DNA of 64,000 nt, from NCBI RefSeq assembly GCF_011764585.1, contig NZ_AP022853.1, positions 1,409,501-1,473,500 of the forward strand, given 5' to 3'. Below, one piece after another: positions 1 to 64,000 of this stretch. Position numbers and translations under genes: made by a program. The DNA is from Sulfurimicrobium lacus (lineage in GTDB: Bacteria > Pseudomonadota > Gammaproteobacteria > Burkholderiales > Sulfuricellaceae). The stretch's first letter is position 1. Every line of letters begins with the position of its first letter. The notes below the pieces were generated by a model that was not told where the DNA came from, made no database searches, and saw only the letters and a list, made by a program, of their open reading frames with translations.

Positions 1-2957
1 AGCGGGCGGCGGGCTTCGGAACCGGCGCCCAGGCCCAGGGCGATCGGCAGGCTGCCCATGAGCGCCGCCATGGTGGTCATCATGATGGGGCGGAAGCGGA
101 TCAGGCAGGCCTGGAAAATGGCGTCGTAGGCGGATTTGCCGTCCCTGCGCTCGGCTTCGATGGCGAAGTCGATCATCATGATGGCGTTTTTCTTGACGAT
201 GCCGACCAGCATGATGATGCCGACGAAGGCGTACATGTTGAGGTCGTGGCCGAACAGCAGCAGCGTCAGCAGGGCACCCAGGCCGGCGGTGGGGATGCCG
301 GAGAGGATGGTGACGGGGTGGATGAAGCTCTCGTAGAGCACGCCCAGCACCAGGTAGATCACCAGGACCGCCAGCAGCAGCAAGATGCCCATGCCCTGCA
401 ACGAGGACTGGAACACCTGGGCGGCGCCCTGGAAGCTGGTGGCGATGGTGGCGGGGATGCGCATTTCGGTGGTGGCGGCGTTGACCTTGGCGATGCCTTC
501 GCCCAGCGCGACGCCCGGCTTGAGGTTGAAGGAAATGGTCACCGAGGGTAGTTGGCCGAGGTGGTTGATGGTCAGCGGCCCGATGGACGGGGTCACCCGG
601 GCCACGGCGTTGAGCGGCACCAGGCCGCCGTTGCTGGAGCGCACGTAGAGCAGGGAGAGAGCGTCCGGGTCGAGTTGGTATTGCGGCATCAGTTCCATCA
701 TCACCCAGTACTGGTTGGTGGGGGTGTAGATGGTGGAAACCTGGCCCGAACCATAGGCGTTGTAGAGTGTGGTTTCGATGGCCTCCGGCGTGACGCCGAG
801 CGCCGAGGCCTGGTCGCGCAGGATGGAAACCGAAACCTGCGGGTTCTTGATCTGCAGGTCGCTGGTGACGTCCTGCAGGTCCGGCAGGGTGTGCAGCTTG
901 GCTTCGATCTGCGGTACCCACCGGTACAGCTCTTTCAGGTCGGCGTCCTGCAGGGTGAACTGGTACTGGCTCTTGGTGAGCTGGCCGCCGATGCGGATGG
1001 TGGGCAGGTTCTGCAGGAACACGCGAATGCCCGGCACGGTGGCGAGCTTGGGTTTGAGCTCCTCGATCACTTCGTCCGCCGAGACCCGCTCCGAGCGCGG
1101 TTTGAGGCGGATGAACATGCGGCCGGTGTTGCCCGAGAGGCTGGACCCGCCGGCGCCGATGGCGGACATGAAACCGTCGATGTTGGGGTCCTGCTGCACG
1201 ATCGCGGCGACGGCCCGCTGGTGGCGCGCCATGGATTCGAAGGAGATGTCTTCCGCGGCCTCGGTGAAGGCGAAAATCTGGCCGGTGTCCTCGCTCGGCA
1301 GGAAGCCCTTGGGCATGGTGTAGAACAGGTAGCCGGTGAGCGCCAGGATGACGAGGTAGAGGGCGAGCACGGTGCGGCGGTGGCGCAGCGAGAACGCCAG
1401 CGTGGCCTGGTAGAAGTTGCGCATGCCGTCGAAAAAGGCTTCCGACCAGGCGTACATGCGGCCGTGGTGCGCCTGGGAGGGCGGGGTGAGGAAGCGGCTG
1501 CACAGCATCGGCGTCAGGGTGAGGGAGACGAAGCCGGACACCAGCACCGCGGTGATGATGGTGACCGCGAATTCGTGCAGCAGCCGGCCCAGCACGCCGC
1601 CCATGAACATCACCGGGATGAAAACGGCCGCCAGCGACAGGGTCATGGACAGGATGGTGAAGCCGATTTCGCGCGAGCCCTTGAGGGCGGCCTCCATGAT
1701 GCTTTCGCCGTTCTCGACGTGGCGGGTGATGTTCTCCAGCATCACGATGGCGTCGTCCACCACGAAGCCCACCGACAGCGTGAGCGCCATCAGCGACAGG
1801 TTGTCGAGGCTATAGTTGAGCAGGTACATCACGGCGAAGGTGCCGACGATGGAAATCGGCAGCGCCAGGCTGGGAATGATGGTGGACGGCAGGTTGCGCA
1901 GGAACAGGAAAATCACCAGCACCACCAGGCACAGCGCCAGCACCAGCGAAAACTGCACGTCATTGACCGAGTCGCGGATCGACTCGGAGCGGTCGTACAG
2001 GATGTTCACGCTGACGCCGGCCGGAATCTGCGCTTCCAGCGTGGGCAGCAGTTTTTTGATGGAATTGACGACCTCGACGGTGTTGGTGCCCGGCTGGCGC
2101 TGGATGGCGAGCACGATGCCGCGCTTGTCCTTGTACCAGGCGGCGATCTTGTCCGACTGCACGCTGTCGGTGACGCGGCCGAGCTGTTCGAGGCGCACCG
2201 GCGCGCCGTTGCGGTAAGCGACGATGAGCGGTCGGAAGGCGTTGGCGTCGGTGAGCTGGCCGGCCGCCTGTATGGTATAGGCCTTGTTCGGGCCGTACAG
2301 GGTGCCGGTGGGCTTGTTGACGTTGGCGCTCGCCACCGCCTGCGCCACGTCGCTCAGGGCGATGCCGCGCGAGGCCAGTGTGCTCGGGTCGAGCTGGACG
2401 CGCACGGCGTATTTCTGCGTGCCGAAAACCTGCACCTGGGCCACCCCGTCCAGCATGGAAAGGCGTTGGGCGATGAGCGTTTCGGCGTATTCGTCCACTT
2501 GCGAGAGGGGCAGGGCGTCGGAGGTGAGCGCGAGGTAGAAGACCGGCGCATCGGCCGGGTTGACCTTGCGGAACGAGGGCGGCGTGGTCATTTCCGAAGG
2601 TAGCTGGCGCAGTGCCCGCGCGATGGCCGACTGGACGTCCTGCGCCGCCGCGTCGATGTCGCGCGACAGGTTGAACTGCAGGGTGATCTGCGTCAGGCCC
2701 TGGGCGCTGGTGGAATTCATCGAGTCCAGCCCGGCGATGGTGGAGAACTCCTTCTCCAGCGGGGTGGCGACCGCCGAGGCCATGGTGTCCGCCGCCGCGC
2801 CAGGCAGGTTGGCGGAGACCTGGATGGTGGGGAAGTCGACGTTGGGCAGCGCGCTCACCGACAGCAGGCGGTAACCCATGACGCCGAACAACAGTATGCC
2901 CAGCATGACCAGGGTGGTCATCACCGGGCGGCGGATGAATAGTTCGGAGAAGTTCAA
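1..2957 (-). CDS. RND-family efflux pump inner-membrane transporter (partial, C-terminus off the window)
   Basis: Inner-membrane proton-driven RND exporter of the AcrB/MdtB hydrophobe-amphiphile class, expected to work with the adaptor encoded just upstream and an outer-membrane channel not seen here. About 985 codons are visible on the minus strand. The N-terminus reads MNFSELFIRRPVMTTLVML, the classic RND start with the first transmembrane helix. Further on come the porter-domain phrase NLSRDIDAAAQDVQSAI, the membrane segment GFVVDDAIVMLENITRH, whose paired Asp residues form the proton relay, and near the window edge the FVGIIMLVGIVKKNAIMMID repeat. The start is a TTG at 2957-2955, since no ATG fits. 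The adaptor stop codon lies only 7 nt upstream, so the two are translated as an operon. Substrate is unknown. Family assignment is certain, the exact subfamily is not. Confidence 0.95.
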   Translation of the reverse strand, partial: MNFSELFIRRPVMTTLVMLGILLFGVMGYRLLSVSALPNVDFPTIQVSANLPGAAADTMASAVATPLEKEFSTIAGLDSMNSTSAQGLTQITLQFNLSRDIDAAAQDVQSAIARALRQLPSEMTTPPSFRKVNPADAPVFYLALTSDALPLSQVDEYAETLIAQRLSMLDGVAQVQVFGTQKYAVRVQLDPSTLASRGIALSDVAQAVASANVNKPTGTLYGPNKAYTIQAAGQLTDANAFRPLIVAYRNGAPVRLEQLGRVTDSVQSDKIAAWYKDKRGIVLAIQRQPGTNTVEVVNSIKKLLPTLEAQIPAGVSVNILYDRSESIRDSVNDVQFSLVLALCLVVLVIFLFLRNLPSTIIPSLALPISIVGTFAVMYLLNYSLDNLSLMALTLSVGFVVDDAIVMLENITRHVENGESIMEAALKGSREIGFTILSMTLSLAAVFIPVMFMGGVLGRLLHEFAVTIITAVLVSGFVSLTLTPMLCSRFLTPPSQAHHGRMYAWSEAFFDGMRNFYQATLAFSLRHRRTVLALYLVILALTGYLFYTMPKGFLPSEDTGQIFAFTEAAEDISFESMARHQRAVAAIVQQDPNIDGFMSAIGAGGSSLSGNTGRMFIRLKPRSERVSADEVIEELKPKLATVPGIRVFLQNLPTIRIGGQLTKSQYQFTLQDADLKELYRWVPQIEAKLHTLPDLQDVTSDLQIKNPQVSVSILRDQASALGVTPEAIETTLYNAYGSGQVSTIYTPTNQYWVMMELMPQYQLDPDALSLLYVRSSNGGLVPLNAVARVTPSIGPLTINHLGQLPSVTISFNLKPGVALGEGIAKVNAATTEMRIPATIATSFQGAAQVFQSSLQGMGILLLLAVLVIYLVLGVLYESFIHPVTILSGIPTAGLGALLTLLLFGHDLNMYAFVGIIMLVGIVKKNAIMMIDFAIEAERRDGKSAYDAIFQACLIRFRPIMMTTMAALMGSLPIALGLGAGSEARRP

Positions 2958-2964
2958 GATCGTC

Positions 2965-4104
2965 TCAGGGAGCCGGTTTGGCCACGATCCTGGCGCCCGG
3001 CTTGAGGCGCATCTGGCCGTCGACGACGATCGTTTCGCCTGTCTGCAAGCCGCTGCCGATCACTGTTTCGCCCGCCAGGGTGCGATCTGTTTTTACCTTG
3101 CGCAGTTCAGCTGTCTTGTCCTTGCTGACGACGTAGACGAACGGCCCATCCGGGCCGGTCTGCACCGCCTGGGCCGGGACGACCAGCGCATCGCGCAACT
3201 CGCCCAGCGTCAGGGTGACATCGGCAAACTGGCCCGGCCACAGGGTCCTGCCGGTGTTGGCGAAAATCCCCTTGAGCTTGATGGTGCCGGTGGTGGTATC
3301 CACCGTGTTGTCCACGAAAGAGAGTTTGCCGGCCTCCGGCACCCCGGCCCGGCGCGAAGGGATGGCTTCGACCGGCAGCTTTTTTCCCTCCGCCAGCAGT
3401 TGCCGGATGCGCGGCAGTTGCTGTTCCGTGACCGAAAAAGTGACGTAAATCGGGCTCACCTGGTTGACCACCAGCAGCGGGATATCGTTGGCTTTGACCA
3501 GGTTGCCGCCTTGTACTTTCAGCGCGCCGGTCACGCCGTCGATGGGCGAGCGGATTTCGCTGTAGTCGAGCTGCAGGCGGGCGCTCTTGAGCGCGGCCTC
3601 GTCGGCTTGCACCACCGCGGCCGAGGATTCGGCTGTAGTGCGGATCTGCGCGTACATCTCCCTGGAAATGAAGTGTTGGTCGAGCAGGTTCTGGTAGCGG
3701 CGTTCCTGGGCGCGGGCGTTGTCCAGTTGCGCGGTATCCCGTGCCAGGTTGGCAGAGGCCAGGTCGACCTGGGCGCGGAGCGGGCGGGGGTCGATGGTGA
3801 ACAGGCTTTGCCCGTTGCGCACCGTGTCGCCTTCCTTGAAGTGGACGCGCGTGATTTCGCCGTCCACGCGCGATTTGACCTGTACCGTGGCATAAGCTTC
3901 GATGTTGCCGACGGCGTGGATCTGGTCAGGCAGCGTTTTGCGCGTGACCTGTGCCGTGACGACCGGCACGGGCGGCTGCTTGGCGTTCTTCCCCTTGTTC
4001 GCCGCGCTGTCCTTGCCGCTGCACGCGGCGAGGAAAACCAGCGCAACGGCAAAAACAGCCCTGAGGAGAGAAGCGGATAAACCCGCTGGCAGATTGGTCG
4101 ACAT
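2965..4104 (-). CDS. RND efflux periplasmic adaptor (HlyD/MFP family) lipoprotein
   Basis: Periplasmic membrane-fusion protein of 379 aa that would bridge the RND pump encoded immediately downstream and an outer-membrane channel. Residues 1-28 form a lipoprotein signal ending in the lipobox FLAAC, with Cys28 as the lipidation site. The biotinyl-lipoyl/hairpin region follows (VKSRVDGEITRVHFKEGDTV), then the alpha-hairpin with ANLARDTAQLDNARAQERRY, the second lipoyl half SEIRSPIDGVTGALKV, and the beta-barrel with LWPGQFADVTLTLGE. Length and domain order are standard for MdtA/AcrA-type adaptors. It sits between the Spy-like gene and the RND gene on the same strand. Pump and adaptor probably share one transcript, because only 7 nt separate them. 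Confidence 0.95.
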   Translation of the reverse strand: MSTNLPAGLSASLLRAVFAVALVFLAACSGKDSAANKGKNAKQPPVPVVTAQVTRKTLPDQIHAVGNIEAYATVQVKSRVDGEITRVHFKEGDTVRNGQSLFTIDPRPLRAQVDLASANLARDTAQLDNARAQERRYQNLLDQHFISREMYAQIRTTAESSAAVVQADEAALKSARLQLDYSEIRSPIDGVTGALKVQGGNLVKANDIPLLVVNQVSPIYVTFSVTEQQLPRIRQLLAEGKKLPVEAIPSRRAGVPEAGKLSFVDNTVDTTTGTIKLKGIFANTGRTLWPGQFADVTLTLGELRDALVVPAQAVQTGPDGPFVYVVSKDKTAELRKVKTDRTLAGETVIGSGLQTGETIVVDGQMRLKPGARIVAKPAP

Positions 4105-4223
4105 CTTTATCCCTGGCGCGAGGATGAGAAAGGCTCACGTTCGTGAGAACATGAGCCGTTGCTTGGCAGCCAACATTATAGCTGCCCGCCTTGCCTCGGA
4201 AGTTGGACTTTTCTGGTCGACCT

Positions 4224-4715
4224 TTAGTTCGGGCCGGATTTTTCCCGTCTCTGCTTCATGCGATCCCAGCGTTTATCCGCCTTGCTCAGGCGGGCTTTCA
4301 TTTCATCCCTGACGATGATCTTTTGCGCGGGCGTGAGCGCGTCATAGAACTTGATCCACTCGTCGCGCATGTGGCGCATTTTCCCGGTGCGTTCGTCGGC
4401 TAGCTTGTCGGACTTCGCGGCTACAGCGGCGAAATTGGGCTCGCTCTTGTCTAGTTCCTGTTTAAGCTGGGCTTTCATTTCCTCGTGTTCCTTGCGCATT
4501 CCATCGCGTAAGGTACGCCCTTCCTGCGACAGGGCCTGCCAGGTTTTTTCCTGCGCTTCGCTCAGGTTCAGCTTGTCGTGAATGGCGCGCATGGGCATGA
4601 AATCTGTCCCGTCCGGGTGACGCGGCATGTTCGCCATCACACTGCTGCTGAACATGATGCCCAGGCCGAAAACGGCCGCGACCGAAGCCAGCGAAAGTTT
4701 CCATTTTTTAGTCAT
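4224..4715 (-). CDS. Spy/CpxP-like periplasmic LTXXQ-motif protein
   Basis: Small exported helical protein of 163 aa. A Sec signal peptide covers about residues 1-29 (KLSLASVAAVFGLGIMFSSSVMA). The mature part is rich in Lys, Glu and Met. It carries two versions of the family repeat: LNLSEAQEKTW near residue 50 and a canonical LTPAQ near residue 130. This is the signature of Spy and CpxP, periplasmic chaperones or stress sensors induced by envelope damage or metals. The gene lies between a two-component system and an RND pump operon, all on one strand, which supports an envelope-stress role. A metal-sensor relative of the CnrX/ZraP type is an alternative, but the histidine-rich metal site expected for ZraP is not obvious. 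Confidence 0.85.
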   Translation of the reverse strand: MTKKWKLSLASVAAVFGLGIMFSSSVMANMPRHPDGTDFMPMRAIHDKLNLSEAQEKTWQALSQEGRTLRDGMRKEHEEMKAQLKQELDKSEPNFAAVAAKSDKLADERTGKMRHMRDEWIKFYDALTPAQKIIVRDEMKARLSKADKRWDRMKQRREKSGPN

Positions 4716-4861
4716 GATGTACTCCTGAAATATTGAAGGGATAAGGGGTGATCCGTTCCGGACTTCACCTTGAAGGACATCCTATTGCGAAGTTGCAAAC
4801 CAAATGTGACTGGTCAGGCTGAAATCGTGACCAGTTGTTTCCGACGCCGAACTCGCACCTG

Positions 4862-6145
4862 TCAGCGTGAGCCGACCGGCAAGTGGATCGCGGCGATCAG
4901 TCCGCCGCTGGCGCGTTTGCTCAGTTCCAGCCTGCCGCCATGCTCTTCGGCAATTTTTGCGGCGATGACCAGCCCCAGTCCGCAATGGCCTTTCCCGCCG
5001 CGCGAATGGTCGAGCCGGGAGAACGGGCGCAAGGCGTATGGAATCAGTTCGGGGGCGATGCCGCTGCCGGAATCCTCGACCGAGATGATCGCCGCTCCGT
5101 CAGACTGGAATGTCCTGATCGATATGGGCGGGCTGCCGTATTCGATGGCGTTTTCGATCAGGTTGACGAGGGCGCGCCGCAGCGAATTGGCGCGCAGCGG
5201 AAGGACGATGTCGTCCTGGGCGCTGGAGACCGACACGCCTTCTGCGCCATAAGGCGCGGCGACTTCCTCGACGAACAGCGCCAGGTCGCGTTGCTCGAAC
5301 GCTTCGTTGTTGTTGCCGCGCGCGTAATCCAGAAATTGATCGGTAATGCGTCCGATGTCGTCCAGATTCTGCAGCATCTCGCCGCTGCGGGAGCTTTGCG
5401 CCAGTTCCACCAGTAGGCGCAGGCGCGTAAGCGGTGTGCGCAAATCGTGTGATACGCCGGCAAGCATGGTGGCGCGATCCTCCTCATAACGCCTGAGGCG
5501 TTCCACCATCTCGTTGTAGCGTTCGCCCAGAATGCGGATTTCCCCGACCCCGGAAACCGGCAGCGTGGTGAGGCGATTCGATTGGCCGACCGCTTCGAGA
5601 GCGCTGCTCAGGCGCTTCAGGGGGCGCTGGATGCGCCACAGCAGCAGCATGCCGCCGGCGAAAAAAACCGTAAAGCCCACCAGAAATACGCGCAGCAGCG
5701 GATCGCCCAGGCGCGTATGCGACCGGGGCGTAGGGAAGAACATCCATTGCGGCGCCTGCGCGCGCTCCGCCCGCAAGGTTATCCAGAGGCCGGCGAAGGG
5801 CTCCCTTGAAGCTACCACTTCCACGTTCCTGTGCAGTTCCTCGCTCAGGCGCATTTTCAGGAAAGGCAGGCGGCGTGCGGTTTCGCCGGCCATCTCAGGG
5901 GCTTGCACAGGTGGATTGCGGGTGATCCGGACACCGACGTTCGCGGGGAGACTCGATGCCGGATGGGTGCGCAGCAACTCTTCTACCAGATGAATCTGTA
6001 CCACCAGGGAGCGCGCAAAATTGTTGTTGCGCGAGTCCTCCAGGTGAGAGAGAAATAGCCAGTACATGGTGGCGAAACTCGCCCCCAACGCGACCAGCAA
6101 AACCAGCGTCAGCTGCGCGTAGAGCGAACCGGTAAAACGCTTCAT
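4862..6145 (-). CDS. Sensor histidine kinase (EnvZ-like, HAMP-HisKA-HATPase)
   Basis: Inner-membrane sensor kinase of 427 aa partnering the OmpR-type regulator encoded upstream. Two membrane helices (about residues 10-32 and 152-170) flank a periplasmic sensor domain. A HAMP linker follows (about 171-225), then the dimerisation H-box AGVSHDLRTPLTRLR with phospho-acceptor His233. The ATPase domain has N-box NLIENAIEYG, G1 box VEDSGSGIAPE and G2 box GLGLVIAAKIAEEHGG. The chosen ATG at 6145 gives MKRFTGSLYAQLTL and overlaps the regulator stop codon by 4 nt (ATGA). A longer reading frame upstream of it lies entirely in the regulator and has no domain character. The downstream Spy-like gene and RND pump are plausible targets. 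Confidence 0.93.
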   Translation of the reverse strand: MKRFTGSLYAQLTLVLLVALGASFATMYWLFLSHLEDSRNNNFARSLVVQIHLVEELLRTHPASSLPANVGVRITRNPPVQAPEMAGETARRLPFLKMRLSEELHRNVEVVASREPFAGLWITLRAERAQAPQWMFFPTPRSHTRLGDPLLRVFLVGFTVFFAGGMLLLWRIQRPLKRLSSALEAVGQSNRLTTLPVSGVGEIRILGERYNEMVERLRRYEEDRATMLAGVSHDLRTPLTRLRLLVELAQSSRSGEMLQNLDDIGRITDQFLDYARGNNNEAFEQRDLALFVEEVAAPYGAEGVSVSSAQDDIVLPLRANSLRRALVNLIENAIEYGSPPISIRTFQSDGAAIISVEDSGSGIAPELIPYALRPFSRLDHSRGGKGHCGLGLVIAAKIAEEHGGRLELSKRASGGLIAAIHLPVGSR

Positions 6146-6867
6146 GCGGCGCTCTCGGCCGTGTCCGGCACGAACACGTAGCCGAAGCCCCAGACGGTCT
6201 GGATATAGCGCGGCTTTGCCGGGTCCGGCTCGATCAGCTTGCGCAGGCGGGAGATCTGCACGTCGATGCTGCGGTCGATGGTTTCCGAGCCGGGGCCGCG
6301 CGCCAGTTCGATCAGGCGCTCGCGCGAAAGAGGCTGGTGATGGTGCGTGACGAACGCCGCCAGGAGGGAAAATTCTCCCCCGGTCATTTCCATTTTCTGC
6401 TCGCCGCGCCACAGCGCGCGGGTGGCCAGATCGAGCTTGTACTCGCCAAAGGTGACGGTATTGCCGTCCGCGATGGGCGCGCCGGCCGGCAGCGGGGCGC
6501 GGCGGCGCAAGACGGAATGGATTCGGGCCGTCAGTTCGCGCGGCAGGAAGGGTTTGCCGAGATAGTCGTCCGCCCCCATCTCGATGCCGATGACGCGGTC
6601 GATGGGGTCGCCTTTCGCCGTCAGCATGATGATCGGGATGTCATCGCCGGAGGCGCGCAGGCGGGCGCAAATCTCGAGCCCGCTGTCGCCCGGCATCATC
6701 AGGTCGAGCACCAGCAGGTCCGGGCGCTCGCGGCTCAGGCGGCGTTCCAGGTCGCGCCCGTCGGCCAGCGTGCGCACCGCGAAGCCCTGGTTGACCAGGT
6801 ATTCGTCCAGCAACTTGCGCAATTCCGGGTCGTCGTCGATGACCCATATCCAGGGTTGTCTGCTCAT
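6142..6867 (-). CDS. OmpR-family response regulator
   Basis: DNA-binding response regulator of 241 aa. The receiver domain occupies about residues 5-118, with acidic pocket VIDDDPE, phospho-acceptor Asp55 in LLVLDLMMPG, the conserved Thr in IIMLTAKGD and the Lys in DDYLGKPF. The winged-helix C-terminal half contains EFSLLAAFVTHHHQPLSRE and DVQISRLRKLIE and ends in a tyrosine-rich hairpin (YIQTVWGFGYVF), as in OmpR/PhoB. It is the first gene of a minus-strand run: regulator, kinase, Spy-like protein, RND adaptor, pump. The 4-nt overlap with the kinase gene indicates translational coupling. By analogy with BaeR or CpxR it may activate the downstream envelope-stress genes. No operator could be identified by eye. 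Confidence 0.95.
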   Translation of the reverse strand: MSRQPWIWVIDDDPELRKLLDEYLVNQGFAVRTLADGRDLERRLSRERPDLLVLDLMMPGDSGLEICARLRASGDDIPIIMLTAKGDPIDRVIGIEMGADDYLGKPFLPRELTARIHSVLRRRAPLPAGAPIADGNTVTFGEYKLDLATRALWRGEQKMEMTGGEFSLLAAFVTHHHQPLSRERLIELARGPGSETIDRSIDVQISRLRKLIEPDPAKPRYIQTVWGFGYVFVPDTAESAA

Positions 6868-7124
6868 GGGGCAATTCTAACTTGCTGTGTCGGTTGGATT
6901 GTTTGGAAAGTGTTACCAAACATGACCTTTCGGTTATTCGTTTACACTCTGTCGGAATTCAATGTAAATCCGCTTCGGGAAATCCGCAATTGCCGTGTGG
7001 CGGCGGCCCGTATTACCATGTCGTAACGGTCGACGGCTCCTTGGTCAGCCGATATCGAGGGGGGATCGGCTGTTCCTCTGTCGCGAGCAACGTTCCTCCA
7101 GCATCTACAGGAAGGGAAGCCAGC

Positions 7125-8258
7125 ATGAAAATCGAACAGCGTTACTGGACCCAAGGCCAAGGCTGGCAGCAGGAAGGTAGCGGTACGCTGGACGGCGCAG
7201 CAGACTGGGTGCTGGTATTCAGCGGCACGGATACGACACGTTCCGCGTCCTGTCTGGGCGAGCTCAAGGCGCGCTATCCCGGTGCCTTGATCATGGGCTG
7301 TTCCACCGCCGGAGAGATATGCGCCACGCGGGTGCGCGACGACTCCATTGTCGCTACCGCGGTGCGTTTCGAACATGCTCGCATCGCGCCTGCCCAAACG
7401 GATATCGCGGATATGGGCGAGAGCCACGCTGCCGGCAAGCGCCTGGCCCAAATCCTGGCGCGCGAAGGCCTGGTCCATGTGCTGGTGCTGTCGGACGGCC
7501 TCAAGGTGAACGGTAGCGAGCTGGCGCGCGGCCTGCGCGAGAATCTGCCGCAAGCGGTGGCGGTCACCGGCGGCCTGGCCGGGGACGGCGGGCGTTTCGC
7601 CCATACCCTGGTATGTGCCGGCAGCGAACCGGCGGAAGGCCGGATCGCCGCCCTGGGTTTTTACGGCGAGCGCTTGCGCGTAGGCTACGGTTCGCTCGGC
7701 GGCTGGGACGTGTTCGGGGCGGAGCGGCTGATCACCAAGTCAAGGGGCAACGTCTTGTATGAACTTGATGGACAGTCGGCGCTGGAACTTTACAAGAAAT
7801 ACCTGGGCGATCACGCGGCAGATCTGCCCGCCTCGGCCCTGCTGTTCCCCCTGGCGCTGCGCAGCGAGCAGGGCGACCTGGTGCGCACCGTGCTGGGCAT
7901 CGACGATGCGGAACAAAGCATGACTTTTGCTGGCGACATGCCGGAGGGTTCGTATGCCCGCCTGATGAAAGCCAATTTCGACCGCCTGGTGGACGGCGCT
8001 AGCGGTGCCGCTAGCGCCAGTCATGAAATGCTGGACGGCGCTTCCCCCGATCTGGCGATCCTGATCAGCTGCGTGGGGCGCAAGCTGGTCCTTAATCAGC
8101 GCATCGAGGAAGAAGTCGATGGCGTGCGCGCGGTGTTGGGCGAACAAGCGGTGCTGACCGGGTTTTATTCCTACGGCGAGATCTGTCCCCAGGGCGTGGT
8201 AACCGGCTGCGAGCTTCACAACCAGACCATGACCATTACCACATTCAGCGAGGGGTAA
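7125..8258 (+). CDS. FIST-domain signal-sensing protein
   Basis: Predicted 377-aa cytoplasmic sensor protein with a FIST_N domain (about residues 40-230; YPGALIMGCSTAGEICATRV, VTGGLAGDGGRF, RVGYGSLGGWDVFG) and a FIST_C domain (about 240-370; LVLNQRIEEEVDGVRAVLG, GFYSYGEICP). FIST domains are thought to bind small ligands, perhaps amino acids, and to feed signal-transduction proteins. No signal peptide or membrane helix is visible. The ATG at 7125 has a good ribosome site (AGGAAGGGAAG) upstream. An in-frame upstream extension to about 6882 has no RBS and a non-protein-like sequence. The next gene, a histidine kinase, starts 5 nt after the stop codon, so the pair is very likely one sensory unit. 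Confidence 0.9.
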   Translation: MKIEQRYWTQGQGWQQEGSGTLDGAADWVLVFSGTDTTRSASCLGELKARYPGALIMGCSTAGEICATRVRDDSIVATAVRFEHARIAPAQTDIADMGESHAAGKRLAQILAREGLVHVLVLSDGLKVNGSELARGLRENLPQAVAVTGGLAGDGGRFAHTLVCAGSEPAEGRIAALGFYGERLRVGYGSLGGWDVFGAERLITKSRGNVLYELDGQSALELYKKYLGDHAADLPASALLFPLALRSEQGDLVRTVLGIDDAEQSMTFAGDMPEGSYARLMKANFDRLVDGASGAASASHEMLDGASPDLAILISCVGRKLVLNQRIEEEVDGVRAVLGEQAVLTGFYSYGEICPQGVVTGCELHNQTMTITTFSEG

Positions 8259-8263
8259 GGCTT

Positions 8264-9727
8264 TTGCACCGTCTGCTGCAACGTCAGATCGATCGATATC
8301 TGGGCGAACAGGGCGCCATCCCGGAAAATCTGTCTCAGTTCCTCGCCGCGGTTAGCGCTGCCTATGAGAGCGCCGACGCCGACCACCTATTGATCGAGCG
8401 CTCGCTCGACCTGATGTCCAGGGAACTGACCGAGCGCAACCACGAGATGCGCAACGAGTTGTCCATCAGGCAACGGGCCGAGGGCCAGCTCGAATTCCTG
8501 CTTTCGCTCCTCGACGCCACCCTGGAATCAACCGCCGACGGCATCCTGGTGCTGGACAAGGATGCACGGGTCGTGCGCTTCAACCGGCGCTTTGTCGAGA
8601 TGCTGCATGTGTCGGACGAGGTGGCGGCATTATGGAATCACGACACCTTGATAGAAAATTTGCAGGGCCAGATCAAGGACCCCGCTGCCTTTACCGAAAA
8701 GCTGGAATATCTGTGTCAGCACCCTGAAGAGGAGAGCTACGACACCTTCGAGTGCAATGACGGTCGGGTGATCGAACGCTATTGCCTGCCCCCGCCCCAG
8801 GGGGAGGAAAAAGTGGGACGGGTGCTGAGCTTCCGCGACATCACCGCGCGCACGCAGGCGGAGCAAGCGCTGTTGCGGGAAAAAGAGGAGCAGAAGGCAC
8901 TGATCAAAAAGCTGGAAGAAGCGCACAACCAGCTGCTGCAGTCCGAGAAAATGGCCTCCATCGGCCAATTGGCGGCGGGCGTGGCGCACGAGATCAACAA
9001 CCCCATCGGCTACGTCAACTCCAACCTTGGCACGCTGGAGAAATACCTTCAAACCCTGTTCCACGTGCTGGCCGCCTACGAACAAGCCGAAACCGCCATG
9101 TGCGACTCACACGTGCAGGCAGAAATCCGTACCCTGAAGCGGGAAGCGGAATGGGACTACCTCAAGCAGGACATCTTCGAGCTGCTCAAGGAATCCAGCG
9201 ACGGCATCTTGCGGGTCAAGCAGATCGTGCAGGATCTCAAGGACTTCTCCCACGTCGACGAAGCCGAATGGCAGTGGGTCGACCTGCACAAGGGCATCGA
9301 CAGCACGCTCAACGTGGTGCACAACGAACTCAAGTACAATTCCGAAGTCGTCAAGGAATACGGCGAGCTCCCGCAGGTGGAATGCCTGGCGCACCAGCTC
9401 AACCAGGTATTCATGAACATCCTGGTCAACGCCTCGCACGCCATCGGCCCGGACGGTCACGGGCGCATCACCATCCGCAGCGGGACGCAGGACGACAAGG
9501 TGTGGGTCGAGATATCCGACAACGGCAAGGGCATCGCGCCGGAAAACCTCAAGCGCATCTTCGACCCGTTCTTCACCACCAAGCCGGTAGGCAAGGGCAC
9601 CGGGCTGGGGCTGTCGCTGTCCTACGGCATCGTCGAAAAGCACCACGGCAGGATCGAAGTGGAAAGCGAAGTCGGCAAGGGCACGACTTTCAGGATATGG
9701 CTTCCGGTGAGGCAGTCGGCGGGGTAG
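8264..9727 (+). CDS. PAS-domain sensor histidine kinase coupled to FIST protein
   Basis: Soluble histidine kinase of 487 aa starting with TTG at 8264. The end of the FIST gene (AGGGGTAAGG) supplies the ribosome site. Residues 1-75 form a helical segment without membrane helices. A PAS domain follows (about 80-195; STADGILVLDKDARVVRFNR), then a coiled linker (200-228) and the H-box SEKMASIGQLAAGVAHEINNP with His242. The ATPase domain shows NILVNASHAIG, EISDNGKGIAPEN and GKGTGLGLSLSYGIVEKHHG. The SEKMASIGQLAAGVAHEINNP type is common among kinases acting on stand-alone or chemotaxis-like regulators. No response regulator is adjacent, so its target is unknown. With FIST immediately upstream, FIST probably acts as its ligand-binding input. 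Confidence 0.93.
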   Translation: MHRLLQRQIDRYLGEQGAIPENLSQFLAAVSAAYESADADHLLIERSLDLMSRELTERNHEMRNELSIRQRAEGQLEFLLSLLDATLESTADGILVLDKDARVVRFNRRFVEMLHVSDEVAALWNHDTLIENLQGQIKDPAAFTEKLEYLCQHPEEESYDTFECNDGRVIERYCLPPPQGEEKVGRVLSFRDITARTQAEQALLREKEEQKALIKKLEEAHNQLLQSEKMASIGQLAAGVAHEINNPIGYVNSNLGTLEKYLQTLFHVLAAYEQAETAMCDSHVQAEIRTLKREAEWDYLKQDIFELLKESSDGILRVKQIVQDLKDFSHVDEAEWQWVDLHKGIDSTLNVVHNELKYNSEVVKEYGELPQVECLAHQLNQVFMNILVNASHAIGPDGHGRITIRSGTQDDKVWVEISDNGKGIAPENLKRIFDPFFTTKPVGKGTGLGLSLSYGIVEKHHGRIEVESEVGKGTTFRIWLPVRQSAG

Positions 9728-9793
9728 CGTTCTTGGCGGTCGGCATGCCTGAAAGCAAGCCGCCCGAATCGGGCAGAGCGACCTTTTTTCCGC

Positions 9794-12349
9794 TTATTGC
9801 GGGGTTTTCTGCGCCAGCTCCGTCAACTGTTCCAGCAAGGCGTCCCGCAGGCCATGCAATTCGCCCAGCCTGGCCAATACTTCCTGCTTCCGGCCACGGG
9901 CCTGCAGTTCCAGCATTTCGACTGCGAGCGCGTGAACCTGCAAGTGCAGGATTTCAACCGATTGAAAGGTCGGATGCGTGCCGTGGCGGGCCATGCCTTC
10001 GCCCTCCAGCCAGCTGCCGAAGCGGCACAGGCGGTGGTCCACGGGCGGCCGGGCTTCACGCTCGTCGTTGAGATGGATTTCCATTGCTGCGATCCAGGCG
10101 CGGTGCTCGACGCCCGCAAAGAGCAGCGGCAAGTCTTCGCGGCTGACGGCGGAAATGTCTGTCCAGGCCGGGTCGGGCCGCCAGACTTTCGACCAGCGGG
10201 GCATCTCGTGCGGTGGCATGGGGCGGGCGATGCCGTAACCCTGGGCGAGTTTGCAGCCGAGCCGCAGCAGCATTTCGCCGTGAGCCGCGGTCTCCACGCC
10301 TTCCGCGATGACTTGGCGGCGGAAGGCGCCCGACAGGCCAATCACGCCGTCCAGGATGGCCAGGTCGTCCGAGTCGTCGAGCATGTCGCGCACGAAGCTC
10401 TGGTCGATCTTGAGCAGGTCGACCTGCAGGCGTTTCAGGTAGGTCAAAGAAGAATAGCCGGTGCCGAAATCGTCCAGGGCAAATGTCACGCCGATTTTTC
10501 GGCAGTCCTCGATCACCTGGGAGATCCGCGCAACATCTTCCAGCGCGCTGGTTTCCAGGACTTCCAGTTCGAGGTCGCCCCACTTGACGCTCGGGTGCTG
10601 CGCCAGCAGTTCCCGCAGGCGCTCGACGAAGTTCGCCTCCTGCAGCTGGCGCGCGCTGACATTGACGCTGACCGGGAGGTCCAGTCCTGATGCGCGCCAG
10701 AGCTCCATCTGGGTCAGCGCCGACGCGATCACCCACTCGCCGAGTTCGACGGCCAGCGGATGGTCTTCGATCACGGGTAGAAATACCGCCGGCGGCAGAA
10801 GGCCTTTTTGCGGGTGCTGCCAGCGTATCAGTGCCTCGGCCCCGATGACTTCGCCGGTGCGCATATTCACCTTGGGCTGGTAATGAAGCACGAATTCGCG
10901 CGCATCCAGGGCGTGCCGGATGCCCTCCAGGCTTTCGTGATGGCCGCGCACGCTGCGGTCTTCGTCGGCGTCGAAGAAGTGGTAGCGGTTCTTGCCGGCC
11001 AGCTTGGCCTGATACATGGCCTGATCGGCCTGGCGCAGCAGTTGGTCCGCATCGACGTCTTCCGCCTGCGGGTAGAAAGTGATGCCGAGGCTGGCCGAGA
11101 CCTGCAGCGTGTAGTCGTCGACCTGCTCAGGCTGGGCAGCGGCGGCGAGCAGGCGCGTGAGTACCGGCGCGCTGGCTTCCTTGTCGGGCAGGTCGAGCAG
11201 CACCGCCACGAATTCGTCGCCGCCCAGCCGCGCGAGCGTGTCGCCCTCGCGCAAAGCCTGTTTCATGCGGGCAGCGAGCGCGACCAGCAACTTGTCGCCG
11301 ACTTCGTGTCCGTGGTTGTCGTTGATGGTCTTGAAACCGTCGAGGTCGAGATAGGCCACCGCCAACTGGTGTCCGTGCCGCCGGGCCTGTGCCATGACCT
11401 GGCGCAGGTGGTCGGCGAGCAGCACGCGGTTGGGCAGGCTGGTCAGCGTGTCGTAATGGGCGATGTATTCGAGTTGCTGGCGGGCGAATGAGGCCGCGCG
11501 CAGCGCGCGAACGAGCACGACGAAGGCGCCCGACAACAACAGTATCAGAATCAGGAAAACCAGTCGCAGCAGCCAGACGTTGTCCGCCTGGACCGGCCAG
11601 CCGCCGCGAGGTATCGCCGCGATCTGCCATGAACCGTGCGGCAAGGGGATGTCGGCCAGCACCGGATTCGCGGCAAACAGTTCGGGGCGGCCGAAAAACA
11701 CCTCGCCCTCTGCACCCTTGCCGTCCTTGCCGCGAATGCTGATCTCCATGGTCAGTTTGTCGGCCATCAGCCCGCTCTTGCGGAAAAGGTCCTGTGCGTC
11801 GATGACTGCGCTCACCAGACCCCAGAAACGTTCCTGTCCGTCGCTTCCCTGAACGAAGACCGGCAGCCGCGCGACAAGGCCCAGGCCGCCCTGCACCAGC
11901 TGGATTGGGCCGGCCAGCACGATCTGCCGGGTATCGCGAGCCTGCTGCGCCGCTGCGGATTGACTCGGTGTCTTGCGGTAATCGAGGCCGATCGCTTTTT
12001 CGTTGCCCTTGAGGGGGTACATCAGGCTGATCACCATGTCCGGCGCCGCGCCGATGTTGCGGATGCCCGTTTGCCCCTGGAACAGCGGCTGGGCGGCCTG
12101 CTCGAATTCGGCCTGCGTCAGGTTGGGCTGCAGGTGGATGACGCTGACCAGGCCCTTGACCAGCGAGATGTTGCCGTTCAGGTTGCCCTCCAGCCGGGCG
12201 CGGGTTTCGGCGAGGTGGTTCTGCACGTCGGCGCGAACTGCGACGGTGTGCCGTTCGTCGTTGATGCGCTCCCCGATGAAGGCGGCAAGGACGAGGCCGC
12301 AGGCGAGCAAGGCGGTCGCCAGATAAACAGTGGTGAATTTCTGGTTCAT
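9794..12349 (-). CDS. CHASE-GGDEF-EAL-CZB cyclic-di-GMP turnover protein
   Basis: Membrane protein of 851 aa combining both c-di-GMP enzyme domains. A membrane helix at about 8-28 and another at about 258-282 flank a periplasmic CHASE-type sensor (about 45-250). The GGDEF domain is intact: YLDLDGFKTIND and RLGGDEF at 376-380. The EAL domain is intact: GAEALIRW at about 503-510, NVSARQL, DDFGTGYSSL, KIDQSFVRD, EGVET and QGYGIARP. So both synthesis and hydrolysis are possible. The C-terminal ~100 residues resemble a CZB zinc-binding domain: EHRAWIAAMEIHL, then LCRFGSWLEG matching the Cx[LF]GxW signature, then HPTFQSVEILHLQVH. Zinc could therefore regulate it. It is convergent with the FIST-associated kinase gene and is probably monocistronic. 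Confidence 0.93.
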   Translation of the reverse strand: MNQKFTTVYLATALLACGLVLAAFIGERINDERHTVAVRADVQNHLAETRARLEGNLNGNISLVKGLVSVIHLQPNLTQAEFEQAAQPLFQGQTGIRNIGAAPDMVISLMYPLKGNEKAIGLDYRKTPSQSAAAQQARDTRQIVLAGPIQLVQGGLGLVARLPVFVQGSDGQERFWGLVSAVIDAQDLFRKSGLMADKLTMEISIRGKDGKGAEGEVFFGRPELFAANPVLADIPLPHGSWQIAAIPRGGWPVQADNVWLLRLVFLILILLLSGAFVVLVRALRAASFARQQLEYIAHYDTLTSLPNRVLLADHLRQVMAQARRHGHQLAVAYLDLDGFKTINDNHGHEVGDKLLVALAARMKQALREGDTLARLGGDEFVAVLLDLPDKEASAPVLTRLLAAAAQPEQVDDYTLQVSASLGITFYPQAEDVDADQLLRQADQAMYQAKLAGKNRYHFFDADEDRSVRGHHESLEGIRHALDAREFVLHYQPKVNMRTGEVIGAEALIRWQHPQKGLLPPAVFLPVIEDHPLAVELGEWVIASALTQMELWRASGLDLPVSVNVSARQLQEANFVERLRELLAQHPSVKWGDLELEVLETSALEDVARISQVIEDCRKIGVTFALDDFGTGYSSLTYLKRLQVDLLKIDQSFVRDMLDDSDDLAILDGVIGLSGAFRRQVIAEGVETAAHGEMLLRLGCKLAQGYGIARPMPPHEMPRWSKVWRPDPAWTDISAVSREDLPLLFAGVEHRAWIAAMEIHLNDEREARPPVDHRLCRFGSWLEGEGMARHGTHPTFQSVEILHLQVHALAVEMLELQARGRKQEVLARLGELHGLRDALLEQLTELAQKTPQ

Positions 12350-12595
12350 TAGTAAATTAGATGCGTGTCTTAAGCCTGATTGCGGCGTTTCTCGGCGCTG
12401 AATTACAGGCGGCGGACAGCATTATACGTGCAAGTACGGCAATAATTTTGTCACCAAGGGAAAGTTGAGCGAGATCCCGCCGATGGCTTGGCGGTCGCTC
12501 TATCCTCGCGATATAACCTTGGTTTACGTGCGTACCTGCCCCACGCGACCCTGATGAGACCCTGCGGAAAATTGCCGCCCAAACCTTCCCGGTGA

Positions 12596-15448
12596 CTAGT
12601 CCCCCACGAACACGAATGGCGCCCAGAAGTAGGGATGGGCGCGGGAAACTATTTGTTTTCCGACCGCAAAAGATTCGCCGGCCAGCTTGTGCCGTGCGCT
12701 ATCCAGAGCATTCCAGGGTGGCTGCCCCTCCCGGAGGGCGGTAAAAAGTTGTTTCACTAACTCGTCCGTCGAGGAGCTTTCCACGCTCCAATGACTCACC
12801 ACCAACCCTTTCGCGCCGGCGTACATGAAGGCACGAGTGAGGCCGGCAAAACCTTCGCCGCGAGCGGCGCGGCTACCCTCGCCCACAGTGTTGCATGCGG
12901 ATAGCACCACCAGGCGGGCGCCGAGGTCGAGATTCTCAAGTACCTCTTTCATGGTCAGCAAGCCGTCCTCGCCCTGGAGGTCACCGGTCATGGTCAGCGC
13001 CAACGCCGGCTGATTGCCCGTGCCAGGGTAATCGCCGCCCAGCAGGCCGTGAGTGGCGAACAGCAGGTAGCGAGTATTTCGCAGGTCGAGGGTTTTGACT
13101 GTATGTTCCTGGGCCTCCGCTTCCAGGAAAATTCGGCTCTTCCCGCCGATCAGGGCTGCTACCTGACGCACCTCATCGGCCGTTTCGGGCAGCGGCGGCA
13201 GGAACGAAGAGCCGGCTCGCACTCTGCGCACCGGCAGCGCGTCCGGTGCGAGCGGCGACATGTCCTTGGAGGGAGGGGCGTAAAGCGGGTCGCCAAAGGC
13301 CACCAGTTCCATGCTGAGGACATTTTTTGGCGCGGACTTGGGATGCTGGCGCAAGGAGGCGAGGGCCGCCAAGCTGGGTAAATAGGCGAAGCGGCGCTGC
13401 TGCCCAAGGTAGGACAAGGTGGCATATTCCGCCAGCAGCGGGTGTGCCAGGCTGCCGTCCGCCAGCTTTCGCGCGGCGATGAAGGCTTGGTGTTCCGGTT
13501 TTTCGTAGCGCGTCACCAGCATTTCCAGTGGCAGGGTGTAAAGCGGGCCGTCCGCTGCCACAAAAACCTTTTCCGTTTTGCCGATGCTGCCTTCCATCGG
13601 TGCGAACAGGTCGTGGTAGAGGGATGCAAGCACCGATGGATCGAAGCCCCGCAGGACGTTCACCGGCGCGCCCGACGCCATCTTGGTCATTGCTTGGCGC
13701 AAGGACAGCACCCGCTGAGCTACCGAATCTTCGCCGGCGTCACTGGTGGTCACCGTGAAGCGCTGGGGCGTCACCGCAAACAGCACAGCCTTGTCGGGCA
13801 GTAGGTAGAAACTTACCAAGGCCTCGCCCGGATGCAGCAGTTTTTGTTGCAGCTCGGTTACCGTTACGGGGCGCGGGGCGACCAGTTCCATGAAGCGGGG
13901 ATAGGCTTGCCACAGGCTGTCATCGGCCTGCTTCAGCTCGGTTTCGGCAGCGTGGATGTGTTCCAGCAGGGCCTTGCGCTGGTGCCGGCCGGATGCCTGT
14001 GTATCTCCAGTGTCGTCGTTTTCGCTGTCGTCCTCCGCATCCGCTTCGGACGCACTGGTCGCCAGGACCTGGCGCAGGCTGGTAAGGGTAACCAGCAGCT
14101 CGTCGCGTCGCTGCTTCAGCATGGTAAAACGGTTGTCGCCGGCAAAAGTGGCCACGTCTGCCTGCCGCATGAGGTCGGTGAACAACCGGCTCTGGGTGCG
14201 GGACACCACCGCCAGTGCTTCCTGGTCATAGCCGCCCTGCGGCACAAGTTGGTTGAGGTGTAGCAGCAGGTCAACCATCTCGCGGTACACCGGTGCGTAC
14301 TGGGCGATGAAGCTCTCGCGGCTGTCCTCGGCAAGGCCACGGGTGGAGGCATACAGGCGGTCAAGGGTATCGACGGCCTCGCGGTAGGGAACGAGGGCCT
14401 CCTTTGTCCTTCCACGCTTCGCCAGGAAACGGCCAAGCTGCCGAGCGTACTGCACTTGCTGCTGAAGCTGCCCGGCGTTGCGGGCGATGTCGAGGGCATT
14501 GCGGAACAGGGTTTCCGCCTCGTCGTGACGGCCCTTGCCAGCCAAGAGACGCGCCAGGTTTGCCATGGTCTTGGCCGTATCGGCATGGTCCGCGCCCAGC
14601 ATTTTTTCTTCGCTGGCCAGAGCGCGCCGTAGTAGCGGCTCGGCCTCGTCTACTTGGCCGCGCTGAAGCAGCAGGTTACCAAGAATATTAAGATTGCGTG
14701 CTGTGTCCGGATGATCGGGGCCACTCAACGCTTCCTCCATAGCCAGCGCCCTGCGGGCATAAGATTCGGCCTCTTCCAGGTGCGAAGGCTGCTTGGCCAC
14801 GGCCATGGCAAGCAGTCGCAGGCTCTTGGCGGCGGTGGGATGCTTTCTCCCCGGATAAGCCTCTTGCACAAGTTGCAGGGCCTTTTTCGCCCCGGACTCC
14901 GCTTCGGTGTAATGGCCGAGATCGATGTTAAGCTTGGCGAGGCTGTTGAGTGTCTTGGCAATGTCCGGGTCGTTCTGGGCGCGGTAGCGTTGTTGCATGC
15001 GTAGCGCTTCCTGGAACGCCTGTTCTGCCTCTGCCAGCTTGCCCATACCTGCCAGCACCTTGCCCAGAAAAACGAAGCTATTGGCAGTTCGCGCATCTTC
15101 CTCGCCCAGTGTCTTGCGCCGCTGCTCCGCCGCCTGCCGGAATAACCCTTCGGCTTCGGCAAAATGCCCTTCCGCGTTCAGCACCTTGCCCAGCAAGTTG
15201 CAGGCATTGGCCACCCGAAAAGCATCGTCACCAAAGCTGACACGGGCGAAATCCAGAGCCTGACGCGCCAGCTTCTCGGCACCTGCAAAATCCGCTTTTC
15301 CCAGCTTGACCTTGGCTCCCTCCATAAGCCCCTTGAATTGGGATACCTGTGGCTTCGCATTAATGGCGCCAGCCGCCCAAACAGGCTGAGCGGCAAGCAA
15401 CAGGCTAAGCACGGCAGCCTGGAAATGTCGGTGGGAAAAGATATTCAT
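12596..15448 (-). CDS. TPR-repeat CHAT-domain protein (caspase-like protease fold), exported
   Basis: Large 950-aa protein. A Sec signal peptide covers about residues 1-26 (MNIFSHRHFQAAVLSLLLAA to ..WAAG). About eight tetratricopeptide repeats of the kinesin-light-chain type follow (for example HPDTARNLNILGNLLLQRGQ). The C-terminus is a CHAT domain with His800 in LLFATHGLLGG and Cys852 in VVLSACNTVGEG, the dyad expected of caspase/separase-like peptidases. The start at 15448 overlaps the upstream FecR-like stop by 4 nt. A longer frame to 15511 has no signal peptide. It is the last gene of a coupled trio with a FecR-like protein and a CHASE2 cyclase. Cleavage target is unknown. Periplasmic location is inferred from the signal peptide. 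Confidence 0.9.
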   Translation of the reverse strand: MNIFSHRHFQAAVLSLLLAAQPVWAAGAINAKPQVSQFKGLMEGAKVKLGKADFAGAEKLARQALDFARVSFGDDAFRVANACNLLGKVLNAEGHFAEAEGLFRQAAEQRRKTLGEEDARTANSFVFLGKVLAGMGKLAEAEQAFQEALRMQQRYRAQNDPDIAKTLNSLAKLNIDLGHYTEAESGAKKALQLVQEAYPGRKHPTAAKSLRLLAMAVAKQPSHLEEAESYARRALAMEEALSGPDHPDTARNLNILGNLLLQRGQVDEAEPLLRRALASEEKMLGADHADTAKTMANLARLLAGKGRHDEAETLFRNALDIARNAGQLQQQVQYARQLGRFLAKRGRTKEALVPYREAVDTLDRLYASTRGLAEDSRESFIAQYAPVYREMVDLLLHLNQLVPQGGYDQEALAVVSRTQSRLFTDLMRQADVATFAGDNRFTMLKQRRDELLVTLTSLRQVLATSASEADAEDDSENDDTGDTQASGRHQRKALLEHIHAAETELKQADDSLWQAYPRFMELVAPRPVTVTELQQKLLHPGEALVSFYLLPDKAVLFAVTPQRFTVTTSDAGEDSVAQRVLSLRQAMTKMASGAPVNVLRGFDPSVLASLYHDLFAPMEGSIGKTEKVFVAADGPLYTLPLEMLVTRYEKPEHQAFIAARKLADGSLAHPLLAEYATLSYLGQQRRFAYLPSLAALASLRQHPKSAPKNVLSMELVAFGDPLYAPPSKDMSPLAPDALPVRRVRAGSSFLPPLPETADEVRQVAALIGGKSRIFLEAEAQEHTVKTLDLRNTRYLLFATHGLLGGDYPGTGNQPALALTMTGDLQGEDGLLTMKEVLENLDLGARLVVLSACNTVGEGSRAARGEGFAGLTRAFMYAGAKGLVVSHWSVESSSTDELVKQLFTALREGQPPWNALDSARHKLAGESFAVGKQIVSRAHPYFWAPFVFVGD

Positions 15449-16296
15449 CAATCCCCTGCCAGCGCTTGCAAGCGGGTGTCGTCGGGGCGCTCCATCGCCA
15501 GCGTCTTCCACAACGGCCGCGCATCTTCCCGCAAGCCCATCTCCTCAAGCATGGCCGCGTACAGTACGCGTTCGCCAAACGTGGCGTTGTCCCCTGGCTT
15601 GAGTTTCTCCAGCCGTTCGCGCTCACCCTTGTCCAGTACGCTGAATTGGTGCCACTTGGCGTATTGACGGCCGTCTACAGAAGTTTCTACGCCCCAGCTA
15701 TACGGCATCTTTTCCGCGAGGACCACGCCGGCAGGCAAGCTGAAGACCGGCTCATTGACAGTGCCTTCAGCCATAGTGGCCCCAGTGTCGTTATCCAGTT
15801 CGAAGTGGTAGGACTTGGCACCCGGCACTGCTTCCCAGCGGAACGTTGGACGTTCGCTGGAAACAAGACTGCCTGAAGGCTCCAGAAGCCGTAACGATTT
15901 GATGGTGCCCCCGCGCATCACCAGGCCGGCCTGGACTTTGCCCATGGGATTGATGCGTCCTGCACCGTAGCTTGCCAGGGCGGTCTTGTGCTTGATGGGC
16001 TTGGCACCCGAAATGGCTTCAGGTTCTACGACGCCCACTTGGTAGCGGCCAGGACCGGCCAGTTCATACTCGTCGCCGGACTTCAGGTATACCATCACCA
16101 CCCTGGCCTGCGGGCCGAGTGTCAGTGTTGCCCCAGCAGACAGGGTCGACAGAATGCCGATGCCGCCCGCACCTCCGCCGCTTTCAAGTGTCACCTTGCC
16201 TTGCAAATCGATAACCATGGCGGGCCGATCCGCTGCAATTGCGGCCACGGCGGAGAACAGCACGGCCGCCAGGCCGATGAGTAGAAAGTTTCTCAT
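15448..16296 (-). CDS. FecR-like exported protein of the cyclase-CHAT operon
   Basis: 282-aa protein with an N-terminal signal peptide (MRNFLLIGLAAVLFSAVAAIA). Residues about 27-110 resemble a FecR domain: DLQGKVTLESG, then LSAGATLTLGPQARVVMVYL, then GDEYELAGPGRY. A fibronectin-like segment follows (about 140-220; PTFRWEAVPGAKSYHFELD), then a short helical tail resembling a TPR (ERVLYAAMLEEMGLREDARPLW). No catalytic residues are evident. Its ends overlap its neighbours by 4 nt on both sides, so it is translationally tied to the cyclase upstream and the CHAT protein downstream. A periplasmic scaffold or signal-relay role is inferred from this arrangement only. Confidence 0.8.
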   Translation of the reverse strand: MRNFLLIGLAAVLFSAVAAIAADRPAMVIDLQGKVTLESGGGAGGIGILSTLSAGATLTLGPQARVVMVYLKSGDEYELAGPGRYQVGVVEPEAISGAKPIKHKTALASYGAGRINPMGKVQAGLVMRGGTIKSLRLLEPSGSLVSSERPTFRWEAVPGAKSYHFELDNDTGATMAEGTVNEPVFSLPAGVVLAEKMPYSWGVETSVDGRQYAKWHQFSVLDKGERERLEKLKPGDNATFGERVLYAAMLEEMGLREDARPLWKTLAMERPDDTRLQALAGD

Positions 16297-18089
16297 GTTG
16301 CCTCCTTATTCCTTGATGCTTTCCAGCCGAACACAGCCCTGGGTGTATGACCTTTAAGGGGCTGCTCGCCCAGCGAGATAAAGCCTTCCGAATTTTCCAG
16401 TTCGTCCATGACCGCCGCGCTGCACACTAAAGCATAGCCAGTGGGCTTGGTCAGGTCCTCGATACGTGAGGAAACGTTCACCACGTCGCCGACGGCGGTA
16501 TATTCGTGTCGTTCTGCGGAACCGGCGTGGCCCACCACGGCCTCGCCGACGTGCAGCCCGATGCCGATACGGATGGTCGCCTGCCCCTCGGCGGCCAGTT
16601 CGGCGTTGAGCATCTTGAGTTTCTCCAGCATATCCAGGGCGGCGGCGAAGGCGCGGCGCGACGGGTGTTCAACGGTATTGGGAGCGCCGAAGAATGCCAT
16701 GATGCCGTCGCCGATGAACTTGTCCACGGTGCCTTCCTGCTGGTGGATCGCTGCCGTCATGTAGGCAAAATAGCGATTGAGCAGGCCGATGACTTCCTCG
16801 GCGGAGAGGGCTTCGCTCAGGGTGGTAAAGTCGCGGATATCAGCGAACAGCACGCAAACATGCCGGCGGCTACCACCAAGGCTGTCCGCCAGATGGCCTT
16901 CCAGAATCTCCCGCAGCACATGGGGGCTGACATAACCCGAGAAGGCGCGGCGCAATAGACGCCGCTCGGCCATTTCCCGCCAGGCTTCAGTGCCGACACG
17001 CAGCGAGAACCCCAGCACGACGGCCAGCATCGGCCCGGCGGCGGGAAGATACCAGTTGTTGGCGAGACCCCAAGTCGCGACGACCAGCATAATCGCCAGC
17101 ATGGCTCCGACCAGGGCGGCGCCGACAGCAATCCGCCTGCCCGCCAGCCACAACAGCATGGCTCCGGTCAGCGCGAGAAGCAGTACTACCGGCATTGGCA
17201 CCGTTTTGATGGAACCTGGCCCCAGCAGAGTTCGCAGGGCCTGGGCGTGGATCAGCACTCCTGGCGCGACGCCGCCGTTATCTTCCCATCCTGCCAGATT
17301 GACTGGCTGCTTGTGGCGGTCTTCGAAGGGCAGCACGCTGCCGAGCAGCACTGGTCGTCCGGCAAAAGCATTATGCAGCGCTTGGGCATTACCCGAAGCC
17401 TGCCAGTCGAGCACCCGCCACAGGGGAACATAATTGAAGCGGCTACCCAGGGCATAGTCCACTAGGCCGGGCTGCGGGTTGGCGCCCAAGCGGCGCGCCA
17501 TCTGACCAGCAAGAGTGGGTACCGCGGTCCCGCTCACCCCCTGCCGCTCGTCGAAGCGCCGCACAGTCTGGTCGGCATCCACCGGCCACAACAGGTAACC
17601 TGCTCCCCCTTCTCCGGCCAGAGCCAGGTAAGGTGGGTAGATGTGACGCGGCTTGCCGTCCGCAGCTACCGTCACTCCCAGTACTAGCGGCGTGCCTCTG
17701 CGCATCGCCAGCAGTCCCTTGAGCAAGGCCATGTCGCTACCCGGCACGATGAAATCGTAGGAGCTTTCCGGCAAAGCGATGTCCAACCCGACCGCACGAA
17801 CATTGGCACTGGCCATGGCTTCCAGAAAACGCCCCAAGTGAGGGTGCCACAGGGCAATGGGCTCCGGCAGGCGACGCATGGTTTCCTCGTCGATGCCGAC
17901 GACAGCCACATCATGCGGAAAGGTATTCGGCCAGTAAGTGCGCATCAGGGAGAACTGCGCGTCCAGCAACTTGAAATCAAGAAAACGGGTGAAGGATACG
18001 AACTGGAGCGCGAGCCCCAGAAAAACGACCGCCACTGCACTCCACAAGAGAAGCCGATGATTTTGTACGGTGGGAGAAACGTCAGCCAT
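16293..18089 (-). CDS. CHASE2-domain class III adenylate/guanylate cyclase
   Basis: Inner-membrane cyclase of about 598 aa. A membrane helix at about 15-35 precedes a large extracytoplasmic CHASE2 sensor (about 40-300; VAVVGIDEETMRRLPEP, RAVGLDIALPESSYDF). Three closely spaced helices follow (about 310-375), then the cytoplasmic class III catalytic domain (about 405-590). Metal-binding Asp residues appear in VLFADIRDFTTLSE and KFIGDGIMAFFGAP, and the transition-state Asn/Arg in YTAVGDVVNVSSRIE, so it should be active. I chose ATG 18089 (MADVSPT), with a weak GAGAG upstream. A GTG at 18119 would add 10 residues. It is the first gene of the three-gene operon with the FecR-like and CHAT proteins, overlapping the next gene by 4 nt. 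Confidence 0.92.
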   Translation of the reverse strand: MADVSPTVQNHRLLLWSAVAVVFLGLALQFVSFTRFLDFKLLDAQFSLMRTYWPNTFPHDVAVVGIDEETMRRLPEPIALWHPHLGRFLEAMASANVRAVGLDIALPESSYDFIVPGSDMALLKGLLAMRRGTPLVLGVTVAADGKPRHIYPPYLALAGEGGAGYLLWPVDADQTVRRFDERQGVSGTAVPTLAGQMARRLGANPQPGLVDYALGSRFNYVPLWRVLDWQASGNAQALHNAFAGRPVLLGSVLPFEDRHKQPVNLAGWEDNGGVAPGVLIHAQALRTLLGPGSIKTVPMPVVLLLALTGAMLLWLAGRRIAVGAALVGAMLAIMLVVATWGLANNWYLPAAGPMLAVVLGFSLRVGTEAWREMAERRLLRRAFSGYVSPHVLREILEGHLADSLGGSRRHVCVLFADIRDFTTLSEALSAEEVIGLLNRYFAYMTAAIHQQEGTVDKFIGDGIMAFFGAPNTVEHPSRRAFAAALDMLEKLKMLNAELAAEGQATIRIGIGLHVGEAVVGHAGSAERHEYTAVGDVVNVSSRIEDLTKPTGYALVCSAAVMDELENSEGFISLGEQPLKGHTPRAVFGWKASRNKEAT

Positions 18090-18246
18090 GCTCTCATGGT
18101 AGCGGCTGCGGCTATACACAGCAAAAGCACATTAATGTCAACCCATTGCCTGGGTGAGGTAGGCTGGAAAACTATTCTGCGATCAATGCTCGGAATAGAT
18201 CCGAGCGTTGAGAGAAAACTCGAAAGTAAATTCCACTTGCCGGAAT

Positions 18247-18276
18247 AAAAAAAGGGCACCCTTTTCAGGATGCCCT
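18247..18276 (-). terminator. Rho-independent terminator of sodB
   Basis: On the minus strand AGGGCATCC pairs with a GGGTGCCCT arm across a short TGAAAA loop, and the arm runs directly into seven T residues. It lies about 45 nt after the sodB stop codon, in the right orientation. Confidence 0.85.
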
Positions 18277-18318
18277 CTGCGATTGCGAGCTCAATCTCGC
18301 GAATCAGGTGGTGCTTGT

Positions 18319-18903
18319 TCAGGCGAAGTTTTTCGCCGCGAAGTCCCAGTTCACCAGGTTGTTCAGGAAGGTCTCGACGAACTTCGGACGCAGGTTGCGG
18401 TAGTCGATGTAGTAGGCGTGTTCCCAGACGTCGACGCACAGCACGGCCTTGTCGCCGGTGGTCAGCGGGGTGCCGGCGGCGCCCATGTTGACGATGTCGA
18501 CGGAGCCGTCGGCCTTCTTCACCAGCCAGGTCCAGCCGGAACCGAAATTGCCTACGGCAGAGGTCTGGAAGGCTTTCTTGAATTCGTCCACGGAGCCCCA
18601 TTTTTTGTTGATGGCGTCAGCCAGCGCGCCGGTCGGGGCACCGCCGCCGTTCGGCTTCATGCAGTTCCAGAAGAAGCTATGGTTCCACACCTGGGCGGAG
18701 TTGTTGTAGATGCCGCCAGCCGGTGCTTTCTTGATGATGGCTTCGAGGTCGAGGTTCTCGTATTCGGTGCCCTTGATCAGGTTGTTCAGGTTGGTAACGT
18801 AAGCCTGATGGTGCTTGGCGTAGTGGTATTCGAACGTTTCCTGGGACATGTGGGGCGCCAGTGCATCCATGGCATAAGGCAGAGCGGGCAGTTGATGTTC
18901 CAT
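18319..18903 (-). CDS. sodB: Superoxide dismutase [Fe]
   Basis: 194-aa cytoplasmic iron superoxide dismutase that disproportionates superoxide to oxygen and hydrogen peroxide. The N-terminal signature MEHQLPALPYAMDALAPHMS and metal ligand His27 in EYHYAKHHQAYV are present. The second His is in VWNHSFFW, and the Asp/His pair lies in the signature DVWEHAYYIDYRN. The Fe-type rather than Mn-type assignment rests on the short length and the AQVWNHSFFW and GSGWTWLV phrases. An ATG with AAGGAG upstream starts the gene and a strong terminator follows it. It stands alone as a transcription unit between ybiB and the cyclase operon. Confidence 0.97.
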   Translation of the reverse strand: MEHQLPALPYAMDALAPHMSQETFEYHYAKHHQAYVTNLNNLIKGTEYENLDLEAIIKKAPAGGIYNNSAQVWNHSFFWNCMKPNGGGAPTGALADAINKKWGSVDEFKKAFQTSAVGNFGSGWTWLVKKADGSVDIVNMGAAGTPLTTGDKAVLCVDVWEHAYYIDYRNLRPKFVETFLNNLVNWDFAAKNFA

Positions 18904-18932
18904 GTTAACTCCTTGAAGGGTTTTAAATAAAT

Positions 18933-18957
18933 CAGGCAGGAAAGAGCTTCCTGCCTG
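18933..18957 (-). terminator. Hairpin downstream of ybiB, probable terminator
   Basis: A 10-bp perfect stem CAGGCAGGAA / TTCCTGCCTG with a 5-nt loop lies between the ybiB stop and the sodB start. On the minus strand it is followed by ATTTATTT, a weak U-tract. It would stop ybiB transcription before sodB. Confidence 0.6.
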
Positions 18958-19070
18958 TGGCGACTAAGCGATTTAGAATTAGTTTACCTAAAAACCCTGC
19001 TGGCGGCAATAGTTGAGTAAATCAATCGCCTTTTGGCGCGATTTCGCATCCGAAGGGAGGGCAGGCAGGG

Positions 19071-20045
19071 TCAGGCGGCGGCCAGGCCGCCGGCTTCTAT
19101 GGCTGCAATCGCCTTGGCCTGGTTCATGTCCTGGGCGTAGCCGGTGCCGTAAAGGCAGCACGCCAGTTGATTGACCAGCGGCAGGGGAAGGGGGACTTCT
19201 CCTGCCAGAATCTGCTTCGTCCAGAGTGCCGTTGCTGCTGCACTCGCGGCCTTGGGCAGGTTGGGGCTGCTGCGGGTGGGGCTGCGTTCCGCCTCGAAGA
19301 GTATTTCGCAGCTTCCCTGGTTCAGGTGTTCCAGCTGCGGGCGTTGCATGGGATTGGCAAAAGGCTCGCCATCGCAACTCTGCAACAGGAGGGCGTGCGC
19401 CTCTGTCGCGAGCAGGTAGGTTCTCAGTTGTTCCAGCCAGTCCGGCTGGCTGGCGCTGACCAGGTGCAGGCCAGCATCGCTGAAGGGCTGCAGCAGCTTG
19501 ACCATGAGGTGGGCGCTGTTGCGCAATCCCAGGCGGTTTCTCAGGCTTAGCATGGATGCCAGTCCCGGGCAGAGCACCGCAGTCGGCACGAATGCCAGCC
19601 CTTCCTGGTCCAGTGCATGCTGAGCTTGCGACAGACTGACGCAAGGCAGGATGCCCAGTTCGCGCAGGACATAGGATGCCGCCATGCCGTCGTGATTTTC
19701 CAGCGTGCCGTGAAGCAGCACCGGAATGCCGAAATGCTGCAGCAGCAGGGCGAACAACGGCAGCAGGTTGGCGGTTTCCTGTCCGCCGCCGTATGCCGGG
19801 ATGACGACCGGCATTATGCCGTCATGCGGCGCTTTGAGTTTATAAAGCCGCTCCTCGACTGCACGCTGGAAACCCAGCAGTTCATCCAGGCTTTCACCCT
19901 TGGTGCGCAAGGCATAAAGCAGGGCGCCCAGTTCCAGATCTTCCACCCCGCCGTCGAGCATGGCCGCGAACAGGCTATGGGCTTCGCTTTCCGCCAGACT
20001 GGCCTGGCCACGCCCGAGTTCCCTGATCAACGTCGCAATGCTCAC
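19071..20045 (-). CDS. ybiB: YbiB-like DNA-binding protein (TrpD2 / anthranilate phosphoribosyltransferase fold)
   Basis: 324-aa protein with the glycosyltransferase family 3 fold. A helical N-terminal domain (SLFAAMLDGGVEDLELGALL, RTKGESLDELLGFQRAV) is followed by the larger alpha/beta domain (PVVIPAYGGGQETANLLPL, GIPVLLHGTLENHDG). It matches YbiB/TrpD2 rather than TrpD. The TrpD PRPP loop GTGGD is replaced by AYGGGQE, and the substrate Asn and Arg patterns of TrpD are absent. E. coli YbiB binds nucleic acid non-specifically and belongs to the SOS response. No trp genes are nearby. It is a single gene with its own terminator-like hairpin downstream. Confidence 0.85.
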   Translation of the reverse strand: MSIATLIRELGRGQASLAESEAHSLFAAMLDGGVEDLELGALLYALRTKGESLDELLGFQRAVEERLYKLKAPHDGIMPVVIPAYGGGQETANLLPLFALLLQHFGIPVLLHGTLENHDGMAASYVLRELGILPCVSLSQAQHALDQEGLAFVPTAVLCPGLASMLSLRNRLGLRNSAHLMVKLLQPFSDAGLHLVSASQPDWLEQLRTYLLATEAHALLLQSCDGEPFANPMQRPQLEHLNQGSCEILFEAERSPTRSSPNLPKAASAAATALWTKQILAGEVPLPLPLVNQLACCLYGTGYAQDMNQAKAIAAIEAGGLAAA

Positions 20046-20197
20046 CTTCTACTCCGGAAGTTATTTAGATGCCGTTGTACTAGCAAGCGTTGTGCCAGAT
20101 TTGTTGTTTCAATGAATTCAGTATGTTATTGAAGTTGCGCTGAAGTGCCAGGCCAGATGCTGGTGCAGGAGGGGATAAATTTGCTTCGCGCTGGTGC

Positions 20198-20222
20198 AAA
20201 AAACCCCGCCATGGGCGGGGTT
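20198..20222 (-). terminator. Rho-independent terminator of the Gly/Met-rich protein gene
   Basis: On the minus strand AACCCCGCC pairs with GGCGGGGTT around a 3-nt loop and runs into a T tract. It sits about 20 nt after the stop codon at 20241. Confidence 0.9.
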
Positions 20223-20240
20223 GGAATTTGAAAATGGAAA

Positions 20241-20642
20241 TCAGCGGCGTGGACCACCACCCATGCCGCCGCCCATACCTCCACCGCCCGGACCCATGCC
20301 GCCACCGCCACCCATACCGCCGCCCGGACCCATGCCACCGCCCATGCCAGCCGGCGGCATATCAGGCAGGGTCATGCCTTTTTCCTTGGCGCGCTCCTGC
20401 ATCCTGGCGTGGTGCTCGGCCCGGATTTGCTCGCGTTCCTGCTGGGTTTTGGCGGCGCGCATCTTGGTTCGGTATTCCATGCGCTCCTGGGTTGTCATCA
20501 ACTGGCTGCCATAAATCTGGTCGCGCGGTTGCATTTGCTGCTGCGCCGGGGCTGGCGCAGCAGCCGGGTCGGCAGCCCACGAGGCCGCTGCGGCAGAGCA
20601 AAGTGCCACTACCGTGGCCGAAATTAAAGTACGCTTGAACAT
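20241..20642 (-). CDS. Exported protein with Gly/Met-rich C-terminal tail, unknown function
   Basis: 133-aa protein of unknown function. A signal peptide is clear (about residues 1-23, ending in ASWAADP). The middle is a charged helix with many Gln, Arg and Glu residues (RDQIYGSQLMTTQERMEYRT and on), like the helical LTxxQ-type stress proteins, although no LTxxQ motif is present. The last ~35 residues are almost only Gly, Met and Pro in a repeating GGGMGPGG pattern ending in PRR. Methionine-rich tails of this sort can bind copper or silver, but that is speculation here. The ATG at 20642 has GGAGG upstream. It is monocistronic with a strong terminator. Confidence 0.8.
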   Translation of the reverse strand: MFKRTLISATVVALCSAAAASWAADPAAAPAPAQQQMQPRDQIYGSQLMTTQERMEYRTKMRAAKTQQEREQIRAEHHARMQERAKEKGMTLPDMPPAGMGGGMGPGGGMGGGGGMGPGGGGMGGGMGGGPRR

Positions 20643-20733
20643 GTCGAACCTCCATCGGAAAATTATTGCTGTTGGAAAGGCTTATGAGCTAGCAACTAGA
20701 AAAACCACTTCTGTGTTTTAGTGACAATCATAA

Positions 20734-21243
20734 ATGCGGATAAGTTCTGAAAACATCTCCCTGTCCGAGCCATTGCCGCGTTTCATGTGCGACGTGATGC
20801 TGGCGCGCTTGGCACGCTACCTGCGCGCAGCGGGTTATGACACGGCATTGGCTGCCGATACTGCGCCGGACCGGGATATCATACGCCAGGCAGTGGAGGA
20901 GGGGCGCTGGCTGTTGACGATGGACCGCAAAATTCAGGATCACAAGGCGGCGCGGGGGCGGCTGGTGGTGCTGGCGCATGCGGAGCTGGATGCACAGGCT
21001 CGGGAGTTGCAGGAATGCTTCACGATGGATTGGGCGGGGCATGCGTTTTTTCGCTGCATCCTGGACAACGCTTTCCTCGAAGTGCTGAATGAGGTGGATA
21101 TCGGCCGGGTGCCGGACGACGTGCGCCTTTCGGGCCAGCCCCTGATGCGCTGCCCGAGGTGCGGCCGGGTGTACTGGCGCGGCTCCCACTACCGCCGCAT
21201 GATGGGGCGGCTGCTGCGCTGGCAGAGCGGGGATTTCGGCTAA
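20734..21243 (+). CDS. Mut7-C RNase-domain protein
   Basis: 169-aa protein of the Mut7-C family, a PIN-like fold with proposed RNase activity. The N-terminal signature FMCDVMLARLARYLRAAGYD carries the first acidic residue. Later acidic residues lie in APDRDIIRQAVEEGRWLLTMD and in the VDIGRVPDDV segment. The C-terminus has a single CPRCGRVYWRGSHYRRM knuckle. Longer relatives carry a second CxxC pair before it, which I do not see here. The start could be later, at a Met close to CDVML, because the first 17 residues are not conserved in character. It is convergent with the methyltransferase gene, 41 nt away. Confidence 0.85.
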   Translation: MRISSENISLSEPLPRFMCDVMLARLARYLRAAGYDTALAADTAPDRDIIRQAVEEGRWLLTMDRKIQDHKAARGRLVVLAHAELDAQARELQECFTMDWAGHAFFRCILDNAFLEVLNEVDIGRVPDDVRLSGQPLMRCPRCGRVYWRGSHYRRMMGRLLRWQSGDFG

Positions 21244-21284
21244 GCGTTCATGCTGCAATCCGCACTGGCCCGCAGACATCCCTG

Positions 21285-22094
21285 CTATTTCTTGTGCGCC
21301 AGCACGAAGACACGGTGGAACGTCAGCTCTACCATGCCGTCGCTGCCGCACTGGCGCTCCAGCGCGGCGGCGACGATTTGCGCAGCGCGCGAAAAGAAGT
21401 CCGCCGGCACGTCGCCTCGATAATGATGCGGATTCAAGTAAGCTACCGCCGCGCCGGAGAGGAAGATTTCCATCGCCTGTTGCGCGGAACAGCGGTTGAC
21501 GACGGCCTCCATGCGGCTTTCCGCGACGGTGAAGCCGGCATCGGCAAACAGGCGGGCGTAATTCTCGGCATTCTCCAGAAACCGCCACGGCGACCTGAAG
21601 CGGGCGAAAGCTTCCCGCGTGTCCTCGTGACGGTGCAAATCGCCGACCGCAGCGACGAAATTGGGGCAAAATTCTTTCTTCGCCGGCGCCTGCATCGCCA
21701 TCCTGCCACCCGCGCGAAGCGCATCGAGGCAGGCGGTCAGCACGGAGGCTGGGTCGTCGAACCACTGAAATGCGGAGTTGCAGTAGATCGCGTCGAACTC
21801 GGCCATGAACGGCAATCTTGCTGCATCGGACGCGACGAATTCGATGCCGGCGCTGCCATGGCGTGAGCGAGCCTCGGCGATCATTCCCGCTGCGGCGTCG
21901 CAGCCGACGACCCGCCCGTCGGTGCGCTCGCGCATGCGCGCGGTCAGGGCGCCGGGGCCGCAAGCCAGGTCGAGAACATCTTCGCCGGGCCTGATGTCCA
22001 GCATCTCCAGCAGCGTTTCGCCTGCCGATTGCTGGACCACTGCGCGCTGCTGATAGCTCGCGGCCATCTGGGAAAAGTCAGGCATGTTGTTCAT
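21285..22094 (-). CDS. Class I SAM-dependent methyltransferase
   Basis: 269-aa methyltransferase of the UbiE/trans-aconitate type. Motif I is VLDLACGPGALTARM at about residues 40-54. An acidic residue follows in VVGCDAAAGMIAEAR, then the motif II/III region FDAIYCNSAFQWFDDP. The substrate cannot be read from the sequence. The ATG at 22094 overlaps the end of the annotated leuA frame by 4 nt, or by 17 nt if the leuA frameshift is ignored and the ancestral reading frame is restored. The two genes are therefore probably co-transcribed. Confidence 0.9.
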   Translation of the reverse strand: MNNMPDFSQMAASYQQRAVVQQSAGETLLEMLDIRPGEDVLDLACGPGALTARMRERTDGRVVGCDAAAGMIAEARSRHGSAGIEFVASDAARLPFMAEFDAIYCNSAFQWFDDPASVLTACLDALRAGGRMAMQAPAKKEFCPNFVAAVGDLHRHEDTREAFARFRSPWRFLENAENYARLFADAGFTVAESRMEAVVNRCSAQQAMEIFLSGAAVAYLNPHHYRGDVPADFFSRAAQIVAAALERQCGSDGMVELTFHRVFVLAHKK

Positions 22095-23755
22095 CCTCCA
22101 CGAATATTTCTGTTTGCGATTCCCGGTCGCGATTCAGCGCCGAGAGCACCGCCTTGAGCGACGCGCTCACCGTGTCGTGGTCGAGCGCGCCGGCCGTCGA
22201 TGCTGAGCTGCACGTAGGCGACCGCCTCGGCATCGGTGCCCGAAGCGAGCGCGTGTTCGCTGTAATCCACCACGTTCAGGCGCTGTCCACCATGGCGCAT
22301 CCAGGCGTCGACGAAGGCGGCAAGCGCGCCTTCGCCCGCGCCGTGCAACTGGTGTGCGGCGCCCTGTTCGGCGACATGCGCGGCGATGACGTCGCGGCCG
22401 TCACGACGGTCCAGCCGGTAGCCTTCCAGCGTCACGGGTGCCTGGTCGACGACGAAATGTTGCATGAACAGCCCGTGAATGGTGGCGCTGTCGATCTCGC
22501 CGCGCCGTTCCTCGCTGGCGCGCTGCACCAGCTGGGCCAGCTCCACCTGCATCCAGCGCGGCAGGTGCAGGCCGTAATCGCGCTCCATGACGAAAGCCAC
22601 GCCGCCCTTCCCCGACTGGCTGTTGACGCGCACGACGGCCTGGTAGTCGCGCCCCAGATCGCGCGGGTCGATGGGCAGGTAGGCGACCTGCCACGGCTCG
22701 TCCGCCCGCTGCTGGTGCAGGCACTTGCGGATCGCGTCCTGGTGGCTGCCGGAGAAGGCGGTGTAAACCAGTTCGCCGATCCACGGATGGCGCGGATGGA
22801 CTGAGAAACCGGTGCACTCGCTGTAGACCTGGAGGATTTCGTCCGGGCTGGAGAGGTCGAGCTCCGGGTCCACGCCCTGGCTGTAGAGGTTCATCGCCAT
22901 GGTGACGATGTCCATGTTGCCGGTGCGCTCGCCGTTGCCGAGCAGGGTGCCCTCGACCCGGTCGGCGCCGGCCAGTACGGCCAGTTCCGCCGCCGCCACG
23001 GCGCAGCCGCGGTCGTTGTGGGTGTGCACCGAGAGGACGATGCTGTCGCGCCGGCTGATGTGCGTGGCGAAATACTCCACCTGGTCGGCGAACACGTTGG
23101 GCGTGGCCGACTCGACCGTGGTCGGCAGGTTGAGTATGCAGGGGTGCTGCGGCGTCGGCTGCCACACGTCGAGCACCGCCTCGCAGATTTCCACCGCGTA
23201 CTCGGGCTCGGTGCTGGTGAAGCTTTCCGGGGTGTATTCGAACACCCACTCGGTTGCGGGGTATTTTTCCGCCTCGCGCTTTACCCACGCCGCGCCGTTG
23301 CGCGCGATGGCCGTGATGCCGGCGCGGTCCTTGCCGAACACCCGCTCGCGCTGCACCGTGGAGGTGGAGTTGTAGACGTGCATCACCGCCCGCTTCGCCC
23401 CGCGCAAGGCCTCGAACGAGCGCACGATCAGCTCCTCGCGCGCCTGCGTCAGCACCTGAACCGTGACGTCGGCGGGGATCTGCTGTTCCTCGATCAGCCA
23501 GCGGATGAAGTCGTAATCGGGCTGGCTCGCGGCTGGGAAACCCACCTCGATTTCCTTGAAGCCGAGCTTCACCAGCAAGGCCCACATGCGCCGCTTGCGC
23601 GCCACGTCCATGGGTTCGAGCAGCGCCTGGTTGCCGTCGCGCAGGTCCACGCTGACCCAGCGCGGCGCGCGCGTGATGGTGTTGTTCGGCCACTGGCGTT
23701 GGCGAATCGGCACTGCTGCGGCAGGGCGGTATTTGGTGTGGTCGAAGGTTTTCAC
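22091..23755 (-). CDS. leuA: 2-isopropylmalate synthase, with apparent 3'-terminal frameshift
   Basis: Condenses acetyl-CoA and 2-oxoisovalerate, the first committed step of leucine synthesis. The long (yeast/actinobacterial-like) class is indicated by the start KYRPAAAVPIRQRQWPNNTI, and the current frame encodes 554 aa. The catalytic TIM barrel has VDLRDGNQAL and the metal motif VLSVHTHNDRGCAVAAAELA. The LeuA allosteric domain covers roughly the last 150 residues. Close to the end the frame reads VQLSIDG and then an Arg-rich, non-family tail. The +1 frame gives ALDHDTVSASLKAVLSALNR, the expected family ending, stopping at 22078. Removing one C near 22190 would join them as IDGGALDHD. So this copy has a real frameshift or a sequencing error. 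The catalytic core is intact. Confidence 0.92.
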   Translation of the reverse strand: MKTFDHTKYRPAAAVPIRQRQWPNNTITRAPRWVSVDLRDGNQALLEPMDVARKRRMWALLVKLGFKEIEVGFPAASQPDYDFIRWLIEEQQIPADVTVQVLTQAREELIVRSFEALRGAKRAVMHVYNSTSTVQRERVFGKDRAGITAIARNGAAWVKREAEKYPATEWVFEYTPESFTSTEPEYAVEICEAVLDVWQPTPQHPCILNLPTTVESATPNVFADQVEYFATHISRRDSIVLSVHTHNDRGCAVAAAELAVLAGADRVEGTLLGNGERTGNMDIVTMAMNLYSQGVDPELDLSSPDEILQVYSECTGFSVHPRHPWIGELVYTAFSGSHQDAIRKCLHQQRADEPWQVAYLPIDPRDLGRDYQAVVRVNSQSGKGGVAFVMERDYGLHLPRWMQVELAQLVQRASEERRGEIDSATIHGLFMQHFVVDQAPVTLEGYRLDRRDGRDVIAAHVAEQGAAHQLHGAGEGALAAFVDAWMRHGGQRLNVVDYSEHALASGTDAEAVAYVQLSIDGRRARPRHGERVAQGGALGAESRPGIANRNIRGG

Positions 23756-23847
23756 GGTATCTGCTCCCTGGGTTTACGAGTTGGAGAAAGATTAAACCGC
23801 TCGGCGCGAAATGTGCTTGCGAATATGCCTTTGATAAGTGGAAATCG

Positions 23848-23862
23848 CGCAATATAATTGCG
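23848..23862 (+). promoter_or_regulatory. 15-bp palindrome in leuA-lrp intergenic region, candidate Lrp/AsnC operator
   Basis: CGCAAT-ATA-ATTGCG is a perfect palindrome with the 15-bp size and AT centre typical of Lrp/AsnC-family operators. It contains a TATAAT (23853-23858) spaced 16 nt from TTGATA (23831-23836), a good sigma-70 promoter for the regulator gene at 23906. Binding there would give autorepression. Its role at leuA is inferred. Confidence 0.5.
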
Positions 23863-23905
23863 TATAATGTTGAAATAGAAGTGCCATATACCAAAGGGAG
23901 TGAAT

Positions 23906-24376
23906 ATGGAGCTAGACCGTTACGACCGGCGCATTCTCGAAGTGCTGCAGGAGGAAGGGCGCATCAGTAACCAGGATCTGGCCGAGCGCATCGGCCTGTC
24001 GGCTTCGCCTTGCCTGCGCCGGGTGAAAGCGCTGGAGGAGAACGGTCTGATCGCCGGCTACCGGGCCTTGCTGGATGCGAAAAAGCTCGGCTTCACGCTC
24101 ACCGTGCTGATCCAGATTTCGATGGACCGCCACACCCCGGAGCGATTCGCCAATTTCGAGGCGCGCGTGGGCGAACTGGATGAAGTGATGGAGTGCCTGC
24201 TGATTACCGGCCAGGACGCCGATTACCTGCTCAAGGCCGTGGTGCGCGACATGGACGCTTACCAGGAACTGCTGCTCAACAAGATTACGCGCATCGAGGG
24301 GGTCAGCGGCGTGCATTCGAGTTTCGTGATGCGCCGCGTGGTGGACAAGACCGCCCTGCCGGTGGGCAGGGCGTAA
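23906..24376 (+). CDS. Lrp/AsnC-family transcriptional regulator
   Basis: 156-aa regulator. The N-terminal helix-turn-helix (about 5-60) reads LDRYDRRILEVLQEEGRISN, then LAERIGLSASPCLRRVKALE. The C-terminal RAM ligand-binding domain has VLIQISMDRH, VMECLLITGQDADYLLKAVV and GVSGVHSSFVMRRV. An ATG at 23906 follows AAAGGGAG at ideal spacing. A GTG at 23900 overlaps that ribosome site and is less likely. It is divergent from leuA across about 150 nt, so it may control leuA and itself. The effector is probably an amino acid, with leucine plausible from context only. Confidence 0.93.
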   Translation: MELDRYDRRILEVLQEEGRISNQDLAERIGLSASPCLRRVKALEENGLIAGYRALLDAKKLGFTLTVLIQISMDRHTPERFANFEARVGELDEVMECLLITGQDADYLLKAVVRDMDAYQELLLNKITRIEGVSGVHSSFVMRRVVDKTALPVGRA

Positions 24377-24393
24377 TTAAAGCGGCAATTCAG

Positions 24394-24513
24394 GCCACAG
24401 AGAACACAGAGTTCACAGAGATGAAGCGGATTTCGCCACGTTTTGGGCGTGGCGCAAAAGACCCCCCATATCTGACTAGCCGTTTTCTCTGTGAACTCTG
24501 TGTTCTCTGTGGC
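24394..24513. repeat. Palindromic intergenic repeat, 27-bp perfect arms
   Basis: Left arm 24394-24420 begins GCCACAGAGAACACAGAG. The right arm 24487-24513 is its exact reverse complement. The 66-nt loop holds an inner hairpin CGCCACG...CGTGGCG (about 24433-24453). A related element with the same architecture lies at 34657-34727. It fills the space between the Lrp-type gene and the convergent reductase gene and carries no ORF. It is probably a REP- or MITE-like dispersed element. Confidence 0.85.
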
Positions 24514-24531
24514 TGACTGATTTTGCCCGGT

Positions 24532-25668
24532 TCAAACGCCGATCTGCTGCGCCAGGGCGTTCTTTTCCGCCGTATGCGTGCCGGTCAGCGCGAAGCCGCA
24601 CAGATTTCCGGCGTCGCCCACGAACCGTCCGCGCACGCCCTGTTCCGTCCGCTCCACCTGCCATGAGCCGCTGGTGCCCGGCGCGGGCGGGCAGACCACC
24701 AGCGGGCAGGCCGGCGTTTTTACCACCACCGGCATGACCGGATAAGCCAGTTCCGCGGCCGTGCCCGAGAGCACCTTGGCCAGGGTGCGCGCTTGCTGCA
24801 TCAGCGGCATGACGAAAGGCAGGACCTTGCCTTGCGCCTCGGCACAGTCGCCGAGGGCGTAGACGCCGTCCGCGCTGCACTTGAGCTGGTCGTCCACGAC
24901 GATGCCGCGCTTGATGTCGAGGGCGGCCGACGCGGCGAGGGCGGTGCGGGCGCGCAGACCGATGGCCGAAAGCACGACGTCCGCGTCGAGGGCCGAGCCG
25001 TCGGACAGCGTGAGGCGCAAGCCGTTTTCCGTGCGCTCGACTTTTTCGGCCTTGGTGCCGAAGTGCCAGCTCACCCCCAACTCGCCGAGCGCATTTTGCA
25101 GCTGTGCGCTGGCTTCGGCCGGCAATAACGTGCTCAGGGGCCGGTCGCCGGGGTCGACGATGTCCACGCGGTAACCGGCGGCGAGCAGGTCGTTGGCGAA
25201 CTCGCAGCCGATCAGCCCGGCACCCAGGATGGCGACGTGCTGCTTGCCCTCCAGCGCCGCGCGGAAGCGCGCGTAATCGCCCAGATCGTTCACCGACATG
25301 ACCGCGTCCGCACCGTCGCCCTGCAAGGGCAGGCGGATGGGGTCGGCTCCCAGCGCCAGCACCAGGCTGGAATAGGCCATGCTCCGGCCGTTGACGGTGA
25401 TGCTGCGCTGCGCCGCATCGATGGCGCTGATGCTGGCGTGGGGTGTGATCTCGGCGTTGAGTTCTTGCGCCATTTGCATGGCGCTCTTGGTGGCCAGCTG
25501 CTGCGCCGTCTTTTTGCCGTTCAGGGCATTGGAGAGCATGGGCTTGGAATAGAAGCTGCCGTCGTCCGCCGTCAGCAGATGCAGCGGCGTCGTCGTGTCG
25601 AGCTTGCGCCATTCCCGTGCCAGGGTATAACCCGCCAGGCCGGTGCCGATGATGATCAGGGGATTCAT
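24532..25668 (-). CDS. Rubredoxin reductase-like NAD(P)H/FAD oxidoreductase
   Basis: 378-aa pyridine-nucleotide disulfide-oxidoreductase-type flavoprotein. The FAD dinucleotide fold is at the N-terminus (PLIIIGTGLAGYTLAREW, GxGxxA). The NAD(P) fold begins near residue 148 (VAILGAGLIGCEFANDLLAA). The second FAD motif is GVYALGDCAEAQGKVLPFV. No CxxC redox disulfide is present, matching rubredoxin reductases (NorW/AlkT type) rather than thioredoxin or mercuric reductases. It is the last gene of a rubrerythrin-rubredoxin-reductase cassette, so it probably passes electrons from NADH to rubredoxin for peroxide reduction by rubrerythrin. It ends just before the palindromic repeat. Confidence 0.9.
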   Translation of the reverse strand: MNPLIIIGTGLAGYTLAREWRKLDTTTPLHLLTADDGSFYSKPMLSNALNGKKTAQQLATKSAMQMAQELNAEITPHASISAIDAAQRSITVNGRSMAYSSLVLALGADPIRLPLQGDGADAVMSVNDLGDYARFRAALEGKQHVAILGAGLIGCEFANDLLAAGYRVDIVDPGDRPLSTLLPAEASAQLQNALGELGVSWHFGTKAEKVERTENGLRLTLSDGSALDADVVLSAIGLRARTALAASAALDIKRGIVVDDQLKCSADGVYALGDCAEAQGKVLPFVMPLMQQARTLAKVLSGTAAELAYPVMPVVVKTPACPLVVCPPAPGTSGSWQVERTEQGVRGRFVGDAGNLCGFALTGTHTAEKNALAQQIGV

Positions 25669-25726
25669 CTCATTCTCCTTGCGGGTGGGAAAGGAAGCGG
25701 CTGCCTCCTTATCCCGCGCCGTTGGT

Positions 25727-25891
25727 TCAGATTGCCACCATTTCGAAGTCGGACTTGCTCACGCCACAGTCCGGGCAGGCCCAGCTGTCGGGCACGTCGT
25801 CCCAGCGCGTGCCGGGGGCGATGCCTTCGTCCGGCGCACCGGCCACTTCGTCGTAAATCCATCCGCATACTACGCATTGGTACTTTTTCAT
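25727..25891 (-). CDS. rubA: Rubredoxin
   Basis: 54-aa rubredoxin, a one-electron carrier with an Fe(SCys)4 centre. Both knuckles are present: [10 protein letters not shown] and [12 protein letters not shown]. The usual [15 protein letters not shown] segment lies between them. The chosen ATG at 25891 has AAGGAGCTG upstream. A longer frame adds 16 non-conserved residues. It lies 58 nt before the reductase gene and about 85 nt after the rubrerythrin gene on the same strand. It likely links the reductase to rubrerythrin. Confidence 0.97.
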
Positions 25892-25977
25892 TTTCAGCTC
25901 CTTGAATATTGGGGTAATTGCGCAAAACATCCGATGCATCGAAATGAGGCTGACGGGCTGTTTTGCAAGTCTGTTCT

Positions 25978-26445
25978 TCAGGCCCTGATGCCGGCCAGGG
26001 TCTCGCGGTAATGATTGGCGTGCTTCTCTTCCACCTTGGCCAGCGCGGCGAAGCGCTTGGCGGCTTTTTCCAGCGTGGCGATGAAGTTTTCCGCATGCTC
26101 ACGGGATTCCGCGATCTGCGCGTCGATTTCCGCGACCGCCGCATGATTTTTCTCTTCCACCGCGGCGTGGCGGAACGACGGGTACATCTCGGTGTACTCG
26201 TGGGTCTCACCGGCTATCGCCATTTCCAGACAGCGCGCCGGGTTCATGGTTTCGCGTGGGAACAGCAGGTCGAGGTGGCCGAAGGCGTGCTGCACTTCCT
26301 GCGCCGCGGTTTCCTCGAACACCTTGGCGGTGGCCTCGTCGCCCTGGGCGCGGCACATCCTGGCGAAGTACATGTACTTGATATGGGCCATGGATTCGCC
26401 GGCGAAAGCGGCTTCGATGTTCTTGATGGTGACGGATTCTTTCAT
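25978..26445 (-). CDS. Rubrerythrin (ferritin-like di-iron peroxidase, no rubredoxin domain)
   Basis: 155-aa di-iron protein of the rubrerythrin group that reduces hydrogen peroxide. Iron-ligand motifs are visible: an early Glu in [46 protein letters not shown] and VEEKNHAAV. The usual C-terminal rubredoxin domain is missing. Instead a separate rubredoxin gene follows, and its product should deliver the electrons. The ATG at 26445 has AAGGAGAACGAA upstream. It is the first gene of the cassette. Its upstream region holds a heptamer repeat array and a consensus OxyR-type half-operator, with oxyR itself just beyond, so peroxide induction is likely. Confidence 0.93.
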
Positions 26446-26538
26446 TTCGTTCTCCTTGTCGGTGCTGTGGCTCAGTCCACGCTTCGCATCTTAGGGAGAA
26501 CGCAATGATTGATCTAATTGATTGTTGGTATCTAGCTT

Positions 26539-26553
26539 ATAGCTATCAGCTAT
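26539..26553. promoter_or_regulatory. Candidate OxyR half-operator (ATAGnTnnnAnCTAT)
   Basis: ATAGCTATCAGCTAT fits every fixed position of the OxyR recognition half (ATAG-n-T-nnn-A-n-CTAT). It lies about 95 nt upstream of the rubrerythrin start and within 70 nt of the 3' end of oxyR. A full tetramer site would need a second half 7 nt away. Only CTAT arms recur there, from the heptamer array, so binding is a hypothesis. Confidence 0.45.
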
Positions 26554-26605
26554 CAGCTATCAGCTATCAGCTATCAGCTATCAGCTATCAGCTATCAGCT
26601 ATCAG
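26543..26605. repeat. Tandem heptamer array, CTATCAG x 9
   Basis: Nine perfect head-to-tail copies of the heptamer CTATCAG, followed by degenerate copies (CTGCCGG, CTGACGG). It lies between the rubrerythrin promoter region and the end of oxyR. Perfect copies suggest recent slippage, so the copy number may vary between strains. Confidence 0.97.
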
Positions 26606-26619
26606 CTGCCGGCTGACGG

Positions 26620-27564
26620 CTAATAGCTCTCAGCCGGCAGATCCAGCATGGCGACGCACGGCAGCAGCGCCGCCAGCGCGGCCTGGCGTACGGCTTCCAG
26701 CGCCTGCGGGCGGGGAAAGCTTTTGCGCCACGCCAGGGCGACGCGCCGACCGGGAACGGGCGTGGCGAAGGGACGGAAGGCCAGCAGCTTGCTTTCGTGC
26801 TGTGCCGGGCCGATGGCGCTGCACGGCAGCACGGTGATGCCCGCGCCGCTCGCCACCATGTGGCGGATCGTTTCCAGCGAACTGCCTTCGAAGGTCCGCT
26901 GCATGCTGCCGGGCGCGGCGCTGGAACGGTTGAGGGCGGGGCAGGCCTGCAGCACCTGGTCGCGGAAGCAGTGGCCCGAGCCGAGCAGCAGCAGGTTTTC
27001 TTCCGCCAGTTGTGCGCCGGGTATAAGTTTCTTCTTGCACCATGCGTGGGTTTTCGGCATTGCCACCATGAACGGCTCGTCGTATAGCGCCTGCGTCACC
27101 ACGCCCGGTTCGGCGAAGGGCAGGGCGATGACGATGACGTCCAGTTCTCCCTGTTTCAGGCGTTCGGCGAGGCGCGCGGTGAAATTCTCTTCGAGGTGCA
27201 GCGGCATTTGCGGGGCGAGCTGATGCAGGGCGGGAATCAGGGAGGGCAGCAAATATGGGGCGATGGTGTAAATGGCGCCGAGGCGCAGCGGGCCGACCAG
27301 CTGGTCGCGCCCTTGCTGGGCGATGGACTTGATCGTCGCGCTTTCTTCCAGTACGCGCTGCGCCTGTTCCACGATGCGTTCGCCGACCGGCGTGACGCTG
27401 ATCTCGCTGGCGCCGCGCTCGAACAGTGCGACGCCGAGCTCTTCCTCCAGCTTGCGGATCGCCACGCTCAGGGTGGGCTGGCTGACGAAGCAGGCTTCCG
27501 CCGCGCGGCCGAAGTGACGGGTGCGGGCGAGGGAGACGATGTAGCGCAGTTCGGTCAGGGTCAT
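26620..27564 (-). CDS. oxyR: Hydrogen peroxide-inducible regulator OxyR (LysR family)
   Basis: 314-aa LysR-type regulator. The helix-turn-helix is at the N-terminus (MTLTELRYIVSLARTRHFGR, then FVSQPTLSVAIRKLEEELG). The effector domain carries the OxyR redox pair: HCFRDQVLQAC, two Cys nine residues apart as in E. coli Cys199/Cys208, followed by SSLETIRHMVASGAGITVLP. So it should sense peroxide by disulfide formation. I chose ATG 27564, the conserved MTLTELRY start. A TTG at 27585 adds seven residues. It lies upstream of the rubrerythrin cassette on the same strand and divergent from a YjfB-like gene. An OxyR-like half-site near its 3' end suggests it drives the cassette. Confidence 0.95.
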   Translation of the reverse strand: MTLTELRYIVSLARTRHFGRAAEACFVSQPTLSVAIRKLEEELGVALFERGASEISVTPVGERIVEQAQRVLEESATIKSIAQQGRDQLVGPLRLGAIYTIAPYLLPSLIPALHQLAPQMPLHLEENFTARLAERLKQGELDVIVIALPFAEPGVVTQALYDEPFMVAMPKTHAWCKKKLIPGAQLAEENLLLLGSGHCFRDQVLQACPALNRSSAAPGSMQRTFEGSSLETIRHMVASGAGITVLPCSAIGPAQHESKLLAFRPFATPVPGRRVALAWRKSFPRPQALEAVRQAALAALLPCVAMLDLPAESY

Positions 27565-27647
27565 TTCGATAATCCATTGATTCAATTGGTACGCGCGAAA
27601 ATGTAGGCGTATACTTGAATAGTTGTTTTGTAAGAGCGGAGGCTCAA

Positions 27648-27854
27648 ATGAACGTCAACATGAACACAAGTACCGCCCTGACATCGGTTGCCGGTCAGAG
27701 CACGGGCGATGCAGCCAATATCGCGGTGCTGAAGAAGGCCATGGAAATCGAGGCGCAGAACGCCCTGCAGTTGGTAAACAGCATTTCCACTCCGGAAAAG
27801 ACTTCCGCCAATTTGCCGCCCAACCTCGGGCAAAACGTCAATACTACCGCTTAA
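27648..27854 (+). CDS. YjfB-family small protein (putative motility protein)
   Basis: 68-aa protein resembling the YjfB family, annotated elsewhere as putative motility proteins without a known mechanism. The centre has the family-like helix VLKKAMEIEAQNALQLVNSI. The C-terminus has PPNLGQNVNTTA, matching the usual P..NLGQN-hydrophobic-end pattern. No signal peptide is seen. The ATG at 27648 has GCGGAGG upstream. An upstream extension is not supported. No flagellar genes are in the window. Confidence 0.75.
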   Translation: MNVNMNTSTALTSVAGQSTGDAANIAVLKKAMEIEAQNALQLVNSISTPEKTSANLPPNLGQNVNTTA

Positions 27855-27861
27855 TCTGGCA

Positions 27862-27886
27862 GTGACAGGGATTTCCTCCCTGTCAC
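27862..27886. terminator. Hairpin between convergent yjfB-like and DUF3999 genes
   Basis: A perfect 10-bp stem GTGACAGGGA / TCCCTGTCAC with a 5-nt loop, just after the yjfB-like stop and overlapping the DUF3999 stop codon. No long T tract follows on either strand. Probably a shared terminator. Confidence 0.6.
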
Positions 27887-29136
27887 TTGTCCTCTTCCTG
27901 CGCCTCGACCTTACCGAAGCGTAGCGCATTGATGGCCATCCAGGCCAAACCCCCAACCGCGACGAGCAGAGCAGTCCACAGCAGCCAGGGGTGGCGTTCG
28001 CTCCATGCGTCCCCGCTGACATAAGCGCCGTTGTCCTGCTGCGGGCCGAGCAGTGCCGCGGGCGCAGTCTGCCAGGGCTCCGAACGGACCAGTTGCGCCA
28101 GTTCATAGCTCGGCGCGGCCGCGCGCGCATTGCCGTACAGCAGGCGGTAATCCTGCTCGGCTTCACGCTTGAACGCCACCTGGCGCGGTACGCCGCGCAT
28201 TTCCAGGCGCAGTCCGGGCAGCGCGGGGTCGTTGCGGTTCAGTAGCGCCACGCGCCAGAGCCTGGCGTGGATTTCCGGAAAAACGACCTCCAGCTCGATG
28301 CGCTGCTTGCCCTCGTCCGCGTAGCGGTAAATATGGCCCTGCCCCGCGTTGCGCCAGGTCTTGCCGTCGTCGCTGGCGCTGACTGTTACCCGACGGTGGA
28401 ATTCCGCCTGGCTGGTCTCGAAACGGATGGCGGACACCGGCGGGCGCGTTTTTCCCAGGTCGGCCTCCAGCAGGGTTTCTCCCTCGGGCTGCCGGGCGGC
28501 CAGGTTGAAGCTGGCCGGAAGCGGGACGCGCCGGGCCGCAGTTCTGGTTTCCTCGGTGATGCGCGCGGTGCTGGCCTGCAGCGCCTTTTCGCCCTGCAGG
28601 AAGCGCAGCCGCAGCCAGCGCGAACGAGTGCTGGGGTAGGTCAGCACCTGGCCGTTGGTCATCCCTTCCTGCTCGAAGCGGAACAGCGGCGCTTTTTCGC
28701 GCACGATGCGCCAGTTGAGGCGGTCGTCGCTGGCAGAGATTTCCGTCCAGGTGAAAAAATCCTTTTGTTCGAGGGTGAGCTGAACGGCATTGTGGGGCGC
28801 GCCGTCCGGGCCGGTATCGATGACGGCCTGGCTGTATTGCCCGGGAATGAAGCCGGTGTCGCTGACGGGCGCATTGCGCCACGCGCGCCGGCATTGTTCC
28901 TGTTGCGCATGCAGCAGGTAAGGCACTTCCTTGCCGTCGCGGTCGATCACGCGCAGGTCGGCAAGGCCGTTCTGCGCCGGGCCGTAAATTTCCGCCGGCA
29001 GCATGGCGCTCTGCCAGGCCGACGGCGCGGATGGGTTCTGCATCGCGCGGAAATATTGCCAATGCTGCCACGCGCCGGGCAGGTCGGCAGCCTGCGCGCA
29101 AAGGGGTAATAGCAGCATGGCGAGCCAGCGCATCAT
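27883..29136 (-). CDS. DUF3999 family exported/membrane-anchored protein
   Basis: Protein of about 417 aa. A signal peptide opens it (MMRWLAMLLLPLCAQAADLP), followed by a large beta-rich periplasmic region with repeated discoidin-like phrases (ISASDDRLNWRIVR, VSASDDGKTWRNAG). One C-terminal membrane helix (HPWLLWTALLVAVGGLAWMA) precedes a short charged tail. It matches DUF3999. In many proteobacteria this gene follows a DUF2339 gene, exactly as here, and the start overlaps the DUF2339 stop. The longer frame extending to 29457 lies inside the upstream gene and is rejected. Function is unknown. A role in envelope or polysaccharide handling is a guess from the carbohydrate-binding-like repeats. 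Confidence 0.85.
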   Translation of the reverse strand: MMRWLAMLLLPLCAQAADLPGAWQHWQYFRAMQNPSAPSAWQSAMLPAEIYGPAQNGLADLRVIDRDGKEVPYLLHAQQEQCRRAWRNAPVSDTGFIPGQYSQAVIDTGPDGAPHNAVQLTLEQKDFFTWTEISASDDRLNWRIVREKAPLFRFEQEGMTNGQVLTYPSTRSRWLRLRFLQGEKALQASTARITEETRTAARRVPLPASFNLAARQPEGETLLEADLGKTRPPVSAIRFETSQAEFHRRVTVSASDDGKTWRNAGQGHIYRYADEGKQRIELEVVFPEIHARLWRVALLNRNDPALPGLRLEMRGVPRQVAFKREAEQDYRLLYGNARAAAPSYELAQLVRSEPWQTAPAALLGPQQDNGAYVSGDAWSERHPWLLWTALLVAVGGLAWMAINALRFGKVEAQEEDK

Positions 29137-30968
29137 GACTCGTTCTCCGACTTGTCTGCGGATTGGCGGCGCTGGTAGAAGAACGACACCACCAGCAATG
29201 CCATGCCCAGGGCAAAAAACGAGACGATGCGGTAGGCCCGGTCCAGCAGGGAGAGGTCGTAGAGGAACACCTTGCCCACCAGCAGCCCGAACAGCGCCAG
29301 CGCCTGCCAGCGCAGCGCAGCGATGTCGCGTCGCACGCCGACCAGGATCAGGGCCGTGGCGTATGCCGCCCACAGCAAGGACAGGGAAAGCATTTGCGCC
29401 AAGCCGTGGCGCTGGCCGGTATCGAACGCATCCCACAGTTCCAGCGATAGACCCCACAGCGCGAATACGTTGGCCGCCACGCCCGCCACGCCGAAGGCGA
29501 AACGCTCGTTGGCGGAGAGCGTTTCACGGCTCCTGAATGCCCATGCGGCAGACAGGCCCAGGCAGGCGACCAGCACGGCGAAGGTGGCGAAGCGGGCATT
29601 GAGCAGGAATGCGCCGCCGTCCGGCAGGTCGAAAACCAGGTTCAGGGCGGCGAGCACGAACAGGATCAGCCCGCCGCCGCGCAGGCCGGCGTGATCGGTC
29701 CGGAACCCGCTGCCGGCCAGCGCCGCGCCCTCGACGGCCCAGGCGATGGCGATCCACTCGCCTTCCAGTTGCACCGGAATGGCCAGGGTGGCGGCGGTCA
29801 GGGCCGTCGCGGCGAACAGCAGGCGCGCAGTGCTGGGCGGCGTCAGGCGCATCATGCCGAGGTAGGCGGCGGAAATCAGCAGCAGCGCGAGCGTCAGTTG
29901 CGCGCGGTGGAGATCGTAGAGCAGCTCGCCCAGGGCGACCAGGTAAAAGCCGGCGGTCAGCACGAGCAGCAGGATTTGCAGTGCGTTGAGCGGTCCGCTG
30001 CGCCGCGCCTGGAGCAGGGACTGGGCGGAGAACTGGGCGAAAAACAGAGAAAGGAACGCGAGCGTCGGCAGCAGATGGGTGGCGTCGTGATAGAACTGCT
30101 GGTGCCATCCGATGTAATAGAGGATGGTGGCGAGCAGCGCCAGCGGCGGCAGCACGTCCCAGTCGCGCTGGCGCGTCAGGGCCAGCAGGCCGAAATTCAG
30201 CACGGCAATGTAGCTGAACAGCTGGATTTGCGCGTCCACGCCGCTGCTCAGCAGCGCCGGCGTGAGAAAGCCGCCGGCCAGCGCCAGCAGGGCGATGCGC
30301 ACCGAATCGCGGCCCAGCGCCAGCGCCATCAGCGCGGCGGTGACGATGGCCATGCCGCCGAACGCTGCCCAGGAAGGAATGAGCTGGTAATACTGATGGG
30401 CGGCATAAAGAGAGAGGTAAAGCACGCCGGCGCCGAGCCCGGCGATGCCCTCGGAAAAGTAGCTGTAGCCGCGTTGCAGGATGGTCTGGCTGAACACGAT
30501 CAGCGCGCTGCCGGCCAGCAGGCCGATGGCGACGCGCCCGGCGGGGCCGATCCAGTCGTTGTCGAAGGCGAATTTGAGAAAAAATGCGCCGGCCAGCAGC
30601 AGCGCGATGATGCCGATGCGGTTGAGCCAGCGGCCAGCGATCAGGGCCTCAAGATCGAGCTTGGGGCGCGGTTCTGCTGCGACCCTATGGCGCGGTGCAT
30701 GGCTCGCGGTCGCGGGCGCCGGTGATGGGACTGCCAGGGGCTGCTCGTCTATTGCTGCAGGAAGGGGAGCGATGTCCGGCGATTCGCTCAAGCGCCGCTT
30801 CAGTTGCCCTACTTCCGCCTCCAGCGCCGCCACACGGCTCGCCAGTGGGTCGGCGGAACGCAGCCGCTGGAGCGTTTTTTCCAGCTGGTTGACGCGCAGG
30901 TAGGCGATGATTCCCAACAGCGGGGCGGCCAGGAACACTAGTCCGAGGATTACGTAGAGGCCGTACAT
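29133..30968 (-). CDS. DUF2339 family polytopic membrane protein
   Basis: Inner-membrane protein of about 611 aa. An N-terminal helix is followed by a coiled coil (VNQLEKTLQRLRSADPLASR, then VAALEAEVGQLKRRL) and a Pro/Ala-rich linker. More than a dozen membrane helices then run to the C-terminus, interrupted by conserved turns (RWLNRIGIIALLLAGAFFLK, FDNDWIGPAGRVAIG). That is the DUF2339 architecture. The start is placed at MYGLYVILG (30968), with GGGAG six nt upstream. Three ATGs 12-18 nt further upstream have no free ribosome site. It is coupled by overlap to the DUF3999 gene. Function is unknown. Confidence 0.85.
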   Translation of the reverse strand: MYGLYVILGLVFLAAPLLGIIAYLRVNQLEKTLQRLRSADPLASRVAALEAEVGQLKRRLSESPDIAPLPAAIDEQPLAVPSPAPATASHAPRHRVAAEPRPKLDLEALIAGRWLNRIGIIALLLAGAFFLKFAFDNDWIGPAGRVAIGLLAGSALIVFSQTILQRGYSYFSEGIAGLGAGVLYLSLYAAHQYYQLIPSWAAFGGMAIVTAALMALALGRDSVRIALLALAGGFLTPALLSSGVDAQIQLFSYIAVLNFGLLALTRQRDWDVLPPLALLATILYYIGWHQQFYHDATHLLPTLAFLSLFFAQFSAQSLLQARRSGPLNALQILLLVLTAGFYLVALGELLYDLHRAQLTLALLLISAAYLGMMRLTPPSTARLLFAATALTAATLAIPVQLEGEWIAIAWAVEGAALAGSGFRTDHAGLRGGGLILFVLAALNLVFDLPDGGAFLLNARFATFAVLVACLGLSAAWAFRSRETLSANERFAFGVAGVAANVFALWGLSLELWDAFDTGQRHGLAQMLSLSLLWAAYATALILVGVRRDIAALRWQALALFGLLVGKVFLYDLSLLDRAYRIVSFFALGMALLVVSFFYQRRQSADKSENES

Positions 30969-31034
30969 GAATGCTCCCATCATCATCCCCGCAAACCTAC
31001 CACGGTTTGGGCCAATATCAAATAGGCGGGCGGC

Positions 31035-31673
31035 TCAGGACTGGAAGCGGTGGCGCAGGTAGCCGATTGCGCCGGGCAGCAGGGAGACGACGATGATGCC
31101 GAGCATTACCAGGGTGAGGTTCTCCTTCACCACCGGAATGTTGCCGAAGAAATAGCCGCCCAGCACGAAGAAGCCGACCCAGCAGACGCCGCCGGCGAAG
31201 CTGAAGGCGAGGAAGCGGCGGTAATCCATGCTGCCCATGCCGGCGACGAAGGGCGCGAAGGTGCGGATGATGGGGAAAAAGCGTGCCAGCAGGATGGCCT
31301 TGCCGCCGTGTTTTTCGTAGAAGCGGTGGGTCTTGTCGAGATAGTTGCGGTTGAGGAAGCGCGAGGATTTACTCCTGAAAATCCGCGGTCCGGCCAGGCG
31401 CCCGATCCAGTAGTTGGTGTTGTCGCCCAGGAACGATGCGGATACCAGCAGCACCAGCAGCCATTGCGGTTCCATCGCGCCGGTGGCGGCAATCGCCCCG
31501 GACACGAAAAGCAGGGAATCTCCCGGCAGGAAAGGCGTTACCACCAGCCCGGTTTCGCAAAAGATCACCAGGAACAGAATGACGTAGACCCATGCGCCGT
31601 GCAGCGAGATGAGCTCTATCAGGTGACGGTCGAGGTGGAGGACCAGGTCGAGAAAAGTTGAGAAGAAGTCCAT
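31035..31673 (-). CDS. DedA family membrane protein
   Basis: 212-aa inner-membrane protein of the DedA/VTT family, proposed lipid scramblases or flippases involved in recycling undecaprenyl phosphate. Family motifs: CETGLVVTPFLPGDSLLF (the E and FxPG loop), GDNTNYWIGRLAGPRI, and ARFFPIIRTFAPFVAGMGSM with the RxxPxxR-like arginines. Four or five helices are predicted. The ATG follows directly after the stop codon of the TonB-dependent receptor (TAA-ATG), so both are probably on one transcript. Carrier-lipid recycling would fit the envelope and EPS theme of the window, but that is inference. Confidence 0.92.
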   Translation of the reverse strand: MDFFSTFLDLVLHLDRHLIELISLHGAWVYVILFLVIFCETGLVVTPFLPGDSLLFVSGAIAATGAMEPQWLLVLLVSASFLGDNTNYWIGRLAGPRIFRSKSSRFLNRNYLDKTHRFYEKHGGKAILLARFFPIIRTFAPFVAGMGSMDYRRFLAFSFAGGVCWVGFFVLGGYFFGNIPVVKENLTLVMLGIIVVSLLPGAIGYLRHRFQS

Positions 31674-33662
31674 TTACCAGCCCAGGCGAAGAGTGACGAA
31701 AGAGCGGCGTTCAACAACATAATCGTTCGTTCTGAATTCGGCATAGTTTCCGCCGGTATTCTGCAAGGTAAGCGCCACTTCGTTGCCGGACTCACGCTTG
31801 CCGAATTGTTTGGCCAGACGGATGTCGGTGCGATGATAGGCAGGCTGTTTGTCGCCGTCGTTGAGCCACATCATGGGCGTGAGCGCGTAGAAGCCGACGC
31901 TGGCGGCGAAACGGCCGGGGAGGTTGCGCAGCCACAGCAGGCTGATGCTGTCGACCGGCGCGGATTTCGGCACATCCTGGTCTACCCTGCGTTCGGCGCC
32001 GATATGCGTGTGCGCGTATCCCAGCACCATGCGCCCCACGAGCGGGTTGCGCCAGTCGAGCTGGATTTCTCTGCCCTCGACGCTGATGTTTCCCGAATTG
32101 ATGAACTGGAAGGCCTTGCCGCTGCCGGTGTAGTTGGCAGGTGCGGGGGTGGAGCAGGGAAACTGGTCGGGTGTGGGGGCAAACCTGCAGGTTTTGTCGT
32201 CGATATAGTTCTGGTAATCGTTCCAGAACAGCCGGGCGTCGACGCGCAGGCCCATTTCCTGGAAATAGCCCACGTAACCGATCTCGCGGAAATCCACCTG
32301 CTCCGGTTTGAGATGCTGACCCCAGTAGCCGGTTTCGACTACAGCGCCGTTGTAGACATATTCCTCGCGCGACAGCTCTTCGAATGCGGTGGGCGCGCGG
32401 TATCCGCGGCCGGTACTGGCGCGCAGCACATGGCTGGGCAGGAAGCTGTAGTTCGCCGCCAGGCGCGGGGAGAACAAGGTGTCGGTGAAGTAATGCTTTT
32501 CCACCATGCCGCCCGCGTTGATCAGCCACTTGGGGGCGGCCTGCCAGGCAAGATTTCCGAACACTTGCCATTGCGTCCCGCCGACCTCGCCCTCGCCTGC
32601 CAGATAGTGGTCCGAGCTAACCTTGTCCTGGCGTACGCCGGCGCCCCATACGCTGCGCAAGTTGCTGGCAAGTGGGTGGGTTTGCTGGAATTCCAGGTCG
32701 TCGCGCCGCATGTTTACATCCAGGTTGACCGGAACGGTCGCGTCGACCAGATAGGGTTCGCGTGCCTGGCTGTCGAAATGGTAGTACTGCAAAGACATTT
32801 CCTCGTCCGCAGCGGTACTGCGTCGCCAGGCTGCCTGGAAAAAATTGTTTTGACCGGTGCGCGGGTGAGGCGGGTTGCTGGTGTCGATGATCGCGCCGGT
32901 GGTGTCGTCGCTGCGCGTCATGCCGACCTGGAAACGCAGTTCATCTCTTGAATTGAGCTGGTAGGCGATCTGGCCGTTGAGGACGTCGCGCTGGATGCTT
33001 TCTCCGAGATTGTAGTTATCCACGCCGAGGTCGCGATAATTGACCGCTTCCCGCCGTGACAGCGAAAGGCGCCATTCCAGCGGGCCTTCGGCGTTTCCGG
33101 CGCGCAGGGCGGCTTCGCGGGTGCCGCCGGTGCCGCTGCTAAGCATTACGGATTTTCCATGTTCCTGGCGCGGAGAAAGAGTGATGATGTTGACCACACC
33201 CTGAAAGGAATTCGCGCCGTAAGTCGCCGGGTTGGGCCCGCGCACCACCTCGATGCGTTCGATGTCGTCCACGCGGATTGGCAGGCTGCTCCAGTCCACC
33301 GTGCCGTTGAACGGGTTGTAAACCGAGCGCCCGTCGAGCAACACCTGCAAGCGCCGGCTGTTCGCATCGCCCAGGCCGTTATTGACCACCATGGGCGGGC
33401 CGGAGGGCCAGTCTGCCACCATGAATCCCGGCACCAGACGCATCAGGTCCTGCACCTCGGTAAAACCCGAGGCGCGGATCATCTCGCGGTCGATTATCGT
33501 TACCGGGGCCGGCGCGTCGAGTGGCGACTGGGTCATGCGCGAGGCGGTCAGCACCATGGGCAGGGCGTTATCGACGAACAGGCTTTCGTCAGTGATTTCT
33601 TGTGCGAAAGCGGGCGGCACAGCCCACAGGGGCAGGCAAAGCAGGGCTAGTTTTCTGGCCAT
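31674..33662 (-). CDS. TonB-dependent outer-membrane receptor
   Basis: 662-aa outer-membrane receptor. A signal peptide covers residues 1-21 (ending in PPAFAQE). The plug domain runs about 35-150 (APVTIIDREMIRASGFTEVQ, RLQVLLDGRSVYNPFNG, IERIEVVRGPNPATYGANSF). A 22-strand-type barrel follows, ending in the outer-membrane C-terminal aromatic (VTLRLGW). The plug resembles those of cobalamin/colicin-type and metal receptors, but no substrate can be assigned. Two Cys about 11 residues apart lie in an extracellular loop near residue 510. The chosen ATG at 33662 gives the signal peptide. A longer frame to 34199 runs through secF and is rejected. It is followed immediately by a DedA gene. Confidence 0.9.
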   Translation of the reverse strand: MARKLALLCLPLWAVPPAFAQEITDESLFVDNALPMVLTASRMTQSPLDAPAPVTIIDREMIRASGFTEVQDLMRLVPGFMVADWPSGPPMVVNNGLGDANSRRLQVLLDGRSVYNPFNGTVDWSSLPIRVDDIERIEVVRGPNPATYGANSFQGVVNIITLSPRQEHGKSVMLSSGTGGTREAALRAGNAEGPLEWRLSLSRREAVNYRDLGVDNYNLGESIQRDVLNGQIAYQLNSRDELRFQVGMTRSDDTTGAIIDTSNPPHPRTGQNNFFQAAWRRSTAADEEMSLQYYHFDSQAREPYLVDATVPVNLDVNMRRDDLEFQQTHPLASNLRSVWGAGVRQDKVSSDHYLAGEGEVGGTQWQVFGNLAWQAAPKWLINAGGMVEKHYFTDTLFSPRLAANYSFLPSHVLRASTGRGYRAPTAFEELSREEYVYNGAVVETGYWGQHLKPEQVDFREIGYVGYFQEMGLRVDARLFWNDYQNYIDDKTCRFAPTPDQFPCSTPAPANYTGSGKAFQFINSGNISVEGREIQLDWRNPLVGRMVLGYAHTHIGAERRVDQDVPKSAPVDSISLLWLRNLPGRFAASVGFYALTPMMWLNDGDKQPAYHRTDIRLAKQFGKRESGNEVALTLQNTGGNYAEFRTNDYVVERRSFVTLRLGW

Positions 33663-33691
33663 AAATTTATGCGGTGATCGGATGCGAAAAA

Positions 33692-34633
33692 TCAGGGCAG
33701 CGCTTCGGCTTCCTCGCCTTCCTTCTTTTCGGGCTTGATGAATTGTTCGCGCGATACGCCCAGCCACAGCACGATCGGGCTGGCGACCAGCACCGACGAG
33801 TAGATGCCGAAGATGATGCCGATGGTCAGCGCCAGGGCGAAGTAATGCAATGCTTCGCCGCCGAGGAACAGCATGGCCAGCACCATCAGCTGGGTCATGG
33901 AGTGGGTGATGATGGTGCGCGACATGGTGCGGGTGATGGCGTTGTCGATGATTTCGGGCACGCTGGCCTTGCGCATCTTGCGGAAATTCTCGCGGATCCG
34001 GTCGAACACCACCACCGACTCGTTCACCGAATAGCCCAGGATGGCGAGCACGCCGGCCAGCACGGTGAGAGAGAATTCCCACTGGAAGAAGGCGAAGCAG
34101 CCGAGGATGATCACGATGTCGTGCATGTTGGCGATGATGGCGGCCACCGCGAAGCGCCATTCGAAGCGTATGGCAAGATAGGCCATGATGCCGAGACACA
34201 CGACCAGCAGGGCCAGCGCGCCGTTTTCATAGAGCTCCTTGCCCACCTGCGGGCCGACGAATTCGACGCGTTGCAGCTTGGCGCTGGAGTCGGAGGCAGA
34301 CAGCGCCTGAAAGACTTTTTCGGAAAGCTTGGCGCTGCTGAGCTCGGGCTTGACCGGCAGGCGCACCAGGATGTCGTGCGAAGTGCCGAAGGTTTGCACG
34401 GCAGCGTCATGCAGGCCGATTTGGGTCAGCGTGTCGCGGACCTTAGGTACTTCCGCCGGATGGGGGTAGTTGATTTCCATCACCGTGCCGCCGGTGAAGT
34501 CCACGCCCAGGTTGAGGTGTTTGATGCTCAACGCCGCCACCGCCAGGATGAAGGTTACCAGGGAGATCATCGTCGTCACCCGGGCGTAGCTCATGAACGG
34601 GATGTCGCGTTTGATATTGAAAAATTCCAGCAT
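33692..34633 (-). CDS. secF: Protein translocase subunit SecF
   Basis: 313-aa inner-membrane subunit that, with SecD and YajC, uses proton motive force to help preproteins through SecYEG. A membrane helix follows the cytoplasmic start (about 17-38). The periplasmic domain begins with LGVDFTGGTVMEI. The five-helix RND-like bundle has FEWRFAVAAIIANMHDIVI, LAGVLAILGYSVNESVVVFD and ARTIITHSMTQ-like segments. The ATG at 34633 has AAGGAAAA upstream. The order yajC-secD-secF is conserved. Unusually, a palindromic repeat of about 70 nt is inserted between secD and secF. Confidence 0.97.
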   Translation of the reverse strand: MLEFFNIKRDIPFMSYARVTTMISLVTFILAVAALSIKHLNLGVDFTGGTVMEINYPHPAEVPKVRDTLTQIGLHDAAVQTFGTSHDILVRLPVKPELSSAKLSEKVFQALSASDSSAKLQRVEFVGPQVGKELYENGALALLVVCLGIMAYLAIRFEWRFAVAAIIANMHDIVIILGCFAFFQWEFSLTVLAGVLAILGYSVNESVVVFDRIRENFRKMRKASVPEIIDNAITRTMSRTIITHSMTQLMVLAMLFLGGEALHYFALALTIGIIFGIYSSVLVASPIVLWLGVSREQFIKPEKKEGEEAEALP

Positions 34634-34656
34634 GTTTTTTCCTTAAAATACTTTTA

Positions 34657-34727
34657 GCCACAGAGAACACGGAGATCACAGAGAAAACCAGGTGGCAATG
34701 CCACGATTTCTCTGTGTTCTCTGTGGC
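34657..34727. repeat. Palindromic intergenic repeat, second member of the CCACAGAGAACAC family
   Basis: Left arm 34657-34686 starts GCCACAGAGAACACGGAG. The right arm 34707-34727 is its reverse complement lacking about 9 nt. The inner loop is GTGGCAATGCCAC, again a hairpin. Same arms and same nested design as the element at 24394-24513. It separates secD from secF and could form a transcript hairpin there. Confidence 0.85.
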
Positions 34728-34733
34728 AATGAA

Positions 34734-36551
34734 TCAAATCGAAACTTTCTCCAGCCTCGCTTTGCGGCCATAGGTCAGGTTGACGAGGCTGCGCGACACC
34801 ACCACTGCGCTGAATATCGAAGTCAGAATGCCGAGACACAGCACTACCGCGAAGCCGCGCACCGGGCCGGAACCAAGCCAGAACAGGGCGGTGCCGGCGA
34901 TAAACGTCGTGATATTGGAGTCCAGAATGGTGCCGAAGGCGCGCTCGTATCCGGCGTTGATCGCCGCCTGGGGCGAGATGCCGTTGCGCAGTTCTTCGCG
35001 GATGCGTTCGTTGATCAGCACGTTGGAGTCGATCGCCATACCGACGGTGAGCGCGATAGCCGCCATGCCGGGCAGGGTCAGCGTGGCTTGCAGAATCGAC
35101 AGCACGGCGACCAGGAACAGCACGTTTGCGCTCAGTGCAAGCGTGGAAATCAAGCCGAAGAAGCGGTAGTTCATCATCATGAACAGGGAAATGGCGATGA
35201 AGCCGTAGATGTTCGAGTTGAAGCCCTTGGCGATGTTTTCCGCGCCCATGCTCGGGCCGACGGTACGTTCCTCGATGATTTCCATCGGCGCCGCGAGCGC
35301 GCCGGCGCGCAGCAGCAGCGCGACGTCGTTGGCTTCCTGCGTGGTCATGGAGCCGCTGATCTGCACGCGGCCGCCGCCGATTTCCTCGCGGATCACCGGG
35401 GCGGTGATGACTTCCGCCTGGCCTTTTTCGATCAGCAGAATAGCCATGCGCTTGCCCACGTTATCGCGCGTGGTGTCGCGGAAGATGCGTGCACCGCGGC
35501 CGTCGAGCGAAATGTGCACGACCGGCTCGCTGGTCTGGTTGTCGAAGCCGGGCGCGGCATCGCTGATGTATTCGCCGGTCAGCACGACCTGTTTCTTGAC
35601 CAGCAGCGGCGAGCCCTTGCGCTCGGTGTAGAGTTCGTCGCCAAACGGGATTTCGCCGTGCAGCGCAGCGTTGATGTCGTGTTCGTCGTCCACCATGCGG
35701 ATTTCCAGGGTGGCGGTACGGCCGAGGATTTCCTTCGCCTTGGCGGTGTCCTGTACGCCGGGCAGTTGCACCACCACGCGGTCGGCGCCCTGCTGCTGGA
35801 TGATGGGCTCGGCCACGCCCAGCTCGTTGACGCGGTTGCGCAGGGTGGTGATGTTCTGCTGCAGGGCGAATTCCTGGCTCTTTTTCTGCGCCTGCGGGTT
35901 CATGCTGGCGCTGATCTTGAAATCGCCCCCCCCCTCCGTTTCCTTCAGAAGCAGGTCCGGCATGCTTTTGAGCAGCTCGTTCATGGCCTGGCCGCGCGTG
36001 ACCGCGTCGCGGAACTTGACTTCGATGGTCTGGTCCGCCAGGCGGCTGACGCCGGCGTAAGGAATCTTCTTCTCGCGTAGCGCGCTGCGGATGTCGCCGG
36101 TATAGCGGTCCATGGTCTTGACCAGGGCGGCTTTCATGTCCACTTGGAGCAGGAAGTGCACGCCGCCGCGCAGATCCAGGCCGAGATACATGGGCAGCGC
36201 GCCCATGCTGGTGAGCCAGCGGGGCGAGCTGGAAATGAGGTTGAGCGCGACCACGTAGCCGTTGCCGAGCTTGTTCTGCAGCAGGTCCTTGGCCTTGAGC
36301 TGGGTGTCGGTGTCGGCGAAGCGCACCTTGATGCTGGCGGTGTCGAGCGTGACGCCCCGCGTGGAAATCTGGTTCTGGCTCAGGGTTTCTTCCACCTGTT
36401 GCAGCGTGCTCTGATCCACTTTCACCGTGGCTCTGGCAGAGGAAACCTGCACGGCAGGCATTTCGCCGAAGAAATTGGGCAGGGTGTAGAGCAGTCCCAG
36501 CAGCAGGGCGACTGCGACGACAATGTTTTTCCACAGGGGGTAGCGGTTCAT
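34734..36551 (-). CDS. secD: Protein translocase subunit SecD
   Basis: 605-aa inner-membrane subunit of the SecDF-YajC complex. The start MNRYPLWKNIVVAVALLLGL is the first helix. The P1 periplasmic domain follows, with GLDLRGGVHFLLQVDM at about 152-167 and the conserved DRVVVQLPGVQDTAKAKEIL. The C-terminal RND-like bundle contains TLTLPGMAAIALTVGMAIDS and NVLINERIREELRNG, with the conserved Asp, then FIAGTALFWLGSGPVRGFAV. Length is normal for the family. It lies downstream of yajC across a heptamer-repeat spacer and upstream of secF. Confidence 0.98.
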   Translation of the reverse strand: MNRYPLWKNIVVAVALLLGLLYTLPNFFGEMPAVQVSSARATVKVDQSTLQQVEETLSQNQISTRGVTLDTASIKVRFADTDTQLKAKDLLQNKLGNGYVVALNLISSSPRWLTSMGALPMYLGLDLRGGVHFLLQVDMKAALVKTMDRYTGDIRSALREKKIPYAGVSRLADQTIEVKFRDAVTRGQAMNELLKSMPDLLLKETEGGGDFKISASMNPQAQKKSQEFALQQNITTLRNRVNELGVAEPIIQQQGADRVVVQLPGVQDTAKAKEILGRTATLEIRMVDDEHDINAALHGEIPFGDELYTERKGSPLLVKKQVVLTGEYISDAAPGFDNQTSEPVVHISLDGRGARIFRDTTRDNVGKRMAILLIEKGQAEVITAPVIREEIGGGRVQISGSMTTQEANDVALLLRAGALAAPMEIIEERTVGPSMGAENIAKGFNSNIYGFIAISLFMMMNYRFFGLISTLALSANVLFLVAVLSILQATLTLPGMAAIALTVGMAIDSNVLINERIREELRNGISPQAAINAGYERAFGTILDSNITTFIAGTALFWLGSGPVRGFAVVLCLGILTSIFSAVVVSRSLVNLTYGRKARLEKVSI

Positions 36552-36563
36552 GGACTGAATTCC

Positions 36564-36635
36564 GTGAGGGGTAAGGGGTTAGGGGTGAGGCGGAGGAGGG
36601 TGGGTTTCTCACCCCTCACGCCTCGCCCCTCACGC
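36564..36635. repeat. Heptamer repeats arranged as an inverted repeat between yajC and secD
   Basis: Four heptamers in a row (GTGAGGG, GTAAGGG, GTTAGGG, GTGAGGC; 36564-36591), a 16-nt loop, then four complementary heptamers (CTCACCC, CTCACGC, CTCGCCC, CTCACGC; 36608-36635). The element can fold into a long hairpin and fills nearly the whole yajC-secD spacer. Both the 7-nt period and the inversion are visible directly. Confidence 0.9.
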
Positions 36636-36956
36636 TTATATGCTCTTGATCGTGCCTTTGGGCAGCAGGGTGGTGATGGCTTGTTTCTGCACGGTCACGA
36701 CCACGTTTTCGGCGATTTCCAGGCTGATGTAGCCTTCGTTCACCTTGACCACTTTACCCAGCTGGCCGCCGGCGGTGACGACTTCGTCGCCCTTTTGCAG
36801 CGCATCCATCATGTTCTTCTGTTCCTTGGCGCGCTTCATCTGCGGACGGATCAGCATGAAATAGAACAGCACGAAAATCACGACGAGGGGCACGAAACCC
36901 ATCAGGTCAGGGCCGCCAGTGGTGGTGCCGGCGGCAAAAGCGTTACTAATCAGCAC
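36636..36956 (-). CDS. yajC: Preprotein translocase subunit YajC
   Basis: 106-aa single-pass inner-membrane protein that associates with SecDF. The membrane helix is GFVPLVVIFVLFYFMLIRPQ, followed by the family motif KRAKEQKNMMDALQKGDEVV and a small beta domain (GQLGKVVKVNEGYISLEIAE). I place the start at a GTG (36956), with GGAG eight nt upstream, giving MLISNAFAAG. The longer ATG frame to 37049 runs back into tgt. It heads the yajC-secD-secF group and follows tgt. Confidence 0.95.
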   Translation of the reverse strand: MLISNAFAAGTTTGGPDLMGFVPLVVIFVLFYFMLIRPQMKRAKEQKNMMDALQKGDEVVTAGGQLGKVVKVNEGYISLEIAENVVVTVQKQAITTLLPKGTIKSI

Positions 36957-36999
36957 AGTTCGTTCTCCATATATCAGGTCGGATAAAATCCGCGCAATT

Positions 37000-39164
<2,165 letters not shown>

Positions 39165-39210
39165 TGGACTAGAATTCACTAAATTTCTATTAAACGGTTC
39201 GGGATTCTGG

Positions 39211-39567
39211 ATGATGATGAAAAAACTGACGGGCTTGATTCTGCTTCTGCTGCTTGCCGCCTGCGATGTCAATCAGCCGAAGGCGCCGCTGCTGAAAGGC
39301 CAATGGCAGTGCCGCAGCGGCATCACGATTACTTTCACGGGCCAGCAGGATTATATCGTCACCAGCCCCGCAAGCGAATCAGCCGGAGTGTACAAGTTAA
39401 CGGTGGGGGAAAACAACTACCACCGCATCGAGTGGAATCCCGGCATAGCGGATGTCGAAGCGCCGCTGCCTACCCGCTTCCGCTATTTCGAGAATGGCAA
39501 GCTGGCCCGCCTGTCTTTCTACACGCACGTGGTCGATGATGCCGTGCCGTGCGAACGCAGGTTGTGA
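39211..39567 (+). CDS. Small lipoprotein of unknown function
   Basis: 118-aa protein with a lipoprotein signal peptide ([20 protein letters not shown], Cys18 as the lipid site). The mature part of about 100 residues is beta-rich, with phrases [20 protein letters not shown] and [20 protein letters not shown] and two further Cys (in WQCRS and at the end, PCERRL) that may pair. I do not recognise a family. It is divergent from queA and precedes tRNA-Leu. The upstream reading frame runs antisense through queA and is not coding. Confidence 0.8.
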
Positions 39568-39667
39568 TGCGGCGGTGCGGCTTGCATGATTCATGGCCAG
39601 GCTGCGCCTCGCGGCGCCGCTACTTGCCGTAATTGGTGTTTTGGTTGATAATCGCGGCTCTCTATCA

Positions 39668-39754
39668 GCCGGGATGGCGGAACTGGTAGACGCACGGGAC
39701 TCAAAATCCCGCGCTAGCAATAGCGTGCCGGTTCGATTCCGGCTCCCGGCACCA
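39668..39754 (+). tRNA. tRNA-Leu (CAA anticodon)
   Basis: The acceptor stem GCCGGGA pairs with TCCCGGC, followed by encoded ACCA at the 3' end. The anticodon arm GGGACTCAAAATCCC gives anticodon CAA. A long variable arm (CGCTAGCAATAGCG) marks a class II tRNA, and the T loop GGTTCGATTCC is standard. It lies at the border between the GC-rich block and the more AT-rich export region. Confidence 0.97.
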
Positions 39755-39976
39755 ACAAAATCAAGTAGTTCAAGCAAATTTCCACGAGTACGGCTGGCAC
39801 ACAGATATATGCCAATGCTCTTGAATTCTTAGCAAGCCGTGAATCAAACCCAAAGTCAGGGTGAAATGTGTGCAGCCCAATCCAGACAGCTTTAGAATTA
39901 ATGGCTGAGAGGATCGGATGCTCGGGCATTTATCACGCCACACTATTCACAACCTTGTGACGCATGAGGGTTTTGT

Positions 39977-41452
39977 ATGAAATTAATTCCAACAATCCTG
40001 TGTGGCGGGGCCGGTTCCCGCCTTTGGCCCGTTTCCCGGGAATTGCATCCCAAGCCGTTCATCCGGCTCGGCGATGGGCAGAGCCTGCTGCAAAAGGCTT
40101 GGCTGCGCGGGGCCGCATTACCCGATGTTGTCGAAACACTGACCGTCACCAACCGCGAATTGTTTTTCAAGACCGAAGACGAATACCGCGAAGTGGCTGA
40201 CATCGTTGGCGGCAAAGACTTGACCAACCGCTTTATCCTCGAGCCGTTTGGACGCAACACCGCGCCCGCGATTGCCGCGGCCACATTGCAAGTCGCGGCC
40301 ACGCAGGGCGAAGATGCCTGCCTGCTCGTGCTGGCAGCCGATCACCTGATCGCCGATCAGGCCGCATTTGCCCAAGCCGTCTCCAAAGCCATGCAGCTGG
40401 CGGCGCAAGGCAGGCTGGTCACCTTCGGCATCCAGCCGGACATGCCTGAAACCGGCTACGGCTACATTGAGGTCGACCTTGATTCTCCTGTGCCGTTTGT
40501 CGGAGGGCCGGCAGGGGAGAGCGCAGGTTTTCCTGTTGCTCGCTTTGTCGAAAAGCCCGATCTGGAAAAAGCCCTGGAATACCTCGCATCCGGCCGCCAT
40601 TTATGGAACTCGGGCATGTTCTGCTTCCAGGCCGGGACCATGCTGCGCGAGATGCAGCAACATTGCCCGGAGATTCTGGCCGCCAGTCGTGCGTGCCTTG
40701 AGCAATCCCGCACGGCAGAAGGCAAGAGTTTCAGCCAGGTAGACCTTGACGCAACTGCTTTCAAACTCGTGCCGGATGACTCCATCGACTATGCCGTGAT
40801 GGAAAAATCCAGCAACGTCGCCGTCGTGCCATGCAGTATCGGCTGGAGCGACATCGGTTCATGGACCGCGCTGGGCGCCCTTACCGCACCCGATGCACGG
40901 GGCAACCGCATCGAAGGTGAAGTCACCCTGCATGATGTCAGCAACTGCTGCATCCATAGCAATCAACGCATGGTAGGCGCAGTGGGCGTCAACGACCTGA
41001 TCATCATCGATACGCCCGATGCTGTCCTGATCGCCGACCGTAGCCGTGCCCAGGACGTGAAACACATATATGCACGCCTCAAGGCGGAAGGACACAAAAC
41101 CTACCGTCTGCACTCCACCGTTCACCGCCCATGGGGTACCTACACCGTGCTGGAAGAGGGCAGGCACTTCAAGATCAAACGCATCGAGGTCAAACCTGGC
41201 GCCAGCATCAGTTTGCAAATGCACCACCATCGTAGCGAACATTGGGTTGTTGTCAGCGGCATGGCGCGGGTGGTCAATGGCCAGCAAGAACTGTTCGTCA
41301 ACACCAACGAATCCACCTATATTCCCGCAGGACACAAACACCGCCTGGAAAATCCCGGTTTGCTCAACCTGGTGATGATTGAAGTGCAGAGCGGTGAGTA
41401 CCTGGGTGAAGATGACATTGTGCGTTTTGATGATGTCTATGGGCGGTCGTGA
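39977..41452 (+). CDS. manC: Mannose-1-phosphate guanylyltransferase / mannose-6-phosphate isomerase
   Basis: 491-aa bifunctional enzyme making GDP-mannose for exopolysaccharide. The N-terminal nucleotidyltransferase (about 1-340) has the GGAGSRLWPVSRELHPKPF signature, FILEPFGRNTAPAIAAA and GWSDIGSWTAL. The C-terminal cupin-type isomerase domain (about 370-480) has RPWGTYTVLEEG, FKIKRIEVKPGASISLQMHH, HRSEHWVVVSGMARV and YIPAGHKHRLENPG. Length is typical of the type II PMI-GMP family (AlgA, CpsB, XanB). It follows tRNA-Leu and is the first gene of the polysaccharide region. No phosphomannomutase is in the window. Confidence 0.96.
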   Translation: MKLIPTILCGGAGSRLWPVSRELHPKPFIRLGDGQSLLQKAWLRGAALPDVVETLTVTNRELFFKTEDEYREVADIVGGKDLTNRFILEPFGRNTAPAIAAATLQVAATQGEDACLLVLAADHLIADQAAFAQAVSKAMQLAAQGRLVTFGIQPDMPETGYGYIEVDLDSPVPFVGGPAGESAGFPVARFVEKPDLEKALEYLASGRHLWNSGMFCFQAGTMLREMQQHCPEILAASRACLEQSRTAEGKSFSQVDLDATAFKLVPDDSIDYAVMEKSSNVAVVPCSIGWSDIGSWTALGALTAPDARGNRIEGEVTLHDVSNCCIHSNQRMVGAVGVNDLIIIDTPDAVLIADRSRAQDVKHIYARLKAEGHKTYRLHSTVHRPWGTYTVLEEGRHFKIKRIEVKPGASISLQMHHHRSEHWVVVSGMARVVNGQQELFVNTNESTYIPAGHKHRLENPGLLNLVMIEVQSGEYLGEDDIVRFDDVYGRS

Positions 41453-41469
41453 TTTTTTGGCTTGCTAAA

Positions 41470-41486
41470 TGTCGGATTTGTTTACA
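41470..41486 (+). promoter_or_regulatory. Candidate PrsR upstream element, copy 1
   Basis: TGTCGGA-TTTG-TTTACA. One of three copies of TGTCGGA-N4-TTTACA in the window, all upstream of export-locus genes. It lies 96 nt before a sigma-54-type promoter. Recognition by PrsR is inferred. Confidence 0.65.
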
Positions 41487-41582
41487 ACTGGATTAAAATA
41501 GCGCATGGGGTTAAGAGACTGTCGGCAAGTGAAGTGTATACGCCATTGTTTTTTTTTGAATTAAAAGCCGTGTTATATGCAG

Positions 41583-41598
41583 TGGAATGGATTTTGCT
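41583..41598 (+). promoter_or_regulatory. Sigma-54-type promoter of the HPr-rel-A operon
   Basis: TGGAATGGATTTTGCT: the -24 GG and -12 GC lie exactly 12 nt apart and TTGCT matches the -12 consensus. The -24 box is TGGAAT instead of TGGCAC. It is about 100 nt before the ATG at 41698. Confidence 0.65.
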
Positions 41599-41697
41599 TT
41601 TATTTGAATAAACTCCGCGCTCTTGCTTCAGGCTGGATAAATCGCTTTTACTGTGAATGCTATTTGCCGTCGCAAATCGCGTTTCAAGGAGAATGGC

Positions 41698-42396
41698 ATG
41701 AATGCCAAGGAACATCAGGATGGCGAGGTGGAAAAGACACAAGTTTCCCATGATCTCGCTGATTGCACGAAGCCCGTCGATGAATCGCGCAGAGGCTTCA
41801 CCAAGTCGGGTTTGGCTGCATCGGGAGTGTTTCTAACACTCGCCAGCCGGCCCGTGCTGGCTTGTGTATGCAAATCGCCTTCCGGTTTTCTGTCCGGCAA
41901 TGTCAGTACTCATGGCACGCCACAAACGTGCAGCGGCCGGACCCCAGGCTATTGGGGTACTCATCCCCAACAGTGGTCATCGCCATATTTGCCGGGCGAC
42001 TGCAAACATGGAACGTCAGGTACGCACGTGTCGGATTGGTCAGGCGGAACTCAATTCAGCAGCGTTTTTAACTGCAATGGAAATGGATCGATTTACGTCG
42101 CATACCAAGAAGAGCACAAAGACTCCAAAAGATCTAAAACAACTTACCAAAGTTCCGTATATAGCATGATGCAGGTGATTTGGCTGGGCGGGGGCGGGGA
42201 CCCCTACCAGTTGGGGGCGCACATCGTTGCGGCATTACTTAATGCTGTTAAGGGATTGACTCCAACATTGACCGAAGCGCAGGTACTAAACATATTCAAC
42301 GAATGGAATCTGCATGGCTATTTTGAGCCCACTGCCGGTGTCAAGTGGTACGAGGCGGATATTGTTGATTATTTGAAATCCACCATGCCGTTGTAA
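41698..42396 (+). CDS. Tat-signal exported protein with GYW motif, candidate substrate of the HPr-rel-A system
   Basis: 232-aa protein of unknown function. Residues about 30-56 form a twin-arginine signal: SRRGFTKSGLAASGVFLTLA, then SRPVLA just before a Cys-rich start of the mature chain (ACVCKSPSG). The mature part has TCSGRTPGYWGTHPQQW, a variant of the TPGYWKNHP motif of several surface-protein families, and is rich in Gly, Ser and Thr. ATG 41698 follows AAGGAG. It is the first gene of an operon with a PqqD-like chaperone, an HprK-related kinase and a nucleotidyltransferase, and is preceded by a sigma-54-type promoter. Being the modified or exported substrate is inferred from this position. 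Confidence 0.75.
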   Translation: MNAKEHQDGEVEKTQVSHDLADCTKPVDESRRGFTKSGLAASGVFLTLASRPVLACVCKSPSGFLSGNVSTHGTPQTCSGRTPGYWGTHPQQWSSPYLPGDCKHGTSGTHVSDWSGGTQFSSVFNCNGNGSIYVAYQEEHKDSKRSKTTYQSSVYSMMQVIWLGGGGDPYQLGAHIVAALLNAVKGLTPTLTEAQVLNIFNEWNLHGYFEPTAGVKWYEADIVDYLKSTMPL

Positions 42397-42442
42397 CCAG
42401 CGACTTGCCGCTATCTCCTCCCCGCAGACCTGACAAACAAGA

Positions 42443-42715
42443 ATGATGTGGCGACTGATATCCGGTCATGCGCTTCACTTCCGCTCCTGGAACGATGAGT
42501 TCGTTGTATACAACAGCCTCTCTGGGGATACACATCTGCTTGGTTCGGCTGCTGCACATGTCCTGTTGAAATTACAACAAGCGCCAGCGGACGCGGCTGT
42601 ATTGGCAGAATTTCTCGCGCCGGCGCTACAACCCGGTTTCGATGGCGATTTTGTGCTTGAAATTGAGCATCTTCTCGTGGATCTAAACAGACTTGCACTC
42701 GTAGAGCTAAGCTGA
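42443..42715 (+). CDS. PqqD-family peptide chaperone of the HPr-rel-A system
   Basis: 90-aa protein with the PqqD-like fold: LHFRSWNDEFVVYNSLSGDT, then LGSAAAHVLLKLQQAP, then a C-terminal helix (EIEHLLVDLNRLALVELS). PqqD proteins hold a leader peptide for a modifying enzyme. This variant belongs to the group found next to HprK-related kinase A rather than with radical-SAM enzymes. Two adjacent ATGs are possible starts. It ends 2 nt before the kinase start and begins 46 nt after the Tat-signal protein, so all four genes are probably on one mRNA. Confidence 0.85.
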   Translation: MMWRLISGHALHFRSWNDEFVVYNSLSGDTHLLGSAAAHVLLKLQQAPADAAVLAEFLAPALQPGFDGDFVLEIEHLLVDLNRLALVELS

Positions 42716-42717
42716 TT

Positions 42718-43632
42718 TTGAAAGTTTCCGCACTATCGTTTCAGGAACTCGGAATCCGGCTCAAGAAGGGGGGTATCTTCCTCCGAACCGGCTCGTTTGT
42801 TACGCATCTGCAGACCTCGATTTCCAGTGTGGCGGACGGCATCGGGTTGCTCTACGCCGATTACCCTCTGGTGGAGCATGCGGGGTTCGCGGATTTCCAC
42901 GTGAGCCTGGCGTCTCCCAGAACACTGAGGCGCTGGTTCAAACCCCAGGTTTTATTTCTTTTCGACGGGAAGCCCGCATTCAAACCCCTGCCGCTCGACC
43001 AGGCGTTTCCAACATTCGAATGGGGGCTTAATTGGTGTGTATCGAGCCATGCTAATCGTTATCTGATCATCCATGCTGCGGTAGTTGAAAGGGGGGGGTA
43101 TGCTGCAATTTTGCCCGCCCCACCTGGCTCTGGTAAGAGCACCCTGTGCGCGGCCCTGGTGTGCCGTGGCTGGCGACTGCTTTCGGATGAGCTTGCCCTG
43201 GTGCGCGTCAGCGACGGGAAAATCATCCCGCTTCCACGCCCCGTCAGTTTGAAAAATGAATCCATAGATATCATTCAGCGTTATGAGCCGGATGCGGTCT
43301 TTAGCCGCAAGGTCAGCGATACGATGAAGGGCACTGTCGCTCACATGAAAGCGCCCTCGGACAGCATCGCCTACGCAACAGAACCTGCTCGTGCCGCCTG
43401 GGTGATTTTCCCCAAATACCAGGCTGGTGCTGCCACTCGTCTGGAGGCTTTGCCTCAATCCCGGGCTTTTATGCGCGTTGCGGATAACGCTTTTAATTAC
43501 AGTTTGCTGGGCGTCAGGGGCTTCGAGACCATGGCGGGCCTGATTGACGCCTCCCTGTGCTATGATTTTTCGTATAGCGTCCTGGACGAAGCCATTGAAA
43601 CATTTGCCGCATTGAAACCGCCAGTCCCCTGA
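42718..43632 (+). CDS. HprK-related kinase A
   Basis: 304-aa protein with a C-terminal P-loop domain like that of HPr kinase: LPAPPGSGKSTLCAALVCRG (Walker A, about residues 129-148), followed by LLSDELALVRV, with an acidic pair at the Walker B position. The N-terminal half is specific to this group (GIFLRTGSFVTHLQTSI, HVSLASPRTLRRWF). HPr and PTS genes are absent, so its substrate is not HPr. It begins with TTG at 42718, 2 nt after the PqqD-like stop, and ends 1 nt before the GTG of the nucleotidyltransferase. This tight packing with a peptide chaperone points to phosphorylation of a peptide or protein during export, which is inference. Confidence 0.88.
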   Translation: MKVSALSFQELGIRLKKGGIFLRTGSFVTHLQTSISSVADGIGLLYADYPLVEHAGFADFHVSLASPRTLRRWFKPQVLFLFDGKPAFKPLPLDQAFPTFEWGLNWCVSSHANRYLIIHAAVVERGGYAAILPAPPGSGKSTLCAALVCRGWRLLSDELALVRVSDGKIIPLPRPVSLKNESIDIIQRYEPDAVFSRKVSDTMKGTVAHMKAPSDSIAYATEPARAAWVIFPKYQAGAATRLEALPQSRAFMRVADNAFNYSLLGVRGFETMAGLIDASLCYDFSYSVLDEAIETFAALKPPVP

Positions 43633-43633
43633 A

Positions 43634-44710
43634 GTGAATTCACAACCCTTGGTATTGCAGGCGCTCCGGCAACCCGGTTCGTTGATCTCCCTGAGTCTTG
43701 AAGACTGGGACTTGCTCCTGCGTCAGGCGCGACAGGCCAATTTGTTGGCACGCCTCTACGTTTTACTCGACGAACATGGCCTGCTCGAACAGGTGCCGTT
43801 TCAACCGCGCGAGCATCTTGAATGGGTGCACGCCATAGCGGAAAGGCACACCCGGGCTATTCACTGGGAAATAAGCCTGATTCGGAAGGCCTTGGCAAGG
43901 GTCGGGGTGCCGATCATTCTCCTCAAGGGCGCTGCCTACGTCATGGCTGATCTGCCGTCAGCCCGGGGGCGCCTTTTTACCGATATCGACATCATGGTGC
44001 CCAAAGACCGCCTTAATGAGGTGGAGGCCGCCTTGATGCTTCACGGCTGGGCTACAACGCACCACGATGCCTACGACCAGCGCTATTACCGTACCTGGAT
44101 GCATGAATTGCCCCCCATGCAGCATGTCAGGCGATCGACCGTGATCGATGTGCATCACGCGATTCTGCCGGAAACGGCTGCCATCCATCCTGACCCGGAA
44201 AAGCTTCGTGCTGCGGCATGCGCACTGGATGGATGCGATGACATTCAGGTGTTTTCTCCGGCAGATATGGTTCTGCACAGCGCTACTCACCTTTTTCACG
44301 ACGGCGAACTGGAGAATGGCCTGCGCGACCTGGTCGATATTCACAGCCTGTTATGCCATTTCGACAGCTTGCCGACGTTCTGGTCTGATCTCGCTGAACG
44401 GGCGCGGGAACTCGAATTGACGCGGCCCCTTTTCTACGCCTTGCGTTATGCCACGCTTTTCCTGCGCACACCCATCCCAGTCGATGTGCAGGACGCTGCC
44501 AGCACCGGTCGCCCCAATCGGCTCACCCTGGCCCTCATGGATAGCCTCTTCACTCGCGCGCTCATGCCCGTTCACCCGAGTTGCTCCGATGGCTTGACGG
44601 GCAGCGCGCGCTGGATGCTCTATGTCCGTTCTAACTGGCTGCGCATGCCGCCGTTGCTGCTCGCGCGCCATCTATTTCACAAGGCTTTCTTTTCACCCAA
44701 GGCTGAATAA
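43634..44710 (+). CDS. Nucleotidyltransferase-fold protein of the HPr-rel-A operon
   Basis: 358-aa protein of the NTP_transf_5 family. The catalytic-type segment is VPIILLKGAAYVMADLPSAR, then GRLFTDIDIMVPKDRLNEVE, where the paired Asp residues in DIDIMV would bind metal. TVIDVHHAILPE supplies a third acidic position, and a helical domain follows (MVLHSATHLFHDGELENGLR). Members are often found beside HprK-related kinases and polysaccharide loci, but their substrate is unknown. It begins with GTG, 1 nt after the kinase stop. It is the last gene of the operon. The next gene has its own promoter. Confidence 0.87.
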   Translation: MNSQPLVLQALRQPGSLISLSLEDWDLLLRQARQANLLARLYVLLDEHGLLEQVPFQPREHLEWVHAIAERHTRAIHWEISLIRKALARVGVPIILLKGAAYVMADLPSARGRLFTDIDIMVPKDRLNEVEAALMLHGWATTHHDAYDQRYYRTWMHELPPMQHVRRSTVIDVHHAILPETAAIHPDPEKLRAAACALDGCDDIQVFSPADMVLHSATHLFHDGELENGLRDLVDIHSLLCHFDSLPTFWSDLAERARELELTRPLFYALRYATLFLRTPIPVDVQDAASTGRPNRLTLALMDSLFTRALMPVHPSCSDGLTGSARWMLYVRSNWLRMPPLLLARHLFHKAFFSPKAE

Positions 44711-44746
44711 GCAAAGCTGAGGTAAACGGTCTGCCGGCAAAATATA

Positions 44747-44763
44747 TGTCGGAAACTTTTACA
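44747..44763 (+). promoter_or_regulatory. Candidate PrsR upstream element, copy 2
   Basis: TGTCGGA-AACT-TTTACA, upstream of the lytic transglycosylase gene. 74 nt separate it from the sigma-54-type promoter at 44838. Confidence 0.65.
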
Positions 44764-44837
44764 CTTGTAGTGTGATGCTTCGTCATTAATCTCCCTTCCT
44801 GGCTATGCGTTCCATAAATACAACGAGTTGTAAACGT

Positions 44838-44853
44838 TGGAACAGAAAATGCT
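44838..44853 (+). promoter_or_regulatory. Sigma-54-type promoter of the lytic transglycosylase gene
   Basis: TGGAACAGAAAATGCT, with GG and GC 12 nt apart. The boxes are TGGAAC (-24) and ATGCT (-12). It is about 117 nt before the chosen ATG. Confidence 0.55.
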
Positions 44854-44970
44854 GAACGATGAACGAGTCGGAATCAATTTTATGTCATTGCTGCCGCAAT
44901 GCAGGGGAAAGCATTCGTGGGCGCAATAATTACAGATTTGTCGAAGTTGGAAAATATGGGGGGCATTGCA

Positions 44971-45894
44971 ATGGCTTTATCAAGCAAGTCCTTGGCAGTG
45001 CTGACAATATTGTTCTTGTGTGGTGGTGGTTCGGGGGCCATGGCTGAACCCAATTCGCCATTAACCATGCCGGAGGCGTCCGAGAATTCGGATAATCCCA
45101 AAGCCTTGGTTGATATGGCAGTCAAGTACGAACATGCCGAAGGTGTGCAACAGGATTACAAAAAGGCCGTAGACCTTTATTGCCGGGCCGCGCGTCTGGG
45201 TTATGCCGACGCCCAGTACGCGCTCGGCTGGATGTATGCCAATGGCCGCGGCGTTCCCAAGGACGATGGCGTGGCCGCACAATTATTCGCGATGGCGGCC
45301 GAACAGGGGCATCAGTATGCTCGAGTGATGATGCGCTACACCAAGGCGAATACCACAACGCCATTGCCTGCATGTTTGTTGCCCGAGAAACCGGCGGACG
45401 ATGCCTATGACGACGCTGATCACGCAGGTGCAGCAAATTACCCCCAAGGCCCGATCGTCAATCTGGTTCATCAACTGGCGCCTCGCTACGAGGTGGATCC
45501 AAAGCTGGCCCTGGCGATCATCTCGGTAGAGTCGGCTTTCAACGTCCGGGCAATATCGCCCAAGAATGCGCAAGGACTGATGCAACTCATCCCCGAAACG
45601 GCGCAGCGCTTCCGCGTCAAAAATGCCTTCGACCCGGCAGAAAATATCAAGGGTGGCCTGGCCTACCTGAAATGGCTGCTGTCGTTTTTTAGGGGTAATG
45701 TGCCGCTGGTGGCTGCAGCCTACAATGCGGGGGAGGGAGCGGTGGAACGGTATCGCGGAATTCCGCCTTATCCCGAGACCAGGGACTACGTGAAAAAGGT
45801 CACGCGTCTCTACAGAAAGCCCACGCACCCCTACCAGTCCAACGCAACGGAGACATCGTCGTTTGCCGTGGTGCAGGTCAGCTACAGCAAATAG
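44971..45894 (+). CDS. Sel1-repeat lytic transglycosylase (SLT family)
   Basis: 307-aa exported murein lytic transglycosylase. A signal peptide covers about 1-26 (SKSLAVLTILFLCGGGSGAM, then AEP). Two Sel1/TPR-like repeats follow (DYKKAVDLYCRAARLGYADA, ALGWMYANGRGVPKDDGVAA). The SLT domain is at about 165-290: ALAIISVESAFNVRAISPKN with the catalytic Glu, AQGLMQLIPETAQRF, AAAYNAGEGAVERY. The start at 44971 has a G-rich ribosome site. Upstream Met codons would place extra residues before the signal peptide. A PrsR-like element and sigma-54-type promoter precede it. It may open peptidoglycan for assembly of the export machinery. Confidence 0.9.
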   Translation: MALSSKSLAVLTILFLCGGGSGAMAEPNSPLTMPEASENSDNPKALVDMAVKYEHAEGVQQDYKKAVDLYCRAARLGYADAQYALGWMYANGRGVPKDDGVAAQLFAMAAEQGHQYARVMMRYTKANTTTPLPACLLPEKPADDAYDDADHAGAANYPQGPIVNLVHQLAPRYEVDPKLALAIISVESAFNVRAISPKNAQGLMQLIPETAQRFRVKNAFDPAENIKGGLAYLKWLLSFFRGNVPLVAAAYNAGEGAVERYRGIPPYPETRDYVKKVTRLYRKPTHPYQSNATETSSFAVVQVSYSK

Positions 45895-45926
45895 GGCTTG
45901 ATAACAACCGTCCGCCTCTCAACTCT

Positions 45927-46961
45927 TTATTGGGGCGAGAGGTGTGCGACGTACCAGTCCATGGCTTGCTTGAGCCCTTGATCTATCCGATGGGTTGGCT
46001 CGAAGCCTAACAATCTGCCAGCCTTGGAAATGTCGGCCTGGGAATGGCGCACATCTCCTTCACGAAAGTCCACATACTGTGGGCGATGGTTATTCAGGTG
46101 GGGGAATTGCTCCAGCAGCAGCGAGCGCATCATTTCATAGAGCTGATTGAGGCTGGTGCGTTCATTGAGCGCCACGTTGTAAACCTGGTTGGTAGACTCC
46201 GGACTGTCGGCCAGCGCTGCGAGCACATTGGCTTGAACGACGTTGTCGATAAAGCAGAAATCTCGGCTGGTTTCGCCATCTCCGTTGATATAAAGGGTTT
46301 GATTCTTGATGAGCGCGGCCACCCATTGGGGAATTACCGCGGCATAGGCACCATTCGGGTCCTGCCGTGGGCCAAAGATGTTGAAGTAACGTAAGCCTAT
46401 GGACTCGGTTCCATAGCAGCGGGCGAACACATCGGCGTAAAGTTCATTGACGTATTTGGTGACCGCATAAGGAGAAAGCGGGTTCCCGATCACCGACTCC
46501 ACCTTGGGAAGGTCGGGATGGTCGCCATAGGTGGAGCTGGACGCGGCATAAACGAAGCGTTTGACCGGGGCGTCGCGAGACGCTACCAGCATATTCAGGA
46601 AGCCGGTAATGTTGTTCTCGTTGGCCAGGATAGGGTTTTCGATGGAACGCGGTACGGATCCCAGGGCGGCTTCATGCAGGACATAATCCACATTCTTGCA
46701 GGCACGCACGCAATCTTCGAGATTGCGGATGTCCCCTTCAATGAAGTCGAAATTTTCCCATGCTTCCGCTCCCACCAACGCCTGGACTTGGTCGAGGTTG
46801 TGCCTGTAGCCAGTTGAGAAATTGTCCAGCCCGGTCACCTTCTGGTTCAGTATGAGCAATGCTTCCAGAAGGTTTGACCCGATGAAGCCGGCAACGCCAG
46901 TGATCAGCCAGTGGTATTGGTGACCCTTTAAATGTTGCTGGGCATCTTGAAATCTTGTCAT
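45927..46961 (-). CDS. tviC: UDP-N-acetylglucosamine 4-epimerase (TviC/WbpP-like)
   Basis: 344-aa short-chain epimerase with NAD fold [20 protein letters not shown], then [18 protein letters not shown]. The catalytic Tyr/Lys are in [40 protein letters not shown] is standard for this group. It resembles the TviC/WbpP epimerases of Vi-antigen and B-band O-antigen paths, which act on UDP-GlcNAc(A). It is 18 nt downstream of the tviB-like dehydrogenase gene on the same strand, so together they should provide UDP-GalNAcA or UDP-GalNAc for the polysaccharide. It converges with the transglycosylase gene. Confidence 0.93.
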
Positions 46962-46979
46962 GTACAGCTACCCCTAACT

Positions 46980-48260
46980 TTAGAGTCTCCAGACACTGAG
47001 TCCTGCCTTGCTAAGCGCGGCCTGGTCAAACTGGGATTTTACGTCAATAAAACAGCCCTTATTGGACACCTTGGACTGGAAGTCACTCAGAGGCCTGGCA
47101 AGCAATTCCCGGTGTGAAACTGCGGCGACAATCGCATCCGCCTGTGGAAGGTTCTCCCAGGTTTCAAGTTCCAGGCCGTATTCGTGATGGGCTTCCTTCG
47201 CATCTGCTACAGGGTCATGGACATGAACTTCGATGCCATAATCCTGGAGTTCCTTGATCACGTCGGCGACTTTGGAGTTTCTCAGGTCAGGGCAGTTTTC
47301 CTTGAAGGTCAGGCCAAGCACGTTGACTTTGGCGCCCCTTACGTGGAATCCGGCCTTGATGATCTGCTTAACCGTCTGTTCCGCAACGAACTTTGCCATG
47401 CTGTCGTTGATGCGACGGCCTGCCAGGATTACCTGGGGAATGTAGCCGATCATCTCCGCCTTGTGGGTAAGATAGTATGGATCGACGCCGATGCAGTGGC
47501 CTCCCACCAAACCGGGGCGGAAGGGAAGGAAGTTCCATTTTGTACCGGCCGCCTGCAAAACTTCCAGTGTATCGATTCCCAGCTTGTCGAAAATGATGGC
47601 CAACTCGTTCATCAACGCGATGTTCAGGTCGCGCTGGGTGTTTTCAATGACCTTGGCGGCCTCGGCGACCTTGATGCTGGATGCACGATGCACCCCGGCA
47701 GTGATGATGGTTTCGTATAGCTTCGCCACTTTCTCAAGGGTGTCCGCGTCATCGCCCGATACGACTTTTAAAATGGTGGTCAGCGTATGTTCTTTATCGC
47801 CAGGGTTGATGCGCTCGGGAGAGAATCCTACGTGGAAGTCTTGTTTCCATTTCATGCCGGAATGTTTTTCCAGAATCGGAATGCAGACTTCTTCGGTTGC
47901 ACCGGGGTAAACCGTGGACTCGTAGGTGATGATCGCTCCGCGTTTCATGTGTTTACCGACCGTTTCGCTGGCGCCGACGAGCGGCTTGAAATCGGGCTGA
48001 TGGGCGATGTCTACTGGCGTTGGGACCGCGATCACGATATGGTCGGCCAGGGAAATTTCTGTCGGGTCGGTGGTGACTGTGAGATGGCTTGCTGCCTGGA
48101 GGTCTGCGGTCGAAACTTCTCCGGTCGGGTCGATGCATCGCTTATAGTTGTTGACCTTGTCGGTTGACAGGTCAAAACCGATGGTTCTCTGCTTTTTTCC
48201 AAATTCGACGGCCAGGGGCAAACCCACATATCCGAGACCCACCACGGCAATGATGCTCAT
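46980..48260 (-). CDS. tviB: UDP-N-acetyl-D-glucosamine 6-dehydrogenase (TviB/WbpO-like)
   Basis: 426-aa nucleotide-sugar dehydrogenase oxidising UDP-GlcNAc (or the galacto form) to the uronic acid. N-terminal NAD fold: IAVVGLGYVGLPLAVEFGKK. Middle segment: TYESTVYPGATEEVC and GFSPERINPGDKEHTL. The catalytic Cys is in GLVGGHCIGVDPYYLTHKAE, and the C-terminal substrate domain has VNVLGLTFKENCPDLRNSK. Length and motifs fit the TviB/WbpO branch rather than UDP-Glc dehydrogenase. It is the first gene of the two-gene unit with the epimerase and is divergent from the trypsin-like protease gene. Confidence 0.95.
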   Translation of the reverse strand: MSIIAVVGLGYVGLPLAVEFGKKQRTIGFDLSTDKVNNYKRCIDPTGEVSTADLQAASHLTVTTDPTEISLADHIVIAVPTPVDIAHQPDFKPLVGASETVGKHMKRGAIITYESTVYPGATEEVCIPILEKHSGMKWKQDFHVGFSPERINPGDKEHTLTTILKVVSGDDADTLEKVAKLYETIITAGVHRASSIKVAEAAKVIENTQRDLNIALMNELAIIFDKLGIDTLEVLQAAGTKWNFLPFRPGLVGGHCIGVDPYYLTHKAEMIGYIPQVILAGRRINDSMAKFVAEQTVKQIIKAGFHVRGAKVNVLGLTFKENCPDLRNSKVADVIKELQDYGIEVHVHDPVADAKEAHHEYGLELETWENLPQADAIVAAVSHRELLARPLSDFQSKVSNKGCFIDVKSQFDQAALSKAGLSVWRL

Positions 48261-48499
48261 AATGAATAATCCATTGTAATTGTCATATTGAATTTAATCT
48301 AACAGATATCCATGCGGGCTTCAATGTTGTGCGTCGACAATATTTCGCTGGGTGTCCGGGATAGGTCGGGCTTACTTTTATGGATTACACTGATATGATG
48401 ATTTAGGTAAGCTGTCGATCCTTACTCGATCATTGATGCTCAAGCTGGGATTGCGATGACCCCAGCAAGATTTCGTCTGATGCATGCATGGAGGTGACC

Positions 48500-49291
48500 A
48501 TGAATATCAAGATGCTGTCGAATACCCGAGCCGGCTTTATTTCAAATTCCCTTTTGTGTCTGTGGTGCTTCTTCGCCAGCCCGCTTTGGGGTGAGGACCT
48601 TTCTCGAACCATAGAAGCCGTCAAGCCGTCGATCGTCGGCATCGGCACTTTCCAGAAAACACGCAGCCCATCCTTGAACTTCATGGGAACGGGTTTTGTC
48701 GTGGGTGACGGATCGCTGGTGGTGACTAATGCGCACGTGGTTCCAACGGTACTCGATGTCGATGGGATGGAGTCTCTGGTCGTAATCGCGGCGAGAGGGG
48801 CCAAGGAGCCTGAGATCAGGACTGCAGTTCGTGTCGCCCTTGACAAGGAGCATGACCTTGCACTGCTCAAAATCGGCGGTGAAGCCCTTCCGGCAATGAA
48901 GATCGGGGATTCCGAAACGGTTCGGGAAGGCCGAATGTTTGCGTTTACGGGATTTCCCATCGGCATGATTCTCGGATTTCATCCAGTGACCCACCGCGGA
49001 ATGCTTTCTTCGATTACCCCTGTCGTATTGCCGGCGTTGAATTCAAAACAATTGGACGTAAAAGCGCTCGCCCAACTACAAAAATCGGCATATACGGTTT
49101 TTCAGCTTGATGGAACAGCCTATCCAGGCAACAGCGGTAGCCCGGTCTACGACCCCGAAACAGGGATGGTCTACGGGATTATCAACATGGTATTCGTGAA
49201 AGGGGTAAAGGAAAGCGCTTTGAGCCATCCGAGCGGTATTACTTATGCGATTCCCAGTAAATATGTGCGCGAGCTGTTGCAGCGAAAATAA
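48500..49291 (+). CDS. Trypsin-like serine protease (DegP-type fold, no PDZ), exported
   Basis: 263-aa protein with a signal peptide (about 1-30, FISNSLLCLWCFFASPLWGE). The chymotrypsin-fold protease has the full triad: His in LVVTNAHVVP, Asp in DKEHDLALLKIGG and Ser in YPGNSGSPVYDPET. No PDZ domain follows, so it is shorter than DegP/DegQ. The ATG at 48500 has a near-perfect GGAGGTGACC ribosome site. It lies inside the polysaccharide/exosortase region, between tviB and the EpsB-type transferase gene, and may process surface proteins, but nothing in the sequence names its substrate. Confidence 0.9.
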   Translation: MNIKMLSNTRAGFISNSLLCLWCFFASPLWGEDLSRTIEAVKPSIVGIGTFQKTRSPSLNFMGTGFVVGDGSLVVTNAHVVPTVLDVDGMESLVVIAARGAKEPEIRTAVRVALDKEHDLALLKIGGEALPAMKIGDSETVREGRMFAFTGFPIGMILGFHPVTHRGMLSSITPVVLPALNSKQLDVKALAQLQKSAYTVFQLDGTAYPGNSGSPVYDPETGMVYGIINMVFVKGVKESALSHPSGITYAIPSKYVRELLQRK

Positions 49292-49893
49292 TCTCAAGGA
49301 AAGTAGAACTCATCTCACAGTGAATTCGTGACATGGTTTGTGCGATTTCAACGGTTCTAGACAGCAGTTGGCCGCAACCTGACCTCAATTTGCGAAGCGT
49401 ATATTTAATGGTTGGAGCAGTATGAATATACATTCAACACCCTATCGCCATGCTACTACCTTTTCTCTAGCCTCTTATAGCGTGAGCGATCCTGTGCCCC
49501 TGGTTAATTTCGCTCTAAATTCTGCATCAGGTATTTGCGTTGCTGCACCAACAACATGAAAACTATTGCGCCTTAAACAAGACAAGAAGCCGACTTGATC
49601 TTTGGCTGGTCCTGGACGAAACATCATCGTTATGAACTTATCTTCGATCTCGCCTGCGGTATATGCCGTTGCCAAACGTAAACTATAAAAATCAGATCGT
49701 TCGTCAATATGTCAAATTCATTGGATTATAATGACGGCATATTGATGCCGTGCTGTCGAGATGGACATCGGTAACTAATTGGATAGGAGGGAACCCTTTT
49801 GTCCTTTATAGATGCTCATCTTGAGCGGTACGAGCCTTGGTTCCTTGGCAGGAGTGGAATCCAGGGCACATAAAAATTCGTGAGGAGCATGGA
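49292..49893. other. 600-nt intergenic region upstream of the EpsB-type gene, no gene supported
   Basis: AT-rich spacer between the protease and sugar-transferase genes. A 66-codon minus-strand frame (49475-49675) lacks a ribosome site and any recognisable motif. I find neither the TGTCGGA-N4-TTTACA element nor a well-spaced -24/-12 promoter. A GTGAGGAG ribosome site ends the region. It may hold the promoter of the epsB-prsK-prsR run. Confidence 0.6.
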
Positions 49894-51291
49894 ATGTTTC
49901 GGATTGCCAATCACTACGTCTCAATCACAGGAATCATTCTTTTTGCAATTGAAGTGCTTGTGTTGTTGGCTTCAGTCTACTTGGGCGCTTCTATCCGGTT
50001 CATGGAAATAGCGCAGCCTTTTGCCACTGAGCATCTAAGTCTTTTTCCGCAGGCAAGCACTTTTGTATTCGTGATGCTCTTGAGCATGACTGCACTAGGG
50101 ATGTATCAACTGGATTACCGTGAGGATTTCAGGAGTACTTTGCTCCACCTCATGCCCGCGCTTGTCTTGGGATTCGGACTCATAACCCTGATTTTTTACT
50201 TGGCACCGGATCTGTATTTCGGCCGCGGAATTTTGGGCATCATCATGCTTCTTTCCGCCTCGGGAATATTTTTGACGCGACTTGTTTTTTATCGGTGGAC
50301 CGATCTCCGACTCCTCTCGCCGCGCATCATGGTTTTGGGTGTGGGCTCCGTGGCCAAGGAATGCGGGGATCTGGCCTGGAATAATCATTGTTTCCACAAA
50401 GGCAATATCGTTGGCTTTGTCCCGATGCCCAATGAAGAATGTCTTGTGCCCTCTTCATCTGTATTACCGGAGAGTGGGTCGCTGCCATCCATGGCAAAGA
50501 AATACAACGTGAATGAAATCGTGGTGGCGGTACAGAACCGGCGTAGCGGAAGTTTTCCCATTCAGGACCTTCTGGAATGCAAGCTGAATGGAATCAAAGT
50601 AAGCGATGCCGCGTCCTTTTTCGAGCGCGAGGTGTGCCAGATCCGGGTCGATTCGCTTCAGCCGAGCTGGCTGGTATTCGGTGGGGGATTTGACCAGGGG
50701 GTCCTGCGTGCCGGCATAAAGAGGAGCTTCGATTTATTTGCAAGCATAATCCTTCTGATCGCCACCTTTCCCATCATGTTGATTACCGCCCTGTGTGTCG
50801 TTATCGAAGACGGTATGCCCATCCTTTATCGTCAGGAAAGAGTGGGCAAGGACGGTCGCCCCTTTATGGTCATGAAGTTCCGCAGTATGCGAAACAACGC
50901 CGAGAAGGAAGGGAAGCCGCAATGGGCGGCTGAGAACGACCCACGCACCACGAAGGTGGGGCGGATCATCCGTAAATTGAGAATCGACGAGCTTCCTCAA
51001 ATCCTCAATGTCCTCAGGGGGGAAATGAGTTTTGTCGGACCCCGACCGGAACGCCCCTTCTTCGTGAAACAACTCTGCGAGGAGATACCCTATTACAATG
51101 TGAGGCACAGCATCAAGCCGGGCATTACCGGCTGGGCTCAAGTGCGCTATCAATATGGTGCGTCGGTCGAGGATGCCATACAAAAGCTCCAATACGACCT
51201 GTACTATGTGAAGAACAACAGTTTGTTCCTGGATATAATCATATTGATAGATACTGTCCAGGTAGTCCTGTTTGGTAAAGGCGGGAGATGA
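49894..51291 (+). CDS. Exosortase-system polyprenyl glycosylphosphotransferase (EpsB-type initiating sugar transferase)
   Basis: 465-aa inner-membrane enzyme that starts repeat-unit assembly by moving a sugar phosphate to undecaprenyl phosphate. The N-terminal half has four membrane helices and a Rossmann-like CoA-binding-type region (LLSPRIMVLGVGSVAKECGD). The C-terminal catalytic domain reads IKRSFDLFASIILLIATFPI, RQERVGKDGRPFMVMKFRSM, LRIDELPQILNVLRGEMSFV, then GPRPERPFFV. The architecture matches the EpsB/PEP-CTERM-associated sugar transferase group. The ATG at 49894 has GTGAGGAG upstream. An upstream frame is not conserved in character. prsK starts 19 nt after its stop. Confidence 0.93.
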   Translation: MFRIANHYVSITGIILFAIEVLVLLASVYLGASIRFMEIAQPFATEHLSLFPQASTFVFVMLLSMTALGMYQLDYREDFRSTLLHLMPALVLGFGLITLIFYLAPDLYFGRGILGIIMLLSASGIFLTRLVFYRWTDLRLLSPRIMVLGVGSVAKECGDLAWNNHCFHKGNIVGFVPMPNEECLVPSSSVLPESGSLPSMAKKYNVNEIVVAVQNRRSGSFPIQDLLECKLNGIKVSDAASFFEREVCQIRVDSLQPSWLVFGGGFDQGVLRAGIKRSFDLFASIILLIATFPIMLITALCVVIEDGMPILYRQERVGKDGRPFMVMKFRSMRNNAEKEGKPQWAAENDPRTTKVGRIIRKLRIDELPQILNVLRGEMSFVGPRPERPFFVKQLCEEIPYYNVRHSIKPGITGWAQVRYQYGASVEDAIQKLQYDLYYVKNNSLFLDIIILIDTVQVVLFGKGGR

Positions 51292-51310
51292 TTTCGGGAC
51301 TCGGCTTTCC

Positions 51311-53389
51311 ATGTTGACAAGCGTTGCGGCATATAGTTATTCCATCGCGGCACTCGCGTTTCTATTCTTGAGCGGCCTCCTGCTGACCAGCTGGCGCGGT
51401 CGGCTTCATGGGATAAGGCTGACCATCGCCTGCCTGCTTTCTGCGCTTTGGGCTGCGACGGTTGCCTACCAGGTCGCCTGGGGAAAGCCCTTGTCGTTCC
51501 TGACAGATGTCCTGGAAATCTTTCGCAATGCCGGCTGGTCAATTTTCCTGATCATGTTGCTGGAGCCCTTCCAGAAGACGGGGGCTTCCGCCACTGAAAG
51601 GGCCAGACCATTTGCCGCAGTTATCGCGGCTATATATTTGTTGCTTCTTGTCGCGACCATATTCATTCACTGGCGAAGCGGGCCGCCTCAGGAAACGCTA
51701 GCTTTCATGACGCTCGTCACCGGGCGTGTGGCCATGGCAATCATGGGCATGATCCTGGTGGAGCAGTTCTACCGGAACACCCCTGCCAAGCAGCGCTGGG
51801 GGATAAAATATGCTTGCCTGGGTATCGGCGGCGTGTTCGCCTATGATTTTTACATGTACAGCGACGCCATGTTGTTCAGACAAGTGAATTCGGAAATATG
51901 GGCAGCACGAGGGATCGTCAATGCCCTGATCGTTCCTCTTATCGCAGTATCGGCTGCACGCAGTCCGCAGTGGTCGTTGGGGATTTCGCTGTCGCGTCGC
52001 ATCCTGTTTCATTCGGCGGCCCTGTTCGGTGCCGCACTCTACTTGCTGGCGATGGCCGCGACCGGCTACTACCTGCGTTTTTTCGGCGGAAGTTGGGGGA
52101 CGGTCTTGCAAGCGGCATTCTTGTTCGGTGCCGTGATTTTGCTAATGGGGGTGCTTTTTTCCGGAACTTTGCGTTCATGGCTCAAAGTATTCATCAGCAA
52201 GCATTTTTTTATTTACAACTATGATTATCGCGAGGAATGGCTGCGCTTTACCCGTACCCTGTCCGAGGTCGGACATGGACTGGGGGAGCGCACCATCCAG
52301 GCCGTAGCCGAGTTGGTGGAAAGTCCCGGTGGGGCTTTGTGGATCAACCGGGAATCCGGTAGTTGCGAACTCGTGGTGCACTGGAATATGCCCTTGGCCA
52401 AAGGGGACGAGCCGGCAAATAGTTCCTTTTGCCAATTCCTGGAAAACAAGCAGTGGGTGATCGATTTGCAGGAATACGACTCAAGCCCTGAAAAATATGG
52501 AGTAATTGCCATGCCGCAATGGCTGCGCTCCATTCCCAAGGTTTGGCTGGTGGTTCCGCTGATTCAGCAGCGGAAGCTGTTTGGCTTCGTGGTACTGGCG
52601 CAGCCAAGGAGCAAAATCAGGTTGAATTGGGAGGTGAGCGACCTGCTCAAAATCGCCGGCAAACAGGCAGCAAGTTACCTTGCACAACAGGAAGCGGACA
52701 AGGCGCTCATGGTGGCGCGTCAGTTTGAATCTTTCAATCGCATGTCCACCTTTGTGGTGCACGACCTGAAAAACCTTGTTTCCCAGTTGTCCCTCATGCT
52801 TTCCAACGCCGAAAAACACAAGAATAATCCCGAGTTCCAGAAAGATATGATCGAGACGGTGGATCTTTCCATTCAGAAAATGAAACGGCTTCTGCAAAAA
52901 CTGAGTAGCGGAGCGTCCATCGAAAAGCCGGCACCGCTATTTATCGACCAGCTCTTACAGCAAGCGGTGGCAGCAAAATCCGCTGTCGAGCCGAAGCCGG
53001 TGCTGGAAATACTGGAGCCTGGTCAGATGGTAATGGCAAACTGGGCACGCCTCGAACGGATAATCGGGCACCTTATACAGAACGCCATGGAAGCCATTCC
53101 GCGAGACGGCCAAGTACGTGTGTGCCTGACCAAGGATAACGATGCCGCAATCGTGGAGATCAAGGATACGGGGCATGGCATGAGCGAAGCATTTATCCGC
53201 GAGCGGTTGTTCAAACCTTTTGAATCCACGAAATCGGCAGGCATGGGCGTTGGTGTGTTTGAGAGCCGGGAATATGTCCACGAACTTGGCGGAAAACTTG
53301 AGGTGACCAGCGAGCCGTCAATCGGCACGACCTTCCGCATGACTTTGCCGCTTTGCAATCAGAACCACGCTGTCGAGAAAGCCGCATAA
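51311..53389 (+). CDS. prsK: PEP-CTERM-system sensor histidine kinase PrsK
   Basis: 692-aa membrane kinase. Eight or so helices span about residues 5-300. A GAF-like region follows (about 330-470; EVGHGLGERTIQAVAELVES), then the kinase core: phospho-acceptor His in STFVVHDLKNLVSQLSLMLS, N-box RIIGHLIQNAMEAIP, G1 IKDTGHGMSE and a short G2 (KSAGMGVGVFESREYVHELG). This layout is that of PrsK, which pairs with PrsR in exosortase loci. The ATG at 51311 avoids overlap with the previous gene. An earlier Met at 51272 would overlap it. prsR begins 17 nt downstream. Confidence 0.93.
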   Translation: MLTSVAAYSYSIAALAFLFLSGLLLTSWRGRLHGIRLTIACLLSALWAATVAYQVAWGKPLSFLTDVLEIFRNAGWSIFLIMLLEPFQKTGASATERARPFAAVIAAIYLLLLVATIFIHWRSGPPQETLAFMTLVTGRVAMAIMGMILVEQFYRNTPAKQRWGIKYACLGIGGVFAYDFYMYSDAMLFRQVNSEIWAARGIVNALIVPLIAVSAARSPQWSLGISLSRRILFHSAALFGAALYLLAMAATGYYLRFFGGSWGTVLQAAFLFGAVILLMGVLFSGTLRSWLKVFISKHFFIYNYDYREEWLRFTRTLSEVGHGLGERTIQAVAELVESPGGALWINRESGSCELVVHWNMPLAKGDEPANSSFCQFLENKQWVIDLQEYDSSPEKYGVIAMPQWLRSIPKVWLVVPLIQQRKLFGFVVLAQPRSKIRLNWEVSDLLKIAGKQAASYLAQQEADKALMVARQFESFNRMSTFVVHDLKNLVSQLSLMLSNAEKHKNNPEFQKDMIETVDLSIQKMKRLLQKLSSGASIEKPAPLFIDQLLQQAVAAKSAVEPKPVLEILEPGQMVMANWARLERIIGHLIQNAMEAIPRDGQVRVCLTKDNDAAIVEIKDTGHGMSEAFIRERLFKPFESTKSAGMGVGVFESREYVHELGGKLEVTSEPSIGTTFRMTLPLCNQNHAVEKAA

Positions 53390-53406
53390 CCGGCAAGAGG
53401 GAACCA

Positions 53407-54759
53407 GTGAGCCAAACCAAAAAACACCTGCTGATTATCGAAGACGACCCCGGCTTGCAAAAACAGCTACGCTGGAGCTTTGACGCATACGAAGTGCTGG
53501 TGGCGGGGGACCGGGAAAGTGCACTGGCGCAGGTTAGGCGCTACGAACCCGCGGTCGTAACCATGGACCTAGGACTTCCCCCCGACCCGGACGGCGCTTC
53601 CGAAGGCTTGGCCACCCTGAAGCAGATACTTGCGCTCGCACCCGACACCAAGGTGATCGTCCTTACCGGCAATCAGGATCACGCCAATGCGGTGAAAGCC
53701 ATCGGAATGGGCGCTTATGATTTCCATCAAAAACCATTCGACCCCGAGATGCTGGGGCTGGTGATCGAGAGGGCCTTCTACCTGAATGCGCTGCAGCAGG
53801 AAAACCGCCGTCTACTGCAGACTCAATCCGATTCCCCTTTATCCGGGATTATCAGCCGGGATCCCAGCTTGGCCAAGGTATGTCGTAACGTGGAGAAAGT
53901 GGCTCCTTCCGATGCCACTGTTATGCTGTTGGGTGAAAGCGGAACGGGCAAGGAGGTGCTGGCGAAAGCGTTGCATCAGCTAAGCCCCAGGCATGGGAAG
54001 CGTTTCATGGCCATCAATTGTGCGGCGATCCCGGAAAACCTCCTGGAAAGTGAGCTGTTCGGCTACGAGAAAGGCGCTTTTACCGGTGCGGCCAAGCAGA
54101 CCCTGGGTAAAATAGAACTCGCCAATGGGGGCACCTTTTTCCTCGATGAGGTGGGGGATCTTCCCATGGCTTTGCAGGCGAAACTTCTGCGCTTTCTGCA
54201 GGAACGGGTGATCGAAAGAATCGGGGGACGAGAAGAAATTCCCGTGGATGTGCGTATTGTCTGCGCCACCCATCAGAACCTGAAAGAACTGATCGTGGCT
54301 GGGCGATTCCGGGAAGATCTCTATTACCGCTTGAGCGAGATCGTGGTAACCATTCCCCCCTTACGGGACCGGGTGGGCGATGCCACGCTGCTGGCGCATC
54401 ACTTCAAGAACAAGTTCAGTACGCATGAGGGGCGTTCTTCGCTGAATTTCAGTCAGGAGGCGCTGGTCGCGATCGAAAGCTATTCATGGCCGGGTAATGT
54501 GCGTGAATTGGAAAACTGTATCAAGCGTGCAGTAATCATGACTGACGGTCCACAAATTAGCGCAGAAGATCTTGGATTGCAGGATTCACCCGCAATGGAA
54601 GAACCCATCAACCTGCGCCAAGTGCGTGAAGAAGCCGAATACAAGGCCTTGGTGAAGGCTTTGGCAAGGGTGGATGGCAATCTTGTCAAGGCAGCAGAAC
54701 TGCTCGGCATCAGCCGCCCCACGATTTATGACCTGATGAGCCGTCATGGGATCAAGTAA
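53407..54759 (+). CDS. prsR: PEP-CTERM-system sigma-54-dependent response regulator PrsR
   Basis: 450-aa NtrC-type activator. The receiver (about 5-125) has LLIIEDDPGLQKQL and the phospho-acceptor Asp in VVTMDLGLPPDPDGA. The AAA+ domain (about 150-385) has Walker A GESGTGKEVLAKALHQ, the sigma-54 contact YEKGAFTGAAKQ, Walker B GGTFFLDEVGDLP and the arginine finger region FREDLYYRLSEIVVTIPPLR. The C-terminal Fis-type helix-turn-helix is DGNLVKAAELLGISRPTIYD. The GTG at 53407 follows GAGGGAACC. The intact GAFTGA means it must act through RpoN. Three -24/-12 promoters with a shared upstream element in this window are likely targets. Confidence 0.95.
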   Translation: MSQTKKHLLIIEDDPGLQKQLRWSFDAYEVLVAGDRESALAQVRRYEPAVVTMDLGLPPDPDGASEGLATLKQILALAPDTKVIVLTGNQDHANAVKAIGMGAYDFHQKPFDPEMLGLVIERAFYLNALQQENRRLLQTQSDSPLSGIISRDPSLAKVCRNVEKVAPSDATVMLLGESGTGKEVLAKALHQLSPRHGKRFMAINCAAIPENLLESELFGYEKGAFTGAAKQTLGKIELANGGTFFLDEVGDLPMALQAKLLRFLQERVIERIGGREEIPVDVRIVCATHQNLKELIVAGRFREDLYYRLSEIVVTIPPLRDRVGDATLLAHHFKNKFSTHEGRSSLNFSQEALVAIESYSWPGNVRELENCIKRAVIMTDGPQISAEDLGLQDSPAMEEPINLRQVREEAEYKALVKALARVDGNLVKAAELLGISRPTIYDLMSRHGIK

Positions 54760-54813
54760 GAGACTAGCGGAGCATAAAGGGGCCGAAGTGATCGAAAAAA
54801 TCAGGAAATCGTC

Positions 54814-56652
54814 GTGAGCGGCCTGTGCGGATGGATCGGCCATGGTGCCGCGGCAACGGATAATCGTCAGCTGGTCGAGAAAATGGCCGGAGCGCTGGCT
54901 CGTTTCGACGCCAGCAGCATTCAGTCGTTGGCGGGGGGGGAGAGCGCCCTCGCGGTTTCTGCCAACCGCGAGAGCGCGCATGTTTACCAGAAGGAGGGCC
55001 TTCTGGTCGCAGTATGGGGCCAAGTCGGATTCAAGGATGCGCGGCTAGCGCAGATGGCGCGGGCAGAGGGAGTGGCCAAAATCCTGGCCGATGGCTGGCG
55101 GGCGAAAGGTGGGCAGGCTTGTGCGGATTTGTCAGGCGCATTTTCTCTTTGCGTCCTGGACGAGAACGCAGGCGAAGCTCTTCTGGCAATCGACCGCATG
55201 GGCTCCAACCCGCTTTCTTACCAGGTTTCGGGCGAATGCCTGGTTTTCGGTTCTTCAGCAGATGCTCTTAATCTTCACCCGCTGGCAAGGTCGGAAATCG
55301 ATCCGCAGGGTCTATATAACTACGTCTATTTCCACATGATTCCGGGTGCCGGCACGGTCTACAAGAGCCAGCAGCGACTTCTTCCCGGCGAATATCTCAT
55401 TTACAGGAATGGAAAGGCGGAAACCCGGAAATACTGGGAAATGCAGTTTCTGGAAGATCAGAAGCTGCCTATGGGTGAACTCAAGCAGGAATTTCTGCAG
55501 CTATTGCACTCAAGCGTGCGCGAAGCCGTTGGAACACAGCAAGTGGGGGCCTTTCTTAGCGGCGGGACGGATAGTTCCACGATTGCAGGGATTTTGGGTG
55601 CGGTGAGTGGCGAGCCCGCCCGGACCTACTCCATCGGCTTTGAAGCCGATGGCTATGACGAGATGGATTATGCCCGTATCGCGGCACGGCATTTTTCTAC
55701 CCAGCACCACGAGTACTACGTTACGCCGGATGATGTGGTGGCGGCCATTCCGCAGATTGCGGCGGTCTTCGATCAACCCTTCGGCAACGCTTCCGCGGTG
55801 CCCGCCTTTTATTGCGCACGCATGGCAAGAGCGGATGGATTGAGCAGGATTCTGGGCGGTGACGGGGGAGACGAGCTGTTCGGCGGTAACGAGCGGTATG
55901 CCAAGCAGCGAATATTTTCGCTCTACGAACGTATCCCTTCGCCGTTGCGCAAAGGGGTCCTCGAACCCCTCGTGTACAATTTTCCCGGTGGCCAGAGGGT
56001 TTCGCTGTTGCGCAAGGCTCGCAGCTACATCGAGCAGGCCTCGGTGCCGATGCCGGCGCGTCTGGAAACCTATAACCTGCTGGAGCGCTATGGCCCTGAA
56101 AAGGTGTTCACGCGGGATTTTCTGGCGACTGCGGACGCGGGGCAGCCGCTCTCCCGTTTGAACGCAACATACGGCCAAGCCCATGCGCACAGTTTGATCA
56201 ACCATATGCTTGCGCTTGACCTTAAGTTCACTCTCGCCGACAACGATCTTCCCAAAGTGGTCAAAGCCTGCGAAATGGCCGGGATGGAGGTGGCGTTTCC
56301 ATTTCTAAACGACGAAATGGTGGCCTTCTCGGCGCGGCTGGAACCTGAGCTCAAACTCAAGGGGACAAAGCTCCGCTATTTTTTCAAGGAAGCGCTGCGC
56401 GATTTTCTGCCAAACGAGATCATCACCAAGCAAAAACATGGCTTCGGATTGCCTTTTGGTGTCTGGCTCCAGGACCACAAGCCGCTGCAGGCGCTGGCTG
56501 CCGACAGCCTGACCGATCTGAAATCGCGCCACATCATACGCGCCGATTTCATCGATAAGCTGCTGGGGGAACATCTGGACGAGCATGCCGGCTACCACGG
56601 CACCATGGTCTGGGTGTTGATGATGCTGGAACAATGGTACCGGCAGCGCTAG
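54814..56652 (+). CDS. XrtA/PEP-CTERM-associated asparagine-synthetase-like amidotransferase
   Basis: 612-aa protein of the asparagine synthetase B family, typical of exosortase loci and probably amidating a sugar or precursor for the exopolysaccharide. The N-terminal glutaminase-type domain (1-200) and C-terminal synthetase (210-610) are both full length. Synthetase motifs: VGAFLSGGTDSSTIAGILG (PP-loop), FEADGYDEMDYARIAARHFS, LGGDGGDELFGGNERYAKQR and ITKQKHGFGLPFGVWL. The start reads MSGLCGWIGHG: the Cys that normally follows Met directly as glutaminase nucleophile lies at position 5. The GTG at 54814 has AGGAAA at good spacing, while an in-frame CTG at 54823 would give the canonical MCGWIG. 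It is downstream of prsR. Confidence 0.9.
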   Translation: MSGLCGWIGHGAAATDNRQLVEKMAGALARFDASSIQSLAGGESALAVSANRESAHVYQKEGLLVAVWGQVGFKDARLAQMARAEGVAKILADGWRAKGGQACADLSGAFSLCVLDENAGEALLAIDRMGSNPLSYQVSGECLVFGSSADALNLHPLARSEIDPQGLYNYVYFHMIPGAGTVYKSQQRLLPGEYLIYRNGKAETRKYWEMQFLEDQKLPMGELKQEFLQLLHSSVREAVGTQQVGAFLSGGTDSSTIAGILGAVSGEPARTYSIGFEADGYDEMDYARIAARHFSTQHHEYYVTPDDVVAAIPQIAAVFDQPFGNASAVPAFYCARMARADGLSRILGGDGGDELFGGNERYAKQRIFSLYERIPSPLRKGVLEPLVYNFPGGQRVSLLRKARSYIEQASVPMPARLETYNLLERYGPEKVFTRDFLATADAGQPLSRLNATYGQAHAHSLINHMLALDLKFTLADNDLPKVVKACEMAGMEVAFPFLNDEMVAFSARLEPELKLKGTKLRYFFKEALRDFLPNEIITKQKHGFGLPFGVWLQDHKPLQALAADSLTDLKSRHIIRADFIDKLLGEHLDEHAGYHGTMVWVLMMLEQWYRQR

Positions 56653-56677
56653 CGGTCTGCTGCAGAAATTTCCCGAA

Positions 56678-59095
56678 TTAAGTGCCTCTCGGGCCAAGCC
56701 GTCTTTCCTGTTTTGGCGCAGCGGGTTTGGTTCGGCTTGCGTTCGATAAAACAATGTGGCCGAGAAATGGTGCTTGGCTTGCGGCAATGGCGAAGAGCAA
56801 TATTCCATGCGCGAAGCCATAGCGCAGCAGGAGTTCAGTGGGCGCTGCATAGTGCGCTCGATCCTGGCTCAAAAGAAATTGAAAAGCGGAAAAAACCTGG
56901 CCATATTTGATGATGTAGGGCTCAAACCCTGCGTGCAGAGCGAAATAGGTCAAAGGAAACGAGGTTGCGCCCCATAGCAGCCCCCGCATGGCTCCCACGC
57001 GCATGCCGGATCCCAGCGCGCAGGCAAGTTGAGCGCCTGCCAGAGCCAGCATGAACACACCGGCGGCTACCCACATGAATGCCATGGGCGCTCCGCCCCC
57101 GACAAGAAGCTCGACAAGGTTGTCAGTTGCCGCTTCCTTGATTACGACAACATATATAACAGGCAGCAAGGCCAGCGTGGCGACCGCCCAAACCCGGAGA
57201 AAACCACCGGCCCTGGGCAACCTGGTCCGCACGGAAATCAAGACAGCGCCGAATGAAACCACTGACCAGAGGGTAAACAGACTAAGGAAGCGACCGATCG
57301 ATTCCCATTCCCAAGGCCAATCAAGAATCGGCGTTCCGACGATTTTATGAATCATTTCAAGCGGTGCTGAAATTCGGAACAGAATCCAGGCGCCGATCCC
57401 GTGGATCAGCAGCAATGGCAGCATGCGGGTCGGTCGGTGTGAGCCTGTTGCAAGATGCATGGCCGCCCAGGCCGGGAAGCCGAGTAGCCACGCAATCGCG
57501 CAAGCGAGGGCCAGTGCAGACACGACGGGATGCTCTGCTGCGATCAGCTTGCGCACGTTGTAGGGCACCGTGGGGATAAACTTCGCAGCCAGCAGCAATA
57601 ACGCAAGCATAAGCACAAGGCCACCCGCAAACAGCCAAGGATTTTTGCGCGGCGGCGCAGTTACATGCGCAGGTCGGATGTGGCGCATGGACAGAATTCG
57701 CCATGCGAGCGCAGCCCCCGCCCAACCTCCGGCCATTTCCAGGGCACAGTCGGTCAGGTCTGAGAATTTGCCGGGCAGGAATAACTGCCCCACCTCCACT
57801 GAGGCGGCAACAATTGCCACACCGGCCAGTACAGCAATTTTCCTGAGTAAGGGCGGGGCTGTGCGAACTTTTGCCCCAAGCAGAACGAACAGCATACCCA
57901 GCGGAAAGAAGAAACCCACCTTGTGAAATACTTCCGTTATTGCCCGGTATTCGGTGCCGAAATAATAGATGGCAAAGGGCACCCGGGTCGTGATCTCGTC
58001 GATGCGGCTGCGTAAAAAAGCGCCATCAGTGCGGAAATCGAAGGGGAACCAGAACACCACAAAGATCAGTGCTAACCAGAGGAGCGTGCCAGCGACAAGT
58101 CCGCCCGTATTTGCCCCCGTTTCTGGCTGCTCCGCGTCAGGCTGCTCTGGTCGCCATCGCAGTGCCAACCATATACCGATTGCTGAGCCGATGCCGGCGG
58201 TAAAAATGTCTGTCGTATCGGTGACACGGGTGTACACGAAAATCTGGAGAAATTCGATCAAGGCTGCTGCGGAAGTCAGCTTGAGCCAGATTTGCGTTGT
58301 TTTGTGCCTGGAGCAAAGGCCAGCCAGCAATCCGGCGGGAATCCATATCAAGACATCCGTGAGATAGCCATAAAGCCGTGGTACGAGCTCGGTCTGCCCA
58401 CTAATGAAAGGGATGAGGAAAATTCGCCCTGCATGCCACTTGTGATAGATTTCTGCCGGGCTGATGGTCAAATCCAGCGGAAGGAGGTTGTAACCGAACA
58501 ACAGAAACAGGTAACCATAGAGCAGCCGTTGAGCAAATCCCATTGGCCCTTCCGCGGCACGCCAGCCCAAATACCACCGGGTCACAGATGCGCCGACAAG
58601 CCACCAAAGAAAGACACCTACAGTGGCGCCGATGGTTTCCGCGTAAATGTCATTCAGTGAAACAGTGCGTGGGGGAAAGAATATCTGAACAAATTCGATT
58701 GCCACGCTCAGGCTGACGCACGTTAAAAGCACGAATAATGTTGCCACGATGCGCCAGACAATGCTTTTTGCGTGCCAAAAGACGCCTAACCACAAAAATG
58801 CCAGAGGTACGAACAGCAGAATGTTGGCGACCCAGTCGGCACGGGATCCGATACCCAGATTCAGGTAGCGAATGTTGCTAAATAGGGCCCATGCTTCTTC
58901 CCAGGCATGCCGTTGGAAATGCAGCGGAACCAGGCTGCCGTAAATGACGAAGACGGTAAACATAAACGCGAAGGGCAGCAGGAAGCGGCGTGCTTCTGTG
59001 CTTTCCCCGTCGCGAGGACCGGACCTGCGACGGCGCTGCGTCGACTGGCCAGAAAGTGGCTGATGGGTGACCGGCAGCTCAGGCACGACGGTCAT
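56678..59095 (-). CDS. VanZ-repeat polytopic membrane protein of the exosortase locus
   Basis: 805-aa membrane protein. It carries at least three VanZ-like units, each with the pattern F..GSLVPL or related, an N-P-rich turn and a late E-x-x-Q: DWVANILLFVPLAFL then AIEFVQIFFPPRTVSLNDIY; LTDVLIWIPAGLLAGL then LIEFLQIFVYTRVTDTTDIF; HKVGFFFPLGMLFVLL then SVEVGQLFLPGKFSDLTDCA. A further helical region of about 270 residues follows. VanZ-like proteins recur in exosortase loci, with unknown function. The ATG at 59095 overlaps a 14-codon frame (MTENNDKNLPPAPG, 59136-59092) that could be a leader or an alternative start with a frameshift. It is downstream of prsT. Confidence 0.85.
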   Translation of the reverse strand: MTVVPELPVTHQPLSGQSTQRRRRSGPRDGESTEARRFLLPFAFMFTVFVIYGSLVPLHFQRHAWEEAWALFSNIRYLNLGIGSRADWVANILLFVPLAFLWLGVFWHAKSIVWRIVATLFVLLTCVSLSVAIEFVQIFFPPRTVSLNDIYAETIGATVGVFLWWLVGASVTRWYLGWRAAEGPMGFAQRLLYGYLFLLFGYNLLPLDLTISPAEIYHKWHAGRIFLIPFISGQTELVPRLYGYLTDVLIWIPAGLLAGLCSRHKTTQIWLKLTSAAALIEFLQIFVYTRVTDTTDIFTAGIGSAIGIWLALRWRPEQPDAEQPETGANTGGLVAGTLLWLALIFVVFWFPFDFRTDGAFLRSRIDEITTRVPFAIYYFGTEYRAITEVFHKVGFFFPLGMLFVLLGAKVRTAPPLLRKIAVLAGVAIVAASVEVGQLFLPGKFSDLTDCALEMAGGWAGAALAWRILSMRHIRPAHVTAPPRKNPWLFAGGLVLMLALLLLAAKFIPTVPYNVRKLIAAEHPVVSALALACAIAWLLGFPAWAAMHLATGSHRPTRMLPLLLIHGIGAWILFRISAPLEMIHKIVGTPILDWPWEWESIGRFLSLFTLWSVVSFGAVLISVRTRLPRAGGFLRVWAVATLALLPVIYVVVIKEAATDNLVELLVGGGAPMAFMWVAAGVFMLALAGAQLACALGSGMRVGAMRGLLWGATSFPLTYFALHAGFEPYIIKYGQVFSAFQFLLSQDRAHYAAPTELLLRYGFAHGILLFAIAASQAPFLGHIVLSNASRTKPAAPKQERRLGPRGT

Positions 59096-59197
59096 CCGGG
59101 TGCGGGTGGCAGGTTTTTGTCATTGTTTTCGGTCATGCCTGAGCGCCCAGCTGGGGTGGGCTTAACCTATGCGAATTCCAGCTGTCGCCCGGCTTTG

Positions 59198-61981
59198 CTA
59201 TAACTGCTTCAATAAGGCTTTTGCCTCCGCAATCTGGGAAAAAGTTTTCCCGGAGGCCAGAAGTTGTTCCAGTTCCTTGCGTGCCTTGGCCTTGTCGCCG
59301 GACTTTACCAGGGCAAGCACGAAATGGTAGCGGATATCCGCCGCTTCCGGTGCGAGAGTGCTTGCCTTTTGCAGGTTCGGAAGTCCATGCGTTGTGTCGC
59401 CTTGTTCCACCATAATCCAACCCAGCGTATCCAGTATCGCCGGGTTGTTGGGTGCCAACTGGTCCGCCTTCTTGGCGTATTCCAGAGCCCGGGAATCTTT
59501 TTCCTGCTGGTAGAGCCAAGCCAGGTTGTTCAGTGCCGGGACATAGTTCGGGTTCTGCTGCAGTACAGTCTGATATTGATCGATGGCTGCCTTGTTTTCC
59601 TTGTTGGCGAGATAAATTCCTGCTCGGTACATGCGGGTCGTAATATCGCCAGGATGGTCTTTCAGCCATTGGGTCAGGCGTACGTCAGCTTCCTTGCCTT
59701 TGCCAGCCTGTGTGAGGGACGCATGCAGTTTCATCATGAGAGGGCCGGTCTTGCCAATTGTGAACGCTCGTTCATAGGCATTCGCGGCAAGATCCGGTTT
59801 TTTTTGCGTCATCAGCAAGTTACCTTCCAGCTCATAACCTACTGGGGATTTCCCGTTTTTCTTCTGGATCTGCTTGGCAATTTCGAGTGCCTGGTCGTGA
59901 TTCCCTTGGCTGCCCACTAGAGTCGCCAAGGCCAACTGTGCATCGAGAAAATCAGGTTGTATTACCAGCGCTTTTTTCAGGGCGTTCAATGCCTCGGTCT
60001 GGTTCTGCATTGCCATGTGAATGGCGGCGATGCGGAACTGGGCCTGGGCGGAATCCGGTTTCAAGGCAGCGAGCCTGGTGTACGTTTCCAGTGCGCGCGT
60101 CTTATCACCGCTGGCGAATTGTGCCTGTGCCAGAATGTCCAGAACTTCTGCGCTGCTGGGGTTGGAACCCTCAAGTTTTTTTGCAAGCGTCAGCGCCTTC
60201 TGTTTATCTCCTATGCGCAAATAATGGGCGGCAAGCACCATGGCCGGTTTTAATGCGTCGGGGTTTTCCTTGCTGGCGTTTTCCAGCCAGGCCGTGGCTT
60301 CCTTGATTTGTCCTTGGGAAAGCGCAAGCTGGGCCAGTGCAGTCATTATCTCAACATTTTTTTTGTCTTTTTCGAGGATTGCCTCTAGGCGCTTTTTGGC
60401 GGCCTCAGGTTTCTTTTCCTGCAGATCGAGCTGTACCAGGTTCATCACTGCCGGGTAATAGGCGGGCCGGATGGAAAGCGCTTTTTCGAAACTTGCGCGA
60501 GCATTAACGAAATCTTTCATGCCTATATAGGCCGCACCTTTCAGATTACAGGCCAAGGGATTGTCAGGCTGTTCCTTTTCCATTGTTTTTGCGGCATTGA
60601 GCGCCTTATCGTATTCCTTGAGTCGAAGATGGGTCATCACCAGGAAAACGCTGGCCTTGGGTGATTTGGTATCCAATTCCACCGCTGCTTCCATTTCGGC
60701 GACAGCACGGTCGTTTTCGCCTAGAGCAAGCTTGCTCAAGCCCAATGCAGAATGGAGTTGTGCCGATTTCGGGGCAAGCGCGCTGGCCTTCGTAAAATAA
60801 TCAGTCGCTTTGGTGTAGTCCCCTGCCTGCATATACAATTCACCTGCGAGAGCGAACAGTTGCCCATCCTGTTGCTTATCCGTGAGCGCCGGGGACAGTA
60901 CATCTAATGCATCCTGTGTCTGATGGTCCTTCATCAGGGTGGACGCAAGCAATTTGCGGGCATAAAGATTCCCTGGGTTTACTCCCAGATATTTTTTCAA
61001 GTATTGTTCGGCTTGAGGCATCGACCCCAGGGAATATTGCACGGCCCCAGCCAGCAGTATGCTGGGCATGTGTTCTGGTGCGGTGCGCAGGACCTGCTGC
61101 AGGGAGTCCAAAGCGGCCGCAGGCTTCCCTTGGCTGAAATCGAGCAGCGCCTGGCTGTAGAATACGATCAGGCTATTGGGGGCCGCCTTGCGTACCACGT
61201 CAATGTTGGCCTTGGCTGCGTCGAATTTGCCCGCAGCGATTTCCAGGAAGGCCTTGTTTATATTGGCTGACTTATTGCCTGGTTGTATTTTTAAAACCTG
61301 GTCATAGGCTGCGAGGGCTTGCTCAGTTTTCCCTTGTGCGCGCAGCAAGTCGCCTTTGAAAAGCCAGGCATCAGTGTCCTGCGGGTTCTGGCTTACCGCT
61401 TGCTCTGAAAATCGCGTTGCGTCTTCAATATTTTTCTCTGTGAGCGAATACTTGGCCATACCGATAAGTGCATCAGGGTGTCCGGGCTTGTTCTTCAGCG
61501 CTTGCTCAAATGATTCCCTGGCTTCCTTGGTCTTGCCCAAAGCCAAATATGCATTGCCACGCAAGCTAGAAATTTCAGCCGAAGCCTTTTCTCCTGAGAT
61601 CTGTTTTGTTTCATCCAGAACGCTCTGGAACCGACCCTCGGCGAGCAGGGTTTTCCCCAGGTCAGGCACCACCACGGCAGGACTCATGCCCAGCTTCAAA
61701 GCCCTGCGGAGTTCATTCTCGGCCGATTTGTGGTCCTCTGTTTTGACGTACATTACGCCCAGGAGATAGCGTGCTTTTGCATCATCCGGGTTCTTTTGCA
61801 AGGCATTCTTGAGCTGGATAATGGCGGCCTTGAGATCGCCTTTTTGCTGAAGCTGCTCGGCATCGGCAACCAGAGTCTGGGCGGTCTGCGTCTTGCCGCA
61901 GGAAGTGAGACCACCCATGAACAGGGCCGCGCCAAACAGAATGAAGGTGGTTTTCATCAGGTTGTTTCTGGAATTAGGCAT
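59198..61981 (-). CDS. prsT: PEP-CTERM-system TPR-repeat lipoprotein PrsT
   Basis: 927-aa exported lipoprotein made of about two dozen tetratricopeptide repeats. The signal (MKTTFILFGAALFMGGLTSC from residue 9) ends in a lipobox with Cys28, so it should be anchored to the outer membrane or periplasmic face. Repeats are regular (for example DDAKARYLLGVMYVKTEDHK, NPAILDTLGWIMVEQGDTTH). This is the length and form of the PEP-CTERM-associated TPR lipoprotein, thought to help assembly or sorting of exported polysaccharide and proteins. The ATG at 61981 has AGGAGAG six nt upstream, so the longer N-terminus is used. The VanZ-repeat gene follows about 100 nt downstream. Confidence 0.94.
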   Translation of the reverse strand: MPNSRNNLMKTTFILFGAALFMGGLTSCGKTQTAQTLVADAEQLQQKGDLKAAIIQLKNALQKNPDDAKARYLLGVMYVKTEDHKSAENELRRALKLGMSPAVVVPDLGKTLLAEGRFQSVLDETKQISGEKASAEISSLRGNAYLALGKTKEARESFEQALKNKPGHPDALIGMAKYSLTEKNIEDATRFSEQAVSQNPQDTDAWLFKGDLLRAQGKTEQALAAYDQVLKIQPGNKSANINKAFLEIAAGKFDAAKANIDVVRKAAPNSLIVFYSQALLDFSQGKPAAALDSLQQVLRTAPEHMPSILLAGAVQYSLGSMPQAEQYLKKYLGVNPGNLYARKLLASTLMKDHQTQDALDVLSPALTDKQQDGQLFALAGELYMQAGDYTKATDYFTKASALAPKSAQLHSALGLSKLALGENDRAVAEMEAAVELDTKSPKASVFLVMTHLRLKEYDKALNAAKTMEKEQPDNPLACNLKGAAYIGMKDFVNARASFEKALSIRPAYYPAVMNLVQLDLQEKKPEAAKKRLEAILEKDKKNVEIMTALAQLALSQGQIKEATAWLENASKENPDALKPAMVLAAHYLRIGDKQKALTLAKKLEGSNPSSAEVLDILAQAQFASGDKTRALETYTRLAALKPDSAQAQFRIAAIHMAMQNQTEALNALKKALVIQPDFLDAQLALATLVGSQGNHDQALEIAKQIQKKNGKSPVGYELEGNLLMTQKKPDLAANAYERAFTIGKTGPLMMKLHASLTQAGKGKEADVRLTQWLKDHPGDITTRMYRAGIYLANKENKAAIDQYQTVLQQNPNYVPALNNLAWLYQQEKDSRALEYAKKADQLAPNNPAILDTLGWIMVEQGDTTHGLPNLQKASTLAPEAADIRYHFVLALVKSGDKAKARKELEQLLASGKTFSQIAEAKALLKQL

Positions 61982-62333
61982 GCTTTTCTCTCCTAATGTC
62001 GGGGGAATCGGTTGTCACCATGGTTTCAACTGCTGGGATGAATAGCAGATTAGATAGTTCCCGAACGCACTGGACTGCCGTTCCATCATGATTTCATGGC
62101 TATATCGGGAAAGAATTTTGTGTTCAATTCAACCGGAAGGCACTCTGCATGTTCATATCATATTGGAATACGAACTATATTCTTACTATTGAATTTTGTC
62201 TCAGTTTCGTAAAAGCCGTGGCGTTGATATTCCTTGGCGCAGTGCATTCATTACTTGCCTAGAGGCCATGAGATGGATCGGTGCTGTGAATAATAAAGTG
62301 ATTCCGGGGAGGTACGGACGAGTGGGCGGGCTA
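61982..62333. other. 350-nt intergenic region upstream of prsT, no gene supported
   Basis: AT-rich region between prsT and the PEP-CTERM gene that ends toward it. No reading frame with a ribosome site is present. I searched the minus strand for the TGTCGGA-N4-TTTACA element and for a correctly spaced -24/-12 pair and found neither. The nearest candidates are 10 or 11 nt apart instead of 12. prsT probably uses another kind of promoter. Confidence 0.6.
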
Positions 62334-62361
62334 TAAAAAAAGCGGCCCGCAGGCCGCTTTT
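62334..62361 (-). terminator. Rho-independent terminator of the first PEP-CTERM gene
   Basis: On the minus strand AAAGCGGCC pairs with GGCCGCTTT around a short loop and enters a T tract. It is 17 nt after the stop codon and closely resembles the terminator of the paralogous gene at 63387-63414. Confidence 0.92.
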
Positions 62362-62377
62362 CCATAAGCAGTTATGA

Positions 62378-63139
62378 CTAGTCGTTCCTGCGTCGTTTGG
62401 CAAAAGCGAGTCCAAGAAGACCCAGTCCCATCAATGCCAGTGTTGCAGGCTCTGGAATCTGACGGACCAAGGCTTGCACGTTCAGGTGGCTTGATGTGCC
62501 TTCGGCCGTATAGACAGTGCTTCCAACCATTACCGCGTTGACTAAATTCCCCAGGCGAAAATCTGCCATCCAGTGACTGCCATCGTTCGCAGCAAATCCG
62601 ATGCTGCTAAGACCAATAGACGTAAAGGTGAAATGATCGTTACAGAGAGGGCCGATGAGATTGGGATTGCACGGATTCGCATTTGGCGTCTCGACGAATG
62701 AAAGTCTGATCGGGTCATCACTGTCCAGCCTTACGGATGAGCCGCCGTTGCTATCCGTGATGATGAGCCGTCCCCAAACATCCTGGGGCCCCCAACTGAA
62801 CGCGTTAGGGATAGCGATATTGTTATGCGTCAATGTTGAAATGGTTGTCCATGTGTTTTCAGGTAAGGCGGCAGGGCCCGTTACTGTGGAGAGAACTAGT
62901 GAACTTTGAGGGGTTGAATTAGCAACCCAGCTCATCTTGCCATAGACTGGAGCTACAGCGGGAATAAGACTGGCGGCCCCGACAGTCTGGTTGGAATAAA
63001 CGGCGCCAGCCACCATGTTCGTGAAACCGCCATATTCAGTGAATGTAAAGATGGGTGCTGCGCTGGCCTGCATGGCAAAGCCCGAAGTTATCGCAAATAA
63101 ACCCGCAGCCAAGGCCTTCTGCAGTGTCTTGAGTTTCAT
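62378..63139 (-). CDS. PEP-CTERM sorting-domain protein
   Basis: 253-aa exported protein. The signal peptide is at 1-27 (LQKALAAGLFAITSGFAMQA, then SA). The central beta-rich domain has SWVANSTPQSSLVLSTVTGP and GRLIITDSNGGSSVRLDSDD. The C-terminal sorting signal is complete: PEP motif in IPEPATLALMGLGLLGLAFA, then a KRRRND basic end. Exosortase would cut near PEP and release or anchor the protein. A sigma-54-type promoter and a PrsR-like element lie upstream on the minus strand. A close paralogue follows upstream in the genome (63443 onward). Biochemical function is unknown. Confidence 0.95.
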   Translation of the reverse strand: MKLKTLQKALAAGLFAITSGFAMQASAAPIFTFTEYGGFTNMVAGAVYSNQTVGAASLIPAVAPVYGKMSWVANSTPQSSLVLSTVTGPAALPENTWTTISTLTHNNIAIPNAFSWGPQDVWGRLIITDSNGGSSVRLDSDDPIRLSFVETPNANPCNPNLIGPLCNDHFTFTSIGLSSIGFAANDGSHWMADFRLGNLVNAVMVGSTVYTAEGTSSHLNVQALVRQIPEPATLALMGLGLLGLAFAKRRRND

Positions 63140-63236
63140 TAATTCTTCCTCTTAATTAAGTTTCGCTAAATTTGCCAGCGAAAGGGAAACGGTTTGTTTC
63201 CCCATTTACTTTTGGTCTTTATACGATTGGCAATAA

Positions 63237-63252
63237 AGCAAATTGTGTACCA
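63237..63252 (-). promoter_or_regulatory. Sigma-54-type promoter of the PEP-CTERM gene
   Basis: On the minus strand TGGTACACAATTTGCT, with GG and GC 12 nt apart. It matches TGGYACR-N4-TTGCW at every fixed position. About 100 nt before the ATG at 63139. Confidence 0.8.
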
Positions 63253-63337
63253 GACTACGTATATTTATGTATATAAAAGATATATTTGTCGTTTATGGGT
63301 TTTTTATGTGGGCGGAAAGGCATGGCAAGGCGGAAAG

Positions 63338-63354
63338 TGTAAAAAAATCCGACA
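63338..63354 (-). promoter_or_regulatory. Candidate PrsR upstream element, copy 3
   Basis: On the minus strand TGTCGGA-TTTT-TTTACA. 85 nt separate it from the -24 box of the sigma-54 promoter at 63237-63252. Confidence 0.7.
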
Positions 63355-63386
63355 GGTAGTTAGGGGGGCGAGCGCGGGGAGGCTAC

Positions 63387-63414
63387 AAAAAAAGGCGGCC
63401 CGTAGGCCGCCTTT
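63387..63414 (-). terminator. Rho-independent terminator of the second PEP-CTERM gene
   Basis: On the minus strand AAAGGCGGCC pairs with GGCCGCCTTT and runs into a T tract. It lies about 30 nt after the stop at 63443, between that stop and the PrsR-like element of the next gene. Confidence 0.92.
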
Positions 63415-63442
63415 CCATCAGCAGGAGACGACTTTAAGTCGC

Positions 63443-64000
63443 TTAGCTGTTCCTGCGCCGTTTGGCGAAACCGAGGCCAAGCAGACCCAGACCCATCAAT
63501 GTCAGGGTTGCAGGCTCTGGAACCTGACGGACCATGGCCTGCACGTCGAGATGACTTGAATTGGCTTCAGCTGTATAGACGGTGCTGGAAATTAGCACCG
63601 CATTGACCAAATTCGCCAGGCGGAAGTCTGCTATCCAGTGAGATCCATCGTTCGCAGCAAATCCCAGGCTGTTAAGACCATTAGCTGTAAATGTGAAGTG
63701 GTCATCGCAGGTAGAACCGTTGGGGTTTGGCGAGGGGCATGGAGCCTGATTTGGTGTCTCGACGAAAGAGAGCGTGATGGCGTCATCGCTGTCCAGCCTT
63801 ACTGATGGCCCGCCGTTGCTATCCGTGATGATAAAACGACCCCAGACATCCTGCCCACTCCAGTTGAACGCACTTGGGATAACGATATTGTTATGCGTCA
63901 ATGTTGAAATGGTCGTCCATGTGTTTTCAGGCAAAGCGGCAGGACCCGTTACTGTCGAGAGGACCAGTGAACTTTGAGGCGTTTGACCTGCAACCCAGCT
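63443..64000 (-). CDS. PEP-CTERM sorting-domain protein, paralogue (N-terminus beyond the window)
   Basis: At least 186 aa are visible, and the gene continues past the right edge. It is a close relative of the neighbouring PEP-CTERM protein. Shared phrases include TPQSSLVLSTVTGPAALPEN, TISTLTHNNI, DVWGRFIITDSNGGPSVRLD and GFAANDGSHWIADFRL. It differs by a short Pro/Asn/Cys-containing insert (PCPSPNPNGSTC). The C-terminal signal is complete: PEP in VPEPATLTLMGLGLLGLGFA, then KRRRNS. The likeness at DNA level suggests tandem duplication. A shorter start at an internal Met is not credible, because similarity to the paralogue continues up to the window edge. Confidence 0.93.
   Translation of the reverse strand, partial: SWVAGQTPQSSLVLSTVTGPAALPENTWTTISTLTHNNIVIPSAFNWSGQDVWGRFIITDSNGGPSVRLDSDDAITLSFVETPNQAPCPSPNPNGSTCDDHFTFTANGLNSLGFAANDGSHWIADFRLANLVNAVLISSTVYTAEANSSHLDVQAMVRQVPEPATLTLMGLGLLGLGFAKRRRNS

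Follow-up and report, generated by a model that had tools for sequence, protein, structure and literature searches.

The window, which is the whole 64-kb stretch of Sulfurimicrobium lacus DNA that we analysed, contains a four-gene operon on the forward strand. The first gene (41698..42396; ATG start with AAGGAGA ahead of it) encodes a 232-aa protein with an RR leader and a GYW domain, our substrate candidate. It is followed by genes for PqqD_rel_X, a putative leader-binding chaperone (42443..42715; TIGR04353, 53.5 bits, cut-off 35), for the HprK-related kinase A, HprK_rel_A (42718..43632; TTG start; TIGR04352, 406 bits, cut-off 200), and for NTP_transf_5, an enzyme of the nucleotidyltransferase fold (43634..44710; GTG start; PF14907, 200 bits, cut-off 31.2). 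The coordinates of the open reading frames bear out the four genes and the intergenic gaps of 46, 2 and 1 nt given in an earlier note on this DNA. With the chaperone gene 2 nt upstream of the kinase gene and both products above the curated cut-offs, the operon is a member of the HPr-rel-A system of NCBIfam (TIGR04352 kinase plus TIGR04353 PqqD-family chaperone), whereas the exported partners that we scanned match no NCBIfam family above its cut-off. Searching our literature library for this system by name returned no paper, and searching by its parts returned papers on lasso peptides and others that appeared unrelated by title.

Upstream of the operon, on the same strand, lie an exact copy of the PEP-CTERM regulatory box (TGTCGGATTTGTTTACA, 41470..41486), a degenerate second copy (TGTCGGCAAGTGAAGTG, 41520..41536; likeness judged by eye) and a sigma-54 -24/-12 site of the form GG-N10-GC (TGGAATGGATTTTGCT, 41583..41598). 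The exact box fits motif 1 of Haft 2006 as described in the text, not the logo, of that paper, namely 17 nt with TTTACA at the end (PMC1569441). It is separated from the sigma-54 site by 96 nt, which exceeds the maximum of 92 given in the same text (PMC1569441) and is within the range of the homologous operons; the distance from the degenerate copy is 46 nt. When up to 2 mismatches are allowed, the window contains 3 boxes against 0.73 expected, and 5 of 100 shuffles reach 3, which taken alone is weak as an excess over chance. All three boxes are exact, and the whole 3.83-Mb genome has just 5 exact boxes. At the same threshold the box is present upstream of 82 of 127 homologous operons (0.64 per shuffled set), including 5 of the 9 whose partner protein lacks the GYW domain, and in 67 of these 82 operons a sigma-54-like site (≤3 mismatches) follows within 130 nt, compared with 2.0 in shuffles. 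The window also encodes the regulators of the PEP-CTERM/exosortase regulon: the histidine kinase PrsK (51272..53389, forward strand; TIGR02916, 890.7 bits), the sigma-54-dependent response regulator PrsR, which is predicted to bind the box (53353..54759, forward strand; TIGR02915, 768.1 bits), and the TPR protein PrsT of the PrsK/PrsR system (59198..61981, reverse strand; TIGR02917, 954 bits). The sigma-54-type promoter, the TGTCGGA element and the wiring into the exosortase regulon that the earlier note had proposed are supported by the sites and regulators present. Exosortase itself occurs in 38 of the 41 genomes with the kinase and in 89 of the 328 without it (p = 1.6e-16). Unlike members of this regulon that carry a PEP-CTERM domain, the partner protein of the window has no C-terminal match to TIGR02595 at E 0.1.

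The earlier note had suggested that the product of the first gene is what the kinase and chaperone act on. When we compared 121 distinct HprK_rel_A kinases, a homologous leader protein was encoded just upstream of 119 of them, rather than being absent beside most. One of the two exceptions comes at the end of a contig. In the second, L147 from a Nitrosospira metagenome-assembled genome, the kinase and NTP_transf_5 have been kept, and both PqqD and the upstream partner are lacking. PqqD is present in 77 and NTP_transf_5 in all 80 of 80 named loci, and within the family of the host, kinase and leader protein co-occur exactly, both being present in the same 9 genomes out of 22. A leader profile of 36 aa, trained in part on the same genomes, matched in 35 of the 41 genomes with a kinase and in 15 of the 328 without one (369 in all; p = 6e-31). 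Among 10,258 open reading frames of the 80 named loci a leader profile recognised (E<0.01) the upstream frame in 79 loci and none elsewhere, the matched proteins being part of the training set. Eleven leader matches (E ≤ 1e-6) have no kinase within 3 kb among the kinase matches listed. Three regions with mini-proteins (L245, L246 and L247) show no kinase in the DNA fetched, and a 398-aa leader and GYW protein (L253) has none in its 7.5 kb, the same genome having the operon elsewhere.

The core of the leader, residues 31-55 of the window protein (RRGFTKSGLAASGVFLTLASRPVLA, 41788..41862, forward strand), is conserved across the partner alignments with the consensus S-R-R-x-F-x-K…T-L-x-S-x-P. The partner alignment comprised 66 of 79 named partners and the window protein, with near-identical, over-long and odd sequences omitted; the leader alignment comprised 47 of 76 candidates, 7 having failed the pattern and 22 having been omitted by hand. 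Among 109 unique class-1 proteins (127 partners minus 9 repeats and 9 without the GYW domain), T47 is conserved in 88, S50 in 94, R51 in 68 and P52 in 79. We call the leader Tat-signal-like on the basis of an RR motif and a hydrophobic stretch recognised by eye, because no NCBIfam or Pfam model matched: the window protein has no hit to the NCBIfam Tat-signal model TIGR01409 and none to any Pfam or NCBIfam profile at E 0.1, and of ten partner proteins none reached the cut-off of the Tat-signal model and five gave matches below it. The leader shares with generic Tat substrates the RR motif, the hydrophobic stretch and small residues around the likely cleavage point, but its conservation extends far past the RR motif, and it occurs almost exclusively in genomes that have an HprK-related kinase. 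Its rarity elsewhere means that it is no generic Tat signal.

It is conceivable that the leader is merely a Tat signal, that the kinase trio targets another molecule (a sugar carrier, say, or one of the PEP-CTERM proteins), and that PrsR co-regulates the first gene as a passenger. This explanation would fit the RR motif with its hydrophobic stretch, the presence of other exported proteins in the regulon and the leader proteins located away from any kinase among the matches listed. We consider it unlikely, given how few kinase-negative genomes the profile matches, the conserved positions T47, S50, R51 and P52, which go past the Tat consensus, and the finding that mature parts are swapped behind one leader with the enzymes unchanged. 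That the leader protein is the substrate of the kinase is well supported, and it is a strong candidate for this role; its modification, the modified site and its export by Tat are what we infer from there.

The earlier note had also asked whether every kinase and chaperone pair has a Tat-GYW protein beside it, and whether a terminus of this protein carries a conserved leader. A leader protein is indeed nearly always present and its leader, on the N-terminal side, is common to differing mature parts, but the GYW domain is not invariant: 9 of the 121 kinases adjoin RR-leader proteins classed as GYW-less, further cases exist beyond these, and mini-proteins of 56-90 aa with the same leader lie beside some more distant kinases. 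GYW-like domains turn up in some larger proteins, too, whose surrounding 5-7 kb contain no match to the kinase, PqqD or NTP_transf_5 profiles. As judged from these sequences, the leader is the constant feature of the partner and the GYW domain its variable part. A Foldseek search of the PDB with the model of the GYW protein gave a best E of 0.9, and VIA-align 2 run on 531 of Foldseek's chains returned one row, at Z 2.1; for the predicted structure, these searches show neither a new fold nor the absence of a known one.

Just past the leader lies a candidate modification tail, C58-K-S-P-S62-G-F-L-S66 (41869..41895, forward strand), with near-invariant residues in a stretch predicted to be structureless. 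C58 and S62 are each present in 106 and S66 in 107 of the 109 class-1 proteins, and in 102 of them C-x(2,3)-S lies no more than 45 residues from the leader core. In the model of the window protein, block 61-70 has a mean pLDDT of 50 and residues 63-66 fall below 50, whereas the prediction of the GYW domain is good. By our own reading, 12 of 15 GYW-less partners have C-x-x-S in their last 40 residues and the other three (L106, L108 and L127) have Ser-Ile without Cys. Because the candidate Ser follows the leader in class 1 and is near the C-terminus in those 12, no single rule for the site is established. A universal C-terminal Ser/Thr site was considered and dropped, as position T229 holds Thr in 69 of the 109 class-1 proteins and Ser in another 11. 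A Cys past the leader could alternatively anchor the partner as a Tat-exported lipoprotein, as V53-L54-A55-C56 of the window protein might suggest. By a simple pattern, however, a lipobox-like A/G-C directly follows the leader in 14 of 110 class-1 proteins and the other 96 fail, so a lipobox is not a feature of the family and a lipoprotein is highly improbable.

The enzymes appear equipped for the proposed chemistry. Residues H119, K140, D157 and E158 of HprK_rel_A are present in all 121 kinases. The kinase is distantly related to HPr(Ser) kinase: PDB HprK chains match it at E about 8e-4, and the window kinase scores 14.6 bits with TIGR00679. This kinship could point to a regulatory HPr-type kinase/phosphorylase for export or carbon use with no role in maturation. 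Such a role is very unlikely, as the score is far from the TIGR00679 cut-off of 240, the constant partner of the kinase is a leader-bearing protein and not HPr, and 15 HPr-kinase-like loci in the host's family (2-3 kb each) contained no leader-profile frame below E 0.1. In NTP_transf_5, D117-x-D119 is invariant (in 33 sequences and in 35 sequences). A phmmer search with this protein against PDB sequences found nothing at E 1; its structure model has a pLDDT of 92, and the top fold matches, one of them alone below E 1e-3, are mostly nucleotidyltransferases. These matches, which include ANT(2'')-Ia and LnuA, and the intact DxD would also suit an enzyme that nucleotidylates the substrate (AMP, UMP or GMP) on a phosphate acceptor provided by the kinase, without any sugar. 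FKRP, a transferase acting in glycosylation, is among the fold matches as well, at E 0.7 only. Against nucleotidylation, the product reported for PsmN is a hexose on the phospho-Ser of pseudomycoidin, with a prior nucleotidylation left possible by the review that describes it (PMC9266682). We regard the sugar-free outcome as a real possibility, although not the favoured one.

The closest parallels to the operon are the phospho-glycosylated lasso peptides (paeninodin with PadeK, pseudomycoidin with PsmK/PsmN), which, as described in PMC9266682 and PMC8498205, likewise combine a PqqD-like leader binder, an HprK-like kinase and a nucleotidyltransferase with a leader-bearing precursor, PsmN being likened by description. 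The systems differ in several respects. The window precursor is 232 aa long, includes a domain that is predicted to fold, and ends in M-P-L, whereas the precedents modify a C-terminal Ser. The catalytic residues of tailoring kinases are given as His-Lys-Asp-Asp (PMC9266682), the H-K-D-D of PadeK-type kinases contrasting with H-K-D-E in the window family if the residues are assumed to be equivalent. The whole genome has no match to the lasso B2 transglutaminase-like leader protease (PF13471), and no lactam-forming cyclase was found among the six proteins scanned from 39977-45894. An asparagine-synthase-like gene lies about 10 kb away (54814-56652); its best match is the XrtA amidotransferase (300 bits, under the cut-off of 816.9), and it scores 100 of 525 bits on the lasso cyclase model.

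Overall, we think it probable that the operon yields one modified, exported protein in five steps. PrsK/PrsR and sigma-54 would turn the operon on alongside PEP-CTERM genes, as the sites and regulators suggest. PqqD_rel_X would bind the leader carried by the product of the first gene, consistent with the conservation of this leader and with the PqqD-family B1 proteins of lasso peptides. HprK_rel_A may then phosphorylate a Ser in the flexible segment past the leader, S62 or S66 in the window protein, and NTP_transf_5, its DxD intact, may add a nucleotide or sugar, most likely onto that phosphate by analogy with PsmN. Finally, the Tat-signal-like leader would direct export of the protein from the cytoplasm, perhaps to the exopolysaccharide/PEP-CTERM surface matrix. 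More tentatively, and somewhat short of an even chance in our estimate, the operon could represent a general class of ribosomally made proteins that bacteria, mostly PEP-CTERM-making Proteobacteria, phosphorylate (and glycosylate or nucleotidylate) under the guidance of a leader and then export. One leader would serve both as the handle for PqqD and HprK, with NTP_transf_5 in most cases, and as a Tat-type signal, and its cargo would be very diverse, ranging between some 12 residues and folded domains of some 150.

For the named families of the HPr-rel-A kinase and its chaperone we found no paper in the library searched, and the data now point to a substrate. The likely site is narrowed to a short Ser-containing tail, and the enzymes track the leader, not the cargo. 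If this is true, the phospho-tailoring of lasso peptides would be one branch of a broader marking of exported proteins, and these bacteria would export a protein with an unusual modification that could be tested by mass spectrometry in named strains, for example of Massilia, Noviherbaspirillum and Thiobacillus.

The earlier note had described four genes, their order and spacings of 46, 2 and 1 nt, and the window sequence bore this out in full (positions 41698-44710, + strand). In family profile scans, the products of the second to fourth genes exceeded the curated cut-offs of PqqD_rel_X, HprK_rel_A and NTP_transf_5, respectively. The first gene encodes a 232-aa protein with an RR leader and a GYW domain, which had no family match at E 0.1.

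We analyzed the neighbourhood of homologous kinases in two sets of loci. The first comprised the window and 48 further regions, taken from the family and class samples for their kinases over the cut-off; the second comprised 80 loci from named genomes, the closest 80 of at least 589 relatives, and leans towards window-like kinases. A profile built from 29 first-set partner proteins, the window protein included, identified a same-strand homologue upstream in 48/49 first-set loci (lenient threshold, leader checked by eye) and in 79/80 second-set loci. The same 9 of 22 family genomes contain both a kinase over the cut-off and a GYW protein. PqqD was present in 77 second-set loci (missing in L147, L175 and L213) and NTP_transf_5 in all 80. 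No partner was found at L126, a contig offering only 567 nt upstream of the kinase, and at L147, from a Nitrosospira MAG, the 2 kb upstream of the kinase encode neither partner nor PqqD. This locus (L147:10001-10921) keeps kinase and NTP_transf_5, and a degraded or trans-acting system is a possible reading. L183 from Malonomonas rubra, of the phylum Thermodesulfobacteriota, encodes all four proteins, suggesting wider spread or transfer of the system. The earlier note had proposed the first gene as the substrate, and a partner just upstream of 119 of the 121 distinct kinases (both sets, identical kinases collapsed) strongly supports this predicted role.

The kinase residues H119, K140, D157 and E158 are kept in all 121 distinct kinases, and this H-K-D-E pattern resembles the H-K-D-D residues described for lasso-tailoring kinases (PMC9266682, section 5). 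According to two reviews, PsmK phosphorylates the C-terminal serine of the lasso peptide pseudomycoidin and PsmN leads to a hexose on the phosphate (PMC9266682, PMC8498205). Ruminal lasso clusters, too, reportedly come with an HPr kinase, PqqD and an uncharacterised nucleotidyltransferase (PMC7533575). Unlike these lasso systems, the S. lacus genome yielded no lasso protease in a whole-genome search. NTP_transf_5 retains D117-x-D119 and H174-H175, and its structure model (pLDDT 92) is nucleotidyltransferase-like over part of its length, including likeness to ANT(2'')-Ia and LnuA.

Among 109 unique partners with leader and GYW domain, C58 is conserved in 106, S62 in 106, S66 in 107, C78 in 104 and N182 in 107 (window protein numbering). 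A structure model from 67 sequences was confident from about residue 80 and low before, with residues 38-50 and 63-66 below 50. Two near-invariant serines in a floppy segment immediately following the leader are as expected of a kinase target, making S62 and S66 candidate sites. Partners without GYW have C-x-x-S near the C-terminus in 12/15 cases, unlike the post-leader place in GYW partners; a C-x(2,3)-S theme common to both types is suggestive, not proven. That the first protein is modified, in what manner, and that it exits by Tat is what we infer.

The operon is preceded by an exact PEP-CTERM box (41470-41486), matching section 7 of Haft 2006 (17 nt with a TTTACA end, then a sigma-54 motif), and by a sigma-54 site (41583-41598). 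Their spacing is 96 nt compared with a maximum of 92 in that text, and would be 46 nt if counted from a degenerate second box copy. Boxes with up to 2 mismatches lie upstream of 82/127 homologous operons (six with less than 600 nt upstream sequence) versus 0.64 per set in 2-mer shuffles, and of 77/119 once eight repeated loci were removed. A sigma-54-like site follows the box within 130 nt in 67 of the 82, versus 2.0 in shuffles, nearly always at 62-98 nt. Of the five exact boxes in the genome, three lie inside the window, which also encodes PrsK, PrsR, PrsT, an XrtA-type glycosyltransferase and two PEP-CTERM proteins. The second box in the window (44747-44763) lies just past the operon and precedes a Sel1/SLT transglycosylase gene (44899-45894), with no matching sigma-54 site seen by eye; the third lies about 200 nt before a PEP-CTERM gene (62378-63139). 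Within the 369-genome class sample, exosortase (PF09721, E <= 0.001) matched 38/41 genomes with a kinase over the cut-off versus 89/328 without (two match lists read side by side; Fisher p = 1.6e-16). G073, G078 and G307 were the kinase-positive genomes without a match, and such absences are soft, as only a limited number of candidates per genome was scored (e.g. 6 for kinase, 7 for exosortase). As far as sites and co-occurrence go, the claimed link to the exosortase regulon is confirmed.

A 36-aa leader profile matched 50 of the 369 genomes, 35/41 kinase-positive and 15/328 kinase-negative (p = 6e-31; at most 21 candidates scored per genome); it was partly trained on the same genomes, so the former figure is not independent and the latter gives the specificity. 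The broader partner profile matched 44 genomes (34/41 and 10/328). By reading of the lists, every one of the 42 genomes matched by the leader profile at E <= 1e-6 also matches TIGR04352 below 1e-4. This match exceeds the cut-off in 33 genomes and is 1.5e-10 or better in eight; the one in G069, at 8.8e-5, may come from an ordinary HPr kinase. Eleven leader matches at E <= 1e-6 had no kinase within 3 kb among the matches listed, and 15 family loci of HPr-kinase-like proteins had no leader match below E 0.1. Judged by this distribution, a mere Tat signal would not behave like this leader.

Some larger or partial proteins (L250:2920-4812, L251:2226-3653, L252:1443-2315, L248:2-625) carry the GYW-like domain too, and three of them begin like Sec-signal proteins. 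The 5-7 kb fetched around them gave no profile match for an HprK-like kinase, PqqD or NTP; the domain is a module of its own. A 398-aa frame matching both leader and GYW profiles (L253:3405-4601, genome G317) had no kinase nearby in the fetched region; the operon is on another G317 contig.

Partners classed by us as GYW-less carry the same leader beside 9/121 distinct kinases, and further ones occur in L224, L226, L227, L228, L232 and L233. The smallest (L119, 74 aa) is the leader plus about 12 residues, GSACISCNASLI. Among regions picked for leader matches (L241-L247) or by kinase alone (six, L254-L259), leader mini-proteins of 56-87 aa adjoin kinases below the TIGR04352 cut-off in L241-L244 and L259, accompanied by PqqD in L241, L242 and L259 and by NTP_transf_5 in L259 only. 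L242:5653-6885 has three tandem RR-leader mini-proteins of 66-87 aa between a PqqD-like gene and the below-cut-off HprK-related kinase. Around the mini-proteins of L245, L246 and L247, the fetched 5-8 kb contained no kinase. For the kinase-picked regions, the kinase strand of L254, L257 and L259 encodes an RR mini-ORF (weak profile scores). L255 has a mini-ORF starting K-R, the sole RR ORF of L256 is weak and lies on the opposite strand, and L258 has no RR mini-ORF in the region. PqqD-like and kinase parts are fused in one protein in L254:1559-2803 and L257:3635-4828, beside an RR mini-ORF and NTP_transf_5; the L254 fusion has sub-cut-off matches to lasso PqqD models. In L256:2368-4776, an HprK-related kinase shares an 802-aa frame with a stretch of weak glycosyltransferase similarity (25.6 bits to PgaC/IcaA, under the cut-off), possibly a kinase-glycosyltransferase fusion. 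Overall, the new element in these comparisons is a constant leader with variable cargo.
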